This document shows positions 1 through 64,000 of a stretch of DNA of 64,000 bases, piece by piece. Source of the stretch: Undaria pinnatifida (lineage: Eukaryota > Sar > Phaeophyceae > Laminariales > Alariaceae). The position numbers and the translations under genes are program-made. Numbering within the stretch: position 1 is the first letter of the stretch; every line of letters begins with the position of its first letter. Location of the stretch: NCBI GenBank assembly GCA_012845835.1, contig JABAKD010000010.1:14007401-14071400 (forward strand), written 5' to 3'. The notes beneath the pieces are model-generated. The model saw only the letters and a program-made list of their open reading frames with translations, did no database searches and had not been told where the DNA came from.

Positions 1-52
1 CACTTTTGCCTCTCCCGGAACGGCGTGACGTTTTGTTTTTTCTCTTGAGCAG

Positions 53-184
53 GTGGAGCTGAAGAACAAAGACGACTGGATCAAGATCAACGCCGGGCAG
101 CACACGCTCATGAGAGTGCTATACACGCCCGAGATGATGAAGCGCCTCGAGGCCGGCGTGCGCGACAGGACGCTAGCCCCCGAG
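53..184 (+). CDS. Aminopeptidase exon A
   Basis: Forty-four codons after a pyrimidine-rich acceptor (CTCTTGAGCAG), ending at a GTGTGT donor, phase 0. It carries the [18 protein letters not shown] segment, the beta-sandwich to helical-domain junction of M1 enzymes. The window starts 52 bases upstream inside an intron. Confidence 0.9.
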
Positions 185-3100
185 GTGTGTGGTGGTATGT
201 CCAGTGCAGGACACCAAAGAAACATGCAGTAGTTGCTGCCTGGCTGAGGCTGGCCTTGTTACGCGGGAGGCACCAGGCGTTTAATTGCACGTATGTGCAA
301 GGTTTTTAGATTTGCACGTACACTCAATACTGCCCCTGCCGACCTCGAGAGCAGGCCTCGAGCCCCCCAAAGGGGTGGGGTTGGGGTTAGGGTTGGGGTT
401 AGGGTTGGGGTTAGGGTTAGGGTTAGGGTTAGGTCTGGGGTCGGGTTGGTCTGGGCACCGCAACCGTCGTTTTGTGCGGACCTGCACATAGGAAGCCAAT
501 ACTGCCCCTGCCGACCGCGAGAGCAGACCTCGAGCCCCCAAAGGGTTAGGCTAGGGTTAGGGTCAGGTCTAGGGTCGGGTTGGTCTAGGCGGCGCAACCG
601 TCGTTTTGTGCGGACCTGCAAATAGGAACCCGCCATACATAAATCGCTTTTGAATTTACGTGCATATCTGGGAGGGGGGACACTTACTCCAGTAATACGG
701 CTTTCTGATTTTCTTATTCTCCTGCAATTACCGGCCTGCCTTCCTTTGTCTTATTTAGATATTAGGTGCTGCGTGTACTGCAGGGTGGCAGTGTGAGGAT
801 GGCGGTGTGTAAGCGACGGCATGAAAGTTGCGGCGTGTTGCGGTGTGCGGCGGTATATACCACATGGCGCGATCGGAAATCCAGAGCCGTGTATATCAGA
901 GAGTGACGCCCCCGCGTCTGCTGGGGTTGTCACCTGTGCTCCTGTAGAAGGGGACCCACCTTTTGGAGACTCACTTGTTGTGGTTGATGTGGGGTAAATT
1001 TTGCGGTTCTAGAAGGGTTATCCCAACCCGGATTTTTTGCGTCCAAAAACGAATGTGCCGGATAATCGTTTCTCGATCTACCCTTCCCTCCCCTCCCATC
1101 CCCTCCCCTTCCCCTCCCCCTCCCCTTCCCCTTCCCCTTCCCCTTCCCCTTCCCCTTCTCCTTCCCCTCCCCTCCCCTCCCCTCCTCTCCCCTCCCCTCC
1201 CCTCCCCTCCCCTCCCCTCCCCTCCCCTCCCCTCCCCTCCCCTCCCCTCCCCTCCCCTCCCCTCCCCTCCCCTCCCCTCCCCTCCCCTCCCCTCCCCTCC
1301 CCTCCCCTCCCCTCCCCTTCCCCTCCCCTCCCCTCCCCTCCCCTCCCCTCCCCTCCCCTCCCCTCCCCTCCCCTTCCCCTCCCCTCCCCTCCCCTCCCCT
1401 CTCCTCCCCTCCCCTCCCCTCTCCTCCCCTTCCATCCCTTCCCCTCCCCTTCCCCTCCCCTTCCCTTCCCCCTCCCCTTCCCCTCTCCTCCCCTTCCCCT
1501 CCCTTCCGTGCCGCACCGTACGGCGCCCCGGCCGCGAACGATTGTGTGTGTGTGTTTTTTTTTCAAGGACCGCGCTAGCATCGTGTCGGATGCGTACGCC
1601 TTGGTGAAGGCAGGCCGAATGGGTGCCGAGCAGCTGATCCGACTCCTACCCGCCTACAAGGAGGAGGACAACAGCACCGTGTGGAAGGCGATCGACTCTG
1701 TTCTCCTTGCGCTGGATAAGGTACTCTTATTCGGGTCGACTCTGTTTTGCTTGCACTTGATAAGCCACTGAAGAAGCAGGACACGATGTGGGTATGAGGT
1801 GCTGCTATGTGTGGTAGTAGAGTACTAGACTCGAGAAGGTACGGAAGCAGGATCCGATGTGGATGTAAGGTACTAGTAATATTATGAAGGTCGAGTCGGT
1901 TCTCCTTGCGCTCGATAAGGTACTGTTATACTTTGTATGGATACGGTACTTCTATTTGGTTCGACTTTAATTTTGCTTGCGCTTGATAAGGTACGGAAGG
2001 AGGACTCGATGTGGGTGTAAGGTAGTATTCTGTATGATATTCTAGACTCGATGAGGTACGTAAGGAGGACACGATATAGGTAAGGTACTAATACGTTGGT
2101 CGATTCGGCTCTCCTTGCGCCCGATACGGTACTATTACCCTTTGTATTGGATATGGAACTAGTAGTTGGGTCGACTTTTCTTTGCTTGCGCTTGATGAAC
2201 GACGGAAGAAGCAGGACACGATGTGGATATAAGGTACTATTACGTGTGATAGTAAAGTACTAGACTCGAGAAGGTACGGAAGCAGGATACGACATAGAAA
2301 AGGTACTAATAATATTATATAGGTCGACTCGGTCCTCTTTGCGCTCGATAAGGCACGGCGGCAAGACACTCAAAAGTGGAACACTCGATAGGAGACATCA
2401 GGATACTCTCGTACAAGGTACATAGAGTGAGACTCGAAAGGGTAAAACTCTCTCCGTGCCCGTTAACATTTTGTTGTTTGTTTTGCGTTTTGTTTACTGG
2501 TGCTGTCCTGCCAGATCCTGAAGGCAGACGAGAAGATGCACGGGCACTTCTCCAAGCTGGCCGCCGGTCTGCTGGCGCCAATCGCGAGCAAGGTGGGCTG
2601 GGAGCCTAAGGACGAAGACGGGCACTCCGGCAAGCTATTGAGGGCGACCGTCATCGAACTGCTCGCCACGTGAGTCGACGAGGATGGTGTGCCTCAATAG
2701 GGGTACTAACTGTACCTTTTTTTGGCCGGAAGACATGTGTGGGGTATATAGCTCCTTAAGTAATGAAAAAAAACAAAGAGTTTTGGGTGAGATATAGAAC
2801 CCCTTTAGAGCCCCAAAAAACCCTCCCGATACTAACTTCAAGTAATTGAAAAAAAAAGTGTCCAGTTGCAAAGGCGTTAAGTTAGGAGCTCCGGAAAAAA
2901 AAAAGTTGCGCCTCTGCCGTAGTATGTGTCTCAGCTAAGGAGACTCAAAACAAAAAGGTACACCCTAATCGTATTTTGCGTCCTTTTTTTTTCCCCGGCT
3001 TTCAATGTGTTTTTCGTCGATCATCGTCGCTTTTGTTATTCGTTCTTTTCCTCGTTGATTGTTTTTCTTCGATCATGGTCGCTTGTTTCATTCGTTGTTT

Positions 3101-6100
3101 TCCTCGTTGATCAATGTCGACTCGTTGCGCGTTCAGGTTCTCCGCGAACTCGCCGGAGGTGCAGGAGCAGGCGCAGAGCCGGTTCTTAGCGCACATCAGC
3201 AACCCGAAGGAGGGCAAGGCTCTCCCCAGCGAGTACGCAGTCCCCGTGTACAAGATCGTTCTGAAGACCGGCGGGCAGCTCCAATTCGACCAGGTACTGC
3301 CGAGAAGTCTTTACTTTCCTCTGCGCGCGGTTTGCTCGAGTTCCTGTGTCAAGTAGTTATGCCTACCAAGAATAGGAATATCCCTGTTCAGTTAGCAAGT
3401 CGGCTGGCGGGCAGCTCCAACAATTCGACCGGGTACTGCCGAAAACTCTTACTTTTCACTTTTTTTTAGGCGAAGTTTGTTCGAGTTCCTGTGTCGAGTA
3501 TGTATGCCCACCAGGTAGGAATTCCTTTGTTCGGGTAGCGAGTCGGCTGGCGAGCGAAGTGAGCCTAAACATTAAACGTAACGCACTAACAGTACTATGA
3601 TACGAGTATTGTGTGTACAATGCCAATATTAACACCAACAACCATCACGGTGCGACAAGAATTGCACCGGTATCGTTGCACGAAGTCGTTGATTTCCCTC
3701 CTCCCACTCCCAGCACTCGCACTCCCAGCACTCGCACTCCCAGCAGAGTCCGATTAACCCCAGACACCGTAGAATACTAATGATGTACCCGCACGGGTGT
3801 TTGTAGAGACCTGTGGTATGCATGGACGAAAATCGTTCGAGCGAAAGCGGTGCTGACGGCGGTGTGTTATTTCCGGGATACGTTTTTTTCTGCTGAGCCT
3901 GCAAGGCTGTGTGTTGTCTTGCTTGTTGTGGCGAGGTTATGTTCGATTTTTTGTTTCAAGTGTTTACTTCTACATATTTCTCTGGGTTTTCGGTGAGTGT
4001 TACACTTTATTCCAGCTAAGTCTATACCTGGTATGAGACAATAGCACATTTAGTGAAGCGTCTTAGGACTGTCGTTAGCTTTCTGTATAGTTCTCCAACG
4101 GTTGCCAACCGTAAAAAAAAAAAATCGAAGAAACCCCTTTTGTGTTGTTTGCCACTACGCATGTGGCCTCGGGTGTTTGTTTTTTCGTTAAAGTCGTTGC
4201 GTCATAGCGCGGAATGGCCTGGTTGGCTGAAATAGTGTTTGGAGTTTTCACGGGCGTTCTTATCCAATGATAGGCGTGAACTTCGTATAGGTGGAGAGTC
4301 TTGCCCCCGCGCCCGGCACGCAGAAAACAGTTGACTCCTTCTCCGTTTTTGGTATCAAGTATAGTCTCCATACCGTCGTCACCCTTCGTTTGCCTCTGCG
4401 GTTGCCTTCGCTTGTCTTCGCCGCCGCTCTCCCTCGGTGATCTTTCCTTTTGTTGTCCCTCGGTGTTAGTTGTCGTTTGTTGTCCCTCGATGTACTTTTA
4501 TTATTCTGTTCCCTATAGTCTAACTTTATTTTTGTTGTCTCTCGATATCCTGTGTTATTTATGTGGTCCCCTTTGGTGTTACTTTCGGTTTGTTGTTATT
4601 TTCTTGTGTTTGTCCGTCGATCTTCGTTTCTTTTCTTGACCCTTGTAATTATTTTCTGTTTTGTTATCCCTCCCTCTCTCCCTCTCTCCCTCTCTCCCTC
4701 CCTCCTCCCTCCCTCCCTCCCTCCCTCCCTCCCTCCTCCCTCCCTCCCTCCCTCCCTCCCTCCCTCCCTCCCTCCCTCCCTCCCTCCCTCCCTCCCTCCC
4801 TCCCTCCCTCCTCCCTCCCTCCCTCCCTCCCTCCCTCCCTCCCTCCCTCCCTCCCTCCCTCCCCTCCCTCCCTCCCTCCCTCCTCCCTCCCTCCCTCCCT
4901 CCCTCCCTCCCTCCCTCCCTCCCTCCCTCCCTCCCTCCCTCCCTCCCTCCCTCCCTCCCTCCCTCCCTCCCTCCCTCCCTCCCTCCCTCCCTCCCTCCCT
5001 CCCTCCCTCCCTCCCTCCCTCCCTCCCTCCCTCCCTCCCTCCCTCCCTCCTCCCTCCCTCCCTCCTCCCTCCCTCCCTCCCTCCTCCCTCCCTCCCTCCC
5101 CTCCCTCCCTCCCTCCCTCCCTCCCTCCCTCCCTCCTCCCTCCCCTCCCTCCCTCCCTCCCTCCCCTCCTCCCTCCCTCCCTCCCTCCCTCCCTCCCTCC
5201 CTCCCTCCCTCCCTCCCTCCCTCCCTCCCTCCTCCCTCCCTCCCTCCCTCCCTCCCTCCCTCCCTCCCTCCCTCCGGGTGTCCTACATTATTGTGGTTTT
5301 CACCATGGATGGAACTAAATAATGTGTGTGTGTCTCTGCTCCCTCCTCCCTTCCTCGGTCTTATTTACCTGGTATGTTCTTTTTGTGCAGCTTATGGGGC
5401 TCCTGGAGCAGTGCGAGACTCAGGCGGAACGCAAGATGATCTACACGTCGATTGGATCCTGCCCCACCGCGGCGATGAAGAGCCAGGTCCTCGAGTGGAC
5501 CGTCTCTTCGGTGAAACTGCAAGACTTCTTCTACCCGCTCAACAGGCAAGACCTGGAGGAGGCTGGGAGAGGGGAACGGGGGGTTGGGGGGTTGGGACGG
5601 ATTTACAATATCTTTGATTCCTCGTTGTTTTTTTGCAGGGCTATTAGCGGGTGAGATCACTTCTCGGGGGTCGGATCTCTACTCGAGGGTCGAATCACTA
5701 CTCAAGGGTCGGATCACTACTCGAGGGTCGGATCGAGTAAGGGTGACCCGGGCCGACCCGTACTGTTTGAAAACCTCCTGGCCCGACCCGACCCGACCCG
5801 ACCCGACCCGACCCGACCCGACCCGACCCGACCCGCGAGTTTATGAAACAAAGTCCGGACCCGACCCACGGGGCGGGTCATGTCATGACCCGTGAAAAGC
5901 GCTGTTTTTTTTTGCTAGGCAAAGCTTGGTTTACGACGCTGTCGTTCTGTTCGGACGCCCATTTTTATTTTCAAGACACAACTTTCAAAGCCGAGACCAG
6001 GGCCAGTACTTATTTTTTTAGATCGTCAACATTGTAAATCGTGGAAATTGCATTCCCCACCCTCTGCTGTCCCGTTCCTTTGCGAAGCCTTGTGATGAGA

Positions 6101-9100
6101 TGGGCGTTTTTCGCTGGGGGCATTGATATCGCACCTCAGTTATGAACCGGTCCCACACATCACATTATCTCTTTCTTCCATCCTCCCCTCCCCTCCCTCT
6201 ACCTATCTGATAGCGCACCTCAGTTGTGAACGTGTCCTCCTCTCCCCTCTTCCGTCCCCGCTCCCCGCTACTCTTCCCTTTCACCTCGCCGTTTGGAAAC
6301 CTTTCGTCTATATCTATCGTCTCCCCGAATCCCGAAACATTTTTAGTATACAAACTCCCAGTGAACGGTTCAGCTAATTCAGGGCGTTACCCGAAAAACG
6401 GTATATCGGGGTTGTTTTGTGCCATTTTCCGGTACAGAGGAAGTCTGTCACAAATACCACCCTGCAGGGGCTGCGTTCATTGGTCAAAGCACCGCTATGC
6501 CGGGATATGGCCCAAAAGGCCGGGTTACATCGGCTTATAGTCAATCACTTGCTCGGGTATCTTTTTTTTTTTCTGGCGATGAAGCGTTCATTTTCTGGAG
6601 TGCAGAGCACCGCTCGATACGGCTACCAGGCCGGGCAAAGTCCCGTGTCCCGAAAATGCTTAACTGCACGACAGATCAAATCCAGGCAACCGTTGAAACC
6701 GACGAGTCTACCGGAAATTCACGCCTGTGAAACCTCTCCCGCGGGTCTAGCTGTCTTGAGTGTAGCTAATAACGTGCCGAGATTTGAAGTGTTGCCTTTA
6801 TTCCTTGTTTATCCTTACGTATTTTGTTGAATGATTACCCTCTTTTTATCTCGTGCGGCTCTGCTCCTGCAGCGTTTCCTCCTCGGGCAAGCTGGGGCAG
6901 GACCTGACTTGGACGTTCTTCCAGGACAACTTTGAGAGGATCAAGACCATGCTCGCGAAGGCTTCCCCTTCCCTCATGGACGCGGTGATCTTGTTCTGCT
7001 GCGGCGGGTTCACCGAGGAGGGCAAGATGGAGGAGGTAAGCACTCTCTCACAGTAGTTGGGGCACGTTTTTTTTTTTGGCTTGCTTTTTTTTTTAGTCGC
7101 CGTGGTGCCGTGCGCGGCGTTCTTACTACTCATTATTTTCTTCCGCGAGTCGGACAGGTCAGATCCCTATTAAATGATCTATATGATCTATAGGATCTGT
7201 CTGGTCTATATGATCTGTATTATATGTATCATCTGTATTGTATGTATCATCTGTATGATCTATGTATTTCAGGGAAAACAGATCCCTGACGGATGCTACG
7301 ATAGAGGTATTTAGGTATACCTTTTTTTGGCTATTTTTTTTTTGTGAATGACGGGGCTCCTTAACCCAAAATCGTCGAAAAATCGGCCAAAAAAAAGAAC
7401 ATGATTCTCGTTGTGTAGCTAGGCCATGGGTATTTTTCATCCGGTGTACGAGTACAGTAGCGGTTTTGTTTTTCTCGAAGTCAGATTTTTTGGGAAAGGA
7501 CATGAAGGCTCCCAACTTGAGAAACCTCTATCGTAGCCCGAATTTCATTCCTTTTTTTTGCCGCTTTGATTTTGTTAACCTAGGCCATGGGACAGTTTCG
7601 TAGTGATACCAGGTACGCATGATTGGGTTTTTTCAACCGTTTCACCCCGGTGACGTCATTGTGACGTCATTGCGACGTCATTGTGACGTCGTTACGGGGC
7701 GCACTTCGACCGGTATGGTATTTCGTGTGGGTTAGGGTTAGGGTTAGGGAAAGTTCCATGATTTCAAAAATCCCAGTATGATGTCAGTCACCCCCGTGGG
7801 ATTGATGCTGATTGTTCATCGGGTTTCACCGTTGATTTTTATCAAAAATCAGATTTATGTGGGACTGTGATCCCTTTGTTCGTCGGTTTTCACGTTGATT
7901 TTTCTCAAAATCAGATTATGTGGAACTGTGATCCCTTTCGTAGCAGGTTTCTCTTCCTTAGTAAGATGTATGTTGTGGAGACTCGCCGAGGTGGGTTGTG
8001 TAGCCGCACTCTCGAAGGTCAACGGTGAGGAAACACCGCAGAGTTCCCCTCGAGGAGCCAGGATGGTCTTGAAAGATTATAGTGATAAGGAGGCGGTACG
8101 ATCTAGGGAACAGGGCCAGGTATCCACACTTATTAATAGAAAAAGAAAAAATAGTTCCCAAGTGGTTAGGAGCCTCAGAACGAAAAATCGTGCAAGTCTA
8201 CCGTAGCATGTATGTGTTCCATGGTCAAAATGATCTGCATGGTCTACAGATCTGCATGGTCTACAGATCTGCATGGTCTACAGATCTGCTTGGCCCATAG
8301 ATCTGCATGACCGATAGATCTTCATGTCCTATATATCTGCATGGCCTATATATAGATCTGCATGGCCTATATATATCTGCATGGCCTATAGATCTGCGTG
8401 GCCTATAGATCTGCATGGCCTATAGATCTGCATGGCCTATAGATCTGCATGGCCCATAGATCTGCATGGCCCATAGATCTGCATGGCCTATAGATCTGTA
8501 TGACCTATAGATATGCATGGCGCACAGATTTGCATGGCCTATAGATCTGCATGGCCTATAGATCTGCATGGCCAACCAATCTGCATGGCCAACCAATCTG
8601 CATGGCCAACCAATCTGCATGCCCTATAGATCTGCATCTCCTAAAGATCCGCATGGCCTATAGATCTTCATGGCCTATAGATCTGTATGGCCTATAGATC
8701 TTCATGGCCTATAGATCTGCATGCCCTATAGATCTGCATGGCCTATGGATTATGTTGCCGGGTGCCAACCGGACGGTCTAAATAGTCTAAACACCTGTTC
8801 CTGGGTTGGATGTGTACTACGCAGATCCAGCACACCATATCAATGCGATAGGTATAAAACCAGTGAATAGATTATCTAGATCGGGATCCATTCATAATTT
8901 ATTTAAATATAGATCGTGATCTGTGCTGTAGATGATCTAGATCGTGATCTATTAATAGACTATCTAGATCGCGATCCATTCGTAGATTATCTAGATCGTG
9001 ATCTATTTATAGATTATCTAGATCGTGATCCTTTCGTAGATTATCTAGATCGTGATCTATTAATAAATTATCTAGATCGTGATCCTTTCGTAGATTATCT

Positions 9101-12100
9101 AGATCGCGATCTGTTTGAGGTGTGTATTATTTCGAGTGAACGTAATTTTATCGCGTTGACGGCGCCAAAACAGCAACACCCCTTTGCGAGTGGCCTGAAC
9201 CGTTCGCCGACCACCAACACCCGTACCAAAGTTGACGGTGGTTATGACCTTGTTCTTCTGCTGCGGCGGCTTCACTGAAGAGGACAAGATGGAGGGCGTT
9301 AATCTGGCTACGCCATCGGGGTTGGAGTTTTTTTGGAGACTGGGGTATCGTTGGGGTACTCGGTTTAAGAGCTTCCACAATAAGAGAACCCGGTTCAAAA
9401 GCGTCCACAATCAGGGGAAAAAGTTTACTCAAAGTTTTTACCCCTTTCGGGTCCTATTGTATCACCAATAACACGACAAGTGCGATTTTTTCAGCCGTCT
9501 AAGCAGAGCGTGAGACACTAAACGGGTGCCACGATGGTGCGAACGCGTGTCGTGCAGCTCGGCGTATTTCAGTTCGGACACGTTCCGTACCCCAGCCAGC
9601 AGCCCGGGCTTCTTTTCGGGCGGCTCGAGACTGTAATCCTCATTTTTTGGTTGGACATGTTTTCCCCTTGACGCCCCAAACGGGTTAGATCAGAGCGGTC
9701 AAAAATTGGCTTGTCACGTCGTGTGACGCCTAAACCAAAACTTGTGTGATACCACCCAATCTGAGACTAGAGCGGTAAGCCTTGTCTGCTCCGAGGGTCC
9801 TGGCTCTCTATTAATCTTGTTGATACCCCCCATGTATGTTTGGGACCCTCCATGCATAGCGACTGAAATAAAAATAAGACGAGTATGGTCTTGTCAACCT
9901 GCTAGGAAACAGCGTGCAGCAGGTTGAGTCGAGTATCACCACGCGGCGCTCGTGATGTACAGGTACAGGTCCTGCGGTGCGTACACCCCCTCCTGCGTGA
10001 ATTGTCCCGGCTGCTTCGTACTGGCAGACGCTGCAATCGTCATGTCGTAGAAGTTATTTTTACATACGCCAGCTCTTTTTTTTGTGAGTTCGATCATCAT
10101 AATGGTCGATGCTCATCTTCGTATCGTGTGGGCAGGCGCTGCCATCGTCATTTTATAGAAATGATTTCAGATACATCATATTTTGTGAGTTCGATCAACG
10201 TAACGGTCGATAAGACTCATCTTTGCAGGCTGAGTGGTGATACCTCGGCCACGCGTTTTTACAGATGTGTTTTCCTCTCTGAAGATATAGGTCAATGACT
10301 CGTGATTCGTTTTCGACATGATTTACCTCTAGCACCCCAAATGGTTTGCGAAGTAAACAAGATATAGAGTCGTTTGAGCTGGTTGCTTGTGTGGTGGCTC
10401 TCATCACTCTTTCGTCAGTTTTTTTCAAGTTTTTTTTTGTTCTTTTTTTTATCCTCCGGCGGACTCGCAAGGGTTTTTTTGTTGTTTTACCTGGTGGAAG
10501 TATATGCTTGCAGGAACGCCTGTGCTGCCCCCTTTACACTAGCGACACTCCTCCGGATTCCAAGCCAACCATATCCCAAAGAGGAAGCTTGCAGGGTTTA
10601 GTAGATTTTACCTGGGGGGCTTCGCCGCGGCGGGCTGACGCCTGCCTGCGGCTCCGCGCATGCCCGTAAGACGGGTATAGTAAACGAAACGGAGAGGGAC
10701 CGTAGAACCGACAAGTTGGCGCCAAGGGGTACGGTGTGGTATTAAATCAGTTCATAGCACTGCAAGAATGAGGGGGAGCGAGTGTGGAGGGGTTTTGTAT
10801 ATATTGAATGGAGAAAGCAAAGGAACGGTCGGGAGGACGAGACATCCTTGATAATCGTATCATGTGCCAGACACGTACGAATACCGGCGGGTAGTATAGC
10901 AGGACTACTACAACATCAGCAGCAGTAGTCGCCATCCCCACTTCGTACTTCGAACGTACTGCTGCTGTATCATCGTTTCTAACAGTACAACCATATGTAC
11001 TTGGACCTCTGTACTCTCTTCTCCCCTGTATGCGAGTACTCCTGTGTATGTATTGGCCACGAGACTCATGAATCACGCAGCTTGCAACGTTGAATCTAGA
11101 CCGCTCAACTGTTGGAACTCAGTATCGACCGCTCAACTGGTCGAACTCACAGATGACGTGTTGGAAACAATTTTGCAAAAAACGAGTACAGCACACCCTG
11201 CCGGCCGGCAGCCCGGGCACGGTGCAAGCACGCCCGAGGCCTCCTCCGACACAGTCGGGGTCGCAGAGCAAGATGAGGGAGTTTCGGGCCTGGGAGTGAT
11301 CCTCATCGCAAGCTAGCACGGCAAAAGCTCAAAAATACGTCTATGAAAAGCTGTGGAGCCTTCTCCGAGCAGCAGCTGCAATTTTGTACTTGTTTCTACT
11401 AGACCCGGCGATATCTGCAAGTCTTTGTGAGTCATGGAACTCTGACAGAGTGGGCTGATGCTATCTTGCATCGAGGAATATGCGCAGCGTCCCCGGTGGT
11501 CTAGTGGTAGAGCTCGTTACTACGAAGGCCGATTTCGCGAGCTTAGCCCCTGTCCCCGAGATATTTTTTATCTTATGGAATAAATGTCATGGAGTAATCG
11601 TGTAACACGCCCACCACCTAGCACCCGAATCGCGAGATTTGAAGAACGGGCAGAATCGGGTGAGCAGCAGGGTCGGTGGAGGAGTGAACCTCTCGTTGTT
11701 TACCGATACGACAAGCCTTCGCTTGGGTGGTGTTCGGCATCGTGTATATCATGTTTGTCGGGTACCTCGCTTACTGAAAATATATATTTATAGACATCAG
11801 CTATATATGAGATCGAAGAGTTCGTTCTCATCTGTGCAAGGTTTCTATCGCGCGTGTGATGGGCGTAGTCTGTCTTCATGAAGGATAGTAGATCGGTGAA
11901 GTCCTCTTAGTGCTAGCTAATACCAGGGTTACAGGGTGGCTTTACAAAGACTTACCGGTGTAGTCAGGTATCGGTTCGATGGATGGGCGCTGGGGGGGGG
12001 GGGGGGGGGGGCAGGCGCAATGTCGTCTGGCGTACCGTTTATTTCTGTCTTCGGTGCCGCCCTCGCCGACACGACTCGTGGATAATAAGTCTCTTCATTC

Positions 12101-13162
12101 CCCCCATGGCCAAATGAAGAACGATGTAATACATCAACAACGTTAATTTCCATGTGACCTAACACCTTAATGCCTTGATCATGGTTCATTGCAGGATTAA
12201 TGTCCATTATTGCCATTGATAAGGTTTTGACTAAGAAAATTACCAAAAACGAGCGACCGGTGTGTTGCGCAGCTTGCAAAGATGAGTATCGACCCGAAAT
12301 TTGTCGAACTACACAGCTGACGTTTGAATAATTTTATTAAATGAATGAAGCAAGCACGAAATGAGTACGCCCCCGGTACCACTGCCCCTTCTCAAGCCTA
12401 CTGAAAAACCAAAATTTGTCGTACTAGCTTCTCCTTCGGGGTGTGGTCGGCTTGACATCCGGGGCGTGTCTTAACCTCAAAAAAGGGACAAAACTCTTGA
12501 AAGAATCTGGAGCAAAAACAGTTAGCCACCGCGCAGCAAGTAAGCTGGCAAGTGAAACCGATCAGCCCAGACGAGTTTACATCTATGTAAGCATAGGATT
12601 AAAATTAACGAGCGCCCAAATGCTGGAGGTGTCTCTATTAGGAGTAGGAACGGTGGAATATCGAAGAGTATTCGTGGTTTATGCTCAAGCGACTTAATGC
12701 AAGCGACGACTTGATACTCCCTACCCCTCTCCATACTCGCCGAACACCTCACGGTGCTTTGCGCTTGGTGCGCGCGATGTCCGCCTGGTCGGTAAAAACC
12801 GGACGTGCGCCGTCACGGCGTACTAGAGGTGCGAAAGTCTATGGTCATACGACTACGGCTATGCCATGACGATGTGTGCATCCCCTCCTCCCCCCCCCCC
12901 CCCAGACATTGTAGGGATGCGATGGTCTATGGTCTTACAGACTACGTTCATGCAGGAAAATCATTACGTGATGACACCCCGTCCCCCCTCTGCACCCACC
13001 CCCTTGCAGGTGAAGAAGTTTTTCGCCGAGCACCCTGTACCAAACAACGCGCGCAAGCTGTCGCAGATGTTGGAGTCGATGGAGATCAACGTTCGCTTTT
13101 TCAAGACCGTTGGAGCATCTCCCCTGTCAACCGATTCGTTCTGGGAGGGGTTGCAGGTCTAA
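53..13162 (+). CDS. M1-family aminopeptidase (puromycin-sensitive type), 3' part, seven exons
   Basis: Seven exons, 53-184, 1568-1720, 2515-2669, 3137-3293, 5391-5545, 6873-7035 and 13010-13162, join in one frame to about 355 codons ending in TAA. By recognition of the family, the product matches the C-terminal ERAP1-like helical domain of puromycin-sensitive aminopeptidases, from the 'W(I/V)K(I/L)N.G' strand to the final 'EVK.FF..HP.P' helix. These are cytosolic zinc exopeptidases that remove N-terminal residues from peptides. The catalytic GAMEN and HEXXH segments should lie in exons left of the window, so activity cannot be judged here. All introns are AG-ended; six junctions use GT donors where seen, and one uses GC. 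The last intron is about 6 kb and full of repeats. The helical domain shows no stop or frameshift, so the gene looks functional. A plant-type or TRF2-like M1 subgroup is possible; a non-M1 family is not. Confidence 0.9.
311..625. repeat. Tandem repeat with telomere-like GGGTTA arrays, intron 1
   Basis: Two copies of a unit about 172 nt apart, both carrying AATACTGCCCCTGCCGACC, a run of GGGTTAGG/GGGGTTAGG motifs (about 376-435 and 544-570), GGTCGGGTTGGTCT and CAACCGTCGTTTTGTGCGGA. This is an interstitial telomere-like array in an intron, not a chromosome end. Confidence 0.8.
1078..1510. repeat. CCCCT/CCCCTT polypyrimidine tract, intron 1
   Basis: About 430 nt of almost pure pyrimidine on the plus strand, mostly CCCCT units with CCCCTT at both ends. 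It lies about 60 nt before the exon B acceptor. The proline/serine and glycine/arginine reading frames it creates are artefacts. Confidence 0.95.
1568..1720 (+). CDS. Aminopeptidase exon B
   Basis: Fifty-one codons between TTTTCAAG and GTACTC, phase 0. It encodes the '[16 protein letters not shown]' helix and a '[15 protein letters not shown]' helix, matching the family's 'DR.....D.F.LA.AG' and 'YTVW.....L..L' segments. The 3' end of this exon is reiterated in the following intron. Confidence 0.9.
1721..2360 (+). repeat. Tandem repeat derived from the exon B 3' end
   Basis: Degenerate tandem array of about 215-nt period. Copies of the exon edge (TCGACTCTGTTCTCCTTGCG, then CTGGATAAG|GTACT) recur near 1734, 1889, 1959, 2097, 2168 and 2321, several still with an AAGGTAC-type donor. 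Between them recurs a GGAAG(C)AGGACACGATGTGG motif. Reading on from exon B reaches an in-frame TGA at 1769-1771, so these are not productive alternative exon ends. Confidence 0.75.
2515..2669 (+). CDS. Aminopeptidase exon C
   Basis: 155 nt between CTGCCAG and GTGAGT, ending in phase 2 (AC|G gives threonine with exon D). It encodes the '[13 protein letters not shown]...GH..KLLRA' segment, equivalent to 'P....LGW......H....LR' of the family. Confidence 0.9.
3137..3293 (+). CDS. Aminopeptidase exon D
   Basis: 157 nt between GCGTTCAG and GTACTG. Together with exon C it gives 104 codons. It encodes the '[11 protein letters not shown]' and '[11 protein letters not shown]' segments; the family has 'A...F..H' and '(A/S)VY..VLK.G' here. 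Its last 25 nt plus donor are duplicated about 140 nt downstream. Confidence 0.9.
3294..3560 (+). repeat. Duplicated exon D 3' edge and flanking intron
   Basis: The sequence GGCGGGCAGCTCCA..ATTCGACC and the GTACTGCCG donor context recur at 3406-3442, and the following GAGTTCCTGTGTCAAGTA stretch recurs about 147 nt on. A third partial unit (GAGTCGGCTGGCGAGC) ends near 3560. Read-through from exon D stops at TAG 3354-3356. Confidence 0.75.
3561..4667. other. Intron D-E, non-repeat part
   Basis: No gene seen. It contains a short tandem of a 15-nt unit ACTCCCAGCACTCGC near 3705-3745 and TACCTGGTA at 4025-4033. Confidence 0.6.
4668..5275. repeat. CCCT polypyrimidine microsatellite, intron D-E
   Basis: About 600 nt of (CCCT)n with occasional CCTCC and CCCC interruptions, entirely pyrimidine on the plus strand, ending about 115 nt before exon E. 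Long Ser/Leu/Pro frames here are products of the repeat. Confidence 0.95.
5391..5545 (+). CDS. Aminopeptidase exon E
   Basis: 155 nt after TTTTTGTGCAG. It encodes '[22 protein letters not shown]', the family's '....Y..A....EK..........G' helix pair. The exon end AACAG is followed by GCAAGA, so the best donor is the non-canonical GC type; joining to exon F then keeps the frame (AG|C, serine). Confidence 0.85.
5655..5840. repeat. 19-nt repeat and (GACCC)n array, intron E-F
   Basis: About four copies of ATCACTACTCGAGGGTCGG (5658-5735) are followed by a perfect GACCC pentanucleotide run at about 5781-5835. The intron E-F is otherwise without a recognisable gene to 6872. Confidence 0.85.
6873..7035 (+). 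CDS. Aminopeptidase exon F
   Basis: 163 nt between CTCCTGCAG and GTAAGC; with exon E it gives 106 codons. It encodes '[16 protein letters not shown]', equivalent to the family's '....W.F...NW..', and a '[13 protein letters not shown]' turn. A diverged copy of its 3' third lies in the next intron at 9238-9300. Confidence 0.9.
7156..7287 (+). repeat. Repeat with CAGATCCCT ends and GATCTAT/ATGATCT units
   Basis: Starts GTCAGATCCCTATTAAATGATC and ends ACAGATCCCTGAC, with internal ATGATCTATA/ATCTGTAT repeats. The same arrangement occurs near 63.08-63.24 kb. It abuts a MITE on its right. Confidence 0.6.
7288..7540 (-). mobile_element. MITE, family with ACGCGTGCTACGATAGAGG inverted ends
   Basis: Left end GACGGATGCTACGATAGAGG and right end CCTCTATCGTAGCCCG form degenerate terminal inverted repeats. 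The interior has the family's CGGGGCTCCTTAACCCAAAAT and GGCCATGG blocks, in minus orientation relative to the copy at 14902. No coding capacity. It sits inside the aminopeptidase intron F-G. Confidence 0.8.
7651..7691. promoter_or_regulatory. Four CRE-like octamers spaced 11 bp
   Basis: TGACGTCA at 7651 and 7662, CGACGTCA at 7673 and TGACGTCG at 7684. TGACGTCA is the established binding site of CREB/ATF-type bZIP factors. The 11-bp step puts sites on the same DNA face. It may be only a short tandem repeat in an intron; function is inferred. Confidence 0.35.
7818..7950 (+). repeat. Two-copy tandem repeat of about 65 nt
   Basis: The stretch GTTGATTTTT.TCAAAA.TCAGATT.ATGTGG.ACTGTGATCCCTTT occurs twice. 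Each contains a TGATTTTT/AAAAATCA inverted repeat. A TTAGGG-like triplet run lies just upstream (7728-7750). Confidence 0.7.
8229..8760. repeat. 17-bp minisatellite (AGATCTGCATGGCCTAT)
   Basis: About 30 tandem units of AGATCTGCATGGCCTAT, with variant blocks such as ATGGCCAACCAATCTGC (about 8568-8620). The unit contains the palindromes AGATCT and TGCA. It runs into a unique segment (GGATTATGTTGCCGGGTG) that has a relative near 63.25 kb. Confidence 0.95.
8870..9115. repeat. 27-bp repeat in 54-bp higher-order units
   Basis: Units of GATTATCTAGATCGTGATC plus eight bases alternate between CTATTAATA/CTATTTATA and CTTTCGTA-type tails, giving a 54-bp order. Because 27 is divisible by three the frame stays open, which explains an apparent DRD(L/P)F..DYL protein. 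Confidence 0.9.
9238..9300 (+). pseudogene. Diverged partial copy of aminopeptidase exon F
   Basis: The bases decode to [20 protein letters not shown], against [18 protein letters not shown] at the end of exon F. The copy begins mid-exon without an acceptor, and the donor GTAAGC is replaced by GTTAAT. It is an exon fragment duplicated about 2.25 kb downstream in the same intron, not a usable exon. Confidence 0.8.
9301..13009. other. Distal part of intron F-G
   Basis: No protein gene seen. It holds four copies of the dispersed hairpin motif (10080-10130 and 10185-10260 minus, 11080-11160 and 12262-12330 plus), a poly(G) run at 11993-12011 and a poly(C) run at 12890-12902. Confidence 0.6.
11489..11560 (+). 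tRNA. tRNA-like fragment, probably pseudogene
   Basis: GTCCCCGGTGGTCTAGTGG resembles the 5' end of an elongator tRNA with a good A box (GGTCTAGTGGTAGAG). The 3' half has no clear TTCGANTCC B box, and its TGTCCCCG does not pair with the 5' GTCCCCG. I read it as a degraded tRNA or a tRNA-derived SINE head. Confidence 0.3.
13010..13162 (+). CDS. Aminopeptidase terminal exon G
   Basis: Fifty codons plus TAA after CCCCCTTGCAG. It opens with [19 protein letters not shown], the conserved final helices of the M1 C-terminal domain (V..FF..HP.P.A.R...Q), and ends at 13160-13162. The acceptor is preceded by a C-rich tract. Confidence 0.9.
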   Translation: MKKFFAEHPVPNNARKLSQMLESMEINVRFFKTVGASPLSTDSFWEGLQV

Positions 13163-14900
13163 GGGGGAGTAGCCCCCTTGAAGGCAATATATCGGCTGGG
13201 GTTAGGATGGGTTCCGGCCATTTTTTTTTTTTCTGATTTCACGCTTCAGATTTTTGTTGAGGGGCACATCGTTTTTTTTTTTTTTTTTTTTTTGTTCCTC
13301 TCCCGGGTCTGCGTAATAAAAAACCGACCGGGATCGACCGGGTCGCTACGTGTTTTTTTTCAAGCCACTGCACTTGGGTCGCTTCTCACCGTGTACACAC
13401 ATGCGTGGTACTGTTTTGTGCGTTTTCCCGTGTTGTTTTTTTACCGTTGTGGTGTTTTTCGAGGATTCCTGCGATTTCTTCGGGTATTACGTAGAGCGCA
13501 AGCGCAGCGGTTCGAACAGAATAATGAAAATCTAGTCATCATTTAAACAGATAGCTCTTGGAACCTCGGCGTCCGAATAATAGGCGTCTATTCGTGGAAT
13601 ATTGGTTTCTTCGCCGAGTAGGGGTCTATTCGTTCAATAGGGGATCTATTCGTCGAATCGGGGTCTGTTCGATATCGACCGCGCCTTTGGCATAAACATC
13701 GATCGGTGTCAGACGGTCGCCTGTACGCGCGGCGCTGAGCTCTCGTACCGCAGCAATAGTATACGTAGCGGGCGGCAATGGTCGCGCTCATTTCTTGTTG
13801 ACATGAGATGTGGGGGCAGACTGCTCTTTGTTGCAACAATAGAAGGTGTTTCTTCGACAAACACTACAACAACGATCAATTACGCACTAAAGAAATAATT
13901 CATGGGGAAGCAGAAGCATTGATGATGTGAGTCGTCGATTGTGTCTTTCTTTCAACTCTCAACTTTGTTATGACAATCATATCATCATGAATCATCATCT
14001 CAATGATGGTCAGCCGCTCCGTGCCGCGCGGGTCCGTTATTTGTTTACCGGCCGGTGTGCTTTTGTTGGCACATGAAACAGAAAAGAATCGAAAAGACCA
14101 AAAACCAAGCTAACTATAAACAACGTACGGTACTGGTGTCCCAGCCAGTCTGGTGGCTGATAGTCATCGTTAGTCGCCAGCGACAGACGGATCACCAACT
14201 ACTATAGATCACCTTTCGTGGACACTACAAAAGCATATGGGATGAGACATGATGGGTGGATTGCCCTCGTTTGAGCTTGCAGTATTATGCACATGCCATA
14301 TACACGACTTGTTGTGCTTTTTTTAACGCATTTGAGACTTCAGAGGGGAATGTTGGGACGAACATTGACGATTACAGCGCGTCGGCCCCACTGCTTGTTA
14401 GCGATGACAACAAGGTGGTGTCCGAACTTGAACGACTACAATGCAAAGACTCTTCTTTCGGGAGGCGGGTGCAGCGTGGTCCTACTCGTGCTACTGCTGC
14501 GCGCTCACGCTGCTACTCTCAGATTCTTGAAAAAATGTCGCAGTCGTCGTGTTTTTGGCCGCTATACACGGGTGGTCCCAAACGAACAAATGTACCAGGT
14601 AGAATCGTGTGCAAGGGCTCCGCTCCGCGGGCGGCTGACGCCACCCGCTTTATTCTCGCGCGAGGAAAAATAGGTTTTGACTCGAATGACAACTTACTAA
14701 AAACGGGCGACCGAGGCGTGCATTACGCGGCTTTTGGAAAGATGAGAGTATGCATCTTTTTTTTAATTTGTCAAACTCACAGCGCTGACTGACGACGTCG
14801 TTGTTAGAATAACTATATAAGGTGTGGACAGGGGGCAGAAAAAGCGAGGCTCGCGTGACTATTTGGTGCCAGTAACTGAGCGATTTGATGATGCCACAAG
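13163..14900. other. Aminopeptidase 3' flank
   Basis: No gene seen. It contains T-rich runs after the stop (possible 3' UTR), short GGGGTCTATTCGT repeats at 13590-13670 and a hairpin-motif copy at 14705-14795 (plus). Confidence 0.5.
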
Positions 14901-14901
14901 A

Positions 14902-15181
14902 GACGCGTGCTACGATACTAGAGGTGCACCACGCTTTTTTTCTGGGATTCCTCGAATTTGGGAGCTTTTTCAAGACCTTTACACCAGCAGAACTGATTTG
15001 GAGAAGAGAAAAAAAATTGCTGCCGGGGATGATAAATTCCTTACTATGGTCTAGGTACACGACGCGAGAATCATTGCGAAAACAAACGAACTTTTTCGGA
15101 CGATTGGGGGTTAAGGAGCGCCCGTCATTCAGGAATCATTTCAGCCGAAAAAAGGTATATACCTTAATCGTAGCACGCGTC
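14902..15181 (+). mobile_element. MITE, ACGCGTGCTACGATAGAGG family, full length
   Basis: About 280 bp bounded by GACGCGTGCTACGATACTAGAGG-type and CTTAATCGTAGCACGCGTC ends in inverted orientation. The interior blocks TTTTCTGGGATTCCTCGAAT, TTGGGAGCTT, CTGATTTGGAGAA, GTACACGACG and TTAAGGAGCGCCCGTCATTC recur in all family members. No open frame belongs to a transposase. Confidence 0.85.
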
Positions 15182-15984
15182 TTGAGCTGCTGCTTGTGCA
15201 GAGCTGATTGCCCTGTGCTGCAGCTAGCTGTGCTGTGTGCTTGCTGGCTGGCACGATGTCACGTCCTGATCGGCAGTACCCCCCCGGGTGTAACTCTGCG
15301 AAAAAAACAAAAAAACTTGAGGTGACCGAGAGAGAGGACAAACAAGCAATGTTTTTGCTTTAAAATGGATTTCCGTTCTATAATTATAATTGTAGCCTAA
15401 TCTTCGCACTTTTTTTATTTTCTTTCATCTATTCGAGATCCCTCCCTACCTAGACGTAACTGAGATCCGGTACGTCACCAAGCAGGAGCTCTTCTTTCCC
15501 CCCTGCCCACTACGGTTCGCGCCTTCTTTTTTATCGCGAAAGTAATTCAGCATTATTTCCTCCTTTAGTCCACTCGCATCGAAATGCAGAATAAAGAAAG
15601 CAGAAAGTTAAAGGCGAGTTCACAGCAGCAGTACACACACGTACATACCGGCACGTAATATGAGGCTTTGGAGGACTGAGTGTGCTGTGATTAGTGTGCT
15701 GTTTTGTCCTTGTGATGATACAAGCTCGACGGCAACATGCTATAAACATGCCACACTACTGCTGTAGCCCTTAGAGCTGCGCGCGGGTGGGGGGGGGGGG
15801 GGTACTCCGTTTGTGCATGTGCCCGCAGTCGGAGGGGGGGGGGGGCGGGGGTTGTTGTGATTCGAGCAGAAGAAACAGGTGCAAAATACTGTAAACGCAC
15901 ACCAGGTATACAGCAGTTAGTATATCCTTGTAGTTGTAATAGGCCAGGGTTAATTCCTGACAGAAGCAACATGAACACGTGTGT
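15182..15984. other. Intergenic, nothing recognised
   Basis: No gene or repeat family seen apart from poly(G) runs at about 15789-15802 and 15834-15846. Confidence 0.5.
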
Positions 15985-16275
15985 GTCTACGGAAATCCCT
16001 CGATGACGTGTCTCCGACGTCAAGGAGGCCGAACAATCTCCGTAATCTTCGATGACGTTCCACCATCGAGAGAGTCAGTCTAGATCTCGAGGAGGTTATT
16101 CCGCCACCGAGAAGACCCATTACCAAAAAAAGCTCGGTGCCCCCAAAACATGCCCCTCGGAATCTCGATGAAATTGTCACCCCCCATCGAGAAGATCCAT
16201 TTACCAAAGAGTGTCCATAAATCTGTCTCTCGGAATCTCGATGACGTTGTCACCCCATCGAGAAGATCCGATACG
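15985..16275. repeat. Degenerate ~70-bp tandem repeat
   Basis: Four units containing (T)CTCGATGA(A/C)(G)TTGTC.CCC.ATCGAGAAGA.CC; the last two, at about 16150 and 16223, are closest to each other. Each unit holds an inverted TCTCGATG/CATCGAGA pair. Confidence 0.75.
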
Positions 16276-16854
16276 ACGGGGCACTCCCGAAATGCACGGT
16301 GGGGCCTGCTCCCGATATTGTCCTCTCTTGTCCTATATTTCTCGTCCTATATATCTTGTCCTAGACTATATGTCTAGTCCTATATGTCTTGTCCTCTATT
16401 TATAAGCTGCACGGGTAGTGTCCCGATTCCATCAGCTAAGTAAGGGCCGCATGTCAGCGAACCCTTGGCGGCCGGGCGGGCAGTGCCCAGCCGAGTTCGT
16501 CACTTCTTTTGTCGTGTCACATTGTCCGAGTCTTGCGCTGGACTCGCCCAAACTGCCGCTGCTTTCACGTGGACACCTCGACGCTTACCGTCCGGGGTAG
16601 GGGCGCTCGTTATACGTCCGTGCAGCGTTAGGAACCGAGTGAATATCATAGTCTACACGAACTGTTCACATGACGTACATGATATGATATGATGATGCAT
16701 ATGCAAAATCTACAGAGTAATAATACAAGAGGGGTCCGTCCCCCGTTGCTGGTTGGTAAGATTGCTGCGGCATAATGCCCTCATCCGGGAGCGGTGGGTG
16801 AAGTGTTTTAATAAATTGCTTAACACCAAGTCGCCGCCCCTAGATCCGAGCATT
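16276..16854. other. Intergenic, nothing recognised
   Basis: Contains a short GTCCTATAT/TCTTGTCCT run at 16320-16395 and no gene. Confidence 0.5.
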
Positions 16855-18570
16855 AATTGTGGATGAGCTTAAGCAGTGGCTCCGGTGCAGACCACTGGGC
16901 TATGTCCCGTCTAGGTACGAAGTAGAGGAGGCGATCCGTGCGTTAACGAACCCAAAGGCGGTAGGGCCCGATGGCCTCCCCGCCGAGCTCCTGAAGATCT
17001 TGGCCGACGAAGGAGAATTGGACACGCTCGGAAAGTTTCCCGGTATCATCGTCGTTGTGTGGCGGGGAGGTGGCGTACCGCAACAGTGGAAAGATGCAAC
17101 GATTAAGGTGCTGCACAAGAAGAAAGTTCGGACAGAGTGTGGGCATCGCCCTCGTGGCTCACGCAGGCAAAGTACTCCTCAAAGTCATCGCGAGTTGCCT
17201 TAGTGACTACTGCGAACGCGAAAACATTTGCCGGACGAACAGTGTGGGTTCAGACCCCAACGCTCGAGGGTTGACATGATGTTGTTGCACGACGACACTG
17301 CAGAAACTGGCGCGGAAGGAGGACACCCTCCTTGTACTCTTGTGCTGTATCGACCTCACCAAAGCATATGACTCCGTCAACCGAACCCTTCTGTGGGATG
17401 CCCTTGCTCGTTTTGGCATGCCACCAAGAATGCTCGCCGTCATCCGCCAATTCCACGACGGCGTGCAAGCATGCGTGCGGTTGGGTGGTGGAGAATGCTC
17501 GGATAAGTTCGATGTAGGGCAAGGTCTCAGGTGCGTGCTCGCGCCACTGCGCTGTTCAACATGTTTTACATGGAGGTACTGCGTGTGGCCAAGAAACGCT
17601 CTCCTCTCTGATGCAGCCACCACGGACAACATGGTGCGGCTTCAACGAAATAACGAGAAAGGGGAGAAGAGAGGCCACACGACGCTCAGGCAAAGTCGAC
17701 GGGCGGGGGGGGAAGGAGGAGGAGGAGGTGCAGAGGTTGTGGGGTATGCTGTAGGCTGACGATGCGGGCATCGTGTCGCGATCATCAGTAGGGTTGGAGA
17801 GGATGATGACGGTGATCGTGACTGCGTGGTCGGCGTTCGGGCTTACGGTCTCCGAAGCCAAAACGGAGATCTTGTGTCTGCCGCGGACCAAAGGTGGCGG
17901 GGAGGTGTCGTTCGTCATCAATGCAGCCGGCCAGGTATACAAACAAACGATCGAGTTTGTGTACTTGGGCGGGGCTATCAGCGCACACAGAGACCTCAGC
18001 ATCGAGATCACGCGGCGTCTTCAGAGAGCCTGGGCGTGCTTCCAGCGGTACAAGATGGAAATCTATGATCGCCCGGATGTGCGCTTACGGTTGAAGATGC
18101 GGTTGCTGAAAGCTGAAAGGTGGTCGAGACACTGCTTTACGGTTGCATGGCGTGGAGCCCGAACAAGCTTGACTATGACAGGCTACGACGGGTTCACCAC
18201 TCCATGCTCCTCCGATGCCTCGGATGGCGGAAACGAAAAGCGTGACGACCACACCCTATCGTACGCCGATGCGCTTGCCAAGACAGCTTCCGAGAGCATA
18301 GAGGCGGTAGTGCGCAAACTGAGGAGGATGTTGTTTGCAGGATCCGTAGCACGTATGGGGGGGGGGCGTCTACCACACAAGGTGGTAGTGTTTGGGGAAC
18401 TTGTTGGAGATAAAGCTACCCAGGGGGGCAAGAGAAGGACTGGATGGTGCACCTGAAGGAGGATATGTCGGTCTTTGGAATGAAGTTCGAAGGGTGGCGA
18501 AATAATGCACAGAAGACCGGCAGATGGTTTCGACGGGTAGAGGAGGGCTCCTTCATGTGAAAATGACACA
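16855..18570 (+). pseudogene. Decayed non-LTR retrotransposon (LINE) reverse transcriptase
   Basis: Reverse transcriptase segments of the LINE type appear in order but in three frames. 'EEAIRALTNPKAVGPDGLPAE' with 'VPQQWKDATI' lies at 16920-17125; 'ALVAHAGKVLLKVIASCL' at 17130-17205; '[21 protein letters not shown]', holding the first catalytic Asp, at 17343-17405; and the A-D-D active-site motif at 17755-17763. The thumb and C-terminal part ('LTVSEAKTE', 'FVYLGGAIS', 'KLRRMLFAGSVARM') run to about 18400. Frame changes near 17130, before 17755 and beyond, together with a missing stretch around the QG motif, show an inactive copy. No endonuclease domain is seen upstream, so it is probably 5'-truncated. 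The 'LGH.ARM..RLP'-like tail suggests an RTE- or CR1-like clade, which I cannot settle. Confidence 0.85.
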
Positions 18571-18657
18571 TGACGCGAAGAGATGCAAAGCTAAAGCTGC
18601 ATCTAGCGACACGCAAAGACCGCAGTAGCGGCATCCGCCGTCGGCATCTCTAAGCGG

Positions 18658-18800
18658 CCGGGGGGAGGGGGGGGGGGGGCGGGAGAAGGGGGGAGGGGGG
18701 AAAGGGGGAGGGGGGGAAGGGGGGGCGTCCTGCCCAAGAGACTGATGTCTGGGGGGAGGGGGGGAAGGGGGGGCGTCCTGCCCAAGAGACTGATGTCTGG
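18658..18800. repeat. G-rich tract with ~55-bp tandem duplication
   Basis: GGGCGTCCTGCCCAAGAGAC followed by TGATGTCTGGG occurs twice (18723 and 18770), each preceded by GGGGGAAGGGGGG runs. It lies at the 3' side of the LINE relic. Confidence 0.8.
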
Positions 18801-20335
18801 GTCTGGCCATCATCGTCCCGAAGCTTGTGGGCCTTCCAATGGCCGTCACAAGTTACCGTAACGCCGGTCTGACTTTTTCGCCCTGTTGCGTTCCCCCTCC
18901 AGCGCCATTGATACACTTGATACCCTCTGTGAGCCCAGTGCCGTATTTAGTCAGTTCCTAGGGTCTACTAGTATGGTGTTTTGTTTTGTTTTTCTTTCCT
19001 TTCTTTGCTTCCCCTTCTTCTTGTCTTTTCTTTTCTTTTCTGTTCTTTTCACTTTGCCGTTTCGCTTCCTTTTCTTGTCTTGTCCTTTCTTTTCTAAAGA
19101 TTTATTGTCTTTTCTTTTTCTCTTTTTTTTTCCCCAGTTGGCTTGAGTCTGACGTGCGTACATGACGGACTCTTCGATAGCCCCCCCCCAAAACCAGCGG
19201 TTTTCTTTCACGAACGTTTGATGGCTGCTTGGCACGAAGAAGGATATGCTATAAACAAAATGTGTCCACATATTTTCTTGTTCTTTCAAAGGACTGTCGA
19301 TCGATGACGTCCGGGTGGCAAGGGGCACCGTATTTAAGTAGATACGGCCGGGAGAGCTGGTTTCAAAACCATCGATTTCGTTAAACAAACGTTAGGGGGG
19401 CTACCGTTAAACGACTCGTATGTATGCTAGGAATTTCGACTGCTTCGGCACTGGCGCCAAGTCCCCACATCGTCGATGGGTATATATATGTAGGTGACGC
19501 GTTTAATACTTTGGTGGTAGCATTGCAACGTGTTTGTTGTCTTTCTATGTATGTTGCCAATTTATAAAAAGACACTGCAAAAAAAAAAAGTTGATGCTGG
19601 GTGCTACCAACTATCGTAGTAAATTTGATCAAGTCTGGACGGCTAGAGACGCAAGACTGCAGGATATATAGAGCCAATATAGTTGGTCTCAAACAGGCGT
19701 TTAGACGCTCAGGTCTTCGTTTTTTCACCGGTATTCGTCAAACTTTTGGGGGGGGGCTATCGTAGAACGACTCGTATGCGTAGTGATAGATACCGCGTGC
19801 TATTTTTTATCAAAGTACATAAGTGGTACAAAGTAGTCTTCTGGGGTGGCAAGCGGTGTGTGTAGTCGGGCTTTTTCAGGCGCGAGTAGTGAGACGTATG
19901 TACCAGTAAAAGTATGAACCTGGCACGTCGCAGGCTGACTCTCCCGATTTCATTTTATGTTTTTATGGCGGAGGCAGTAGTTAGTTGCGTCTCAGCTATG
20001 ATATACGGGGTATGCGTGTACTTGTACCACTTTTGGTTTTGTTTGTGTTTTGTCCGGTATTCCTCCACTCCTCCAGAGTGATTGGAGCCTGTCCTGTGAC
20101 CACGGACTTGATTGTTCGAGTTAATGTGAGAACAACAACAAGTCGGAGGTGTGTGCCAGAGCAATGTGAAGCCGCCTTTTGACTTGAACAATCCAGGATA
20201 TATATTATGAAGGAATTTGCTCTCTTAGTCCTGTCATGCAATTTTGACCGCATAATATCGGGATACCGCCTTTTTTTATTCAGACCGCCTTCACATTGAT
20301 TGGGAGACCCCTGTTATTATATTCCTGCTGTACTG
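18801..20335. other. Intergenic, nothing recognised
   Basis: Pyrimidine-rich TTTTCTTTTC stretch at 18975-19140. No gene recognised. Confidence 0.5.
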
Positions 20336-21213
20336 TGTTAGGATACGGCCTCGAAAGCCTGTAATGATCTGAATTGAGATAATTTGACCGGGTTTCTCAT
20401 GATAAGGTTGGCGTTTTCTATTTGGGATAGCCAGGAAATAAAACGGCGGCGCGTGCCTGCGTTCTCAGAGGCCATCTGGGGCTCTGGTCTGGAAACTAAT
20501 AAAGCCACGTCTCTCCTAAGGCTTACAAAGTGAGTACTCTCCGAGGACCTGCTCAATTGGCAGACCTGCAGGTAACGTTCTGTGTCCCCGCCCTATACCC
20601 TTACAATATATGGCGTCGTCGGCAGGACCATGAGTTTGTGGTGGGTTCAAATCCCACCGTCCACAATAATAACCTTTTTCAGATCTTCCCCACATGTTTG
20701 CCTTGTTGTAGGGTCTGCGTTTCCTTCAACTGCTTTTTTTCGCGTGTTCCTGGCTCCATAGCCGGGCCGTTAGAGGTGTGGGAGCGGGGTTTGAGGAGCC
20801 GCATCTTCGACTCGTGGTCTAGTTCGTAGAACCGGAGTTTCACCGAACCTCCCATATTTCTGCATACATATATGCGGCTCATCAGGGTGGGCTATAGTGT
20901 TAAGATACGGCCTCGAAGAGCCTGTAAATATCTTAATTGAGATAATTTGGCCGGGTTTCGTATTATTATAAGGTTGGCGTTTTCTATTCGGGATAGTCAC
21001 GAAATAAAACGGAGGCGCGGTTGAAAAAAAAACTTGTCAGGACTGCAAAACGTTGCCTGCGTTCTCACAGAGAGGCCATCCGGGGCTCTGTCTGGTGGAA
21101 ACTAATTAAAAGCTACGTCTCTCTCCTAAGATCTTAAAGGGTAAGAAAAAGTGAGTACTCTCCGAGGACCTGCATGCAGGAGACTTTCTGTGTCCCCGCC
21201 CAATACCCTTACA
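20336..21213 (+). mobile_element. TRIM retrotransposon family A, complete
   Basis: Two direct LTRs, 20336-20605 and 20898-21213, both starting TGTTA(A/G)GATACGGCCTCGA and ending CCCTTACA. Directly after the 5' LTR is TGGCGTCGTCGGCAGG (20611), a primer-binding site because its complement would end in CCA. About 20 nt further is GTGGGTTCAAATCCCACCG, a tRNA T-arm with a Pol III B box. The 292-nt interior codes for nothing and ends in AGGGTGGGCTATAG before the 3' LTR. The element is flanked by ACTG on both sides, a 4-bp target duplication. TRIMs are known as tiny non-autonomous LTR elements mobilised by other elements' enzymes. The size, short LTRs, PBS and TSD all fit. Confidence 0.85.
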
Positions 21214-22194
21214 ACTGCACATACATGTTATTCGGACAAACTTTAACTTTTTGTACTTGATTATAATAATCGTCCACGTTTTGTTTTTCTTACAAGACAA
21301 TAATAACCGAATCTTCGTGCGTTTAACTGTTAATACGTTCCAATCGCTCGGAAGAAAAAAAAGGAGCAACAACATAATCACAACAACACAACCAACCGTA
21401 TGCGCGCACAGGACGTACTATTTTATACGTACTGCTACGAGTGAGTACGTAGCGCCGGTCGGCAGAGATTTTCGTAGCAGCACAACAAACAGCAAAGACA
21501 CAGACGACTTTATTTAACCAGTTGGACGTTTTTTTTCGTTTTTTTCATCCTCCGGCGGATCAGAAAAAATAAATCTTAAGCTCACCACACTTCCACGTAT
21601 TTTCGTATTGGACGCGCCACGAGGCGTGGGCCAGAACAATACAGACAGCAGCAGCAAGCAGCAGCAGCAGTATCTAGTAGTGCGCGTAGTAGTAGGTAGC
21701 AGTGTGAGCGCAGGAGGCAGGAGTAATAATGTATGTATGTGTATGTGTACAACTAACAGCAGACACGGTCCTCCTGCGCTTTCTTTGTGTTAATATAGTC
21801 TAGTGCAGTGCGAGGACGCAGCGTAGTTCGCATGCGGTGGAAAAATAATCGCCGCTTACTGATTGTTGCCACCACACCACCACGTCTCTTCCGCAGGCAG
21901 AGTACCGCACGATCCCCGAGATAGTTCAAGGTCACAAAGCGCGGGTGTTCTTATTATTATTGTTGTCGCAAGGCACCGGACCTTAATACAATGAGAGGGG
22001 CCTCTTATAGTTGCTGTATTATTGTCAAAACCAGACAACTTAGACTAATAAATACTCCGAGTACCTGGTAGAAAATAGTGAATTAGTTAACAAAAAATAC
22101 TAGATACACACAGACAGTCAGTACAATAGTATCAATAATAGTGCCACAACTAACTGTGTTGTTGAATTTCGAAGTATAGACTTAGATTAGACTA
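21214..22194. other. Intergenic, nothing recognised
   Basis: AGC-rich microsatellite near 21650-21670 and TACCTGGTA at 22062-22070. No gene recognised. Confidence 0.5.
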
Positions 22195-22616
22195 TAAATA
22201 ATTATGAAAATAAAAATACACTCTCCAGCAGCTCAGAGAGCTGCGAGATCGAAAATTTTGTCGAAACTCATCTTTGCAAGCTGTGTGTGATACTACTCCG
22301 AACGCGCGTATACTTCGAAGTACATAACTTATAAAAATATAAAAACAGACCTGCTGTGAGATCGAAAATTTTGTCGAAACTCATCTTTGCAAGCTGTATG
22401 TATTTATGTGATACTTCGATCGCGCGTATATTACGGGTTGTACGTGTCCTCATTAGACTAAGGATATAGGTCGGCTTCCCCTTGCAACTACAGCAAGCAG
22501 TGTAGTAGCTATCAGGGTCAACAACAGGGTGATCTTAAGTCAGTCTGTGCGCGGAACTATAAAACCCGTTTCTGAGGGGGCCAAAACCTGACAGCTGTGG
22601 AAGGAAATGCATCATT
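22195..22616 (-). repeat. Dispersed copy of the long-TIR repeat, with internal duplication
   Basis: In reverse complement it matches the terminal repeats of the 52.1-54.9 kb element. It runs from the AAAATACACTC end through two hairpin-motif copies (about 22240-22310 and 22345-22440) to GACAGCTGTGGAAGGAAATGC. No partner in inverted orientation lies nearby. Confidence 0.75.
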
Positions 22617-23956
22617 CTATAGTCTGTACATACTTCGAAGTATTTCGTCTAGTCTAGTCTCATAGTGTAACAGCGCAACAAACCGTTCAACACCAAAACC
22701 GGACGGACGGAGGGAATCGATCATTCATTTTCTTCTGCTGCTGTATAGTCTATGTACGTGGAGGTATTACGAGCATCACATAATCGTATATGCATACACG
22801 TACTACTGTATGTACTCGTACGAGCGCATACGACGAGCAGTATGTCGTCGTACTCTGCTGTGTAGCACAAAAATCCGCCGTGAACCGCGTGTGGCATGTA
22901 CCTGGTAGCTACTAGTGGGCGTGAACACTTATTAATAGTAGTCTACCAAAAAGACACGGGAGGAGGAGATTCTAGAAGCCCGACGCGCCCACATCTCATA
23001 CTTGATTCATCTCAATCATTGTTTGTTGTTGATTGAACTGGTGGTGTTCACCACCAACCAGGTGTTACAGTACCATATATATGGTCCAGGTATCATATCG
23101 TAATCCCGGCGCACCCCTCCCCCCCGAATGGCGATCACAATAATAGAAGCGATAGACTGTGTTGATAGATCGTCATTTAAATTTTGCACAGAACCCCCCC
23201 ATCGCGCGAGAGTCACTGATAATATACGTACAATATGGAGTGCCCTCGCAATTTGAGTCTCGAGAGTGTGTATGCTATGCATGTAGACTATCATGACGAG
23301 TATGTACCGGTATGTATGTGTGCGTTTTCTTTGATTGAGCTGATATTTCCATGCTATTAATTGTACTATTATTATTGCACTCCGAGTACGTACGATGATA
23401 GTAGTACCAGTATATTATTATTGGTGATTGCTGCTGTGCACATCCAACACAACTACTAGCCAGTGTCCCATGCCGATGCCTCTCCTACAGAGGAGAGAGA
23501 CGAGAGCTCTCTGTAGCCACCAAACACAAGACAGAGTGCAAATACAACAACGACAATATTTTTTGTATTTTCGCAGCAGCAGGAAGAAATGTCAAATCGT
23601 TGTTTGTTGCTGTTGTTGTTGTTGTTGATTGAGCCGACTGCGTCGATTCTCCCCGCTACTCGTGTACTAGATTACTGCTGCTGTATGTGTTGGTCACTTG
23701 TACATACATGATTTTTAGCCGTTTTTGGCGCACAGGTAGGTGATGATGATGATGATGTGTATGATGTGTACCTCGTTGTTTGTATACCCTCGGGAGCAGG
23801 GTGTGGGGCTGATCTTAAAACAGGAAGAAGAAGAGGACACACATGAGGAGGATGGTGGCATCTCCGTACACAGTAGCCATGCTGATGTGCTTTCTTTCGT
23901 AAAGCAAACAAACACACAACACACACACTAAGAAAAGCGCACTACAAGCATACTAC

Positions 23957-24007
<51 letters not shown>

Positions 24008-24180
24008 AGTAGTAGTTGTAGAGTATGGTAATCCACCTGGTGTATATCATATATCTGGCACACCATCATAATACATGCGCACATGTGATTCGATGCGACG
24101 ATGGTGGTATGATTGTTGCTTGTTGTTTTTGTAACATCGAAGTAGTCTATTAATAGATCATGATCAGAGTTTTGCTCGAG
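22617..24180. other. Intergenic with microsatellites
   Basis: Contains TACCTGGTA at 22899, (ATG)n at 23738-23758 and an AGC run (about 16 triplets) at 23958-24004. No gene recognised. Confidence 0.5.
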
Positions 24181-24439
24181 TAACATGTATGTGTGGCGGA
24201 AGGAGAAAAAAAAAGGTATCCTTTCGGCCGTTAGAAAGGCCCGAGGTGCAACTGCAACCCGCAAAAATTGTGTTGTAATTTCGTTCGCTAAAATTCCAGA
24301 TCCCTTGAAAAGGCTGTATTTTCGTTTTTTCGCGAAAATTGTGTTTGTTGTATTTTCGTGGGCCTTTAATTACTCGGGTTTAATGTACAACCGAAAATGC
24401 GGAGGGTTTATTTTGTTCAGTGAGGACTTCAATGACTTC

Positions 24440-24647
24440 CCTCCTTGCACTAAAAAACCGCCCACCCCGTGTGTTCCCCACCACCACCCTCCCACTGGCA
24501 CACGCTCCCTACCCACTCTCTCTCACAACTACAACACTACCACCACTACTACCTCAAGTCTCCTGTAACCTCCAAGCTTGCCAAGCTCGACAAGGACGTA
24601 CACCCACCCTCATCAAGAACAAGAGCTGATCAACACGCACAGAGAGG
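24440..24647 (+). other. Possible 5' UTR exon of the 285-aa repeat-protein gene
   Basis: A CA/CC-rich stretch (CCACCACCCTCCCAC, ACTACAACACTACCACC) ends at CACAGAGAG|GTGAGAGG, a good donor. A matching acceptor (AACTCGACAG) lies at about 26038, 39 nt before the ATG. The paralogue has a similar CA-rich stretch with a GAGGTGAGCC donor at about 58012. Inferred; no transcript evidence. Confidence 0.3.
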
Positions 24648-25354
24648 TGAGAGGGAGAGAGGACCTGTGTGCCTGCCTGTGCATTGTGTGTTCCCTGTGT
24701 TTCTTCAATATGTTTTATGTGTTTCTCCGCGAGAATTTGTTGGGAGTTGCCGGTCGAGTGTAGACGCAGCTGGAGGCAGCTGTGCGTCGCGAGAGTTGAC
24801 TTGCGCTGCTGGTCTGATGCGACGATCTCTATAGGACTCTTAGGCCGAGCCCTCCCTCGCAGCTTGTTGCGACGCTGCCGCTCAGGTACAGCTTGAAATA
24901 TTTCCGTGGTGACCCTGGTACCACCCTCGAGTCGAAAGATGGATGGATGGATCGGTTAATTGGTCGGTTGAAATAAAACTGGTACATTTTTCATAGCCAC
25001 ACGCTCGCTCGCTCGCACTGCTGTAGCTGCTGTCTGCTGCACCGATACGTAGAACCTGTGTTTGCTGCTCCTGCTGGTAGGACGCTAGGGTTTCACTGCA
25101 GTTGTGTCTTGCCTGAAGCTGGTGGATAGCTTGCGCGTGCTGCCTCGTTGTTGTTGGTCCTTGTTGTTGCTGGTGCTGCGGCTGCTGTCGTCGGTCGATT
25201 GAACACGAAAAAACAAAAAAAAAACGTCGGGACTTTTTGTCTGTTCGTTCGTTGCGATTGCCGAGGAAGTCCTATCGTCGACGAAAAACTGATACCTGGG
25301 TACTTTTTAACGCAGCAACAAAAAGTTATCCGGCACCTTAAAATTCGCCCCGCC

Positions 25355-26035
25355 ATCGTCCCAATCGTTCGTCCGCTCTCCTATATTACCGACTTGGCTC
25401 GCCCCCAACCCCTCTCTCCTATCAGACCCCATGCACGCGTCCCCCCCCCCTCCCCCGCCCCTAATCTGACCCTGATACTTGTGTAGGTACAGCCCAGAAT
25501 AAGTCAGTTCGTTAAGAGATGTTCCCACCACGCGCTGTTCCCATCACACGCAGCAACATTGAAATTTATCCCCCACCCTTCACCCATTCGTTCAATCCGC
25601 TGCTGCTGTATATATGCGAATTGCCTCGTCCCTGACCCCCCTCTCTCTCTCCCCTCTCTCTCCTCTCTCTCCCTTCCACCGGCTGCCCCCTCCCCAGCGT
25701 GACCCTGACAATGATCTGACAGACATGCACGACAACCATTATCCCCCCCCCATACGACGACGTCCATGCATCAAGTCGATTGCCCCCCCTCGCTCCGCCC
25801 CGTTCCGTCCCGACCTAACCCTGATGCTGCAACCATCACGGCGGGATCCCGACAGCAGCTACTCTTACAACAGCTACCTCGGCAGTCAAAGTTAGCCTCC
25901 CACCCTCTCCTCAGTCGTTCGTCCGCTCGCGTATACATATTTTGAATTATATATCTGATTGTACCGATAGTGCCTCACACCTCCTCTCCTCTCCCCTCCC
26001 CTCCCCTCCCTACCCCATTACTGCGTCAAACTCGA
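25355..26035 (+). repeat. Degenerate tandem repeats duplicating the gene's 5' splice-acceptor region
   Basis: TCGTTCGTCCGCTC-type motifs recur at about 25365, 25585 and 25914, each followed by a pyrimidine tract (CTCTCTCCTAT, CTCTCTCCCCTC, CTCCCCTCCCC). The sequence GGGATCCC..CAGCA..TACTC.(T/C)ACAAC at 25853-25890 is repeated at 26038-26070 immediately before the start codon. Confidence 0.6.
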
Positions 26036-26076
26036 CAGGGATCCCAGCAACAACTACTCGCACAACGACCTATAGC

Positions 26077-26934
26077 ATGGCACTGACCGCTACCACTCCA
26101 ATCAGGAACGCTTTCTCCGGAGACTGCTCCAAGCCCAAGACTTCCCGCAGCAGCGCCCCCGACCTGTCCTACCTGCCAACCTACAACCACGTTGGTGGCC
26201 GCCCGGACGAGCGACTCGGCGCGCACGGCACCTTCCGCCCCGGCGTGCGTATCATGTCCGGCGGTCAAGCCCGCGACGTGCCTCTCGAGCCCACTCAGAC
26301 CAACGTCGGGAAAGTGCTCTTCGTGTCTTCGACCCACAAGCCCGACCTCTCCGGCGAGGCCCGCGTCAACGCCATCCGCCCCAACGAACGCCTGGGCTCG
26401 CACGGCCGGTTCACCCCCGGCGCCAAACGCTTCCTTGGGGGGAAGCCCCGCGACGTTCCCCTCAAAACCGAGCTCGACCATGGAAAAGTGCTGTTCGTTT
26501 CTTCCGTGCACAAGCCGGACATGACCTGCGCGGGCCGTACCAACCAAGTTCGCCCCACCGAGCGCCTCGGATTTGGCGGTCGGTTCACTCCGGGCGCCCG
26601 CCGTTGGCTGGGAGGAAAGCCCCGCGACGTCCCTCTCGCTCAGATGCGCGACCCCGGCACTGTAATCTTCCAGTCCTCGACGCTCAAGCCTGACCTCTCG
26701 GGGGAGGGCGAGACCAATGTGACCGGCGGGCGGGAGGATGAAAGGCACGGAAGGCTTGGGTCGTTCGAGCATGGCGTGGTGGAGGTGGCGGGGGGTCCGC
26801 TGCACATGCCGTCGGCGCAGGAGCTGGCGCTCTGGCAGGAGGCCGGGCAGAAGGAAAACCGGTACCGTCGCTGCGGGCCCAGCCACTTCGTCGCCGGGGT
26901 TTCCATCCTCTCTGGCGGCATGCCGGTCTACTGA
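26077..26934 (+). CDS. Unrecognised repeat protein, four ~55-residue units (paralogue of 60016-61263)
   Basis: 285 residues from ATG 26077 (first Met after the last acceptor-like AG) to TGA 26932-26934. I do not recognise the family. After about 38 residues come three close units and one diverged unit. Each has (V)(G)GRP.ERLG..G.F.PG, then a (I/F/W)(M/L)(S/G)GG turn, (A/P)RDVPL, a variable linker, then GKVLFVSS.HKPDLSGEAR.N. Unit 4 (about residues 217-285) keeps GGRE.ERHG and ends in a partial unit, FVAGVSILSGG. There is no signal peptide, membrane segment or cysteine pattern. The protein is basic and glycine/proline-rich, suggesting short strands and turns. The coding region is much more GC-rich than its flanks, supporting a real gene. 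A structural or cytoskeleton-associated role is a guess. Nothing nearby informs function. Confidence 0.8.
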   Translation: MALTATTPIRNAFSGDCSKPKTSRSSAPDLSYLPTYNHVGGRPDERLGAHGTFRPGVRIMSGGQARDVPLEPTQTNVGKVLFVSSTHKPDLSGEARVNAIRPNERLGSHGRFTPGAKRFLGGKPRDVPLKTELDHGKVLFVSSVHKPDMTCAGRTNQVRPTERLGFGGRFTPGARRWLGGKPRDVPLAQMRDPGTVIFQSSTLKPDLSGEGETNVTGGREDERHGRLGSFEHGVVEVAGGPLHMPSAQELALWQEAGQKENRYRRCGPSHFVAGVSILSGGMPVY

Positions 26935-29900
26935 TGAGAAACGGCTTTTTTCTTTCTTTCTGAATGAAAAATGAGTGAAAACGCTTCCGAGGCCACTTGT
27001 TTTCGGTTTTCGAACTGACTGTTCTCTGTTCCGCGTTGTTTTGAGAAGTCAGTGAGAGCGCGCACGCCCCTCGGCGCCGCCGTGTCGCCTACGTATAAAT
27101 GGAAACAATTCGGCTTGTTGGTTCTTGACTCCTTTTTGTTGTATTGGGGAGTTCAGGCGCTACGTATGAATGGAAACAATTCGGCTTGTTGGTTCTTGAC
27201 TCCTTTTTTGTTGTGTTGGGGAGTTCAGGATGGCGCGCGTTGGGGGGGAGGGGGGCGCGCGTGGCGATTGCGAATCTCTTGACGTACTCTTGTTGGCACG
27301 TGGCCGCAATCAAGAGCGAGTGAATTGCATTAGCAAGATAGAGATAAGGCGTGGATAAATAAGAGTGTACTATATAACAAGCGGGCGGGCCGTCTTTTTC
27401 TGCTCGGCCGTTTGTCGTCGTAGCGGTCGTTTTCAGCAGGCGTTGTAAGTACTATGTGTTCTGCATCGCCCGGCCCGAGGGGTGTTGGAACATATCCCCC
27501 CCCCCCCCCCAGTTGACTTTTTTGTTTTGTTTTTGGGTGTTGGGGCTACTGCTCGCTGAAATTTGTGTTTCGTGGTCGAATGTACAGCGGTATGACAAGA
27601 AGGACACCTATTCGTGGTTACTTTGCTGCTGCTGCTGCTGTTTCTTTGCTGTTTATTTGTAGAGTTAGTTTCGCGAAAAAAAAAAGAAAGAAAAAAACGT
27701 TACATCGTATTTTGGTGCTTTTGTGTCGCTGGTGTTGAAAATAGTTTTGGTTTAGACTCGCGCTCTAGGTACGAGGACTTTTTCTCGCCCTTATGGGTAT
27801 TAAGAGAAGAGGAAGAGGGGAGCAAATAAATACTCGTGGATAGGTGTCGTATGATATGATATCATGCTTTGTATCTCAAAAGTGGTTTCTGTGTACCGCT
27901 GTGCACAACATACAGTTAAGCAACGGCTGCGCTCTGCCAATGCCGTTGTCGCGTTTTTTTTTGTTCCCCTTTTTTGAGGGATTTTCGCACCGGTAAAAAG
28001 GAGGTCGAAAGAGTCTACGTACTTTTTCTTTTTCGAGTTTTGTGGGCGGAAACAGGCAGATGATGGGAGAACAAAAAAGAAACACATGCAGGGGCATTGC
28101 TGTGGATGCTGTGCTTCATGTATGTGTGGTCGATTTTAGGATTTTAGAGAAGCGTCGCACATTTGGTTTATTTTGGTGACGGGAGTGCCATGCTTGATTG
28201 ACATGATCGGTTTAGAATTTTTAGAGAGCGTCAAACCTCGTTTGTTTTTTTTGTTTTTTTTGTTTTTGTTCGTTGGGGGCCTCAGCTGGGCTCGGGATTC
28301 GTCTGTTGTTGTTGCTGTCCGGGTGGGGTGTCTCGATGTGGAAGGGTTTGAGGTATCCATTCGGGCCATCCCATGCCGTCATGATGTGCTCGCGTATAAT
28401 ATTAATAGTAGCAAAACGATTGAGAAAAACTCAATGAAAAGTGTTTGAAGTGCATGGGTGGGGTGGTTTTCGGTGTGGGGCGGCATTTTTATGTTGGGTG
28501 GTTATTTCGCGTGTTTTTTCATGTGGGGCGGGGCGTATAGTTGATGCGCTCGCCGTTAGTTATGCCCGGACTTCCCCAAACGCTACGACGAAGCAGAAGT
28601 ACTGTAGTAATAGGGGATAGACAGACTGTGCGCGGCTGCTGTTGTTGTGCGTCATAGGCGAGAGAGTGGCACATCGACCGTCTTTTCTCGTGTTTTTTGT
28701 GTGTATTTGTTGTGCGCGCTGTAGGCGGAAACGGCATCCCGTATATATGCCGTGGATCGTTTTTTCTTGCGCTTTGTTGATCTAGGGGATGGAGTGCTGG
28801 TTCGGTCATCTCTCTTTTGGTTGATGAAGGAGTTTTGGACCTGTGGGGTGTAGCAATATATATTAATATAGATAGATGCGATAATGAAGAAGCAAATCAA
28901 TCAACAATTGAGTGAATCTCAAGAAAAAATAAGCGTTTTCGTGCCACAAGAAACCAATCACAGCAACAATTGCATGCAGCACACGGCAGGGCAGTCTTGT
29001 GCAAGAATCTTTTGCACATGCTGCTGCCGCTACAACCAACTGCCCCGCCTGCTTGCTGCTGTTGTTTGCTTCGTATTTGTTCCGGCACTACTATTGATAC
29101 GACGAGCACGCAATCATCAATTGGTTGGGGCCTTTTGCGCCCGTGCTGTCTTTATTGATGGTGTAGAGAGGGGGAAGACAACATGTAGTTTTTTGCAACG
29201 TATGTTAAAACACCGTCTTGTGCTAAGTTTCACCGCCAACAATAAGTCACCCTGCAGCCACCACACATAAATAGATGTGTTTTCAATGCGATTTTGTAGC
29301 ATCGACTTTTTGTGTGTGTTCGTGATGCTCCGATATTATACTACATTACAGTAGTAGTACATATAAAACATATAACGTGTTTGTCTTCGCCCGTCCCTGA
29401 CGATTCATGCTTCATGCTAATAAGGACGGATGCTCATTCTTCGCTCTTTTTTGCTCTCTTAGCGCTTTGCGCTGTGCTGTTTATAGTATCCTCCTGGACA
29501 ATGACAAACTTCCTGTCCCTTTCAGAACGCACTTTTTTTACTTTCGAAATCCGACAAAAATATGTATTTGACATCCGGCCACGCCTCTCGCCAGTACTAA
29601 CTCCGGTGGCAATACGACTTAATAATCGGTCTCGTTGATTCTTGAGTAGCTCGAACCATGGATACACGTTTTTTCTAATTATATACTCAAGTCTATATTA
29701 TATACTCCTTTTTGGAAAAAGCGTATGTCGCCAATTCTTCAAAATTAATGCTTCATCGCGCTTCGTGCTGTCATCGACAGGCGGGTGCCTGTTCACTTAG
29801 ATTACAGGAACCAAGGAGCTACGTATTATATACACGGCCCAGTACGTTTTGCAATGTTTATTTAGCGCTCACGCTCTATTAATAGTACGAAGAAGGTAGT

Positions 29901-30656
29901 GTGTCTTGGCTATTTAAATAGTAGTACCCAAGGTTGTAGCAACAATGTATTATTCTTGAAAAAATATTTTCTTCTGTTTTTCTTCGTTTTTCTCGAAACA
30001 TGTATGTATGTGCTGCTGCGATGGAGGTGGTGGCCTTTTCTTTCGCGCAAAACTGATTCTTGTGATAAATGACGGACGGACCGCTTTCTCCTTGCATGTT
30101 AACCGTCGGGGGAAATCGTCTGAAAGACACTGACTGGTGGTGCAATTCTTGTTTGTTGGCGCTCAAACACTACTAACTGTGTGCATGTTTGATTTTTTTT
30201 TGTGGAACACTTTGTGTGTCTTTGTGGTCATAGTGTCATGTTTTTTTTTGTTCGTCTGGGCCTTGCTCTTTCGTTCTACTATTATTAATACTACTAAAAA
30301 CGTTTTTGTTTGCGGGTGCGGCATACATAGAGCTCCTCTCAAGTCAATCACAAGCAGCCACCCCCCACCCCGCGAGGGGAAAAAAAAAAAAATGGTGCCC
30401 CTCTAGCTCCCGCGCTCTCTATTATTAGTAGCATGTTTCATATTATATCATCAAATAAACGCGATGTACGCTGTGCGCGCCAAACCAAAAAAACAGGTTC
30501 TTGTTAAGTGGTTTGTCTACGAGCGAGATGCAGAGCCACTCCCCCAAGAGAGAACCTTTCTCAATCATACCATTAATTATTAGTGAGAGCAAACGACGGC
30601 GTTCCCAAGGCTAGGTAGAGTTACGCCGGCGGCGGGGGGGGGGGGGGGGGGAGGTT
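26935..30656. other. Intergenic, mostly unique sequence
   Basis: Contains a 62-nt direct duplication (AAATGGAAACAATTCGGCTTG at about 27100 and 27167), a poly(C) run at 27497-27510 and a poly(G) run at 30635-30651. No gene recognised. Confidence 0.5.
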
Positions 30657-31119
30657 GACGCGTGCTACGACGATAGAAGAGGCGCACGAATTTTTTCTGA
30701 GGTTTTTCCTCGAAGTGTGGGAGCTTAATTAGACCCTCTCCACAAAAAAACTGATTTCGGGGAAAAAAAAGGTGCTATTACATATATATGCCGACCTATA
30801 TCCTTAATGAGGACACACAACCCGTAATACGCGCGATCGGAGTATCACACACAGCTTGCAAAGATGAGTTTCGACAAAATATTCGATCTCACAGCTGCTA
30901 GCTGCTGGAGTGTATTTTAATTTTTATAATATATATATACCGTGGACATGTATAATTTGCGAAAATATCCCATGTATGGCCTGATAGGTACACGACGAAA
31001 AATCAAAACCAAAACCAAAAACTGGCCGATTTTTTTCCGACGATGAAATTTGGGTTAATTAAGGAGCCATTTATTTCACACCAAAAAAAGCGCTACCACC
31101 TCCCATCGTGACACGCGTC
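30657..31119 (+). mobile_element. MITE (ACGCGTGCTACG family) carrying a nested insertion
   Basis: Left end GACGCGTGCTACGACGATAG and right end CCTCCCATCGTGACACGCGTC. Left-half blocks (TTTTTTCTGAGG, TGGGAGCTTAATTAG, ACTGATTTCGGGG) and right-half blocks (GGTACACGACGA, ACTGGCCGATTTTTT, GGTTAATTAAGGAGCC) are separated at about 30786-30945 by sequence of another repeat family. Confidence 0.8.
30786..30945 (+). repeat. Long-TIR repeat fragment nested in the MITE
   Basis: GCCGACCTATATCCTTAATG, GCGCGATCGGAGTATCACAC, the hairpin motif and GGAGTGTATTTTAATTTTTA follow the same order as the right terminal repeat of the 52.1-54.9 kb element, here interrupting a MITE. Confidence 0.75.
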
Positions 31120-31449
31120 GGGTACCCTCCTCCCGTTTTCCACTACCAGGTTTGAGCCAGTCGTAGGAGTGGCTCTGTACCCTCATCCTGTGACAGAAAA
31201 TGCTTCGCTTTAACGCGATTGGTTTGGCGCAGCGCAGCGCAGCGCAGCTACATGTGATGACCGTTCCGTTGTGGGCTCATATATAGCCAAACTATAACAC
31301 AAAGAAACAGGGGGGGGGGGGGGGGGGAGCGTCCCTCGCGCGAGGGCCCCCCGAGTCACTGCAAAAGAATGCCGTCCCACAGGTGTGACCCCCTTACTCT
31401 TTTAGCCTTGATCGTATTTATCATGCCCTCCAGGGCTATTATTATTGTT

Positions 31450-31570
31450 GTGACCCGTGCTACTACGATAGAATGAGAAACATCCTTTTTTCGTCTGAAA
31501 TGTACCATGTCTTTTTTTCTGAACGACGGGCCACCTTTTAACCCCAAATCCTCGGAAACTTGTCAAAATC
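31450..31570 (-). mobile_element. MITE fragment, ACGCGTGCTACG family
   Basis: CCCGTGCTACTACGATAGA, then CTGAACGACGGGCCACCTTT and AACCCCAAATCCTCGG. Only one end is present; the rest is lost beyond about 31570. Confidence 0.6.
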
Positions 31571-32948
31571 AAAATATTGTATTGTTTTGTTGTTTTTGGT
31601 GCAGTTTTATTATTGTGCGCCTTGTTTTTAGGCCTACGATGAAGGCCATACTTCAGTGTAAGGGGTTTCGTTCACTGGTTGTTGTGTCACGCTTTTGAGT
31701 TCCTCCGAACCAGTTTTTTGGGCGAAGTGTATACGTAGATTGCTCCCCCTAAATCAAGTGAACCGCCGCGCTCAAACAACAAGAAAGGGCGCACCCCCCT
31801 CGCCTACCGTATATAGTACGTCGTCGTGTAAGAGTTGAAGTTAAGTTTACAAGGCAACGTTAAGCTTTCATGTGACTGTGGTCGATTTAAGGGTGGTAGA
31901 GTGTTCAGGGTCGTCCCAACGGTATGGATAGGGGGTGCAGCGCGGAAACTTTCTGAGCTCTCCTCTACTCGTAGCATACGTAATAAGAAGCTCAACTATG
32001 TCCACCCGACACACGACTTTGGAAGGCGTTCGCTTGCGCAATCCGACCTCCAACAGCTGTATCTCTTTGCGCTAGTCCTAAAAAACCAATCATTATCGCG
32101 AAAGTATCAGAATAACCGGTGGTTCTTCGCTCGAGGAGCTTAGCACACCTTTTTTTTCGAACGGCCGCACTCCCGATATGGGGACAAAACACTTGGATTT
32201 AGAACAGGATCGTTTTTTAGGAAAGTCGGAAATAGGTTAACCGACCAGAAACGAATGGCCCCGAGAATTGCAACCACCTCTTGCCGTGTGGGTTGACTCC
32301 CAAACCGTATATGATACGTATAACACTGCCCGCACACAACAACAGTGTAGGCTTTTGTAGCTATCGCACGTACTGCACAGAAAAAATCCAAGCGTCTCCT
32401 CGCTACTATATACCTATTCTCGGTTTTTGTTCCCGAACTGGATTATTTTGGGGCACGATCGTGTCGTTTGGTTCGGCCCTATATAGCGACCTCCTAGTGA
32501 CCTGCTGCGATTTTTTGAGCAGGTCAAGGCTGTGGCAGGGCCCCCCGCGGGTGCCTGCTGTTTTCGTTCGCTTGCCGGTTTTGGGCCGCACACTCTCGCC
32601 CCCCCGATTGACTCTGCATATCTCACTGTGCAAAAAAAATGTATTTCTCCGTAGTAGGGCGATGACTCGTCATCCCACGGTAGCCCAGGGGTGCGTGCAG
32701 CAGTTTCTGAGAAGTTTCCTGCGCTCCCAACACTCGAGGAGCTCAATATCTCACCTCTGCCGAAACACATGGCTCTTGTCGAAGGTGCGTTCTTTCGCGC
32801 AATATCCAAACCCAAAACACTTACTTAGAAACCGTCTGCACGTCAGTGTTCCAAAAAAAACAAACGGATACCCGCGCAAAATGATCAAACGGATAACCGG
32901 CCTGAGGAGGTCAGACCCGTCAAAAAAAGAAAAAAAAAAAAATCTCCC
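31571..32948. other. Intergenic; open frames but no recognised gene
   Basis: Overlapping open frames on both strands (for example 32281-32973 plus and 32414-32815 minus) show no known domain and no splice context that I can defend. Confidence 0.4.
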
Positions 32949-33205
32949 GACGCGTGCTACGATGGAGGTCTAGGTAGCAGTTTTCGTGCGAAATGTTTTC
33001 GTGAATGATGACGGGGCTCCTTTAACCCACAATCATCGGAAAAAAAAAAAAATCAGCCATTTTTTCTTCTTTTTGCGTAATTCTCGTGGTGTGCCTAAGG
33101 CCATATGCATGGGATTTTTCATCCGGTCTAGCTCGCAGTTTTATCTTTTTCTCTTCGCCAAAATCAGTTTTTTGGGAGAAGGTGTCTTCAAGCTCGAAGA
33201 GTCTC
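32949..33205 (-). mobile_element. MITE, 3'-truncated, ACGCGTGCTACG family
   Basis: Starts GACGCGTGCTACGATGGAGG, has CGGGGCTCCTTTAACCCACA, AATTCTCGTGGTGTGCC and CTCAAGCTCGAAG-like blocks, and then diverges before the expected second terminal repeat. Confidence 0.7.
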
Positions 33206-33404
33206 GCCCCAATGGTGGAGGATGGTGGCATGAACCTCAGATAAGGGCTTGCGGGCTGCACACTTCTTCCCCTCCGATGCCGGGTGTCGGCTTGGGTGGG
33301 CTAGTGCCCCGCACCGAAAGTAATGCCTTGGGTGGGCTCGCTTTCACCCTTTGCCGACTTTTGCGATGTTCGCGCACACGGGCCACGTATGAGGCTTGAC
33401 GACC

Positions 33405-33698
33405 GACGCGTGCTACACGATAGAGGGTGCAAACCACATATTTTCTGAGCGAGGTTTTCCTTATTTTTCGAGCTTGAGGAGACCTCTCATCCCGAAAACT
33501 GATTTGGAGAAGGAGAAAACAAATCTGCTGCGGCGGATGAAAAGTCCCGTAGCATGGCCCCTAGGGTACACAACGAGAATTACCTGGGCAAAAAGAAGAA
33601 AAATGGCCAATTTTCCGACGATTTTGCCCAGGTTAAGAAGCCCCGTCATTCAGGAAAAATGTCACACGAAAACTGCTACCTCTCTCGTAGGACGCGTC
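33405..33698 (+). mobile_element. MITE, full length, ACGCGTGCTACG family
   Basis: GACGCGTGCTACACGATAGAGG at the left and CTACCTCTCTCGTAGGACGCGTC at the right. The interior is in the same orientation as the 14902 copy. It lies about 200 nt from a truncated copy in opposite orientation. Confidence 0.8.
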
Positions 33699-33719
33699 TT
33701 TTTTTACTCCTTCCAGGAG

Positions 33720-36562
33720 ACTCGTCGCCTTGTGTTTCTGCATCCGCCGCCACCGTCGATAGCTCTCCCGGCCGCGGGTGGGTCTCGCGTGCAGCCGACA
33801 ACGATTTCGCTTCGGTTTTTGCTGCACCCACACCGCGGTCAGCGAGGGCTCCGCAGAAGCACCGGCCGCCACGACGTCAGTCGCCCAATCGACTCCTTCC
33901 CGGTGCTCGGTGCAAGGGACTGACTCGGTCGAGCCCACGGGCCCGACCGCGTCCGTCTCTACCTCGCCTGGCTCTCCGGCGCCCCAGACGATGACGCAGT
34001 CTTCAGACCGCATCTCCACTCGGACGCGCCGGCGTTCAGCAACAACAGCAGCTGGCGAGGCACCCCATGCTGTCGACTATGGATTCGGGCCCGTCGGGGC
34101 CCCTCGGCCGTCCTCCAGGCGAGTTACAACCCGGCTGCGAGTCCCACGGCCGCGGCCGGCTCCGCCCGCCGCCGCGGCCCCTGCTCTTGCCGACTCGCCG
34201 GTCCGCACGGTGCCACTACCGTCCGACCGCGACCACGCAGAGCCTATATGGGAACTCCTCTCTTACGGCTCACGCCTTCCCCTGGTGACATGCCGACTGC
34301 ACCTACAAGGTTGGACGCCCTCGGCAACGCTGCTAAGTTGCGGTTATTTGCTGATTCCGTCGCGCGTTATTCGCATGCCGAGTGGAAGCGAGAGTAGCAC
34401 GCTGAGCCGACGTGCCACGCCACGATGCGTTACACCTCTCTATCGGCCGCCCCTCGGTCCTGCCGTCCAATTTTTTTGGCGTGCTACCCCTCGCACAAAT
34501 GTCCATCCCTCTTAGACATCTAGGAGCTGGCGGGTAAGAGTCGACTACATACAACCGACGACGACATCGCCCTACTCGTCCGTAACCCGACACTGCCGCC
34601 GACAAGGTCTGACAAACCCAACTCTGTGGGGCGAGCTGCTTGCTTGCTAAACGACGAGCCGGTTCGCATCTAGGCCCCCCTGCTCATGCGCCCTTGGATC
34701 ATGCAAGCTTGTCACTCGATGGTCTCTTGCCACCTTGGCACCACGCGCACGTTGCGCATGCTCGAACGGCTTTATTGGGGGGGGATTGGCTTTTGAATGT
34801 GTGCACCCGGTGGTGGCTTCGCCACTGCTTGAAGTGCCAAGCGCGGAAAACCCCACGGCTGACTGTCTGCTGGCCAATCATCTCAATGCCTCTACCGGAA
34901 GGTCCGGTTGTCGCCGTCAATGTTGACTACTTCGGCCCCCTTTCGGTCACGCCACGAGGCAACACCTACATCTTGCTGTTCACCGATCGCTTCAGTCGTC
35001 GGGCCGACATGTTCCCAGTCACTGCTGCAGAGTTTACCGCGGAGGGTACAGCCAATATTCTGGTGAACCAATACATCCTCTTGTCGGGGTGCCCGCGCAC
35101 CATACTCTCGGACAACGGACTGCAGTTCTGCTTCAAGCTTTCACAAGCTGCATGTCAGCTGTTGGGCGTGCTCAAGCTTGCTACAAGCTCCTACCATCCC
35201 AACTGAAACGGGGGCGTTGAGCGGGTGAACCACACTATGGTCTAAATGCTGGCTATTGTCGTCAGCGCGCGACAAGACGATTGAGACTTGCATCTTCCTT
35301 ACGTCGAATTCGCTTACAACAATTCCGTGAGCGCGGCGACGGGCCTGGCGCCCAACGAGGTCCACATGGGCAGACTCCCACGTCTCCCCCCCTGACGTTT
35401 TTCGGCCGCACCGGCGTCGTGGGGTACCAGAGTCTGGCCCGCGACCACCTGGCCCATTATAACTTGACCACCGACCGACAAAAGCGAGCGAACGACATTG
35501 TCCGCGCACACCACGCCCTCACCGTTTCTCATATTAACCGCAGAACCTCCACCCTCACGGACGCGCTGCATCCGGCACCTAACTTCGCTGTGTGTGGATG
35601 GGCATGGGTGTACAACTCTGCCCCTACCATCCGCCAGGGTGTGAAGGCGAATACCGACGCCAAGGTAAGTAATCAAGGCCAAACTTGCGATTAATTGGAC
35701 GGGCCCGCACAAGATCCTGGCCGTCGGTCCCTGCTCCGCCGCCGAGACCCCGGACGGCTCGCCGCTCGGGAGCAACCTCCTCTATTTGCATGTCCCTTCC
35801 GACCTGCCCGGTTCGGACGCTCGTCGGCGTGTGGCCATCGAGCGCTGCAAACCCTGTGCCAACCCCCTCGACAGCGGGGACATGCCCAAATACCTACCGG
35901 CGGGGCTGGCACAGTACGTGCTCAACAATTTTTCCAAGAAGTCCCCGCCGTACCACGTCACTCAAGACGACGTTTCGACTCCCCTCCAACGGCTTGAGGT
36001 GGAGCAAATCACTGGTCACCAGTTGGTACGGGGGCGAGGTGGCGTCATCGCGGTGCTACACAAGACGCATTGGGCGGGACTCTCCGAACCTTCCTGGGAG
36101 CGGGAAATAGACCTCCACCTCTCCCGCCCCCACATCTCGCGTTATTGGGCCGGAACTCCGGACCAGCACCGCCAAATTAACCGCCTGTACCGCCGAATGC
36201 AGATCGGGGCGGCACAGCGTGAGCTCTCCCGCAACAACGGGGAACGTTGCCTAGCGCCGGGCTACGCCTGTGTTCCCCGCGCCGATTGGCTCCGCCGCTA
36301 CCACGACACAGTACTCCCTAAGAGAGCCCACTTTTGGTACAAGGGAGACGATGGGTTATGGTGGCTTGGAAAAATCAGCGCGAGCACTACCGAGGACAAG
36401 GTATACCTGGTCCGCTTTCTGGACGACCCGCGGGACCGATTAAACTTCCTCTCCCCACGGCGCGCTACACGACTTCGACGGGAGCCGTGTACGAGGCTCT
36501 TGGTGCCCGCAAGTTCACATCGCCAGCGCGTTTCCTCGGGGGGTCCAACGGAACGTAGATGA
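33720..36562 (+). pseudogene. Decayed Ty3/gypsy-type LTR retrotransposon, integrase to chromodomain
   Basis: A Pro/Ala/Thr-rich gag- or spacer-like stretch (33780-34250) is followed by pol remnants. The integrase zinc-binding HH part is near 34690-34740; after a frame change at a G run (about 34776) comes the C..C part (CLKCQARK). The catalytic core follows, with V-D-YFGPL at 34922 and ILSDNG at 35107, and after a stop the E of GGVERVNHT at 35210. In-frame stops lie at 35207, 35252 and 35282. The integrase C-terminal region changes frame twice and contains a GP(H)KIL-VGP module near 35705. The final frame, to 36562, holds a chromodomain-like and a Tudor-like segment. No reverse transcriptase or RNase H was recognised, so the element is internally deleted and dead. 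LTRs were not established. A possible 3' LTR start follows a G run at about 36889 (GGGGCAGGG|TGCCCTG). Confidence 0.8.
35786..36562 (+). pseudogene. Retrotransposon C-terminal open frame: chromodomain plus Tudor-like segment
   Basis: The longest intact part of the element. 'LEVEQITGHQLVRGRGG' followed by 'LSEPSWERE' and 'ISRYW' has the layout of a chromodomain (V..I..H, SWE, W), about residues 69-122. About 80 residues later 'FWYKGDDGLWWLGKISAS' and 'YLVRFLDDPRD' resemble a Tudor or Agenet fold. Chromodomains at the integrase C-terminus are known in chromoviruses and direct insertion to modified chromatin. The Tudor-like assignment is inference. The frame is continuous with the upstream GP(H)KIL module, so it is part of pol and not a separate host gene. 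Confidence 0.6.
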
Positions 36563-37246
36563 CTCTCGAGGCGCGGCCGTGGCCCGTTGACTTTCAAGCC
36601 ACCGCCGCCCCTCGATAGTTTCCCGTTCTTTTTCTGGGTTTTTACGAGGTTTGGAGTTTTTGCCTTTGGGTTGTTCGTGGTGTTTCGAGCGTTCTTTTTT
36701 TACTGGGTGTGGAGAGCTTTTAACCGTTTTTTCCTTAGTCCCGTCGGCAACCCCCCCGCCCTGTGCCGGGTCAGGGTCCGGGTGTTAACGCCGCTATCTG
36801 AGGCGTAGGACTGCCGGATTTCGTGTTTGTCCAAGTTTGCTCTGCCGACGCCTTCCTCAAGCAAGAGCCCGGGGGGGGGGCAGGGTGCCCTGTTCGCGAA
36901 TAACGTCGTACAGGGCTACATATGTGGCTGCGTTTCATCTTTTAATTTTTTTGTGTTGTATTTGTTCTACTTGTTTCGGCTAAACACTCCTCCCCCTCGC
37001 GGGGCTGTAGGTGGTGTCACCTTCCATTCCGGGTATTTGTCGCTTCCTTGTCTAACCCCCGCCGTGCCAATGGTCCGCGGGAGGTTTTTGGCTTGACTTC
37101 TCCCTTGTTTTAGCGCCTGTGTTGCCCTTCCTTTCGACAAAGGTTTGCCTTGCCATATAATGCCTTTTCTGTTGTTTGTTAGCCGTAGAGCCTTTTCTGC
37201 CCCCCCCCCGCCACACCGGCTGTACGCGACAGGTTTTTGATGGGTC
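36563..37246. other. Downstream flank of the retrotransposon, possible LTR
   Basis: T-rich with a G run at 36871-36880. No gene. It may include LTR sequence, but no second copy exists in the window to prove it. Confidence 0.4.
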
Positions 37247-37710
37247 GTTTGCCTTGTTGTAGAGTCTGCGTTTCCTTCAACTGCTTTTCTTCGCGTTTTC
37301 CTGGCTCCATAGCCAGACCGTTAGAGGTGTGGGAGTGGGTTTTGAGGAGCCGCATCTTCGACTCGTGGTCTAGTTCGTAGAACCGGAGTTTCCCCGAATC
37401 TCCCATATTTCTGCATACATATACGGCTCATCAGGGTGGGCTAGTGTTAAGGTACGGCCTTGAAAGGCCTGCAATTATCTGATTTGATAGACAATTGGCC
37501 GTTTTCGTATTATATGCCGGCGTTATCTATTAGGGGTAGTCAGGAAATGAAACTGAGGCATGCGCCTCTCGGCTCTCAGTTGCTATCCGGGGCTCTGTGG
37601 AAATACTAAAGCTTATTCTCTACTCTACGGCTAAGAAAGTGAGTGCTCACCGAGGACCTGCTCAATAGGCGGACCTGCAAAGGGGGACACTCTGTGTCCC
37701 CACCCGAACA
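37247..37710 (+). mobile_element. TRIM family A, 5'-truncated (interior plus 3' LTR)
   Basis: Interior sequence from TTGCCTTGTTGTAGAGTCTG to CATCAGGGTGGGCTAG matches the 20.3 kb element. It is followed by one LTR at 37445-37710 (TGTTAAGGTACGGCC..., ending near CCCGAACA). The 5' LTR and PBS are absent. Confidence 0.8.
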
Positions 37711-39184
37711 ACTCAAGACCAATTTGAGGGAAAGCCTCGGAAAAGAAGTGGTGCGCATCTCTATCGTGCAGTGTAGCACACTTTCTGATTCTGAAAGTAA
37801 GTGCAACAACACACTCCTATAGGTAGCCGTGGGACGACTCCGATCGGTTTGGCGCAGCCAAGCTAACCATTCCACATGGCATGAGGCCGGTGTCAAAATT
37901 GCAAAAAAAAAAAAAAAAAGCAAACAAAAGGAACAGCGGGGCCACTCGCGCGCAAGTGACCCCGACCCCACCATACTCCAGGCGCCCAAAAGATTACTCC
38001 GGGGGCGCCCCTGTATCGCAACACCTTGGGTCGAAAGTTTTCCGTCTCTTTCCGAGTGCCGAGAGTAGTGCACTATTTTCGAAATCCTACAACACAGTAA
38101 ATTCGCTACTCGATTTGAGACGATCCCCTTTTTGTGGGACAAAAAAAATGTTCCCAAAAGCTGGCATTTATTTTGTGCGAATCTCTAGAAGAATTTAGAC
38201 ACGATCGCCTGTCACTCCGTTCAGGCCTAGCCTCCTCCATGCCAAAACAGAGGGAAAGCGGTGGAAACATGCAGCAGAGAGTTGCGCAAGACCTCGCTCA
38301 CATCGACGAGGGCTAAACCCTGCACCACCCCTGGTGCTGGGCCCCATTTCAATCCCGGGGACGGGCATCGCGCTGAAGCGCGGAGTTTAAATCCCCGGCG
38401 AGGACCACCTACCTGCCTCGGAGCAGGAAGACTCATCTATCCCACTACTTACATTGGAAATGGTGGGCGGTGGCGGCGTAGAATAATACTGTATAGATAC
38501 GGTAATTTAATCCTAACCACCTGTCGCTAAATGATTGTTTCTCGGTAATCTGGATTTTTGAGTGGTTTGATGTCTCGGATTTTATGGATGTGGATTTTCT
38601 AATGATGTTCCACAGAGCACGCTGTGAAGGACTTGTCGAGACAGAAACTAAAACCCCTCGGATACTCCTGAAAGTATCACACTATTATACGACAAGTGAG
38701 ATACCTCTCGATGACAAGAAGGCTGCTGCTACTGCTACTGCTGGTTTTATTGCTGTGGATTACACACACAAAAAAAAATGAGCAAAAAAAGGCGATGAAT
38801 GGATCACACAAAAAGTCGACGAAAGACTAATCATCGGGGTGTGGTACGTGTTCCTGGTAACATAAGCCAGCAAGTAGTTAACGCACCCCCCCCGGATGAA
38901 TCTCCACTTTTCCTCCCACATAAAATGTTATGATTTTCTTGTAGGTGTTTCCCTTTTTACCTGGCAGACGTCATCGCCTGTCCCCGGACGAACGTCTCCA
39001 CCCCCCCGTCGGCCAGGAAGCATCCGGCGGACGCCAATCAACTAACACCAGAGAGATATAGCATCCGAACAACCCTCGCGTGAGTGACCAGCACAAAGCC
39101 AGAGGCACTCCCGTATATATAGCAGTAGTAGTTGGTCCCTAGGTCCATGTGGCCCAATCTCACTACACACATGGAGGTCACACA
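37711..39184. other. Intergenic; two weak tRNA-like B boxes
   Basis: Near 38340-38415, CATTTCAATCCCGGGG and GAGTTTAAATCCCCGG resemble T-arm/B-box sequences 50 nt apart, the second followed by CGAGGACCACC. No convincing A box or cloverleaf was found. No other gene seen. Confidence 0.35.
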
Positions 39185-39330
39185 CACGAAAATACACAAC
39201 ACGGAAATATATACAACGAAAATACACTGCGAAAACGCACAACGAAAATGCACAACAAAAATACACAACCAAAATGCACAACCAAAATGCACAACCAAAA
39301 TACACAACCAAATACACACAGCGAAAATGG
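39185..39330. repeat. AACCAAAATGCAC-type minisatellite
   Basis: Units of (ACAAC)(C/G)AAAAT(G/A)CAC, about 13 nt, repeat some ten times, giving fake Cys/Ile/Val-rich frames on the minus strand. Confidence 0.85.
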
Positions 39331-39504
39331 TGGCTTTGGGTCGAGGTCATCGAGGGACGCAGCATGGTCAAATATTTTAAGTACAAAATAGTATGATGGT
39401 TCAGTACAGTATTAAACGTGTTCGCTCTCCTTCTCCGTCGCCATGACTCGATTTTGCCTCGGGGTCTTTGAAGGAAAGCATTTGCTGTCGTCTGTGAGGG
39501 AAGA

Positions 39505-40335
39505 AAGGGGGAAGTGGGAGGTAGGGGCGAGAAGATAGAAGGGGGGAGAAGAAGGGGGAGGGTGGAGGCGGGGGGAGAAGATGGATGGGAGAATGGGAGC
39601 GGGGGGAAGGGGTGGGGGGGAGGTGGTGGTGGGGGGGGGAGAACGGGAGCGGGGGGAGGAGGAGGAGGGGGGAGAGGGGGGGGGGGGGAGGGAGAGGGGC
39701 GGGATGCGGGGGGAAGCGTCTATTTGTAACCTACAAACTACGTTTTAGTGCAGTATATTGTAGCTGAAAGAGCTTGAATCAGTCGAGAGATACGCGAAAC
39801 ACTTCAAGCACACCACCTCTAGCACTAACCCCCAGTCACGCCCGCCGACAGCTGCATCACAGCGCATCATTTTTATGCTTCTCTGCTCCAGCTTGCGCCG
39901 TACTCGTAGTGACCTCGAGTGTGAGAGATCAAGCCGAAGGGAGACGCTATCTGCAGCTATGCCCGTTAGAGCTAGCTACCTGAGTGTACCATTCTGGGAT
40001 GCGGATAAGGTTAGGGTTAGGGTTAGGGTTAGGTTTAGGGCGTTTCTCTCGTTTATTTCAGCCACTGTGTGGGTTGCCTGTGGTTACAAATAGGCGCTTC
40101 TGGGAAGGGGGGGAGGGGGCAGGGGGGGGTGGAAGGGGGGGGAGGGGGCGGACGGGGGGGGGGAGGGAGGGGAGGGGGGGGGGAGGGAGGGAGGTGGGGA
40201 GAGGGCGGGGGGGAGGGGGTAGACGGGGGGAAGGGGGGGAGAGGGAGGGGTAAAGGTCGGGGGGGGGGGGGGGGGGGGGGGGGGGCGTGGGGAAAGGGGT
40301 GAGAGGGGGGGAAGGGGGAGGTAGCAGGGGAAGAT
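39505..40335. repeat. Two G-rich tracts around a telomere-like array and 19-bp inverted repeat
   Basis: Almost pure purine (GGGGGAGG) at 39505-39712 and 40101-40330. Between them is an inverted repeat, GAAGCGTCTATTTGTAACC (39713) against GGTTACAAATAGGCGCTTC (40082), and GGTTAGGGTTAGGG repeats at 40008-40040. The second tract includes a run of about 25 G at 40259-40284. Confidence 0.85.
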
Positions 40336-41770
40336 CGAGCGGCACCCGAAGTCCATTACCTGTGTTCCGATGCCTCGGCACGCATGCGTAACAATAGATA
40401 CGAATGATACACACATGCCTTGGTTCCTGTATAGCCGCCTGATAATACTGGGTGGTACTGTTATGACTTGAGGAGCGGTCGAAAGATGCAGATCCCACAG
40501 CGGCAATATAGCGAATGATGAATAGCAGAACCAATCATAGTACATCCAGAAACGATCGGACATGGCGGCTCATCAAAACTGCAACCAGGAAACATAGCGA
40601 TACAGTTGCGGCTACGTGTTGGTTATTCTGTTACTCACACGAGACCATGTATGCCCTGTTTTAGCTACCAAATACAGCATATAACACAACTCGCGAAGAC
40701 ACGCGCGATCGGGGGGTATCCCACACAGCTTGCAAGCTAAAGATAAGTTTCGATGGAATCCTCTATCCCACAGCTGCGCAGTACCAGTAGTAGTAGTGTG
40801 TTTTTAATTTTTTGTGTATAGCACCGTGTGCTACTATACAACGGGACAGAGAACGTACTAATTTAGTGCTGCCGTAAGGGTAAACCGCGCCTCATTTTTG
40901 AGAGGCTCTCCCGTCAATCAAGGAGGTATAATACGTACAGAGCTTGAGAACTTTCACCCAAAACCTTGCGGTGAGAAAAAACGTGAGCGCTCGTACACAA
41001 CGCGACGAATCATTAATTTCAACGCAATTTATGAATAGTGGGCCAGGTTTGTGCAAAGAAGTCGACGAAATGAAAGTGCACCCCCCCGATACGAATAATA
41101 ACAATAAATTCAACATTGACGAGGGCAATATACGATATTATTACACCGGTTTGTACCTGCTGAGATGAAAGGACTCGCGAGGGGAAAAGAAAGTTAAGAA
41201 ATGGTTGGCAGGGGGTCATGGGATAGGAGAGACATTTATCTTATGTTCTCGAGTACCGGAAAAGATATTCGATTCAAATACAAGTATAATATAGGATGGG
41301 AAATGCTTGGCGCAGAGGGTTATAGGAGAGACATAGACTATATATATTACACCGCTTTACGGAGGGATACTTGATATATACTTCGTATAACGCAACGCCA
41401 TAGTCTATGTCTACGCTATGTTGTCTCGGAGGTAAAATGAATAAATAATGATGATTTGGATGCAATAATGGGTCAGGTTTGTAGCGACACGAAAGTGTCA
41501 CCCCCCACCTGATCGATGAGTAATGATGCAATGGGTCAGGGTACTGTTACGATTTTTCTCTTATACTACTACTGTTGTTGTGCACGTACATACCGCTTTT
41601 TTTGTTCAATCATCACTTTTACTCTTCTTCTCCCAGCTCAACCCGTAAGACCTCATCGAGACCTTTTTCTGAACAAAGCCGCGGTCACATGTAGTACGAG
41701 GTACGTAGGTGTCTTCCCTCCTCCCCGCCCCCGACGCGTCGTGCCTTCATACTTATCGCGCATGGGGTTC
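40336..41770. other. Intergenic
   Basis: One hairpin-motif copy at about 40715-40780 (plus). No gene recognised. Confidence 0.5.
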
Positions 41771-42399
41771 TGGTGTAAGGCTTAGTTTGGGTAAACAACT
41801 AGTCTGTTTGGTTAACATTTATTGCAAGTGGTCAAACGGACAAATACCTGTCAAGATACGAATTTGATGTCATTTGGATGGGTTTTGTATGAAAAGGTTG
41901 GCGTTTTATATTCGGGATAGTCAGGAAATAGATCGGAGGCACGAGCCTCCGATCCCAGAAGCCATCCGGGGCTCTAGAAGGCTCAGAAAGTTGAGTACTC
42001 TCCGAGGACCTGCTAAATTGGCAGACCTGCAGCAGGGGGCACTCTGTGTCTCCGCCCAATAACCTTACACTATGGCATCGTCGGCAGGACCACTTATACC
42101 TTTAACAAATGACGTCGTCGGCAGACCATGGTGTTTTTGGGTCGTGGATTCAAATCCCACCATCCCCAATAATAAACTTTTTCAGACTTTCCCCCTGATC
42201 GAACTTGAAAAATACTTTTCCCGGTATCCCCAGGAAATAAAACAGCTTGATATTGACAGGTCCGCCCGTATATCCGGCCCACACCTGCTATCCCGCCGTT
42301 TCAGGGGGGAGGAGTGTTGTAAGGCTTAGTTTGGGTAAGCTATCGGTCAACCTTTTGCAAGAGTTATTGGTCAAACGGACTAATACCCCACTAATTTCA
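41771..42399 (+). mobile_element. TRIM family B with a family A insertion in its 5' LTR
   Basis: The B 5' LTR starts at about 41771 (GTGTAAGGCTTAGTTTGGG) and is interrupted at AATACC, resuming at CCACTTATACCTTTAACA near 42091. Then follow GACGTCGTCGGCAGACC (PBS/A box) and GGATTCAAATCCCACCATCC (T-arm). The short interior ends in the polypurine TTTCAGGGGGGAGGAG, and the 3' LTR starts TGTTGTAAGGC at 42315 and fades near 42399. LTRs of this family are only about 84 bp. Confidence 0.8.
41849..42091 (+). mobile_element. TRIM family A LTR plus PBS, nested in family B
   Basis: LTR from TGTCAAGATACG (41849) to CCTTACA (42069), followed by TATGGCATCGTCGGCAGGA. Only the LTR and the first bases of the interior are present, so the insert is a truncated A copy. 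Confidence 0.7.
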
Positions 42400-42526
42400 G
42401 CATTATTCCCACTTTTCTGTTTTTTGTGCTCGAGATCGTTGATTTGCTAGATAGACCATATATTAATATTGCATCTAGATAGTAGGTCTTGGATTGGAAA
42501 ATGGTTGGCAGAGTCTTAAGAAGAGA

Positions 42527-42668
42527 CACTACTACTACTGTTACTACTGTTGCTACTACTCACTACTATTACTACTACTACTACTACTACTACTACTGCT
42601 ACTACTACTACTACTACTCTACTACTACTACTACTACTACTACTACAACTACTAATACTACTACTACG
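42527..42668. repeat. (TAC)n microsatellite
   Basis: About 45 ACT/TAC triplets with a few interruptions. A Tyr- or Thr-rich frame through it is an artefact. Confidence 0.95.
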
Positions 42669-43204
42669 ACTGTCTCTATCGGCACTACTGCCGCTTTAGC
42701 GATAAAAGCGTTATTCGATTTACGTCTCGAAATGATGGCATCCACGCTAGGTTGTCGAGCGGAGGGCAAAGACAACAAAATTAGTACTACTACTGCGTAC
42801 ATTCGTTGTTGTTGGGTTTCAGCGATACCTCGACGTATACATAATATAGTAGGACTCCCCTTGTTGAGGAGTCAGATATACCGTGTAAAACGCCATGAAT
42901 GATGGGTGCACAGCCTGACTGAGGAATGGGGAGGATATGGCCGCAGCATGTGGGTATGATAGGCACACAGTGTCACCCCCCGGCAGGTCCAAAAGGACTA
43001 ATGGGGTTGGATGGGGCACGACGGCTGCACCCTACAGACGACAGAGCTCAAGGCGCACGTAGCACCGGGCTAGGAATCGGAGAGCCACAGCCACTCACTG
43101 GACCAAAAAATCTGAAAACATCAAAGAGAGGGAGAGAGAGAGAGAGAAGGAGGAGGGGGCGGGATTCACTGCGTGTGATTAGAAAATCAGCACGTGAGAC
43201 GCGC

Positions 43205-43320
43205 GCGAGACAAAAAGGTGAGGCACTCGAGCTGGTAGCTACCTACAATTTGTGCATCCTGGCGGGGGAGCGACAACTCAAACTGCACCTTGTCGTTCGC
43301 AACTAACTACAAGCTTGCCC
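43205..43320 (+). pseudogene. Possible LINE endonuclease N-terminal fragment
   Basis: ALELVATYNLCILAGERQLK has the form of the first strand of an apurinic-type LINE endonuclease (..(L/V).(T/S).N...L). Only about 30 residues remain before unrelated sequence and a TRIM insertion. Weak. Confidence 0.2.
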
Positions 43321-43436
43321 TCTCACCACCACCTTTTTCAGCCCGGCGCAAGTCTTAAGGGTGGAATATCGCAGACACACAAACACCCCCCGGTGCCCGC
43401 CCACATTACCGTTAGCGGATATCGACCACACCCTAA

Positions 43437-43819
43437 TGATAAGGTATTAGTGGGGTATTAGTCCGTGTGACCACTTGCAAAAGGTTGACCATAATAATAG
43501 CGTACGTACCGTAACTAGGCCTTAAAACACCCCCCCCCTGAAACGGTGGGATAGCAGGTCGGCCGGATATACGGGCGGACTTGTCAATATCCAAGCGGTC
43601 TCATTTTCTGGGGATACCAAGGAGAGTATTTTTCAAGTTCGACATGGTGAAAATGCCCGAAAACAGTTTATTCGTGGTGGATGGTGAGATTCGAACCCAC
43701 GACCTCAAAAACCCATGGTCTGTCGACGACGCCATTTGTTAAGGAATTAGTGGGTATTAGTTCGTTTGGTCACTTGCAAAAGGTTAACCAATAGCTTACC
43801 CAAACTAAGCCTTATAACA
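43437..43819 (-). mobile_element. TRIM family B, complete
   Basis: On the minus strand the 5' LTR is 43737-43819 (83 bp) and the 3' LTR 43437-43529. Next to the 5' LTR is the PBS/A box (complement of GTCGACGACGCCA), then a T-arm GTGGGTTCGAATCTCACC. A C-rich plus-strand run, polypurine on the element's own strand, precedes the 3' LTR. CTAA flanks both sides, a 4-bp target duplication. Whole element about 383 bp, no coding capacity. Confidence 0.85.
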
Positions 43820-44339
43820 CTAACGCGCGCCAAGCCCATCGATCTAAGGGTACGGGATGTTATGTTTCCACGAGTCCACACCCTCCATCGCGAGACAAAC
43901 CGGACTCAGACCATAACATAATAATAGTGTACGTATAACGGTCGACCTCGGTGGTCGTTGTGCACCCAACGGACAAGTATTTTTAGTAATATTTAAGGCC
44001 CTAAAACCTTGACCGACTGTTCAACCGTTCTAAGGTCTGACCAGTGTCGCAATCGAGCAGTTAGTTGCGACCAAAGATGTCAGGAGACGGGTGTCAAACC
44101 GTTCGTTCCACACACAAAAATCTACTAGTTTGGAATCAGACAAGGTAGATTTGGCGAAAATAGCCGTCGGTCAAGGGATGAAAGTGCCGTCTCCTGAGAT
44201 CTTTGGTTGCGACCTACCGAGCCCAAGACCATATCTTCTGTCGTAGCTGACCTTTCAACCATGATGGCCATTTTCTCGGCGCAGTGAAAGTACAGGTACC
44301 AGCTGATGAACCACCACGCCGTCATCGCAGGCTTGCTTG

Positions 44340-44755
44340 TGTATTAAGGTATCAGTGGGGGCAAGGAATTAGTGGGGTATTAGGTATTAGTCCGTTTGAC
44401 CGCTTGCAAAAGGTTAACCGATAGCTTACCCAAACTAAGCCTTACAACACTCTTCCCCCCTGAAACGGCGGGATAGCAGGTCGGCCGGATATACGGGCGG
44501 ACCTGTCAATATCCAAGCGGTTTCATTTCCTGGGGGATACAGGGGAGAGTGTTTTTCAAGTTCGACATGGGGGGAAAAGTCTGAAAAAGTAAAAAGTTTA
44601 TTGTTGGTGGATAGTGGGATTTGAACCCACGACCCAAAAAAACCATGGGGTCTGTCGACGACGTCATTTGTTAAGGTATTCGTGGGGTATCAGTCCGTTT
44701 GACCACTTGCAAAAGGTTAACCGATGATAGCCTACCCAAACTAAGCCCTACAACA
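44340..44755 (-). mobile_element. TRIM family B, with internally duplicated LTR
   Basis: 5' LTR (minus) at 44669-44755 and 3' LTR at 44340-44449, the latter containing a duplicated AAGGTATCAGTGGGG/AAGGAATTAGTGGGG segment. It has the same PBS, T-arm (GTGGGTTCAAATCCCAC on the minus strand) and polypurine tract as other B copies. CTTG flanks both ends. Confidence 0.85.
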
Positions 44756-44888
44756 CTTGGATGGTTCGAGCCGGCCGCACAAACCTCGGCCGATTTTGAA
44801 AATAGCATGAACCGCGAAAAGGAGGATGCGCGAATACTCATTCGCACCCCTCGCCCCTCCCCCGCGAAAATGCCGGGTGGAAGGCGTT

Positions 44889-45145
44889 ACGGATGCATGC
44901 TGACGATAGAGAGAGGTAGCAGTTTTCATCTGAAATATTTTCTGAACGACGGGGCTCCTTAACCCAAAATCGTCGGAAAATACGCCCCCTTAATTTTGGC
45001 GTGATTCACATTTTTGTGTACCTAGAGTCCATGAGGTTTTCATCCGGTAACTTTTTTCTCCAAATCAGTTTTTGGGAGAGGTCTCAAGCTCCCAAATGGA
45101 GGATTCTCAGAAAAAAAGCGGTGTACCCCTATTGTAGAACGCGTC
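44889..45145 (-). mobile_element. MITE, ACGCGTGCTACG family, diverged ends
   Basis: Left end ACGGATGCATGCTGACGATAG; blocks CTGAACGACGGGGCTCCTTA, AACCCAAAATCGTCGG, CAAATCAGTTTTTGGGAGAG and TCAAGCTCCCAAAT; right end CCTATTGTAGAACGCGTC. Confidence 0.8.
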
Positions 45146-46762
45146 TAAGGACGGCGTGCGCGACCCTGCAGCAAGGCGTTAGGTACACAGTCTAGAGGTA
45201 CATAGTGATTCTCAAAGAGTACTGTCGCTGAGAAAATGGAGAAACTGCTCGCCGAAAACGACCAGCCCGGGTGGGGTTTCCACAAGCACTTGCATTGGGA
45301 AGCACGGTCGGGATGGGAGGGAATAAAGCGATAAGTAAGTGAACAATTCGTTAGGGATGAGGACGACGAGGATGGCACAAATAAATGTTGTTTAAATGCC
45401 TAAACACGTCAGCTGTGAGTTCGACAAATTTAGGGCCGATGCTCATGGAAGCTGCGTGATACACCTTATTTTGTGACTACTACATGGAGGAGTTAAATTA
45501 ACACACACGATACATGCATGATGAAAATATATGCGGAAGTAAGTGTGGTGAGCTTAGTTAAGCTTTACTTTTTCTTTCAAAATCATCCCGACTACTACTA
45601 CTACCACTAGTATTGTTGTGCGGGCAGCACACGTAACAAAATCATTACTAAAATGGAGTACTAACAATACCCAGAAGTATTACTATTAATATCAATAACC
45701 TATCACACTAAGCACTACAACATCAATACACAGTTGCAGTGTATGTAGTAAATATATCCGTTTATTTTACACAAAGTGTTTTAGTTACGGGACAGCAAGG
45801 TGCGCATTCGTGAACGATGGGGTCGGGGTCTTTCTGCAAACCCCTCAATACAAAATCACTGACGCTCGACCCCACCATCACCGAGAGAGAGTTCTCCCCA
45901 AACGACCGCTCGCACTATCGCTTGGAGATTCGTGAACCCGCTATCGACGACATGACGGGGGTAATCCGGAGTGTACGCCGAGATGGAAGGCGGCCCAGGG
46001 TCAGACTGTCTGCCAATCAAATTGCTGAAACTCGACCACCTCGAGTTCACTCATTGCCTTCACCGCATCGTTGTCAATATTGCTAGGCAAACAGGTAGGT
46101 GAGATGAATGATGCCCCCTCCAGCAATGAATGGAAAGATTCGACCGATCAAGATCCTTGGTCCGACAAAATTACCTTTTTTTCACCAGCTAATTAGTACT
46201 ACGATACATACATACAGGGGAATTTCACTATTAATAGTAGTAGTGAAAAAAGTGTGACCCTGATCAGTGAAGCAAAACATACTGAACACGTTACACGTTA
46301 TACACTCTTGGCCTACCCAAGTAAACCGCTTTCTGATTCCAATACTCTCTACCATTCGAAACCTGAATACGATCTTGCCAAGGGTAGTGGTTATCGCGCC
46401 GCAAATATCTTAGTTAGCCATTTTACGCACACACCGAAGTATACGATGAAACTTAGTGAAGCCTTGCACCAACAAGAAAACCGAAACACTACCAGTCGGG
46501 TGCTGGGCACCGCTGCAACTTAAACTGCAAATTTTTCGTTACTGCGCCGTTTTATGAGTGGGGTTTTGATATTATTCCACACACAGAGAAAGGGGGTGCA
46601 CTTACTTGGAGGCTGTGGGAATCACTTCTTCTGCAGCCAGCGCTATACGCGGGGGGGCGTTACGTACGCCAGCCTTGGCGATGTGCATAATCGAGGAGAG
46701 GGCTTGAATTCGGAGGAGATGCGCTATCAGCCATAATCACATGTCATAAAACAACTCCGCAC
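45146..46762. other. Intergenic; unassigned open frames
   Basis: A hairpin-motif copy at about 45415-45470 (minus). Open frames at 45817-46086 and 46254-46523 (plus) have unremarkable composition and no family I recognise. Confidence 0.4.
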
Positions 46763-47121
46763 TGTTATAAGGTTTCTAAGTTTGGGCAAGCCATTGGTTA
46801 ACCTTTTGCAAGTGGTCAAACGACGCGTGCTACGATAGAGGCTGCACCATTTTTTTTCCGAGTTTTTCCTGAAATTGGGAGCTTAAGATCTCTCCCAAAA
46901 AACTGATTTGGAGAAAACCAAAAACCTCCCACACCGGATATGAAGAATTCCATGGCCTAGGTACACAACGAGAATCAGGCAAAACAAATGGCCTAAAAAT
47001 TTCCGACGATTTTTGGATGAAGGGGAGCCCTGTCACTCAGAAACCATTTCACACGACAACAATCACCTCTATATCGTAGCACGCGTCAAACGGACTAAAA
47101 TACCCCACTAATTCCTTAACA
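46763..47121 (+). mobile_element. TRIM family B 5' LTR split by a MITE
   Basis: The LTR begins TGTTATAAGG and reads to GTGGTCAAACG at 46822, then resumes after the MITE at CAAACGGACTAAA and ends CCTTAACA at 47121, followed by GGCGTCGTCGGCAGG (PBS). The duplicated CAAACG marks the MITE target site. The rest of the TRIM is missing. Confidence 0.85.
46823..47086 (+). mobile_element. MITE, ACGCGTGCTACG family, inserted in a TRIM LTR
   Basis: Near-perfect ends ACGCGTGCTACGATAGAGG and CCTCTATATCGTAGCACGCGT. CAAACG is present on both sides and once in intact family B LTRs, so the target duplication is 6 bp with these ends (or 4 bp if the flanking G/C belongs to the element). Confidence 0.9.
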
Positions 47122-48024
47122 AACGAGGCGTCGTCGGCAGGCAGCACCCCTGACTGGGGGGATGATGTATCATCAGCCGTAGTTACTGCCAAAGGCCCGA
47201 CATAGTCTATATGGCGAGGTGTCAAGGAAACGCTGTCATGGCTAAGGGGCAGAGGGATGTCGACGCTCTGGCAGGGACCACGGCCTTTTCTGTGGGGTTA
47301 TTCTTGATAGTTGGGCTCCTGGGTACCCGCTTGGAAAATATGACAAGAGAGGGAGAGGAAGTCCAGATTGATAAAATGGGGCTCCGTTCCTGTACCCCGA
47401 AGCCCGCTTCCAGGCACAAGCCACATTTTGGACCTAAGTCCACTTTTCGACCTCACTAAGCCCACGTCTAGGTCTAACCTCAATCTTTTTGTGGGCCTAC
47501 GCCCAGTTCTAGACCTACAGTATTTGCCGGCGTGTTCCCGTATAGGCAGCGCCTGCGAAGAATAGGAGTACTGTGTTGGCACTAACACTGCACATTTTAG
47601 GATGATGTGGCAAACAAAATTTGAGTCATGTAGCTTCAAAGAATATAAAATACATCAATAAAAACGAGCGGCCGAGGTGTATCACGCAGCTTGTGCAAAA
47701 AAGTGAGTATCACACCTTGAATTTATCGAACTCAATGTAAAAGCCGGTCGCGCCGGTGGCTTATCAGGTTACCCTCGAGCCCCTCCCTGGTATATTATAG
47801 GTCAGTTTCGTGAGTTCGAGACCCCCCGAGAGTGCATATACTCATATAAATTCGTAGGAACTTTTTCTTGTTGTGCATAAGTTGACTTGCGGAAAGCGCG
47901 AGAGCGTGAGTTAGCAACGACACTCTCGATGAAAAATCGACGAGCAGTGGGATTGTTGAACCCTATGCGCGATAAAAAACAGAACCGGGGGGGGGGGAAG
48001 GGACAACACCTGTTGTTGTGGTGG

Positions 48025-48118
<94 letters not shown>

Positions 48119-48132
48119 AGTTGTAGTTGTCG

Positions 48133-48169
<37 letters not shown>

Positions 48170-50007
48170 GGTGTTCTCAAATTGACTCGCATGATCAAGT
48201 CCCTGGTCACACTGTGACCACGGCTTGTTCAGAAGATGGAAACGTAAAGAAGGTGAAAAAAAAGACAGTAGTACAAGAAAAAAAATGTCAGCTAGTATGA
48301 GACGTATTTGAAGAAAATATTGCAAAAAATGTCTCACCCACAAGGAACGCTGTTAGTAACTCACCGCAAAATGTTCATGCATTACCTGGTATATCATTTA
48401 GCTACTTACGTACACAGACAGACGTGCTGTAGCATAGGGTAGTGTAGTCCTCTTCTACCTCGTAGACGTCGCTCCGACAATCGTCGAATATCCTTCCACA
48501 AAGCAGCAGTAGTAGTGTAGTTAGTAGTAGTAGCACTTTTACTCAGTAGTAGTAGTAGTTAGTGAAGCATTAACAGTAGTAGTAGCATCTCTCCTATGAC
48601 CCTTCTGCAAACCATTTCCCCGTTTCCTTTCCCCACATCTTTATCACGGGTTTTGCGACAAATAAATGCATGCACATGCACAGGATAATAGCTATAGTAT
48701 ATTATTATAAAGTCTGGGTTCAACTTCGATCTCTCGTAAAACATTCCCAGACAAAAGTAGCACGTGGCGAGACAACCAACTGCAACACCATGGCAACACC
48801 CATAAAAAACGAGGAACCTACTACTGGTATGCACGAACCCTCCCTCTCCTTTCTGTGCCTACTACTGTAGACCGGCTTTTAGTATCGTTCTGTAAGCCAC
48901 CCTCGATTGATTGGTCAATTAGCCGCTGATAGGACAGGAGGAGCTACTTTTGGCATCGTGTGCTCTACTAGTACTACTACTAATAATAATGCTAATTAAT
49001 ACTTCGTATATCACGCACCACAACGGCGCCGTCCGTATACCTGGTGTGCTGACGCATGCATGATATTTTCATGGAAGTTTATTTTAATTTGGCGGTTGTG
49101 TGGTTTTCAAATTTGGCGATGATTATTCGTTGGACCAGGGTGTGGTGGTGGTAATTGAAAGCGGACCCTCCCTGAGGCTAATAACGTATGTACAAGTAAG
49201 GTCAGTGTGGAGAGCTTGGGTGGGTGGAGGTGGGACCAGAGGCTGTTTATTGGTTATTACAGAGATTCGGTGCTAGAACAGGACGAAAGGAAACACACAA
49301 AAAGTGGACCATCCCTGCGGCTAATAACGTATTATTAGTATTATGTGTACAAGGGTCAATTTGGAGATCTTGTGGGTCCGGGTGGGCAGCCACCAGGTAG
49401 GTGTTATTATTAATTATTACATGATCTCTTCTTGTTCAAAACAGGGCGGGCTGAAACACACAAATGAAGCATCAACCATTCGAGCTCTCCCATGTTGTAC
49501 GACTGCCTTGTTGCGCATGTGTGAGGCTTTGTAAAATGTGTAGACCCCAGACAACACGTTTTTTATTTCTCGCGTGAAAAGCTAAAAACCAGAACGCCCG
49601 TACGGCGTGCGTGCTGTTTCTACCCCCCCCACCCCCCGCTTCTTTATTTAAAATAATTGTTGTGTTCTCCGTCACCTACAATGAGTGATAATACTACGTA
49701 CTCCACATTATATTTGGTTCTTTCTGAGTACCATCTACCCCCGTAATACGAAGAACGGGAATATTCTCGGTAGTAGAGTTGATCGTGTTTCTTGTTTGCA
49801 ACTTTGCCGTTAATCGTCAATTTTCTTGGGTGTTTTTTTGTTTGTTTCTCGCTGTTTTATTTTTCGCGTGGGGGACATGCATGCAAGCAGTAGAACCCTC
49901 TCTGCTGGCGGCTAATAACGTACCAGGTACCCAGCTCAACAGGTTCAGTCTGGAGGGCTCAGATCCGCGGGGGGTGTTGTGGGATGTACTCACACTGTGG
50001 TAGTAGT
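47122..50007. other. Intergenic with microsatellites and a degenerate tandem repeat
   Basis: Hairpin motif at 47665-47735 (plus), (TTG)n at 48019-48171, TAG/GTA triplet runs at 48500-48590, and GGCTAATAACGTA recurring at about 49171, 49318 and 49910 in a degenerate repeat. No gene recognised. Confidence 0.5.
48019..48171. repeat. (TTG)n microsatellite
   Basis: About 50 TTG triplets with a few TAG/TCG interruptions. Poly-Leu, poly-Gln and poly-Thr frames here are artefacts. Confidence 0.95.
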
Positions 50008-50288
50008 TGTAAGATTATTGGGCGGGGACACAGAGTGTCCCCTGCAGGTCTGCCAATTAATTGAGCAGGTCCTCGGAGAGTACAGTACTCACTTTCTTAG
50101 TCTTCGCAGAGACGTAGCTTTATTCGATTCCACCCATGGGCCCCGGATGGCTTCTGAGATTCGGGGCACGTGCCTCCGATCTATTTCCTGACTATCCCGA
50201 ATATAAAACGCCAACCTCAGTATACGAAACCCATCCAAATTATCTCAATACCGATAATTTACAGGCCTTTCGAGGCCGTATCTTAACA
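50008..50288 (-). mobile_element. TRIM family A solo LTR
   Basis: One LTR on the minus strand, from TGTAAGATTATTGGGCGGGG to GAGGCCGTATCTTAACA, flanked by TAGT on both sides. A single LTR with an intact target duplication is the usual product of LTR-LTR recombination. Confidence 0.85.
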
Positions 50289-51477
50289 TAGTAGTATTTT
50301 TTTGCAGAAGCTTGCCGTTGGTAAAATCAAACTTTGTTTGTTTGTTGGCTTTGTTTGGTTTTGGTGGGGGGGTGTTTTTGGTGCGACTCCACAGATAAAA
50401 CCTGGTGGAAAATTGACTCTTTCGCCGCGGCCGACGGTTATAATAGTTGTGTCGCAATTATGTTAGCTGATTTGACTATGCGTCACCGGCTGATCAGATG
50501 TTAGACCTTTTTCGAAACAGTGTTGTACCCCATCCAGGGCCATTTTAGAGGGCCTAACAGGTCGGGGTGTGACCACAGCGTGCGACGAGGGAGCAGCTCC
50601 AGAGTGTTTACAAGAAGCAGAGCACAACAACAAACAGTGTACACTACACAGTCAGTCGTGTGTGACCCCCTCATTAGTACGGCGTCTCGCCAGACGACGA
50701 TACCCGCACTATTAAAGTGGGGCCACCGCACTACATCCCGGGATGGTGCATTTACAGTAGTAGTAGTAGTAGTAGTAGTAGTACTTTGTAGGACGAACAA
50801 GAGGTCGCGACAAGACACGCGAATATTTCACAGTGCTTAAGCGCTAAACTGGGCTGACCGCACAGCGTTAAACGGTACCGCGCGTTAACGCTGGACCTCG
50901 CGCGATTGTAGTATAACATATCCCCTTAAATGTGCGCCACATGAATTATATCTAGGGTCCGGCCTTGTACTACGCAGACCCCGGACATTCCCCCCCCCCC
51001 CATTAAATGTGCACCATAAAATAAATGTCATAACAAACCAGAAGGAAAAGTAGGCGCTACAGTAGAACAGAGGCGTCATAGAAGAGTTTGTGCATATATT
51101 ATACCTATAGGTTTCCTGGGTTATGTATGGGTTTCCCTTACAGTAGTAGGTTGTCAACCACTACTGTTGTACCCAAGCGAATGGTTTAGGAATGCACTGA
51201 TCTCGACACATTGACGGGTTTCTTCATGATGATGCCGCACATTATTCATTATTCGGATGGGGGATATAATAATATTAAAGAAACACTGACCGAGATACAA
51301 AGTCAGCGTTTGTTTTCATCAGTAGTACTTGTAGAGGTTATCTTATGTGTGTGGTGCCGAATGTGTACGGATCCATTCCTGCACCATGCACGCATGGATA
51401 TGGGCGGGTCTTCTTGATGTATATCGAGTTCACGGTTAATTACACCCCTCCCCCCATACAAGTATGTATATGTGGGG
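50289..51477. other. Intergenic
   Basis: (GTA)n at 50757-50783 and poly(C) at 50990-51001. No gene recognised. Confidence 0.5.
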
Positions 51478-52036
51478 TGTTGAGGAATTAGGTGGGGTAT
51501 TAGCCCGTTTGACCACTTGCAAAAGGTTAACCAATAGCTTACCAAACTAAGCCTCCTATAACACTCTCTCCCCCTGAAACGGCGGGATAGCAGGTCGGCC
51601 AGACATACAGGCGGACCTGTCAATACATTCAAGCCGTTTCATTTCCTGGGTATACCGGGGAGAGTATTTTTCAAGTTCGACATGGGGGAAGTCTGAAAAA
51701 GTTCATTATGGTGGATGTGAGATTTGAACCCACGACCCGAAAAACCCATGTCCTGCCGACGACGCCATTTGTTAGGTTATAGGTGGGGACACAGAGTGCC
51801 TCCTGCAGGTCTGCCAATTGAGCAGGTGCTCGGAGAGTACTCACTTTCTTTTCCTTCGTAGAGACGTTGCTTTATTCGATTCCACAGAGCCCCGGATAGC
51901 TTCTGAGATCGGAGGCACGTGCCTCCGATCTATTTCCTAACTTTCCCGAATATAAAGCGCCAACCTTATCATACGAAACCCATCCAAATGATCTCAAATT
52001 CGGATAATTACAGGCCTTTCGAGGCCGTATCGTAAC
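51478..52036 (-). mobile_element. Hybrid TRIM: family A LTR at one end, family B LTR and interior
   Basis: On the minus strand a family A LTR (51770-52036) is followed by the shared PBS/A box, the B T-arm and interior, the B polypurine tract, and a family B LTR (51478-51563). No matching flanking duplication (GGGG against TGCT). Confidence 0.8.
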
Positions 52037-52082
52037 ATGCTGCTACTAGTTAAGCTGTTCGGAGTTTGTTGTGCGATATTAC

Positions 52083-54884
52083 ATAATATTATAAAAATAA
52101 AATTACACTCCATCCAGCTGCTGCTGTGAGATCGAAGATTTTGTCCTCATTTTTGCAAGCTGTGTGTGATACTCCGATCGCGCGTATTACGGGTTGTGTG
52201 TCCTCATTAAGGATATAGGTCGGCTCGTGTTACGGGTTGTGTCCTCCTCAAGGATATAGGTCGGCGACGCCCCTTGGAACTACATTGTAGCTATCAGGGT
52301 CAACAAGGTGATGTTAGTCAGTCTGTGCACGGAAACTATAAAACCCGTTTTTGAGGGGGACAAAATCTGACAGCTAGCTGCGGAAGGAAATAAATGTGCA
52401 TCAGTTTATCAAGTGTATCCTGTAAGTCGTATAACCGGTGACGGGAGGGCAATTTATCATGTATATCCTGTAAGTCGTACAACCTGTGAGGAGAGGGCCG
52501 AGTGTTCGAGGGGGTGGGTGGGGGGGCGGGGGGGGGGGGTTGGGGCCAAAGGGTTTTAAACAGCTTGTTAGGTCGCATAGATGTAGGGGTTTGCTACATA
52601 ACGCGTGATGCTAGGTCTAGGTGATGGTGCGGGTGGTGGGGAAGGAGGGGGCGTTGGGGGGGGAGCATGAATTGGAGCAACGGCATGGATGGCTCTAAAA
52701 AGATAATGAGGTGTTATATTTTATGGACGACACAGCAGAGAGAGAGGTACATATATTATAGTCTACGTGTGTAGCCGCGGCACACTTAATAATGAATAAA
52801 TCCTTTCTTCGCAACTGCTAACAAAAGAAACGCACCACCACTCGTTACTACGATCATATTTTACAAGAAGAAGAGCAGTTTGTCCGCGAACATGCACAGG
52901 TGAAAAGATCTGGCAGGGCTTCGTTCACGCTTCGAGGACAAAATCTATTATATAAACATCGCATGCCCACGTCACTTCGCTTGGTGTATTTGTAAGATGT
53001 ATCTCTGTCTTGGATTTATCGGCCTCAGAGCCCCACATCCGCACGGCAAAAATCAAAGGCGTAAATTCGTTCATGTGAGACAATAATAATGTGAAAAGGA
53101 GATACAGAGAGGTATGCTAAAATTGCGGTAAACCGCACTACCAACTTATTACGTAAGGTATTCCGTACATACATACCGCCTGCATGATGGCCTCCCAACC
53201 TATGCCAAGCGAAGTATGATTAACGAAGTAACGTAATTGAGCGCGTGTACACTAAGCGTTCCTTTCAAAACAAAAACGATTCGCATCTCTCCCTGTCGTT
53301 CTCAATGGCGGTGACATTGCATGACCACCACCTCGCCTGTTGTATTTGGCAATATGCATCTTATAATTAGCGATGTCAGAAAACAATGGTATCTACATGA
53401 TTGTACCTATTGATTGCAATATCCTATCTTTCGATCCTTGTACAATAACAAATTATGAAGCTTTTAACACGTTGTTTACTACACCTAAGAACTGGGTTGC
53501 ATACTACATGTAACATCAAACCTTCTAGAAAATAAACATTACCAGGCGGGTGGTTTAATGGGGTGTCTTCTTGCTGCAACCGTCAGATTCGTCCCCTTCA
53601 AGGGTTTATAGTTTCCGCGCACATATTGAAATCCCCCCCCCCCCCCCCCCCCCCCGATCCCTCTTGTTTAAACGCACCACCTGAAATCAAAATCTGCCAG
53701 AGTAGTAAACACTACCAGCCAGCTGATATCATCTCATCATCCATCGAGCCATTCATGCCGTAGCTCCAACTCATCTCCCCCCCCCCCTTTTGTTCCTCGC
53801 CCAGTTCGTTCAAACGCCCCACTCACAATCGAAATCGGCCAGAGTAATAAACACTAATAAGCCATTGATATCACGTCATTATCTTTCTAGCCATCCATGA
53901 CGTAGCTTTCATTCATCCCTCCTCCCCCCCTCCAACGCCCCCTCCTTCCCCACACCCTGCACGATCGCCTAGACCCAGCACCGCGCGTATAGTAGGCCCC
54001 TACATAATATATGATTAATACGCGCGATCGAAAGATCACACACAATGTTTCGAACATCAGCAGTGTCGACCAAATCCTTGATTTTAATATTATATGTGAC
54101 CTAAACCTCTCGAAAACCCTCCCCCCCCCCCCCCCTCCCCCGCCTTTTTTTTTTCTTTTTTCTTTTTTCTTGTTCCCATCGTTTCCTCCTGCATAAACGC
54201 CCCACCTACTATCGAAATCCGCCAGAGTAATAAACACTTCCACGCCCTGGATATCGCCTCGTTATTGTTTCAGAGCCGTCCATGCCGCTGCTGCAATTCC
54301 CGCACCCACCCCCGTCCCCAACGCCCCCTTCTTCACCGAACACCCGCACCATCGCCTAGACCTATCACCCCGCGTATAGCCAACCCCTACATCTATGCGA
54401 CCTAAAGCCCTCCCCCCCCGCCCCCGGCCCCCCCCCCGCCACATTCCCCCTCCCCCACAAGAAATATTTATAGTTTCCACGCACAAATAGACCTGCCCCA
54501 CCCGTTCCCTTCCCCCCTTCCCCCCCCTCCCGCCCCCCTTTTGATCAAAATCAGGCCCCCACGTCCTCCAAAACTCCGCCCTCCCCTCACCGGATATTCG
54601 ACTTACAGGATTCACTTGATTGATAAACTGATGCATTTCCTTCCACAGCTGTCAGATTTTGTCCCCCTCAGAAACAGGTTTTATAGTTTCCGCGCACAGA
54701 CTGCCTAACATCACCCTGTTGACCCTGGTAGCTACACTGTAGTTGCAAGGGGAGTCGCCGACCTATATTCTTAATGAGGACGCACAACGCGCGATCGGAG
54801 TATCACACACAGCTTGCAAAGATGAGTTTCGACAAAATCTTCGATCTCACAGCTGGAGTGTATTTTAATTTTTATAATATACTC
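52083..54884. mobile_element. 2.8 kb non-autonomous element with ~300-365 bp terminal inverted repeats
   Basis: The left arm (52083-52448) and right arm (about 54585-54884) are reverse complements over their length. Shared blocks include TATAATATTAAAA-type ends, CTCACAGCTG, the hairpin motif, GCGATCGGAGTATCACAC, CCTTAATGAGGACAC, GTAGCTA, TATAGTTTCCG and CTGACAGCT. The interior has three degenerate units with GCCAGAGTAATAAACACT (53697, 53838, 54222), long C runs and no transposase-like frame. A 2-bp TA-type target site cannot be confirmed. Confidence 0.75.
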
Positions 54885-55816
54885 TTGGAGCCAGAGAGCG
54901 CACGCACAATCACTTTTTATTTTGGCTTTTTGCGTGACGGTTGTGGTCGAGAACCTGGAATCAGCAAGAACAAGAAGAAGAGTAGAAAGTGTGAACGCAC
55001 AACACGCCATCCAGATAATAGATGTGGGTGGAAGAAAAATCTATACGGACGTACCGCGCGTATAGATATTAAGGTCTAGAGCTAGCTTTACGGTGGTTGG
55101 TACCTGGTATGTCACAGCGAGCGGAGAGCGGTTGCTGCGACACTTTACCGGGTGTGGTCGTGAACATCTCATACATATACATGTACGTACATATATACAT
55201 AATATATATACACTTATTTTCAAATATAGGTAGATCTATCTAGCCCAAAATTCCCCACCTAAAATAAAAATACCAACACTAACCAGTGTTGTAGGGGGAC
55301 AAAAAATAGGACCCCTCCCAATTAAACTCACCCATACCTTTTACAAGCACCAACAACGCAGCTTGCAAAGATGATCGTTGACCCCCGAAATTCGTCGAAC
55401 TCACGGCTGACGTACTGAAAATATGTTTTTCATAAAATGTGGAGATGTAGATCAGCAGAGGGTACATAATATGATGGGTAAATAGTAAACTAAGTAACTA
55501 CTACTTACTGCTGTATGTAGTAGTAGTGGTTGTGTAGTAGTAGTAGAGTAGTAGTAGTAAACTGTAGTGTAGTTACTGTAGTAGTTGTAGTTAGTATTAG
55601 TATTTGGTTGACCTTTTGCAAGTGGTCAAACGGACTAATACCCCACTAACTCGTGTTACAGCAAGCAGCAGCCAACAGCTACGTAGCTGCGGTAGTAATA
55701 GCGTGTTGCATTACGATTACGTACCAGGGTACGAATAGTCTAAAGCTTCTTTCGACCACGCAATGGCCACGAGAGAAAATTCTTGTGTGATATTCATCGG
55801 AGCATGACTTGCAACC

Positions 55817-55852
<36 letters not shown>

Positions 55853-57740
55853 CTACGGCGCGGACACAGATTTGTTACCACTTATTATATGTACAATGTC
55901 TGACGTATACGCCACGTACGTACGTACGTACACGTAGAGGCGTACACACAATACGTACCTTGGACTGCGTATTGGAAACAGAGTACCGATGACTACAAGT
56001 ATGTACGTACTCGTCCCATCATGTAACATGTCATACTCGAGCCTGTGACCACGGACTTGATCATGCGAATTAATGTGACAACAGCCGAACAACAACAAAA
56101 ACGGCTAGCAGGAACAGCAGAGCGGGGGGGGGGGTAGAGCTATAACATGGAGCTAGCTGTGCATTATTTGCTACTGAACATTGATAAAAATGGTAATAGC
56201 CTTGGAGGTCACACCCTACCTATTCCTGTACAAAGTGACACGTGACAGACTTCCACCTCTCACCCGCCCATGGGTTGGGGGCGGGCAACAGCTAGGAAAC
56301 AGAGTGTACAAGTGATATAATTGATGGCGTTTGGATTGTGGAGGGAGGGTACATAGATGTCAAGATCAAACAAACGTAAACTTTATCACAGGGTGGGTAT
56401 ATATACCCTGGGGGTATATACAACGTGTGAGTGAACCTGCCGTTATCATGGCTACTTATTACACTGACTGTCATTACCTGGGGTATATAGGGTCAGTTGC
56501 ATTGCACGCCGCGTACAATAATAATGTTTTATCTGTTATGACTCCAGGAGGACAAACAAGCGGGATTATGCTCCGACCGCGTGCTGTATTCAGTACGGTG
56601 TGGTCCTTCGCCAGTGCCGTTATAGAGTACTGACTGCCGGTAGACCGCTACCCGTATGGCGCCTATAGGATGTAATCAATCGGGGTTTTGGCACACGGAT
56701 GGGAACAACGGGTAGGGGCGCAGTATATTACGTATGCGGAGTAGTAGCGCCCCGATTAGGCAAACCGCTACGTACAGTGCGGGTATGTACAGCCGGCGCA
56801 CATACCTGCGCTAATTTAGATATTATACCACCTTCACTATACCATGATATTATACTACCCTAGAGTGGAAGTTGGACTACAATAATGCACTGAATGATCC
56901 TCTTGTTTGTGCACATATATAGTACCTGGTATGTCATGTACATACATACGATCACTTTTTCCCCTCTTATTACGAATTTAGACGTCACTCTATTTCCTCC
57001 GAAGATCTCGAACCCCGTAGACCTGCGCAGGTGCCGCAAACAACAGCAGCAGCAGCAGCATCTGCTATAATAATAGTAGCACCGCAGGCAACAGCAGCAG
57101 CGACAACAGCTGCTAGACAACAGCTGCTATTTTGCAGCAGCACCTTTAGCGTGGGCCGTCAGCCGCAGAAGAAGAGCAGCTGCGTGCAGCAACAACAACG
57201 AACAGCAAGTAGTAATATTAATAGTAATCGCGAAAAACGTTGTGGGTGCTTTTTGCTCGTTGTGCTGGAGATTAGATAGATGAAGCATGGATGACGGATA
57301 TTCGCACTAGACTAAATATCGTACCAGGTAAAAGACAGATATCATAGATCTCTCTGGCGGCTGTACATTTTCTTTAGGAGTAAAGAGCCTTATCCTGATG
57401 TGAAACCGGTAAAATATTAAAAAACCAGCGGAGAAAAAAGGAACAACTTTTTTCTTCCTTGTAGACGTGATCACATCGTATAGGTTTCAGTGTGCATTTT
57501 TTGTTGTATTTTCGTGTTTTTTATTCGTCGTGAAATTGCAAAAAAATATCACTGAATGGGTCTGGTATCTTGGAATTAATTTATTTATGGTCTCGAAGGA
57601 TCGCATCCAAACATGAACGTAAATGTCTTGTACCCAGTGTACAAGTACTCGCAAAAATATTTTTTCGAAAAGAAATGATGAGTCAACCCACCGACCGGCC
57701 TGTTGACTCCAAATCAAAGTAAGAAGATTTTACAAGTTTT
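54885..57740. other. Intergenic
   Basis: Hairpin motif at 55350-55415 (plus), a family B LTR fragment at 55603-55652 (TTTTGCAAGTGGTCAAACGG), (AAC)n at 55817-55852, CGTACGTA repeats near 55913, CAG triplets at 57041-57060, and TACCWGGTA at 55101, 56923 and 57322. No gene recognised. Confidence 0.5.
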
Positions 57741-57749
57741 TCGTCGACT

Positions 57750-58012
57750 TCAACAGAGTCAATGCTTGCACCATAGCCAACCGACACCAACAACCACACC
57801 GCACACCACCGCACACACGCCAACCCCACCCAAGGCACTCTCACTCCACTTCTCTTCCTCGCTCCAGCAGCCACCAGGCAAGACCACAACAGTCATCCAC
57901 CACACCATCTAAGCTCTACCCACACGAAAGTTGCGCTGCGTCTGGGTGTACTATACGCTACATCAGCAACAACAACCAGCAGCTCGACGGAAGCACAACA
58001 AGCGAGAAGAGG
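57750..58012 (+). other. Possible 5' UTR exon of the 415-aa repeat-protein gene
   Basis: CA/CC-rich stretch (CCAACCGACACCAACAACCA) ending AGCGAGAAGAG|GTGAGCC. The matching acceptor may be CTCTCCGATATCCAG at 59936, 79 nt before the ATG, after a strong C/T tract. The parallel with the other paralogue is the main support. Confidence 0.3.
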
Positions 58013-60015
58013 TGAGCCGTGAGAGAGTCTGGCTTCTTCGTATGATACCCTCCGCATGCATGATGATATCATACCATTCTACGGGCACAGCAGAGGCACG
58101 GGTACACAGCAGGGGGTACGAGTAGTACCAATACCACCGAGACCTACTACTGTGGAGTATGATCAAAGATGCCAGGAGATACCGTAAGTCAAGCTAGAGG
58201 GAAAGAAGAACGTGCGCTGCCAATGTAAGGGTGTGTACGGCCGAGTGTTCTAAAGTAAAAACATACCGGTAGAAGTGTGCTGTACAGCAACAAACCGCAC
58301 AGATAGTTGGTTGTTTTTTTGCTCCAGGGCAAGGAAATTAGCCGTCGGTGACGGGGCGAAGGTGGTATGTGTCCTGCTTCTGACATCTTAGCCCACGATA
58401 GGAGGAGGGACCTCTGTCCTGCGATTCCTCCGGGTTTGTACTCGCGTTAGTAGTGCACCATTCATTATTGCCCCACGCACGTTATAGCACTGCCGCCGTG
58501 CAGTGGTGTTGCCTGGTAGATAACAATCTTGCTTGACAGCTGCATGTATGTGCTCTGCTATTGTTGATGGTCGCTTTTGTTGATGCTGCTGCTGCCGATT
58601 ATTTTGTACTCGTATCGTGTTGCTTCACACGCGTGTTGTTGCCACCGCTCGCCGCACGAGGTCGTAGGTGTTTCCTGCAGTGGAGACCCTGCCGCTGCTT
58701 GCTGCCTGCTGTTTTGCTGCTGCAGCTAGCGACTACATAAAGTACACAGTATAGTTGATAAACCTCCTTGCACCGAATCGCTCGCCGTCGTAATAATGGT
58801 CCTGGCAAAAGCCTGAGCGTGTTGCTATCACAGCAGAGTACCTGGTAGCATTTAGCGTGATGTGTTTGTTTGCATACTCTTCTCTTTCGTGTATGGGTCA
58901 CAATTCGTCTTTTTGAATCTTGTGGTATCTGGAAACGAACCAGGACACGGCACGATAGCATCCCACCACATCCTTGGCGCGACGGCCCACTCGCGAGCTG
59001 CACGCCACAAGGCCACACCATGATGATGATGATGATATGACGACCATGATCAATCACGCTTCTGGCACACAGCAAAAGACCTCTGCTGTGTGTTTATGTA
59101 CTGCTCTGCTGTTCAGATGCCGCCTGCTTCATTGTACGAAATCAGTTTCCGGAGCTGCTTACTATTATTAGACTAGTCTATACTTTCATCTGTACCGGTG
59201 TCAAGCATTCTGTGGTCGCGTAAGTACCCCGATTTTTTTTGGTCGCACACGTCCCACTTTTTTTTCGATTAATGTTTTTTTTCAACAAAAAAGTATGAAC
59301 GAAAAAAAGTATCATATAATTTCGATAACGTCTTGCACTTTCCTTCTCGAGGTCTCCGCTCTCGTTTCGTGACTCAAATCCGGGGTCACAATAGCAGGCA
59401 GGATCCACTTACATAGCAGCCAAAGATCGATCCTATCGCGAAAGAGCGAGCGTGCAATAACAACTATATCACCAAAGCTGCGCGCGTGTTACATTGTAGT
59501 TCGGACGCGTGCCCTTCCCGAGCGGCCCGGGCTGTGCTTCGTGCGGGCGATGCTGTAATATATCGTCGTTTTTTTCGACGCGCGTTTTCAATCCCCTACA
59601 CGGGTTACTTGTTGTACCGGCAAATGCGTGCGCTCGTATTATTATGACAAAGTAAAATTATTCCTACTGTACTTGTAGTGCATGTGGGTAATTTTTCGTT
59701 TTAAACCCGCTCTTATTCTTTCGTCTTTGGGCACGTCGCTACAACGGCTCCTTGGATCAAATCGTTGCGAGGGCTTTTCCACATATTCCTCGCGGAGTTC
59801 ATACATTACATTTTCCTAGACATTAATATCCCACAACGGTAAGATAAAAAGGTGGCTCCCTCCAACCTTTTTCCTCAATTTGTATCCCTCTTCCCCCCCC
59901 CGCCTCCCCGCGCACCTCCCTCTCTCCGATATCCAGGCAGCCCACGCTGATCTATCTACCATCTACTACTCTCTACTACTACCGTCCGCGATCAATCAAG
60001 ACCACCACCACCAGC
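58013..60015. other. Presumed upstream intron and 5' flank of the repeat-protein gene
   Basis: No gene. (ATG)n at 59020-59038, TACCTGGTA at 58839, C-rich tract at 59890-59935. Long minus-strand frames show no domain. Confidence 0.4.
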
Positions 60016-61263
60016 ATGATGAACACCACCGGACCCGCCACCACTAAGCCCTGCATGCACTACCTTCACACCTTCAACGACGTCGGCGGTCGCCCCGACG
60101 AGCGCCTTGGCTCCCGCGGCTCGTTCACCCCCGGTGTCCGCATCATGTCCGGGGGGCAACGCACCGCCTTGCAGACGCCTCCCGAGACCGAGGAAAACCC
60201 TAACCGGGGCAAAGTACTCTTTGTCTCGGCCACCCTCAAGCCCGACCTGTCCTTGGAGGCCCGCACAAACGTGGTCGGGGGTCGCCCCACCGAGCGTCTG
60301 GGCTCACGCGGGTCCTTCACTCCCGGGAACAGGAAGAGGTTCCTCGGAGGAACGCCCCGGGACGTGCCCCTCGCAGCCCCGATCAACCCCGGGAAAGTTT
60401 TGTTTGTGTCATCGATCCACCAGCCCGACCTCTCCGGCGAGGCACGCGTCAACGCCGTCCGCCCCACCGAGCGCCTGGGCTCCCACGGTCGCTTCACCCC
60501 GGGTGTCCGCGTCATGTCGGGGGGTCCGCGCCCGCGCAGCGTCGACGCACCCGTGAAGACTAGCCCCAACCACGGCAACGGGGCTGTTGTGCTGCACGTT
60601 TCGACCACCCTCAAGCCCGACATGTCCGGCGAGGCTCGCTTTAACTCGGTCGGGGGCCGCCCGACCGAGCGCCTAGGCTCCCGCGGCTCCTTCACTCCTG
60701 GGGCGCGGGCGTGGCTGGGGGGCGCACCCGGCGACGTGCCGCTTGAAACCGGGCTCAACCCTGGCAAAGTGCTCTTTGTGTCGTCCGTTCACAAGGCCGA
60801 CTTGCGCGGGGAGGCCCACACGAACTTAGTCGGGGGTCGCCCGACCGAGCGTCTGGGCTCTCGCGGCTCATTTACCCCCGGCGCTCGGCGCTGGCTCGGC
60901 GGCGAGCCCAGGGACGTCCCGGCGGAACGCGAAGTGGAGGACCACGGTACCGTGCTCTTCCCGCGGCCGTGTGCTCCTCGTGAGGTCGATGACGAGTGCT
61001 TCTGGGAGGAGACTGGGGCGGAGGCGGAGGAGGAAGCGGAGGTGGGGGTGGAGATTGCGCGCGACGAGCGTCAGCCCCTTGACGCTGTTTATGTGCCGGT
61101 TAATCATTCGTCGTCTGCGGCGGCGGCGGTGGTGATTGATAACAGCAACGGCGGCGGCAGGGGTATGGTGAAGAGGAGCAGCAGCAGCGTGCTTCTTCGT
61201 TCTTGCGGCAGCGACACCTCGCTTTCCGCGCTTGCGAGCGAGAACCCCCGTACTGCATTCTAG
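60016..61263 (+). CDS. Unrecognised repeat protein, five ~57-residue units
   Basis: 415 residues from the first of two ATGs (60016) to TAG 61261-61263. It is a paralogue of the 26077-26934 product. Five units run from about residue 22 to 313. Each has the order (V)GGRPTERLGSRGSFTPG, a (R)xxLGG or RxMSGG turn, RDVPL, a linker ending NPGKVLFVSS, then HKPDLSGEAR.N. Unit 3 has the shorter AVRPTERLGSHGRFTPG opening, as in units 2-3 of the paralogue. The C-terminal 100 residues differ: an acidic stretch (EETGAEAEEEAEVGVEIA), then a Ser/Gly-rich tail ending NPRTAF. No signal peptide, membrane helix or catalytic motif is visible. Strong GC-rich coding bias and conservation with the paralogue support expression. 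Function unknown; a repetitive scaffold or filament-binding role is a guess. Confidence 0.85.
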   Translation: MMNTTGPATTKPCMHYLHTFNDVGGRPDERLGSRGSFTPGVRIMSGGQRTALQTPPETEENPNRGKVLFVSATLKPDLSLEARTNVVGGRPTERLGSRGSFTPGNRKRFLGGTPRDVPLAAPINPGKVLFVSSIHQPDLSGEARVNAVRPTERLGSHGRFTPGVRVMSGGPRPRSVDAPVKTSPNHGNGAVVLHVSTTLKPDMSGEARFNSVGGRPTERLGSRGSFTPGARAWLGGAPGDVPLETGLNPGKVLFVSSVHKADLRGEAHTNLVGGRPTERLGSRGSFTPGARRWLGGEPRDVPAEREVEDHGTVLFPRPCAPREVDDECFWEETGAEAEEEAEVGVEIARDERQPLDAVYVPVNHSSSAAAAVVIDNSNGGGRGMVKRSSSSVLLRSCGSDTSLSALASENPRTAF

Positions 61264-63079
61264 ATAGGATGCTGTTATTGGAATATCATCGTAGAGGTAG
61301 AGCACGAGACGAGCCACCGCCGGGGGCGGGGGGGGGGGGGGGGGGGTCACTCTATCAGGGCATTGTATACCTGTTAATGTAGCCAGCTACCAGGTATGCA
61401 TAATACATATACACGTATTATTTGTGGCGGGCATAGATATTTTAGCATTGTGGCATAGTTATATACTCTTGTTTGTTGGCGCGTGGTTCTGTGTTTCGCT
61501 TTAGATTGACGTACGGCCTTTCTTAAATCATTTTTGTTGTGTATAAGTAGCACCTGGTATTATTTTTCGCGGAGTTGCGGGACACGAAGGGGTTTCTTCG
61601 ACCCCGCGGGACGGAGAGTTAGGGAGGTGGCGAGAGGGGGTAGATAGAGGGGAACGGGCAGGGGGTTGCGACGGCCGTGCCTGTTGACCGCGTTCGGTGC
61701 CGCGTTATCACACATGCACGTCCGATAACAGCAGGTCGGTTCATTCAAATGGTTTTAGTTTTTAGGTCTGCCTGATATGGAATGTAGAGGGTGTTGGATT
61801 TTGCGCATCATCGCCACTATACGGTGCGCACCTAATAGAGGTCTACCGGTACCTGGTACGGTTTTGTCCATTCACTGTATTGGGGTTGTTTCGGCTGCGA
61901 AGGATGCCTGTGGTGCGCGCTTTGTCGCGATTCCGCGGTGAATCTACTCCCCTTCAGTTTGAAGTGGTTTGGAACCTCCGGGTTGTCAGGTGTTGCTTGC
62001 TGTGTCGTGAAAATTGCTCTTCTCGTCGAAAAGAGACAATTGAGGTCGAATACAGACCAGTAGGGTTGCAAGAAAGAATGTTCATTGGGCCCGTGACAAA
62101 ACGCGAAACCGCCAAAATAGTTTTGGGGCATATGTTGTTAATTCGGGTGGTGACGTGCTGCAGGGTCGAAAGAGAATGCTAAAATTTGTCGGGCCTGCGC
62201 CGGAATATGCGAAACCGCCAATTCTCTTTTGGAAATGTGTGTTTTCGGGTGCTAATTATCTTTTTGGAGGACGTGTTTTTCGCGTAGTAGTGACGTGTGT
62301 TGGTTCATGGTCTGGTGTATAGAAGAACGTGATTCCTTGTGCAACCTTTGTTTTTGTTTCGTAGGTTTTTTGGGATTGTTGGGGTTATTGGTTGGTTATA
62401 TAGAACACGTGGAAGTAAGTGTGCAACTGCGCACCACAGCAAGTAAATCATTTGATTCGAAACGCATCGCGCAACTCGCAAAGCTGAGCGTGAGTATCGT
62501 GAGCCTCAACCGGTAAAACTCACAGCTGGGACGTACTTGAAGCAGTTTTTGTTTTAATTACACGTACAAACATTTTATGACACGGCGCGAACGGCGACAC
62601 TTCCTTTTGTTTTGAAACTATTTTTTATCGCATCGCTGGAACAAGGCGTGCGCCGTGTGTGGCAAATACAAAATCACTCGCTGCATTGAATAATCAGCGA
62701 CAGTAAAAAAGTCGTCGTCAGCTTCGCGCCACCCACCACCCACCGATACTACACACCACTCACGTTTTATCTATTCCACCTGGTAGACTAAAGCTTTGGT
62801 GACCACGTTTTGATCGTCTTGCCGCCGCGATGCACAGCACATTATTTGCTTGTATTTGGAAAAACAAGGACGCCTGATATTTCAGCTTTGATATCTGAAA
62901 AGATGGCACTTATTTGTAAGTCGTAGTGTCGCCTGGCTTTTTTACCCAGCAGAAACTATCACAAATGCTTGCCTCTGGTAAGTACCATTTTTTGCGCTAC
63001 GGAAATCCCCTAGGCATGCGGCCCTGTCACACTCCAATCGCAATCCTCTTCGACTCAAAAAAGGTATTCAGATATCGAA
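61264..63079. other. 3' flank and intergenic
   Basis: A poly(G) run of about 18 at 61329-61346, TACCWGGTA at 61388 and 61850, and a hairpin-motif copy at 62455-62530 (plus). No gene recognised. Confidence 0.5.
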
Positions 63080-63412
63080 CGGATCAGATCCCTGTCAAAT
63101 GATATATAAGATATATGCCTTACAAAGGGCAGACAGATCCCTGGTGTATATAACCTGGCAATGCGTATAGACCACCCCTACTAATTACTAACGATCCATG
63201 TCTTTCAGGGCAGACAGATCCCTGACATATAGATAATCTGCATGGCGTATAGATCATGTTGCCGGATGAGAGATGGATGATCTAAATGATCTATTAATAG
63301 TTAATAGCACTTGTGTGCTATTGATAGCTTGGATCTGTACCACACAGATCATGCGCAACATACGAATACCATGACCACAAGTATAGGATCTAGATGATCT
63401 AGATCATGTTGA
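63080..63412 (+). repeat. Relative of the 7.2-9.1 kb GATC-rich repeat
   Basis: Three CAGATCCCTG motifs (63084, 63136, 63214) are followed by ATCTGCATGGCGTATAGATC, a ATGTTGCCGGATG segment and TCTAGATGATCTAGATCATG. The order matches 7156-7287 and 8640-8960, but the 17-bp unit is present only once or twice here, not as an array. Confidence 0.7.
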
Positions 63413-64000
63413 TGTTCAATGTGCGAAAGTATTAGAGTAACTTGCAGAGAGTGGTGGTTACGTTTCATAGTGACCGTGACTATTTAATACTCCAAACGTG
63501 GGTTCGATTATCGAATTACCAGGTTGGATTTTCGTCGGGGTCCGAGACGTTGTCGCCCATAGCCGCGACTGGACTCGACGAAAACAGAATCGTCAAAAAA
63601 ATACAAAAATGAAAATGTGTTTAGGCACAAGTGGCCTGCATGCCAGCACACCATGACACATCATTGTCGGCATGCTCACCAAAAACTAATCATGTGCATT
63701 AATTACGTTCACCGTCCACCTGCGCCTTCGAGGGCGGCAAGCCCGCTTCAAGTTGTTCGCATAGACCATCGAGACCACCACCCGCTATGTATCTGTTCTT
63801 GGCTGTCAAAAACACAGCTTTGCCCGACGCCGTGCAACATCCCACTGGCCCAAAATGTAAGCATGTTGGATATTAATCTTAATGCCCGCAACAGTCCCTA
63901 TATTTCCGTCCAGAGTGTTCTAGCTCTCCGTCGCACTTTCATCTCGGTAGAGCACCGACCTACGCGACGTCAAAACTACGTGCCGCAAAAGAAGTGCTGT
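63413..64000. other. Right end, nothing recognised
   Basis: No gene, repeat family or RNA seen. Confidence 0.4.

Follow-up and report, generated by a model that had tools for sequence, protein, structure and literature searches.

How two families of miniature LTR elements with unrelated LTRs came to carry one and the same module behind those LTRs, and what the module does there, is the question raised by the 64,000-nt stretch of DNA analysed here (hereafter the window). An earlier note on this DNA had described a primer-binding site (PBS) followed by a T-arm-like hairpin behind the LTRs of both family A and family B, and had read the two parts as the A box and B box of an internal Pol III promoter that doubles as the priming site. 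We examined the module in the window and in the whole genome (511,146,479 bases in 68 contigs), which is that of a eukaryote, perhaps a brown alga or kelp judging by its size and the style of its sequence.

Direct reading of element A (also A1; 20336-21213) revealed a complete short LTR element with TG...CA ends. It has the features of a TRIM, namely short LTRs, TG...CA termini, a target-site duplication, a PBS, a PPT-like tract and no coding capacity (Table 1). No ORF of 150 aa or more was found in 20336-21213, and the purine tract AGGGTGGG, PPT-like on direct reading, precedes position 20898. The two LTRs share an identity of 0.926 over ungapped columns (71.6% in gapped BLAST), and the element's own 3' LTR is the nearest to its 5' LTR when 19 other A LTRs are compared. 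The internal region is a mosaic, in which a match to the B leader follows the PBS and an A-type 3' end starts at 20696. A genomic search with this internal stretch returned 3611 candidates, and the 40 that were scored comprised the element itself and at least 39 others at 90-95% identity, covering only the 3' internal part and including window 37247-37443. A candidate autonomous partner for family A is the coding element that ends at 37.7 kb, with 94% identity to the 3' region of element A; the integrase-like ORF at 34613-35206 matched Pfam rve with an E-value of 5.4e-7 and 30.2 bits, under the cut-off of 32.6, and had 732 relatives in a protein search, while elsewhere in the genome pieces of window 30000-37440 sit between A LTRs. 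No such partner emerged for family B. The window also holds a reverse transcriptase-like fragment at 17280-18456 (RVT_1, E 8e-4, under the cut-off), probably a broken non-LTR element, two related ORFs with GGRPTERLGSRGSFTPG-type repeats (25825-26934 and 59848-61263), and internal tracts of the telomere-like TTAGGG type at 375-445, 7711-7766 and 39984-40051.

Table 1. Positions in the window of element A and of the related copies discussed in the text.
Feature	Position	Strand	Remarks
Target-site repeat ACTG, left	20332..20335	.	repeated at 21214-21217
5' LTR of element A (TGTTA...TTACA)	20336..20605	+	direct reading, BLAST, LTR comparison
18-nt PBS, exact complement of tRNA-Ser(AGA) 3' end plus CCA	20611..20628	+	
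Family B leader piece inside element A	20629..20695	+	about 67 nt matching B leaders
T-arm hairpin GTGGG-TTCAAAT-CCCAC, fits B-box consensus	20641..20657	+	
A-family 3' internal region, PPT-like end	20696..20897	+	94% to window 37247-37443
3' LTR of element A	20898..21213	+	
Target-site repeat ACTG, right	21214..21217	.	pair of left ACTG
3' terminal part of A-type coding element: pre-PPT region plus 3' LTR	37247..37720	+	integrase ORF upstream at 34613-35206
B copy, its LTR holding an A LTR and PBS (42073-42090)	41768..42420	+	B PBS 42110-42127, T-arm 42144-42160; ends approximate
B copy	43437..43821	-	T-arm 43700-43684
B copy	44360..44758	-	T-arm 44630-44614; 3' end approximate
Chimera: A 5' LTR, PBS 51767-51750, B leader and internal region, B 3' LTR	51478..52037	-	

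A host tRNA complementary to the PBS, which the earlier note had proposed looking for, does exist. Over all 18 nt, the PBS TGGCGTCGTCGGCAGGAC pairs exactly with CCA and bases 73 to 59 of the host tRNA-Ser(AGA), and it ends before A58. Within the window, CGTCGTCGGCAG with at most one mismatch occurs seven times against 0.18 expected. A tRNA pattern run over the genome, GTCGTCGTGN{48,78}CTGYCGACGACG, gave 28 matches (0 and 2 in the controls); two are not tRNA (C38:5261337 and C38:5261445) and 26 are tRNA-like. Six of these are tRNA-Ser genes whose anticodon is AGA, and contig C24 holds five of the six. The AGA gene whose flanks were read (L059) is without CCA and has a T run after its 3' end. 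In a paper that treats this step, tRNA-Ser is listed as a primer of retroviruses and of some LTR transposons, and in HIV-1 plus-strand strong-stop synthesis ends before A58 owing to m1A58 (PMC13191261). Other LTR families in this genome have the same tRNA-Ser PBS (L020, L024, L028, L035-L037 and L054), and no T-arm was present in the 80-95 nt that follow it there. The loci L035-L037 hold an LTR-type unit of a further kind, arranged head to tail with a period of 776 bp.

The PBS of family B often departs from this primer at one place. Among the first-listed 100 of 3466 modules made of PBS and T-arm, 78 have GACAG in place of GGCAG (scored by eye, all on contig C1), and GACAG is a mismatch to tRNA-Ser(AGA), which demands GGCAG. 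A pattern search of the genome found no host tRNA for the GACAG-type B PBS among tRNAs beginning GTCGTCGTG, and the tRNA copies linked to B LTRs (L016, L060 and L043, described below) are tRNA-Ser(AGA)-like. As copying of the primer is expected to renew the PBS each time, GACAG needs another primer or a master-copy explanation.

The second half of the module, the T-arm hairpin, is a feature of family B, which is tiny and non-autonomous. The B LTR measures about 90 bp and the LTR-internal unit 288 bp, SMART elements being near 290 bp. This period was read in a family B tandem array (L007:392-1163 and L013:7119-7967), beside which (L013:6906-7052) a B leader continues into a B LTR in inverted orientation. 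Six matches to GTGGGTTCRAATCCCAC (up to three mismatches) lie in the window against 0.33 expected, all of them downstream of a PBS except the one at 17244. Four strict T-arms (5 bp, TTCRANY loop, G53-C61) were counted in the window, each behind a PBS, compared with a mean of 0.12 and a largest count of 1 in 50 mononucleotide shuffles of the window; genome-wide, the pattern GGCGTCGTCGRCAGN{10,36}GGTTCRANYC, which joins PBS and T-arm, had 3466 matches (1704 + 1762) against 0 for the reversed control. These counts show that the T-arm is not a chance sequence, and we likewise confirmed that the unrelated LTRs of families A and B precede one PBS and T-arm module. Sharing of the module is real, but its description as common property of both families did not hold with respect to the T-arm, which belongs to B and is absent right after the PBS in 24 of 30 A-LTR joins. 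A PBS without T-arm was also seen at the B-like LTRs of L016, L040, L043 and L060 and at partial LTRs in L024 and at 47.1 kb of the window. The viral contigs gave no match, none of seven pattern stretches there being confirmed.

If the hairpin is active at all, it would most likely be so in B RNA, by tRNA mimicry near the primer site. A reading along these lines, in which the T-arm is kept in the B leader as an RNA mimic of tRNA that recruits the primer, Gag or a synthetase, and may have been picked up by template switching from a packaged tRNA, is compatible with the explanation that we favour below; we regard it as possible while leaning somewhat against it. The tRNA T-loop consensus is TTCRANY, degenerate at positions 57, 59 and 60. 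In 20 B-type copies, chimeras included, loop columns 54, 55, 56 and 58 are invariant (identity 1.0) and columns 57, 59 and 60 stand at 0.49, 0.49 and 0.52, so that loop variation is confined to the places that are degenerate in tRNA T loops, a pattern that may nonetheless stem from few independent changes. Besides, all 14 aligned leaders (two from A1 and A/B chimera copies) fit TTCRANY in the loop, 12 of the 14 have the complete 5-bp stem, and every one allows an additional helix of 3-5 bp when bulges are chosen freely. What speaks against mimicry is that conservation of the whole T-arm does not exceed that of the remaining B internal region (0.867 vs 0.878, and 148 of 306 windows equal or surpass it), that single-sequence folds of five modules were no more stable than those of shuffles, and that Rfam, run on one B leader, gave no tRNA match, its five weak hits lying far under the cut-off (lowest E 0.0029, tmRNA T-arm). 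Given a presumed resemblance to the T-arm of B, tRNA-Lys is no more than a conceivable source of it.

The sequences that follow the PBS in A-type copies were compared across the window and loci L009-L058, where 66 A-LTR ends, duplicates included, reduced to 30 distinct A-LTR/PBS joins; the B half of this listing was badly set and returned one B join only. Six of the 30 lead into B leader or internal sequence (L038, L041 minus, L046 plus, L057, and window 20611 and 51767) and four into antisense tRNA (L025, L039, L048 and L058). A-internal fragments follow in eight, at eight different points (L015, L019, L022, L023, L029, which is inverted, L030, L052 and L056), a piece of A LTR in one (L046 minus), and pieces of B LTR in two (L041 plus and window 42073), while the remaining nine match no reference used (L014, L031, L032, L034, L044, L047, L049, L053 and L055), the post-PBS sequence of L014 recurring in L021. 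The 18-nt PBS is kept with at most one mismatch in 27 of the 30, L041 minus having a B-type PBS. Twenty of the 30 joins lie in loci retrieved with a pattern in which the PBS is fixed as far as base 15 (240 places, control 0); a break at an earlier base would be invisible in those 20, where bases 16-18 alone count as free evidence. Two of the ten joins fetched without the fixed-PBS pattern, L022 and L023, break after 12 nt of the PBS. An A-rich stretch of about 8-16 nt stands right after PBS base 18 in nine joins (L030, L031, L032, L041, L046, L049, L052, L053 and L056), ahead of different sequences, and may be a leader remnant or an untemplated addition.

Elements with LTRs of two families form a further class. 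An A 5' LTR is combined with a B 3' LTR at window 51478-52037 and in L038, L046 and L057, and the reverse arrangement, a B 5' LTR with an A 3' LTR, was found in L040. These mixed elements match the prediction of a second-strand transfer between two cDNAs. When LTR pairs were compared over ten A elements, the own partner was the nearest in four; the LTRs of A1 are mutually nearest, so A1 itself is not a product with unequal LTRs.

We consider it likely that the module consists of a tRNA-Ser(AGA) PBS, used by A, B and other LTR families, lying beside a T-arm-like hairpin of the B leader, and that the PBS acts as a hinge. Plus-strand strong-stop DNA would normally end at the last PBS base because the next tRNA base, A58, is presumably methylated in this species. 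Such DNA, made of LTR plus PBS, might then anneal to the cDNA of another element, jump to an internal site, or run on through the tRNA. In this way the hinge would place A LTRs before the B leader, the arrangement seen in the six joins above, could yield elements with unequal LTR types, and would leave antisense tRNA copies after LTRs; copies of this kind are present. The sharing of the module by A and B would then be due to recombination at the PBS, and element A may be an A element whose leader was replaced by that of B, most simply through one minus-strand template switch.

Ectopic DNA recombination in the shared PBS could also give chimeras, and it may be proposed that such recombination, or nested insertion, rather than reverse transcription, accounts for both the A/B sharing and the chimeric elements. 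An A LTR with its PBS does lie inside a B LTR at window 42073-42110, and the PBS and leader do form a tract common to A and B. Nevertheless, we judge this explanation unlikely, because it leaves unexplained why many unrelated sequences are joined on directly behind PBS base 18, and why antisense mature tRNA, with CCA and changes at modified sites, stands at the same place.

The promoter reading proposed in the earlier note, an internal Pol III promoter common to two TRIM families, fares worse still, and we hold it to be very improbable. The B box fits GGTTCRANYC and is abundant genome-wide, and in two of the three B copies scanned the LTR contains an A-box-like TGGTCAAACGG that precedes the B box by 75-78 nt. 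However, the proposed A box is the tRNA-Ser PBS, whose complementarity to a tRNA 3' end accounts for the match to the A-box consensus. Moreover, the spacing from PBS to B box is too short, runs of four to seven T intervene between them in all three B copies scanned, 24 of the 30 A-LTR joins have no B leader directly after the PBS, and ARAGORN and Rfam at its gathering threshold gave nothing in the window. On these sequence features (PBS identity, spacing, T runs and joins without B leader), a Pol III promoter would have to be set aside as the main reading, and with it the idea of an A box that serves also for priming.

The firmest result concerns something beyond the module itself, namely the genomic copies of the primer tRNA. 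Starting from the 26 tRNA-like matches, 18 full-length copies were compared with the six AGA genes, after two matches had been set aside: C24:6755695, which lies in the gene cluster and lacks CCA, and C38:3620362, a diverged copy that has CCA and the anticodon CGA. All 18 copies differ from the AGA genes at position 26 (A in 16, C in one, T in one) and at position 34 (G in 17, C in one), and 14 of them differ at position 58 (T in eight, a deletion in three, G in two, C in one), compared with a mean of 0.56 of the 18 changed over the other 77 tRNA positions; at position 34, a CGA isoacceptor may be the source of the single C, and among the G copies C26:15199265 has the same extra loop base as the G-reading C24:6755695. 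The latter, inside the AGA gene cluster, has an extra anticodon-loop base and G at 34 (GGA) together with gene-like G26 and A58, and may be either a gene variant or a retrocopy. CCA, matched by place, directly follows the discriminator in 15 of the 18 copies and in none of the six AGA genes, the copies without it being C27:1925691, C27:18219227 and C30:1399177. In the four of the 18 copies whose flanks were examined, an LTR comes directly after CCA (B at L016 and L060, A at L061 and L062). At L016 the B LTR passes into the PBS and on into a complete antisense tRNA-Ser reaching base 1, 86 nt long with CCA according to ARAGORN and scoring 39.3 bits against the Rfam tRNA model, and at L060 AGCTAG flanks the LTR-tRNA unit on both sides, which is established for that locus only. 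Partial copies have T (L025, L048 and L058), G (L043) or A (L039) at position 58, and G at position 34 in L025, L043 and L058, L048 stopping at about that point and L039 having a different anticodon region. Antisense copies of tRNA-Ser(AGA) come after both A and B LTRs, and it is on this presence in two LTR families, together with the differing states of bases 26 and 58, that independence of the copies is assumed; binomial figures for the changed positions presuppose it and serve as description only. That the copies with a GGA anticodon are simply nuclear tRNA-Ser(GGA) genes is barely credible, for although the L016 copy scores as a tRNA and C24:6755695 also reads G at 34, the CCA of 15 copies, the LTR straight after it in the four examined and the varied state of base 58 (T, G, C or deleted) all speak against it.

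The positions that changed are those expected to bear m2,2G26, I34 and m1A58, modifications that we infer to be present in this species as well. In the accessible part of a study of fission-yeast tRNAs, reverse transcriptase misincorporation is described at m1G9, m2,2G26, m3C32, A34I and m1A58, A34I being uniformly efficient with tRNA-Ser(AGA) among the cases (PMC4697793). Neither position 9 nor position 32 is changed in two or more of the 18 copies, and the gene base at 32 is T. For m1A, arrest plus misincorporation is described in the available text of PMC4787781, with a preference for dATP when the context is m1A-U; the main change at 58 in our copies corresponds to A inserted opposite (T in the tRNA strand), with G as the 3' neighbour, unlike the U of that study. 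These sequences have the features of products of read-through into the primer tRNA: CCA in 15 of the 18, an antisense position directly after an LTR in all four examined, and changes at sites expected to be modified.

Several known systems resemble parts of this picture. TRIMs are alike in having short LTRs, a PBS, a PPT, a target-site repeat, no coding region and a length under 1 kb, but A1 is a mosaic of two families, the A-type joins lead mostly into private sequence, and B has a T-arm hairpin after the PBS. Cassandra TRIMs, which contain a 5S-like Pol III promoter, are also tiny LTR elements, and in the part of PMC7215508 considered here they form tandem arrays, as B does with its LTR-internal units; in B, however, the tRNA-like arm is in the leader and not in the LTR. 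At the Rfam gathering score, the window contains neither a 5S rRNA-like promoter, as in Cassandra, nor a hammerhead ribozyme, as in retrozymes. HIV-1 strong-stop arrest at m1A58, as excerpted from PMC13191261, is comparable in that the PBS ends one base before A58 and read-through lengthens the tRNA copies, but here the read-through products are fixed in the host genome, some extending to tRNA base 1. Circular retroviral DNA with tRNA between LTRs (Colicelli and Goff 1986, as cited in the available text of PMC12220202) and reverse-transcribed tRNA-Gly beside HIV proviruses (same text) likewise join tRNA sequence to LTR or proviral DNA, whereas this genome holds many primer copies, most with CCA and with changes at modified sites. 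Asymmetric-LTR HIV-1 proviruses (PMC9278108) and alternative second transfer (PMC5651808), in the portions of these papers at hand, also involve unequal LTRs in one provirus, but the two LTRs described here are from two different families. The main text of a paper on Ectocarpus transposable elements, as far as it was accessible, reports LTR elements of 3.9-14.5 kb and has no occurrence of 'primer binding' or 'tRNA', and its uses of 'trim', among the matches listed, concern methylation or trimming and no miniature elements (PMC12477816). In the open PMC literature, among the matches listed, no LTR-linked genomic copies of a primer tRNA that record modification sites were reported.

Overall, this genome is probably a heritable archive of failed plus-strand strong stops, in which reverse transcriptase passed m1A58 and copied the mature primer tRNA as far as base 1, the LTR-plus-tRNA DNA integrated as a mini-element, and the copies record m2,2G26, I34 and m1A58 as they were at copying; the same hinge would join strong-stop DNA to other templates and so build new non-autonomous LTR elements. 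What is known of the strong-stop rule (arrest before m1A58) and of its failures comes mainly from work with retroviruses in culture. Judging by the insertions in this genome, the same rule is obeyed by an LTR retrotransposon remote from retroviral culture; the insertions also show the outcome when the strong stop fails and mark bases of the primer as modified without RNA data, while the PBS joins show a route to miniature elements and cross-family chimeras. If this is true, the tRNA copies are a natural tRNA-modification sequencing experiment preserved in DNA, and such fossils could map tRNA modification in lineages in which it has never been measured.
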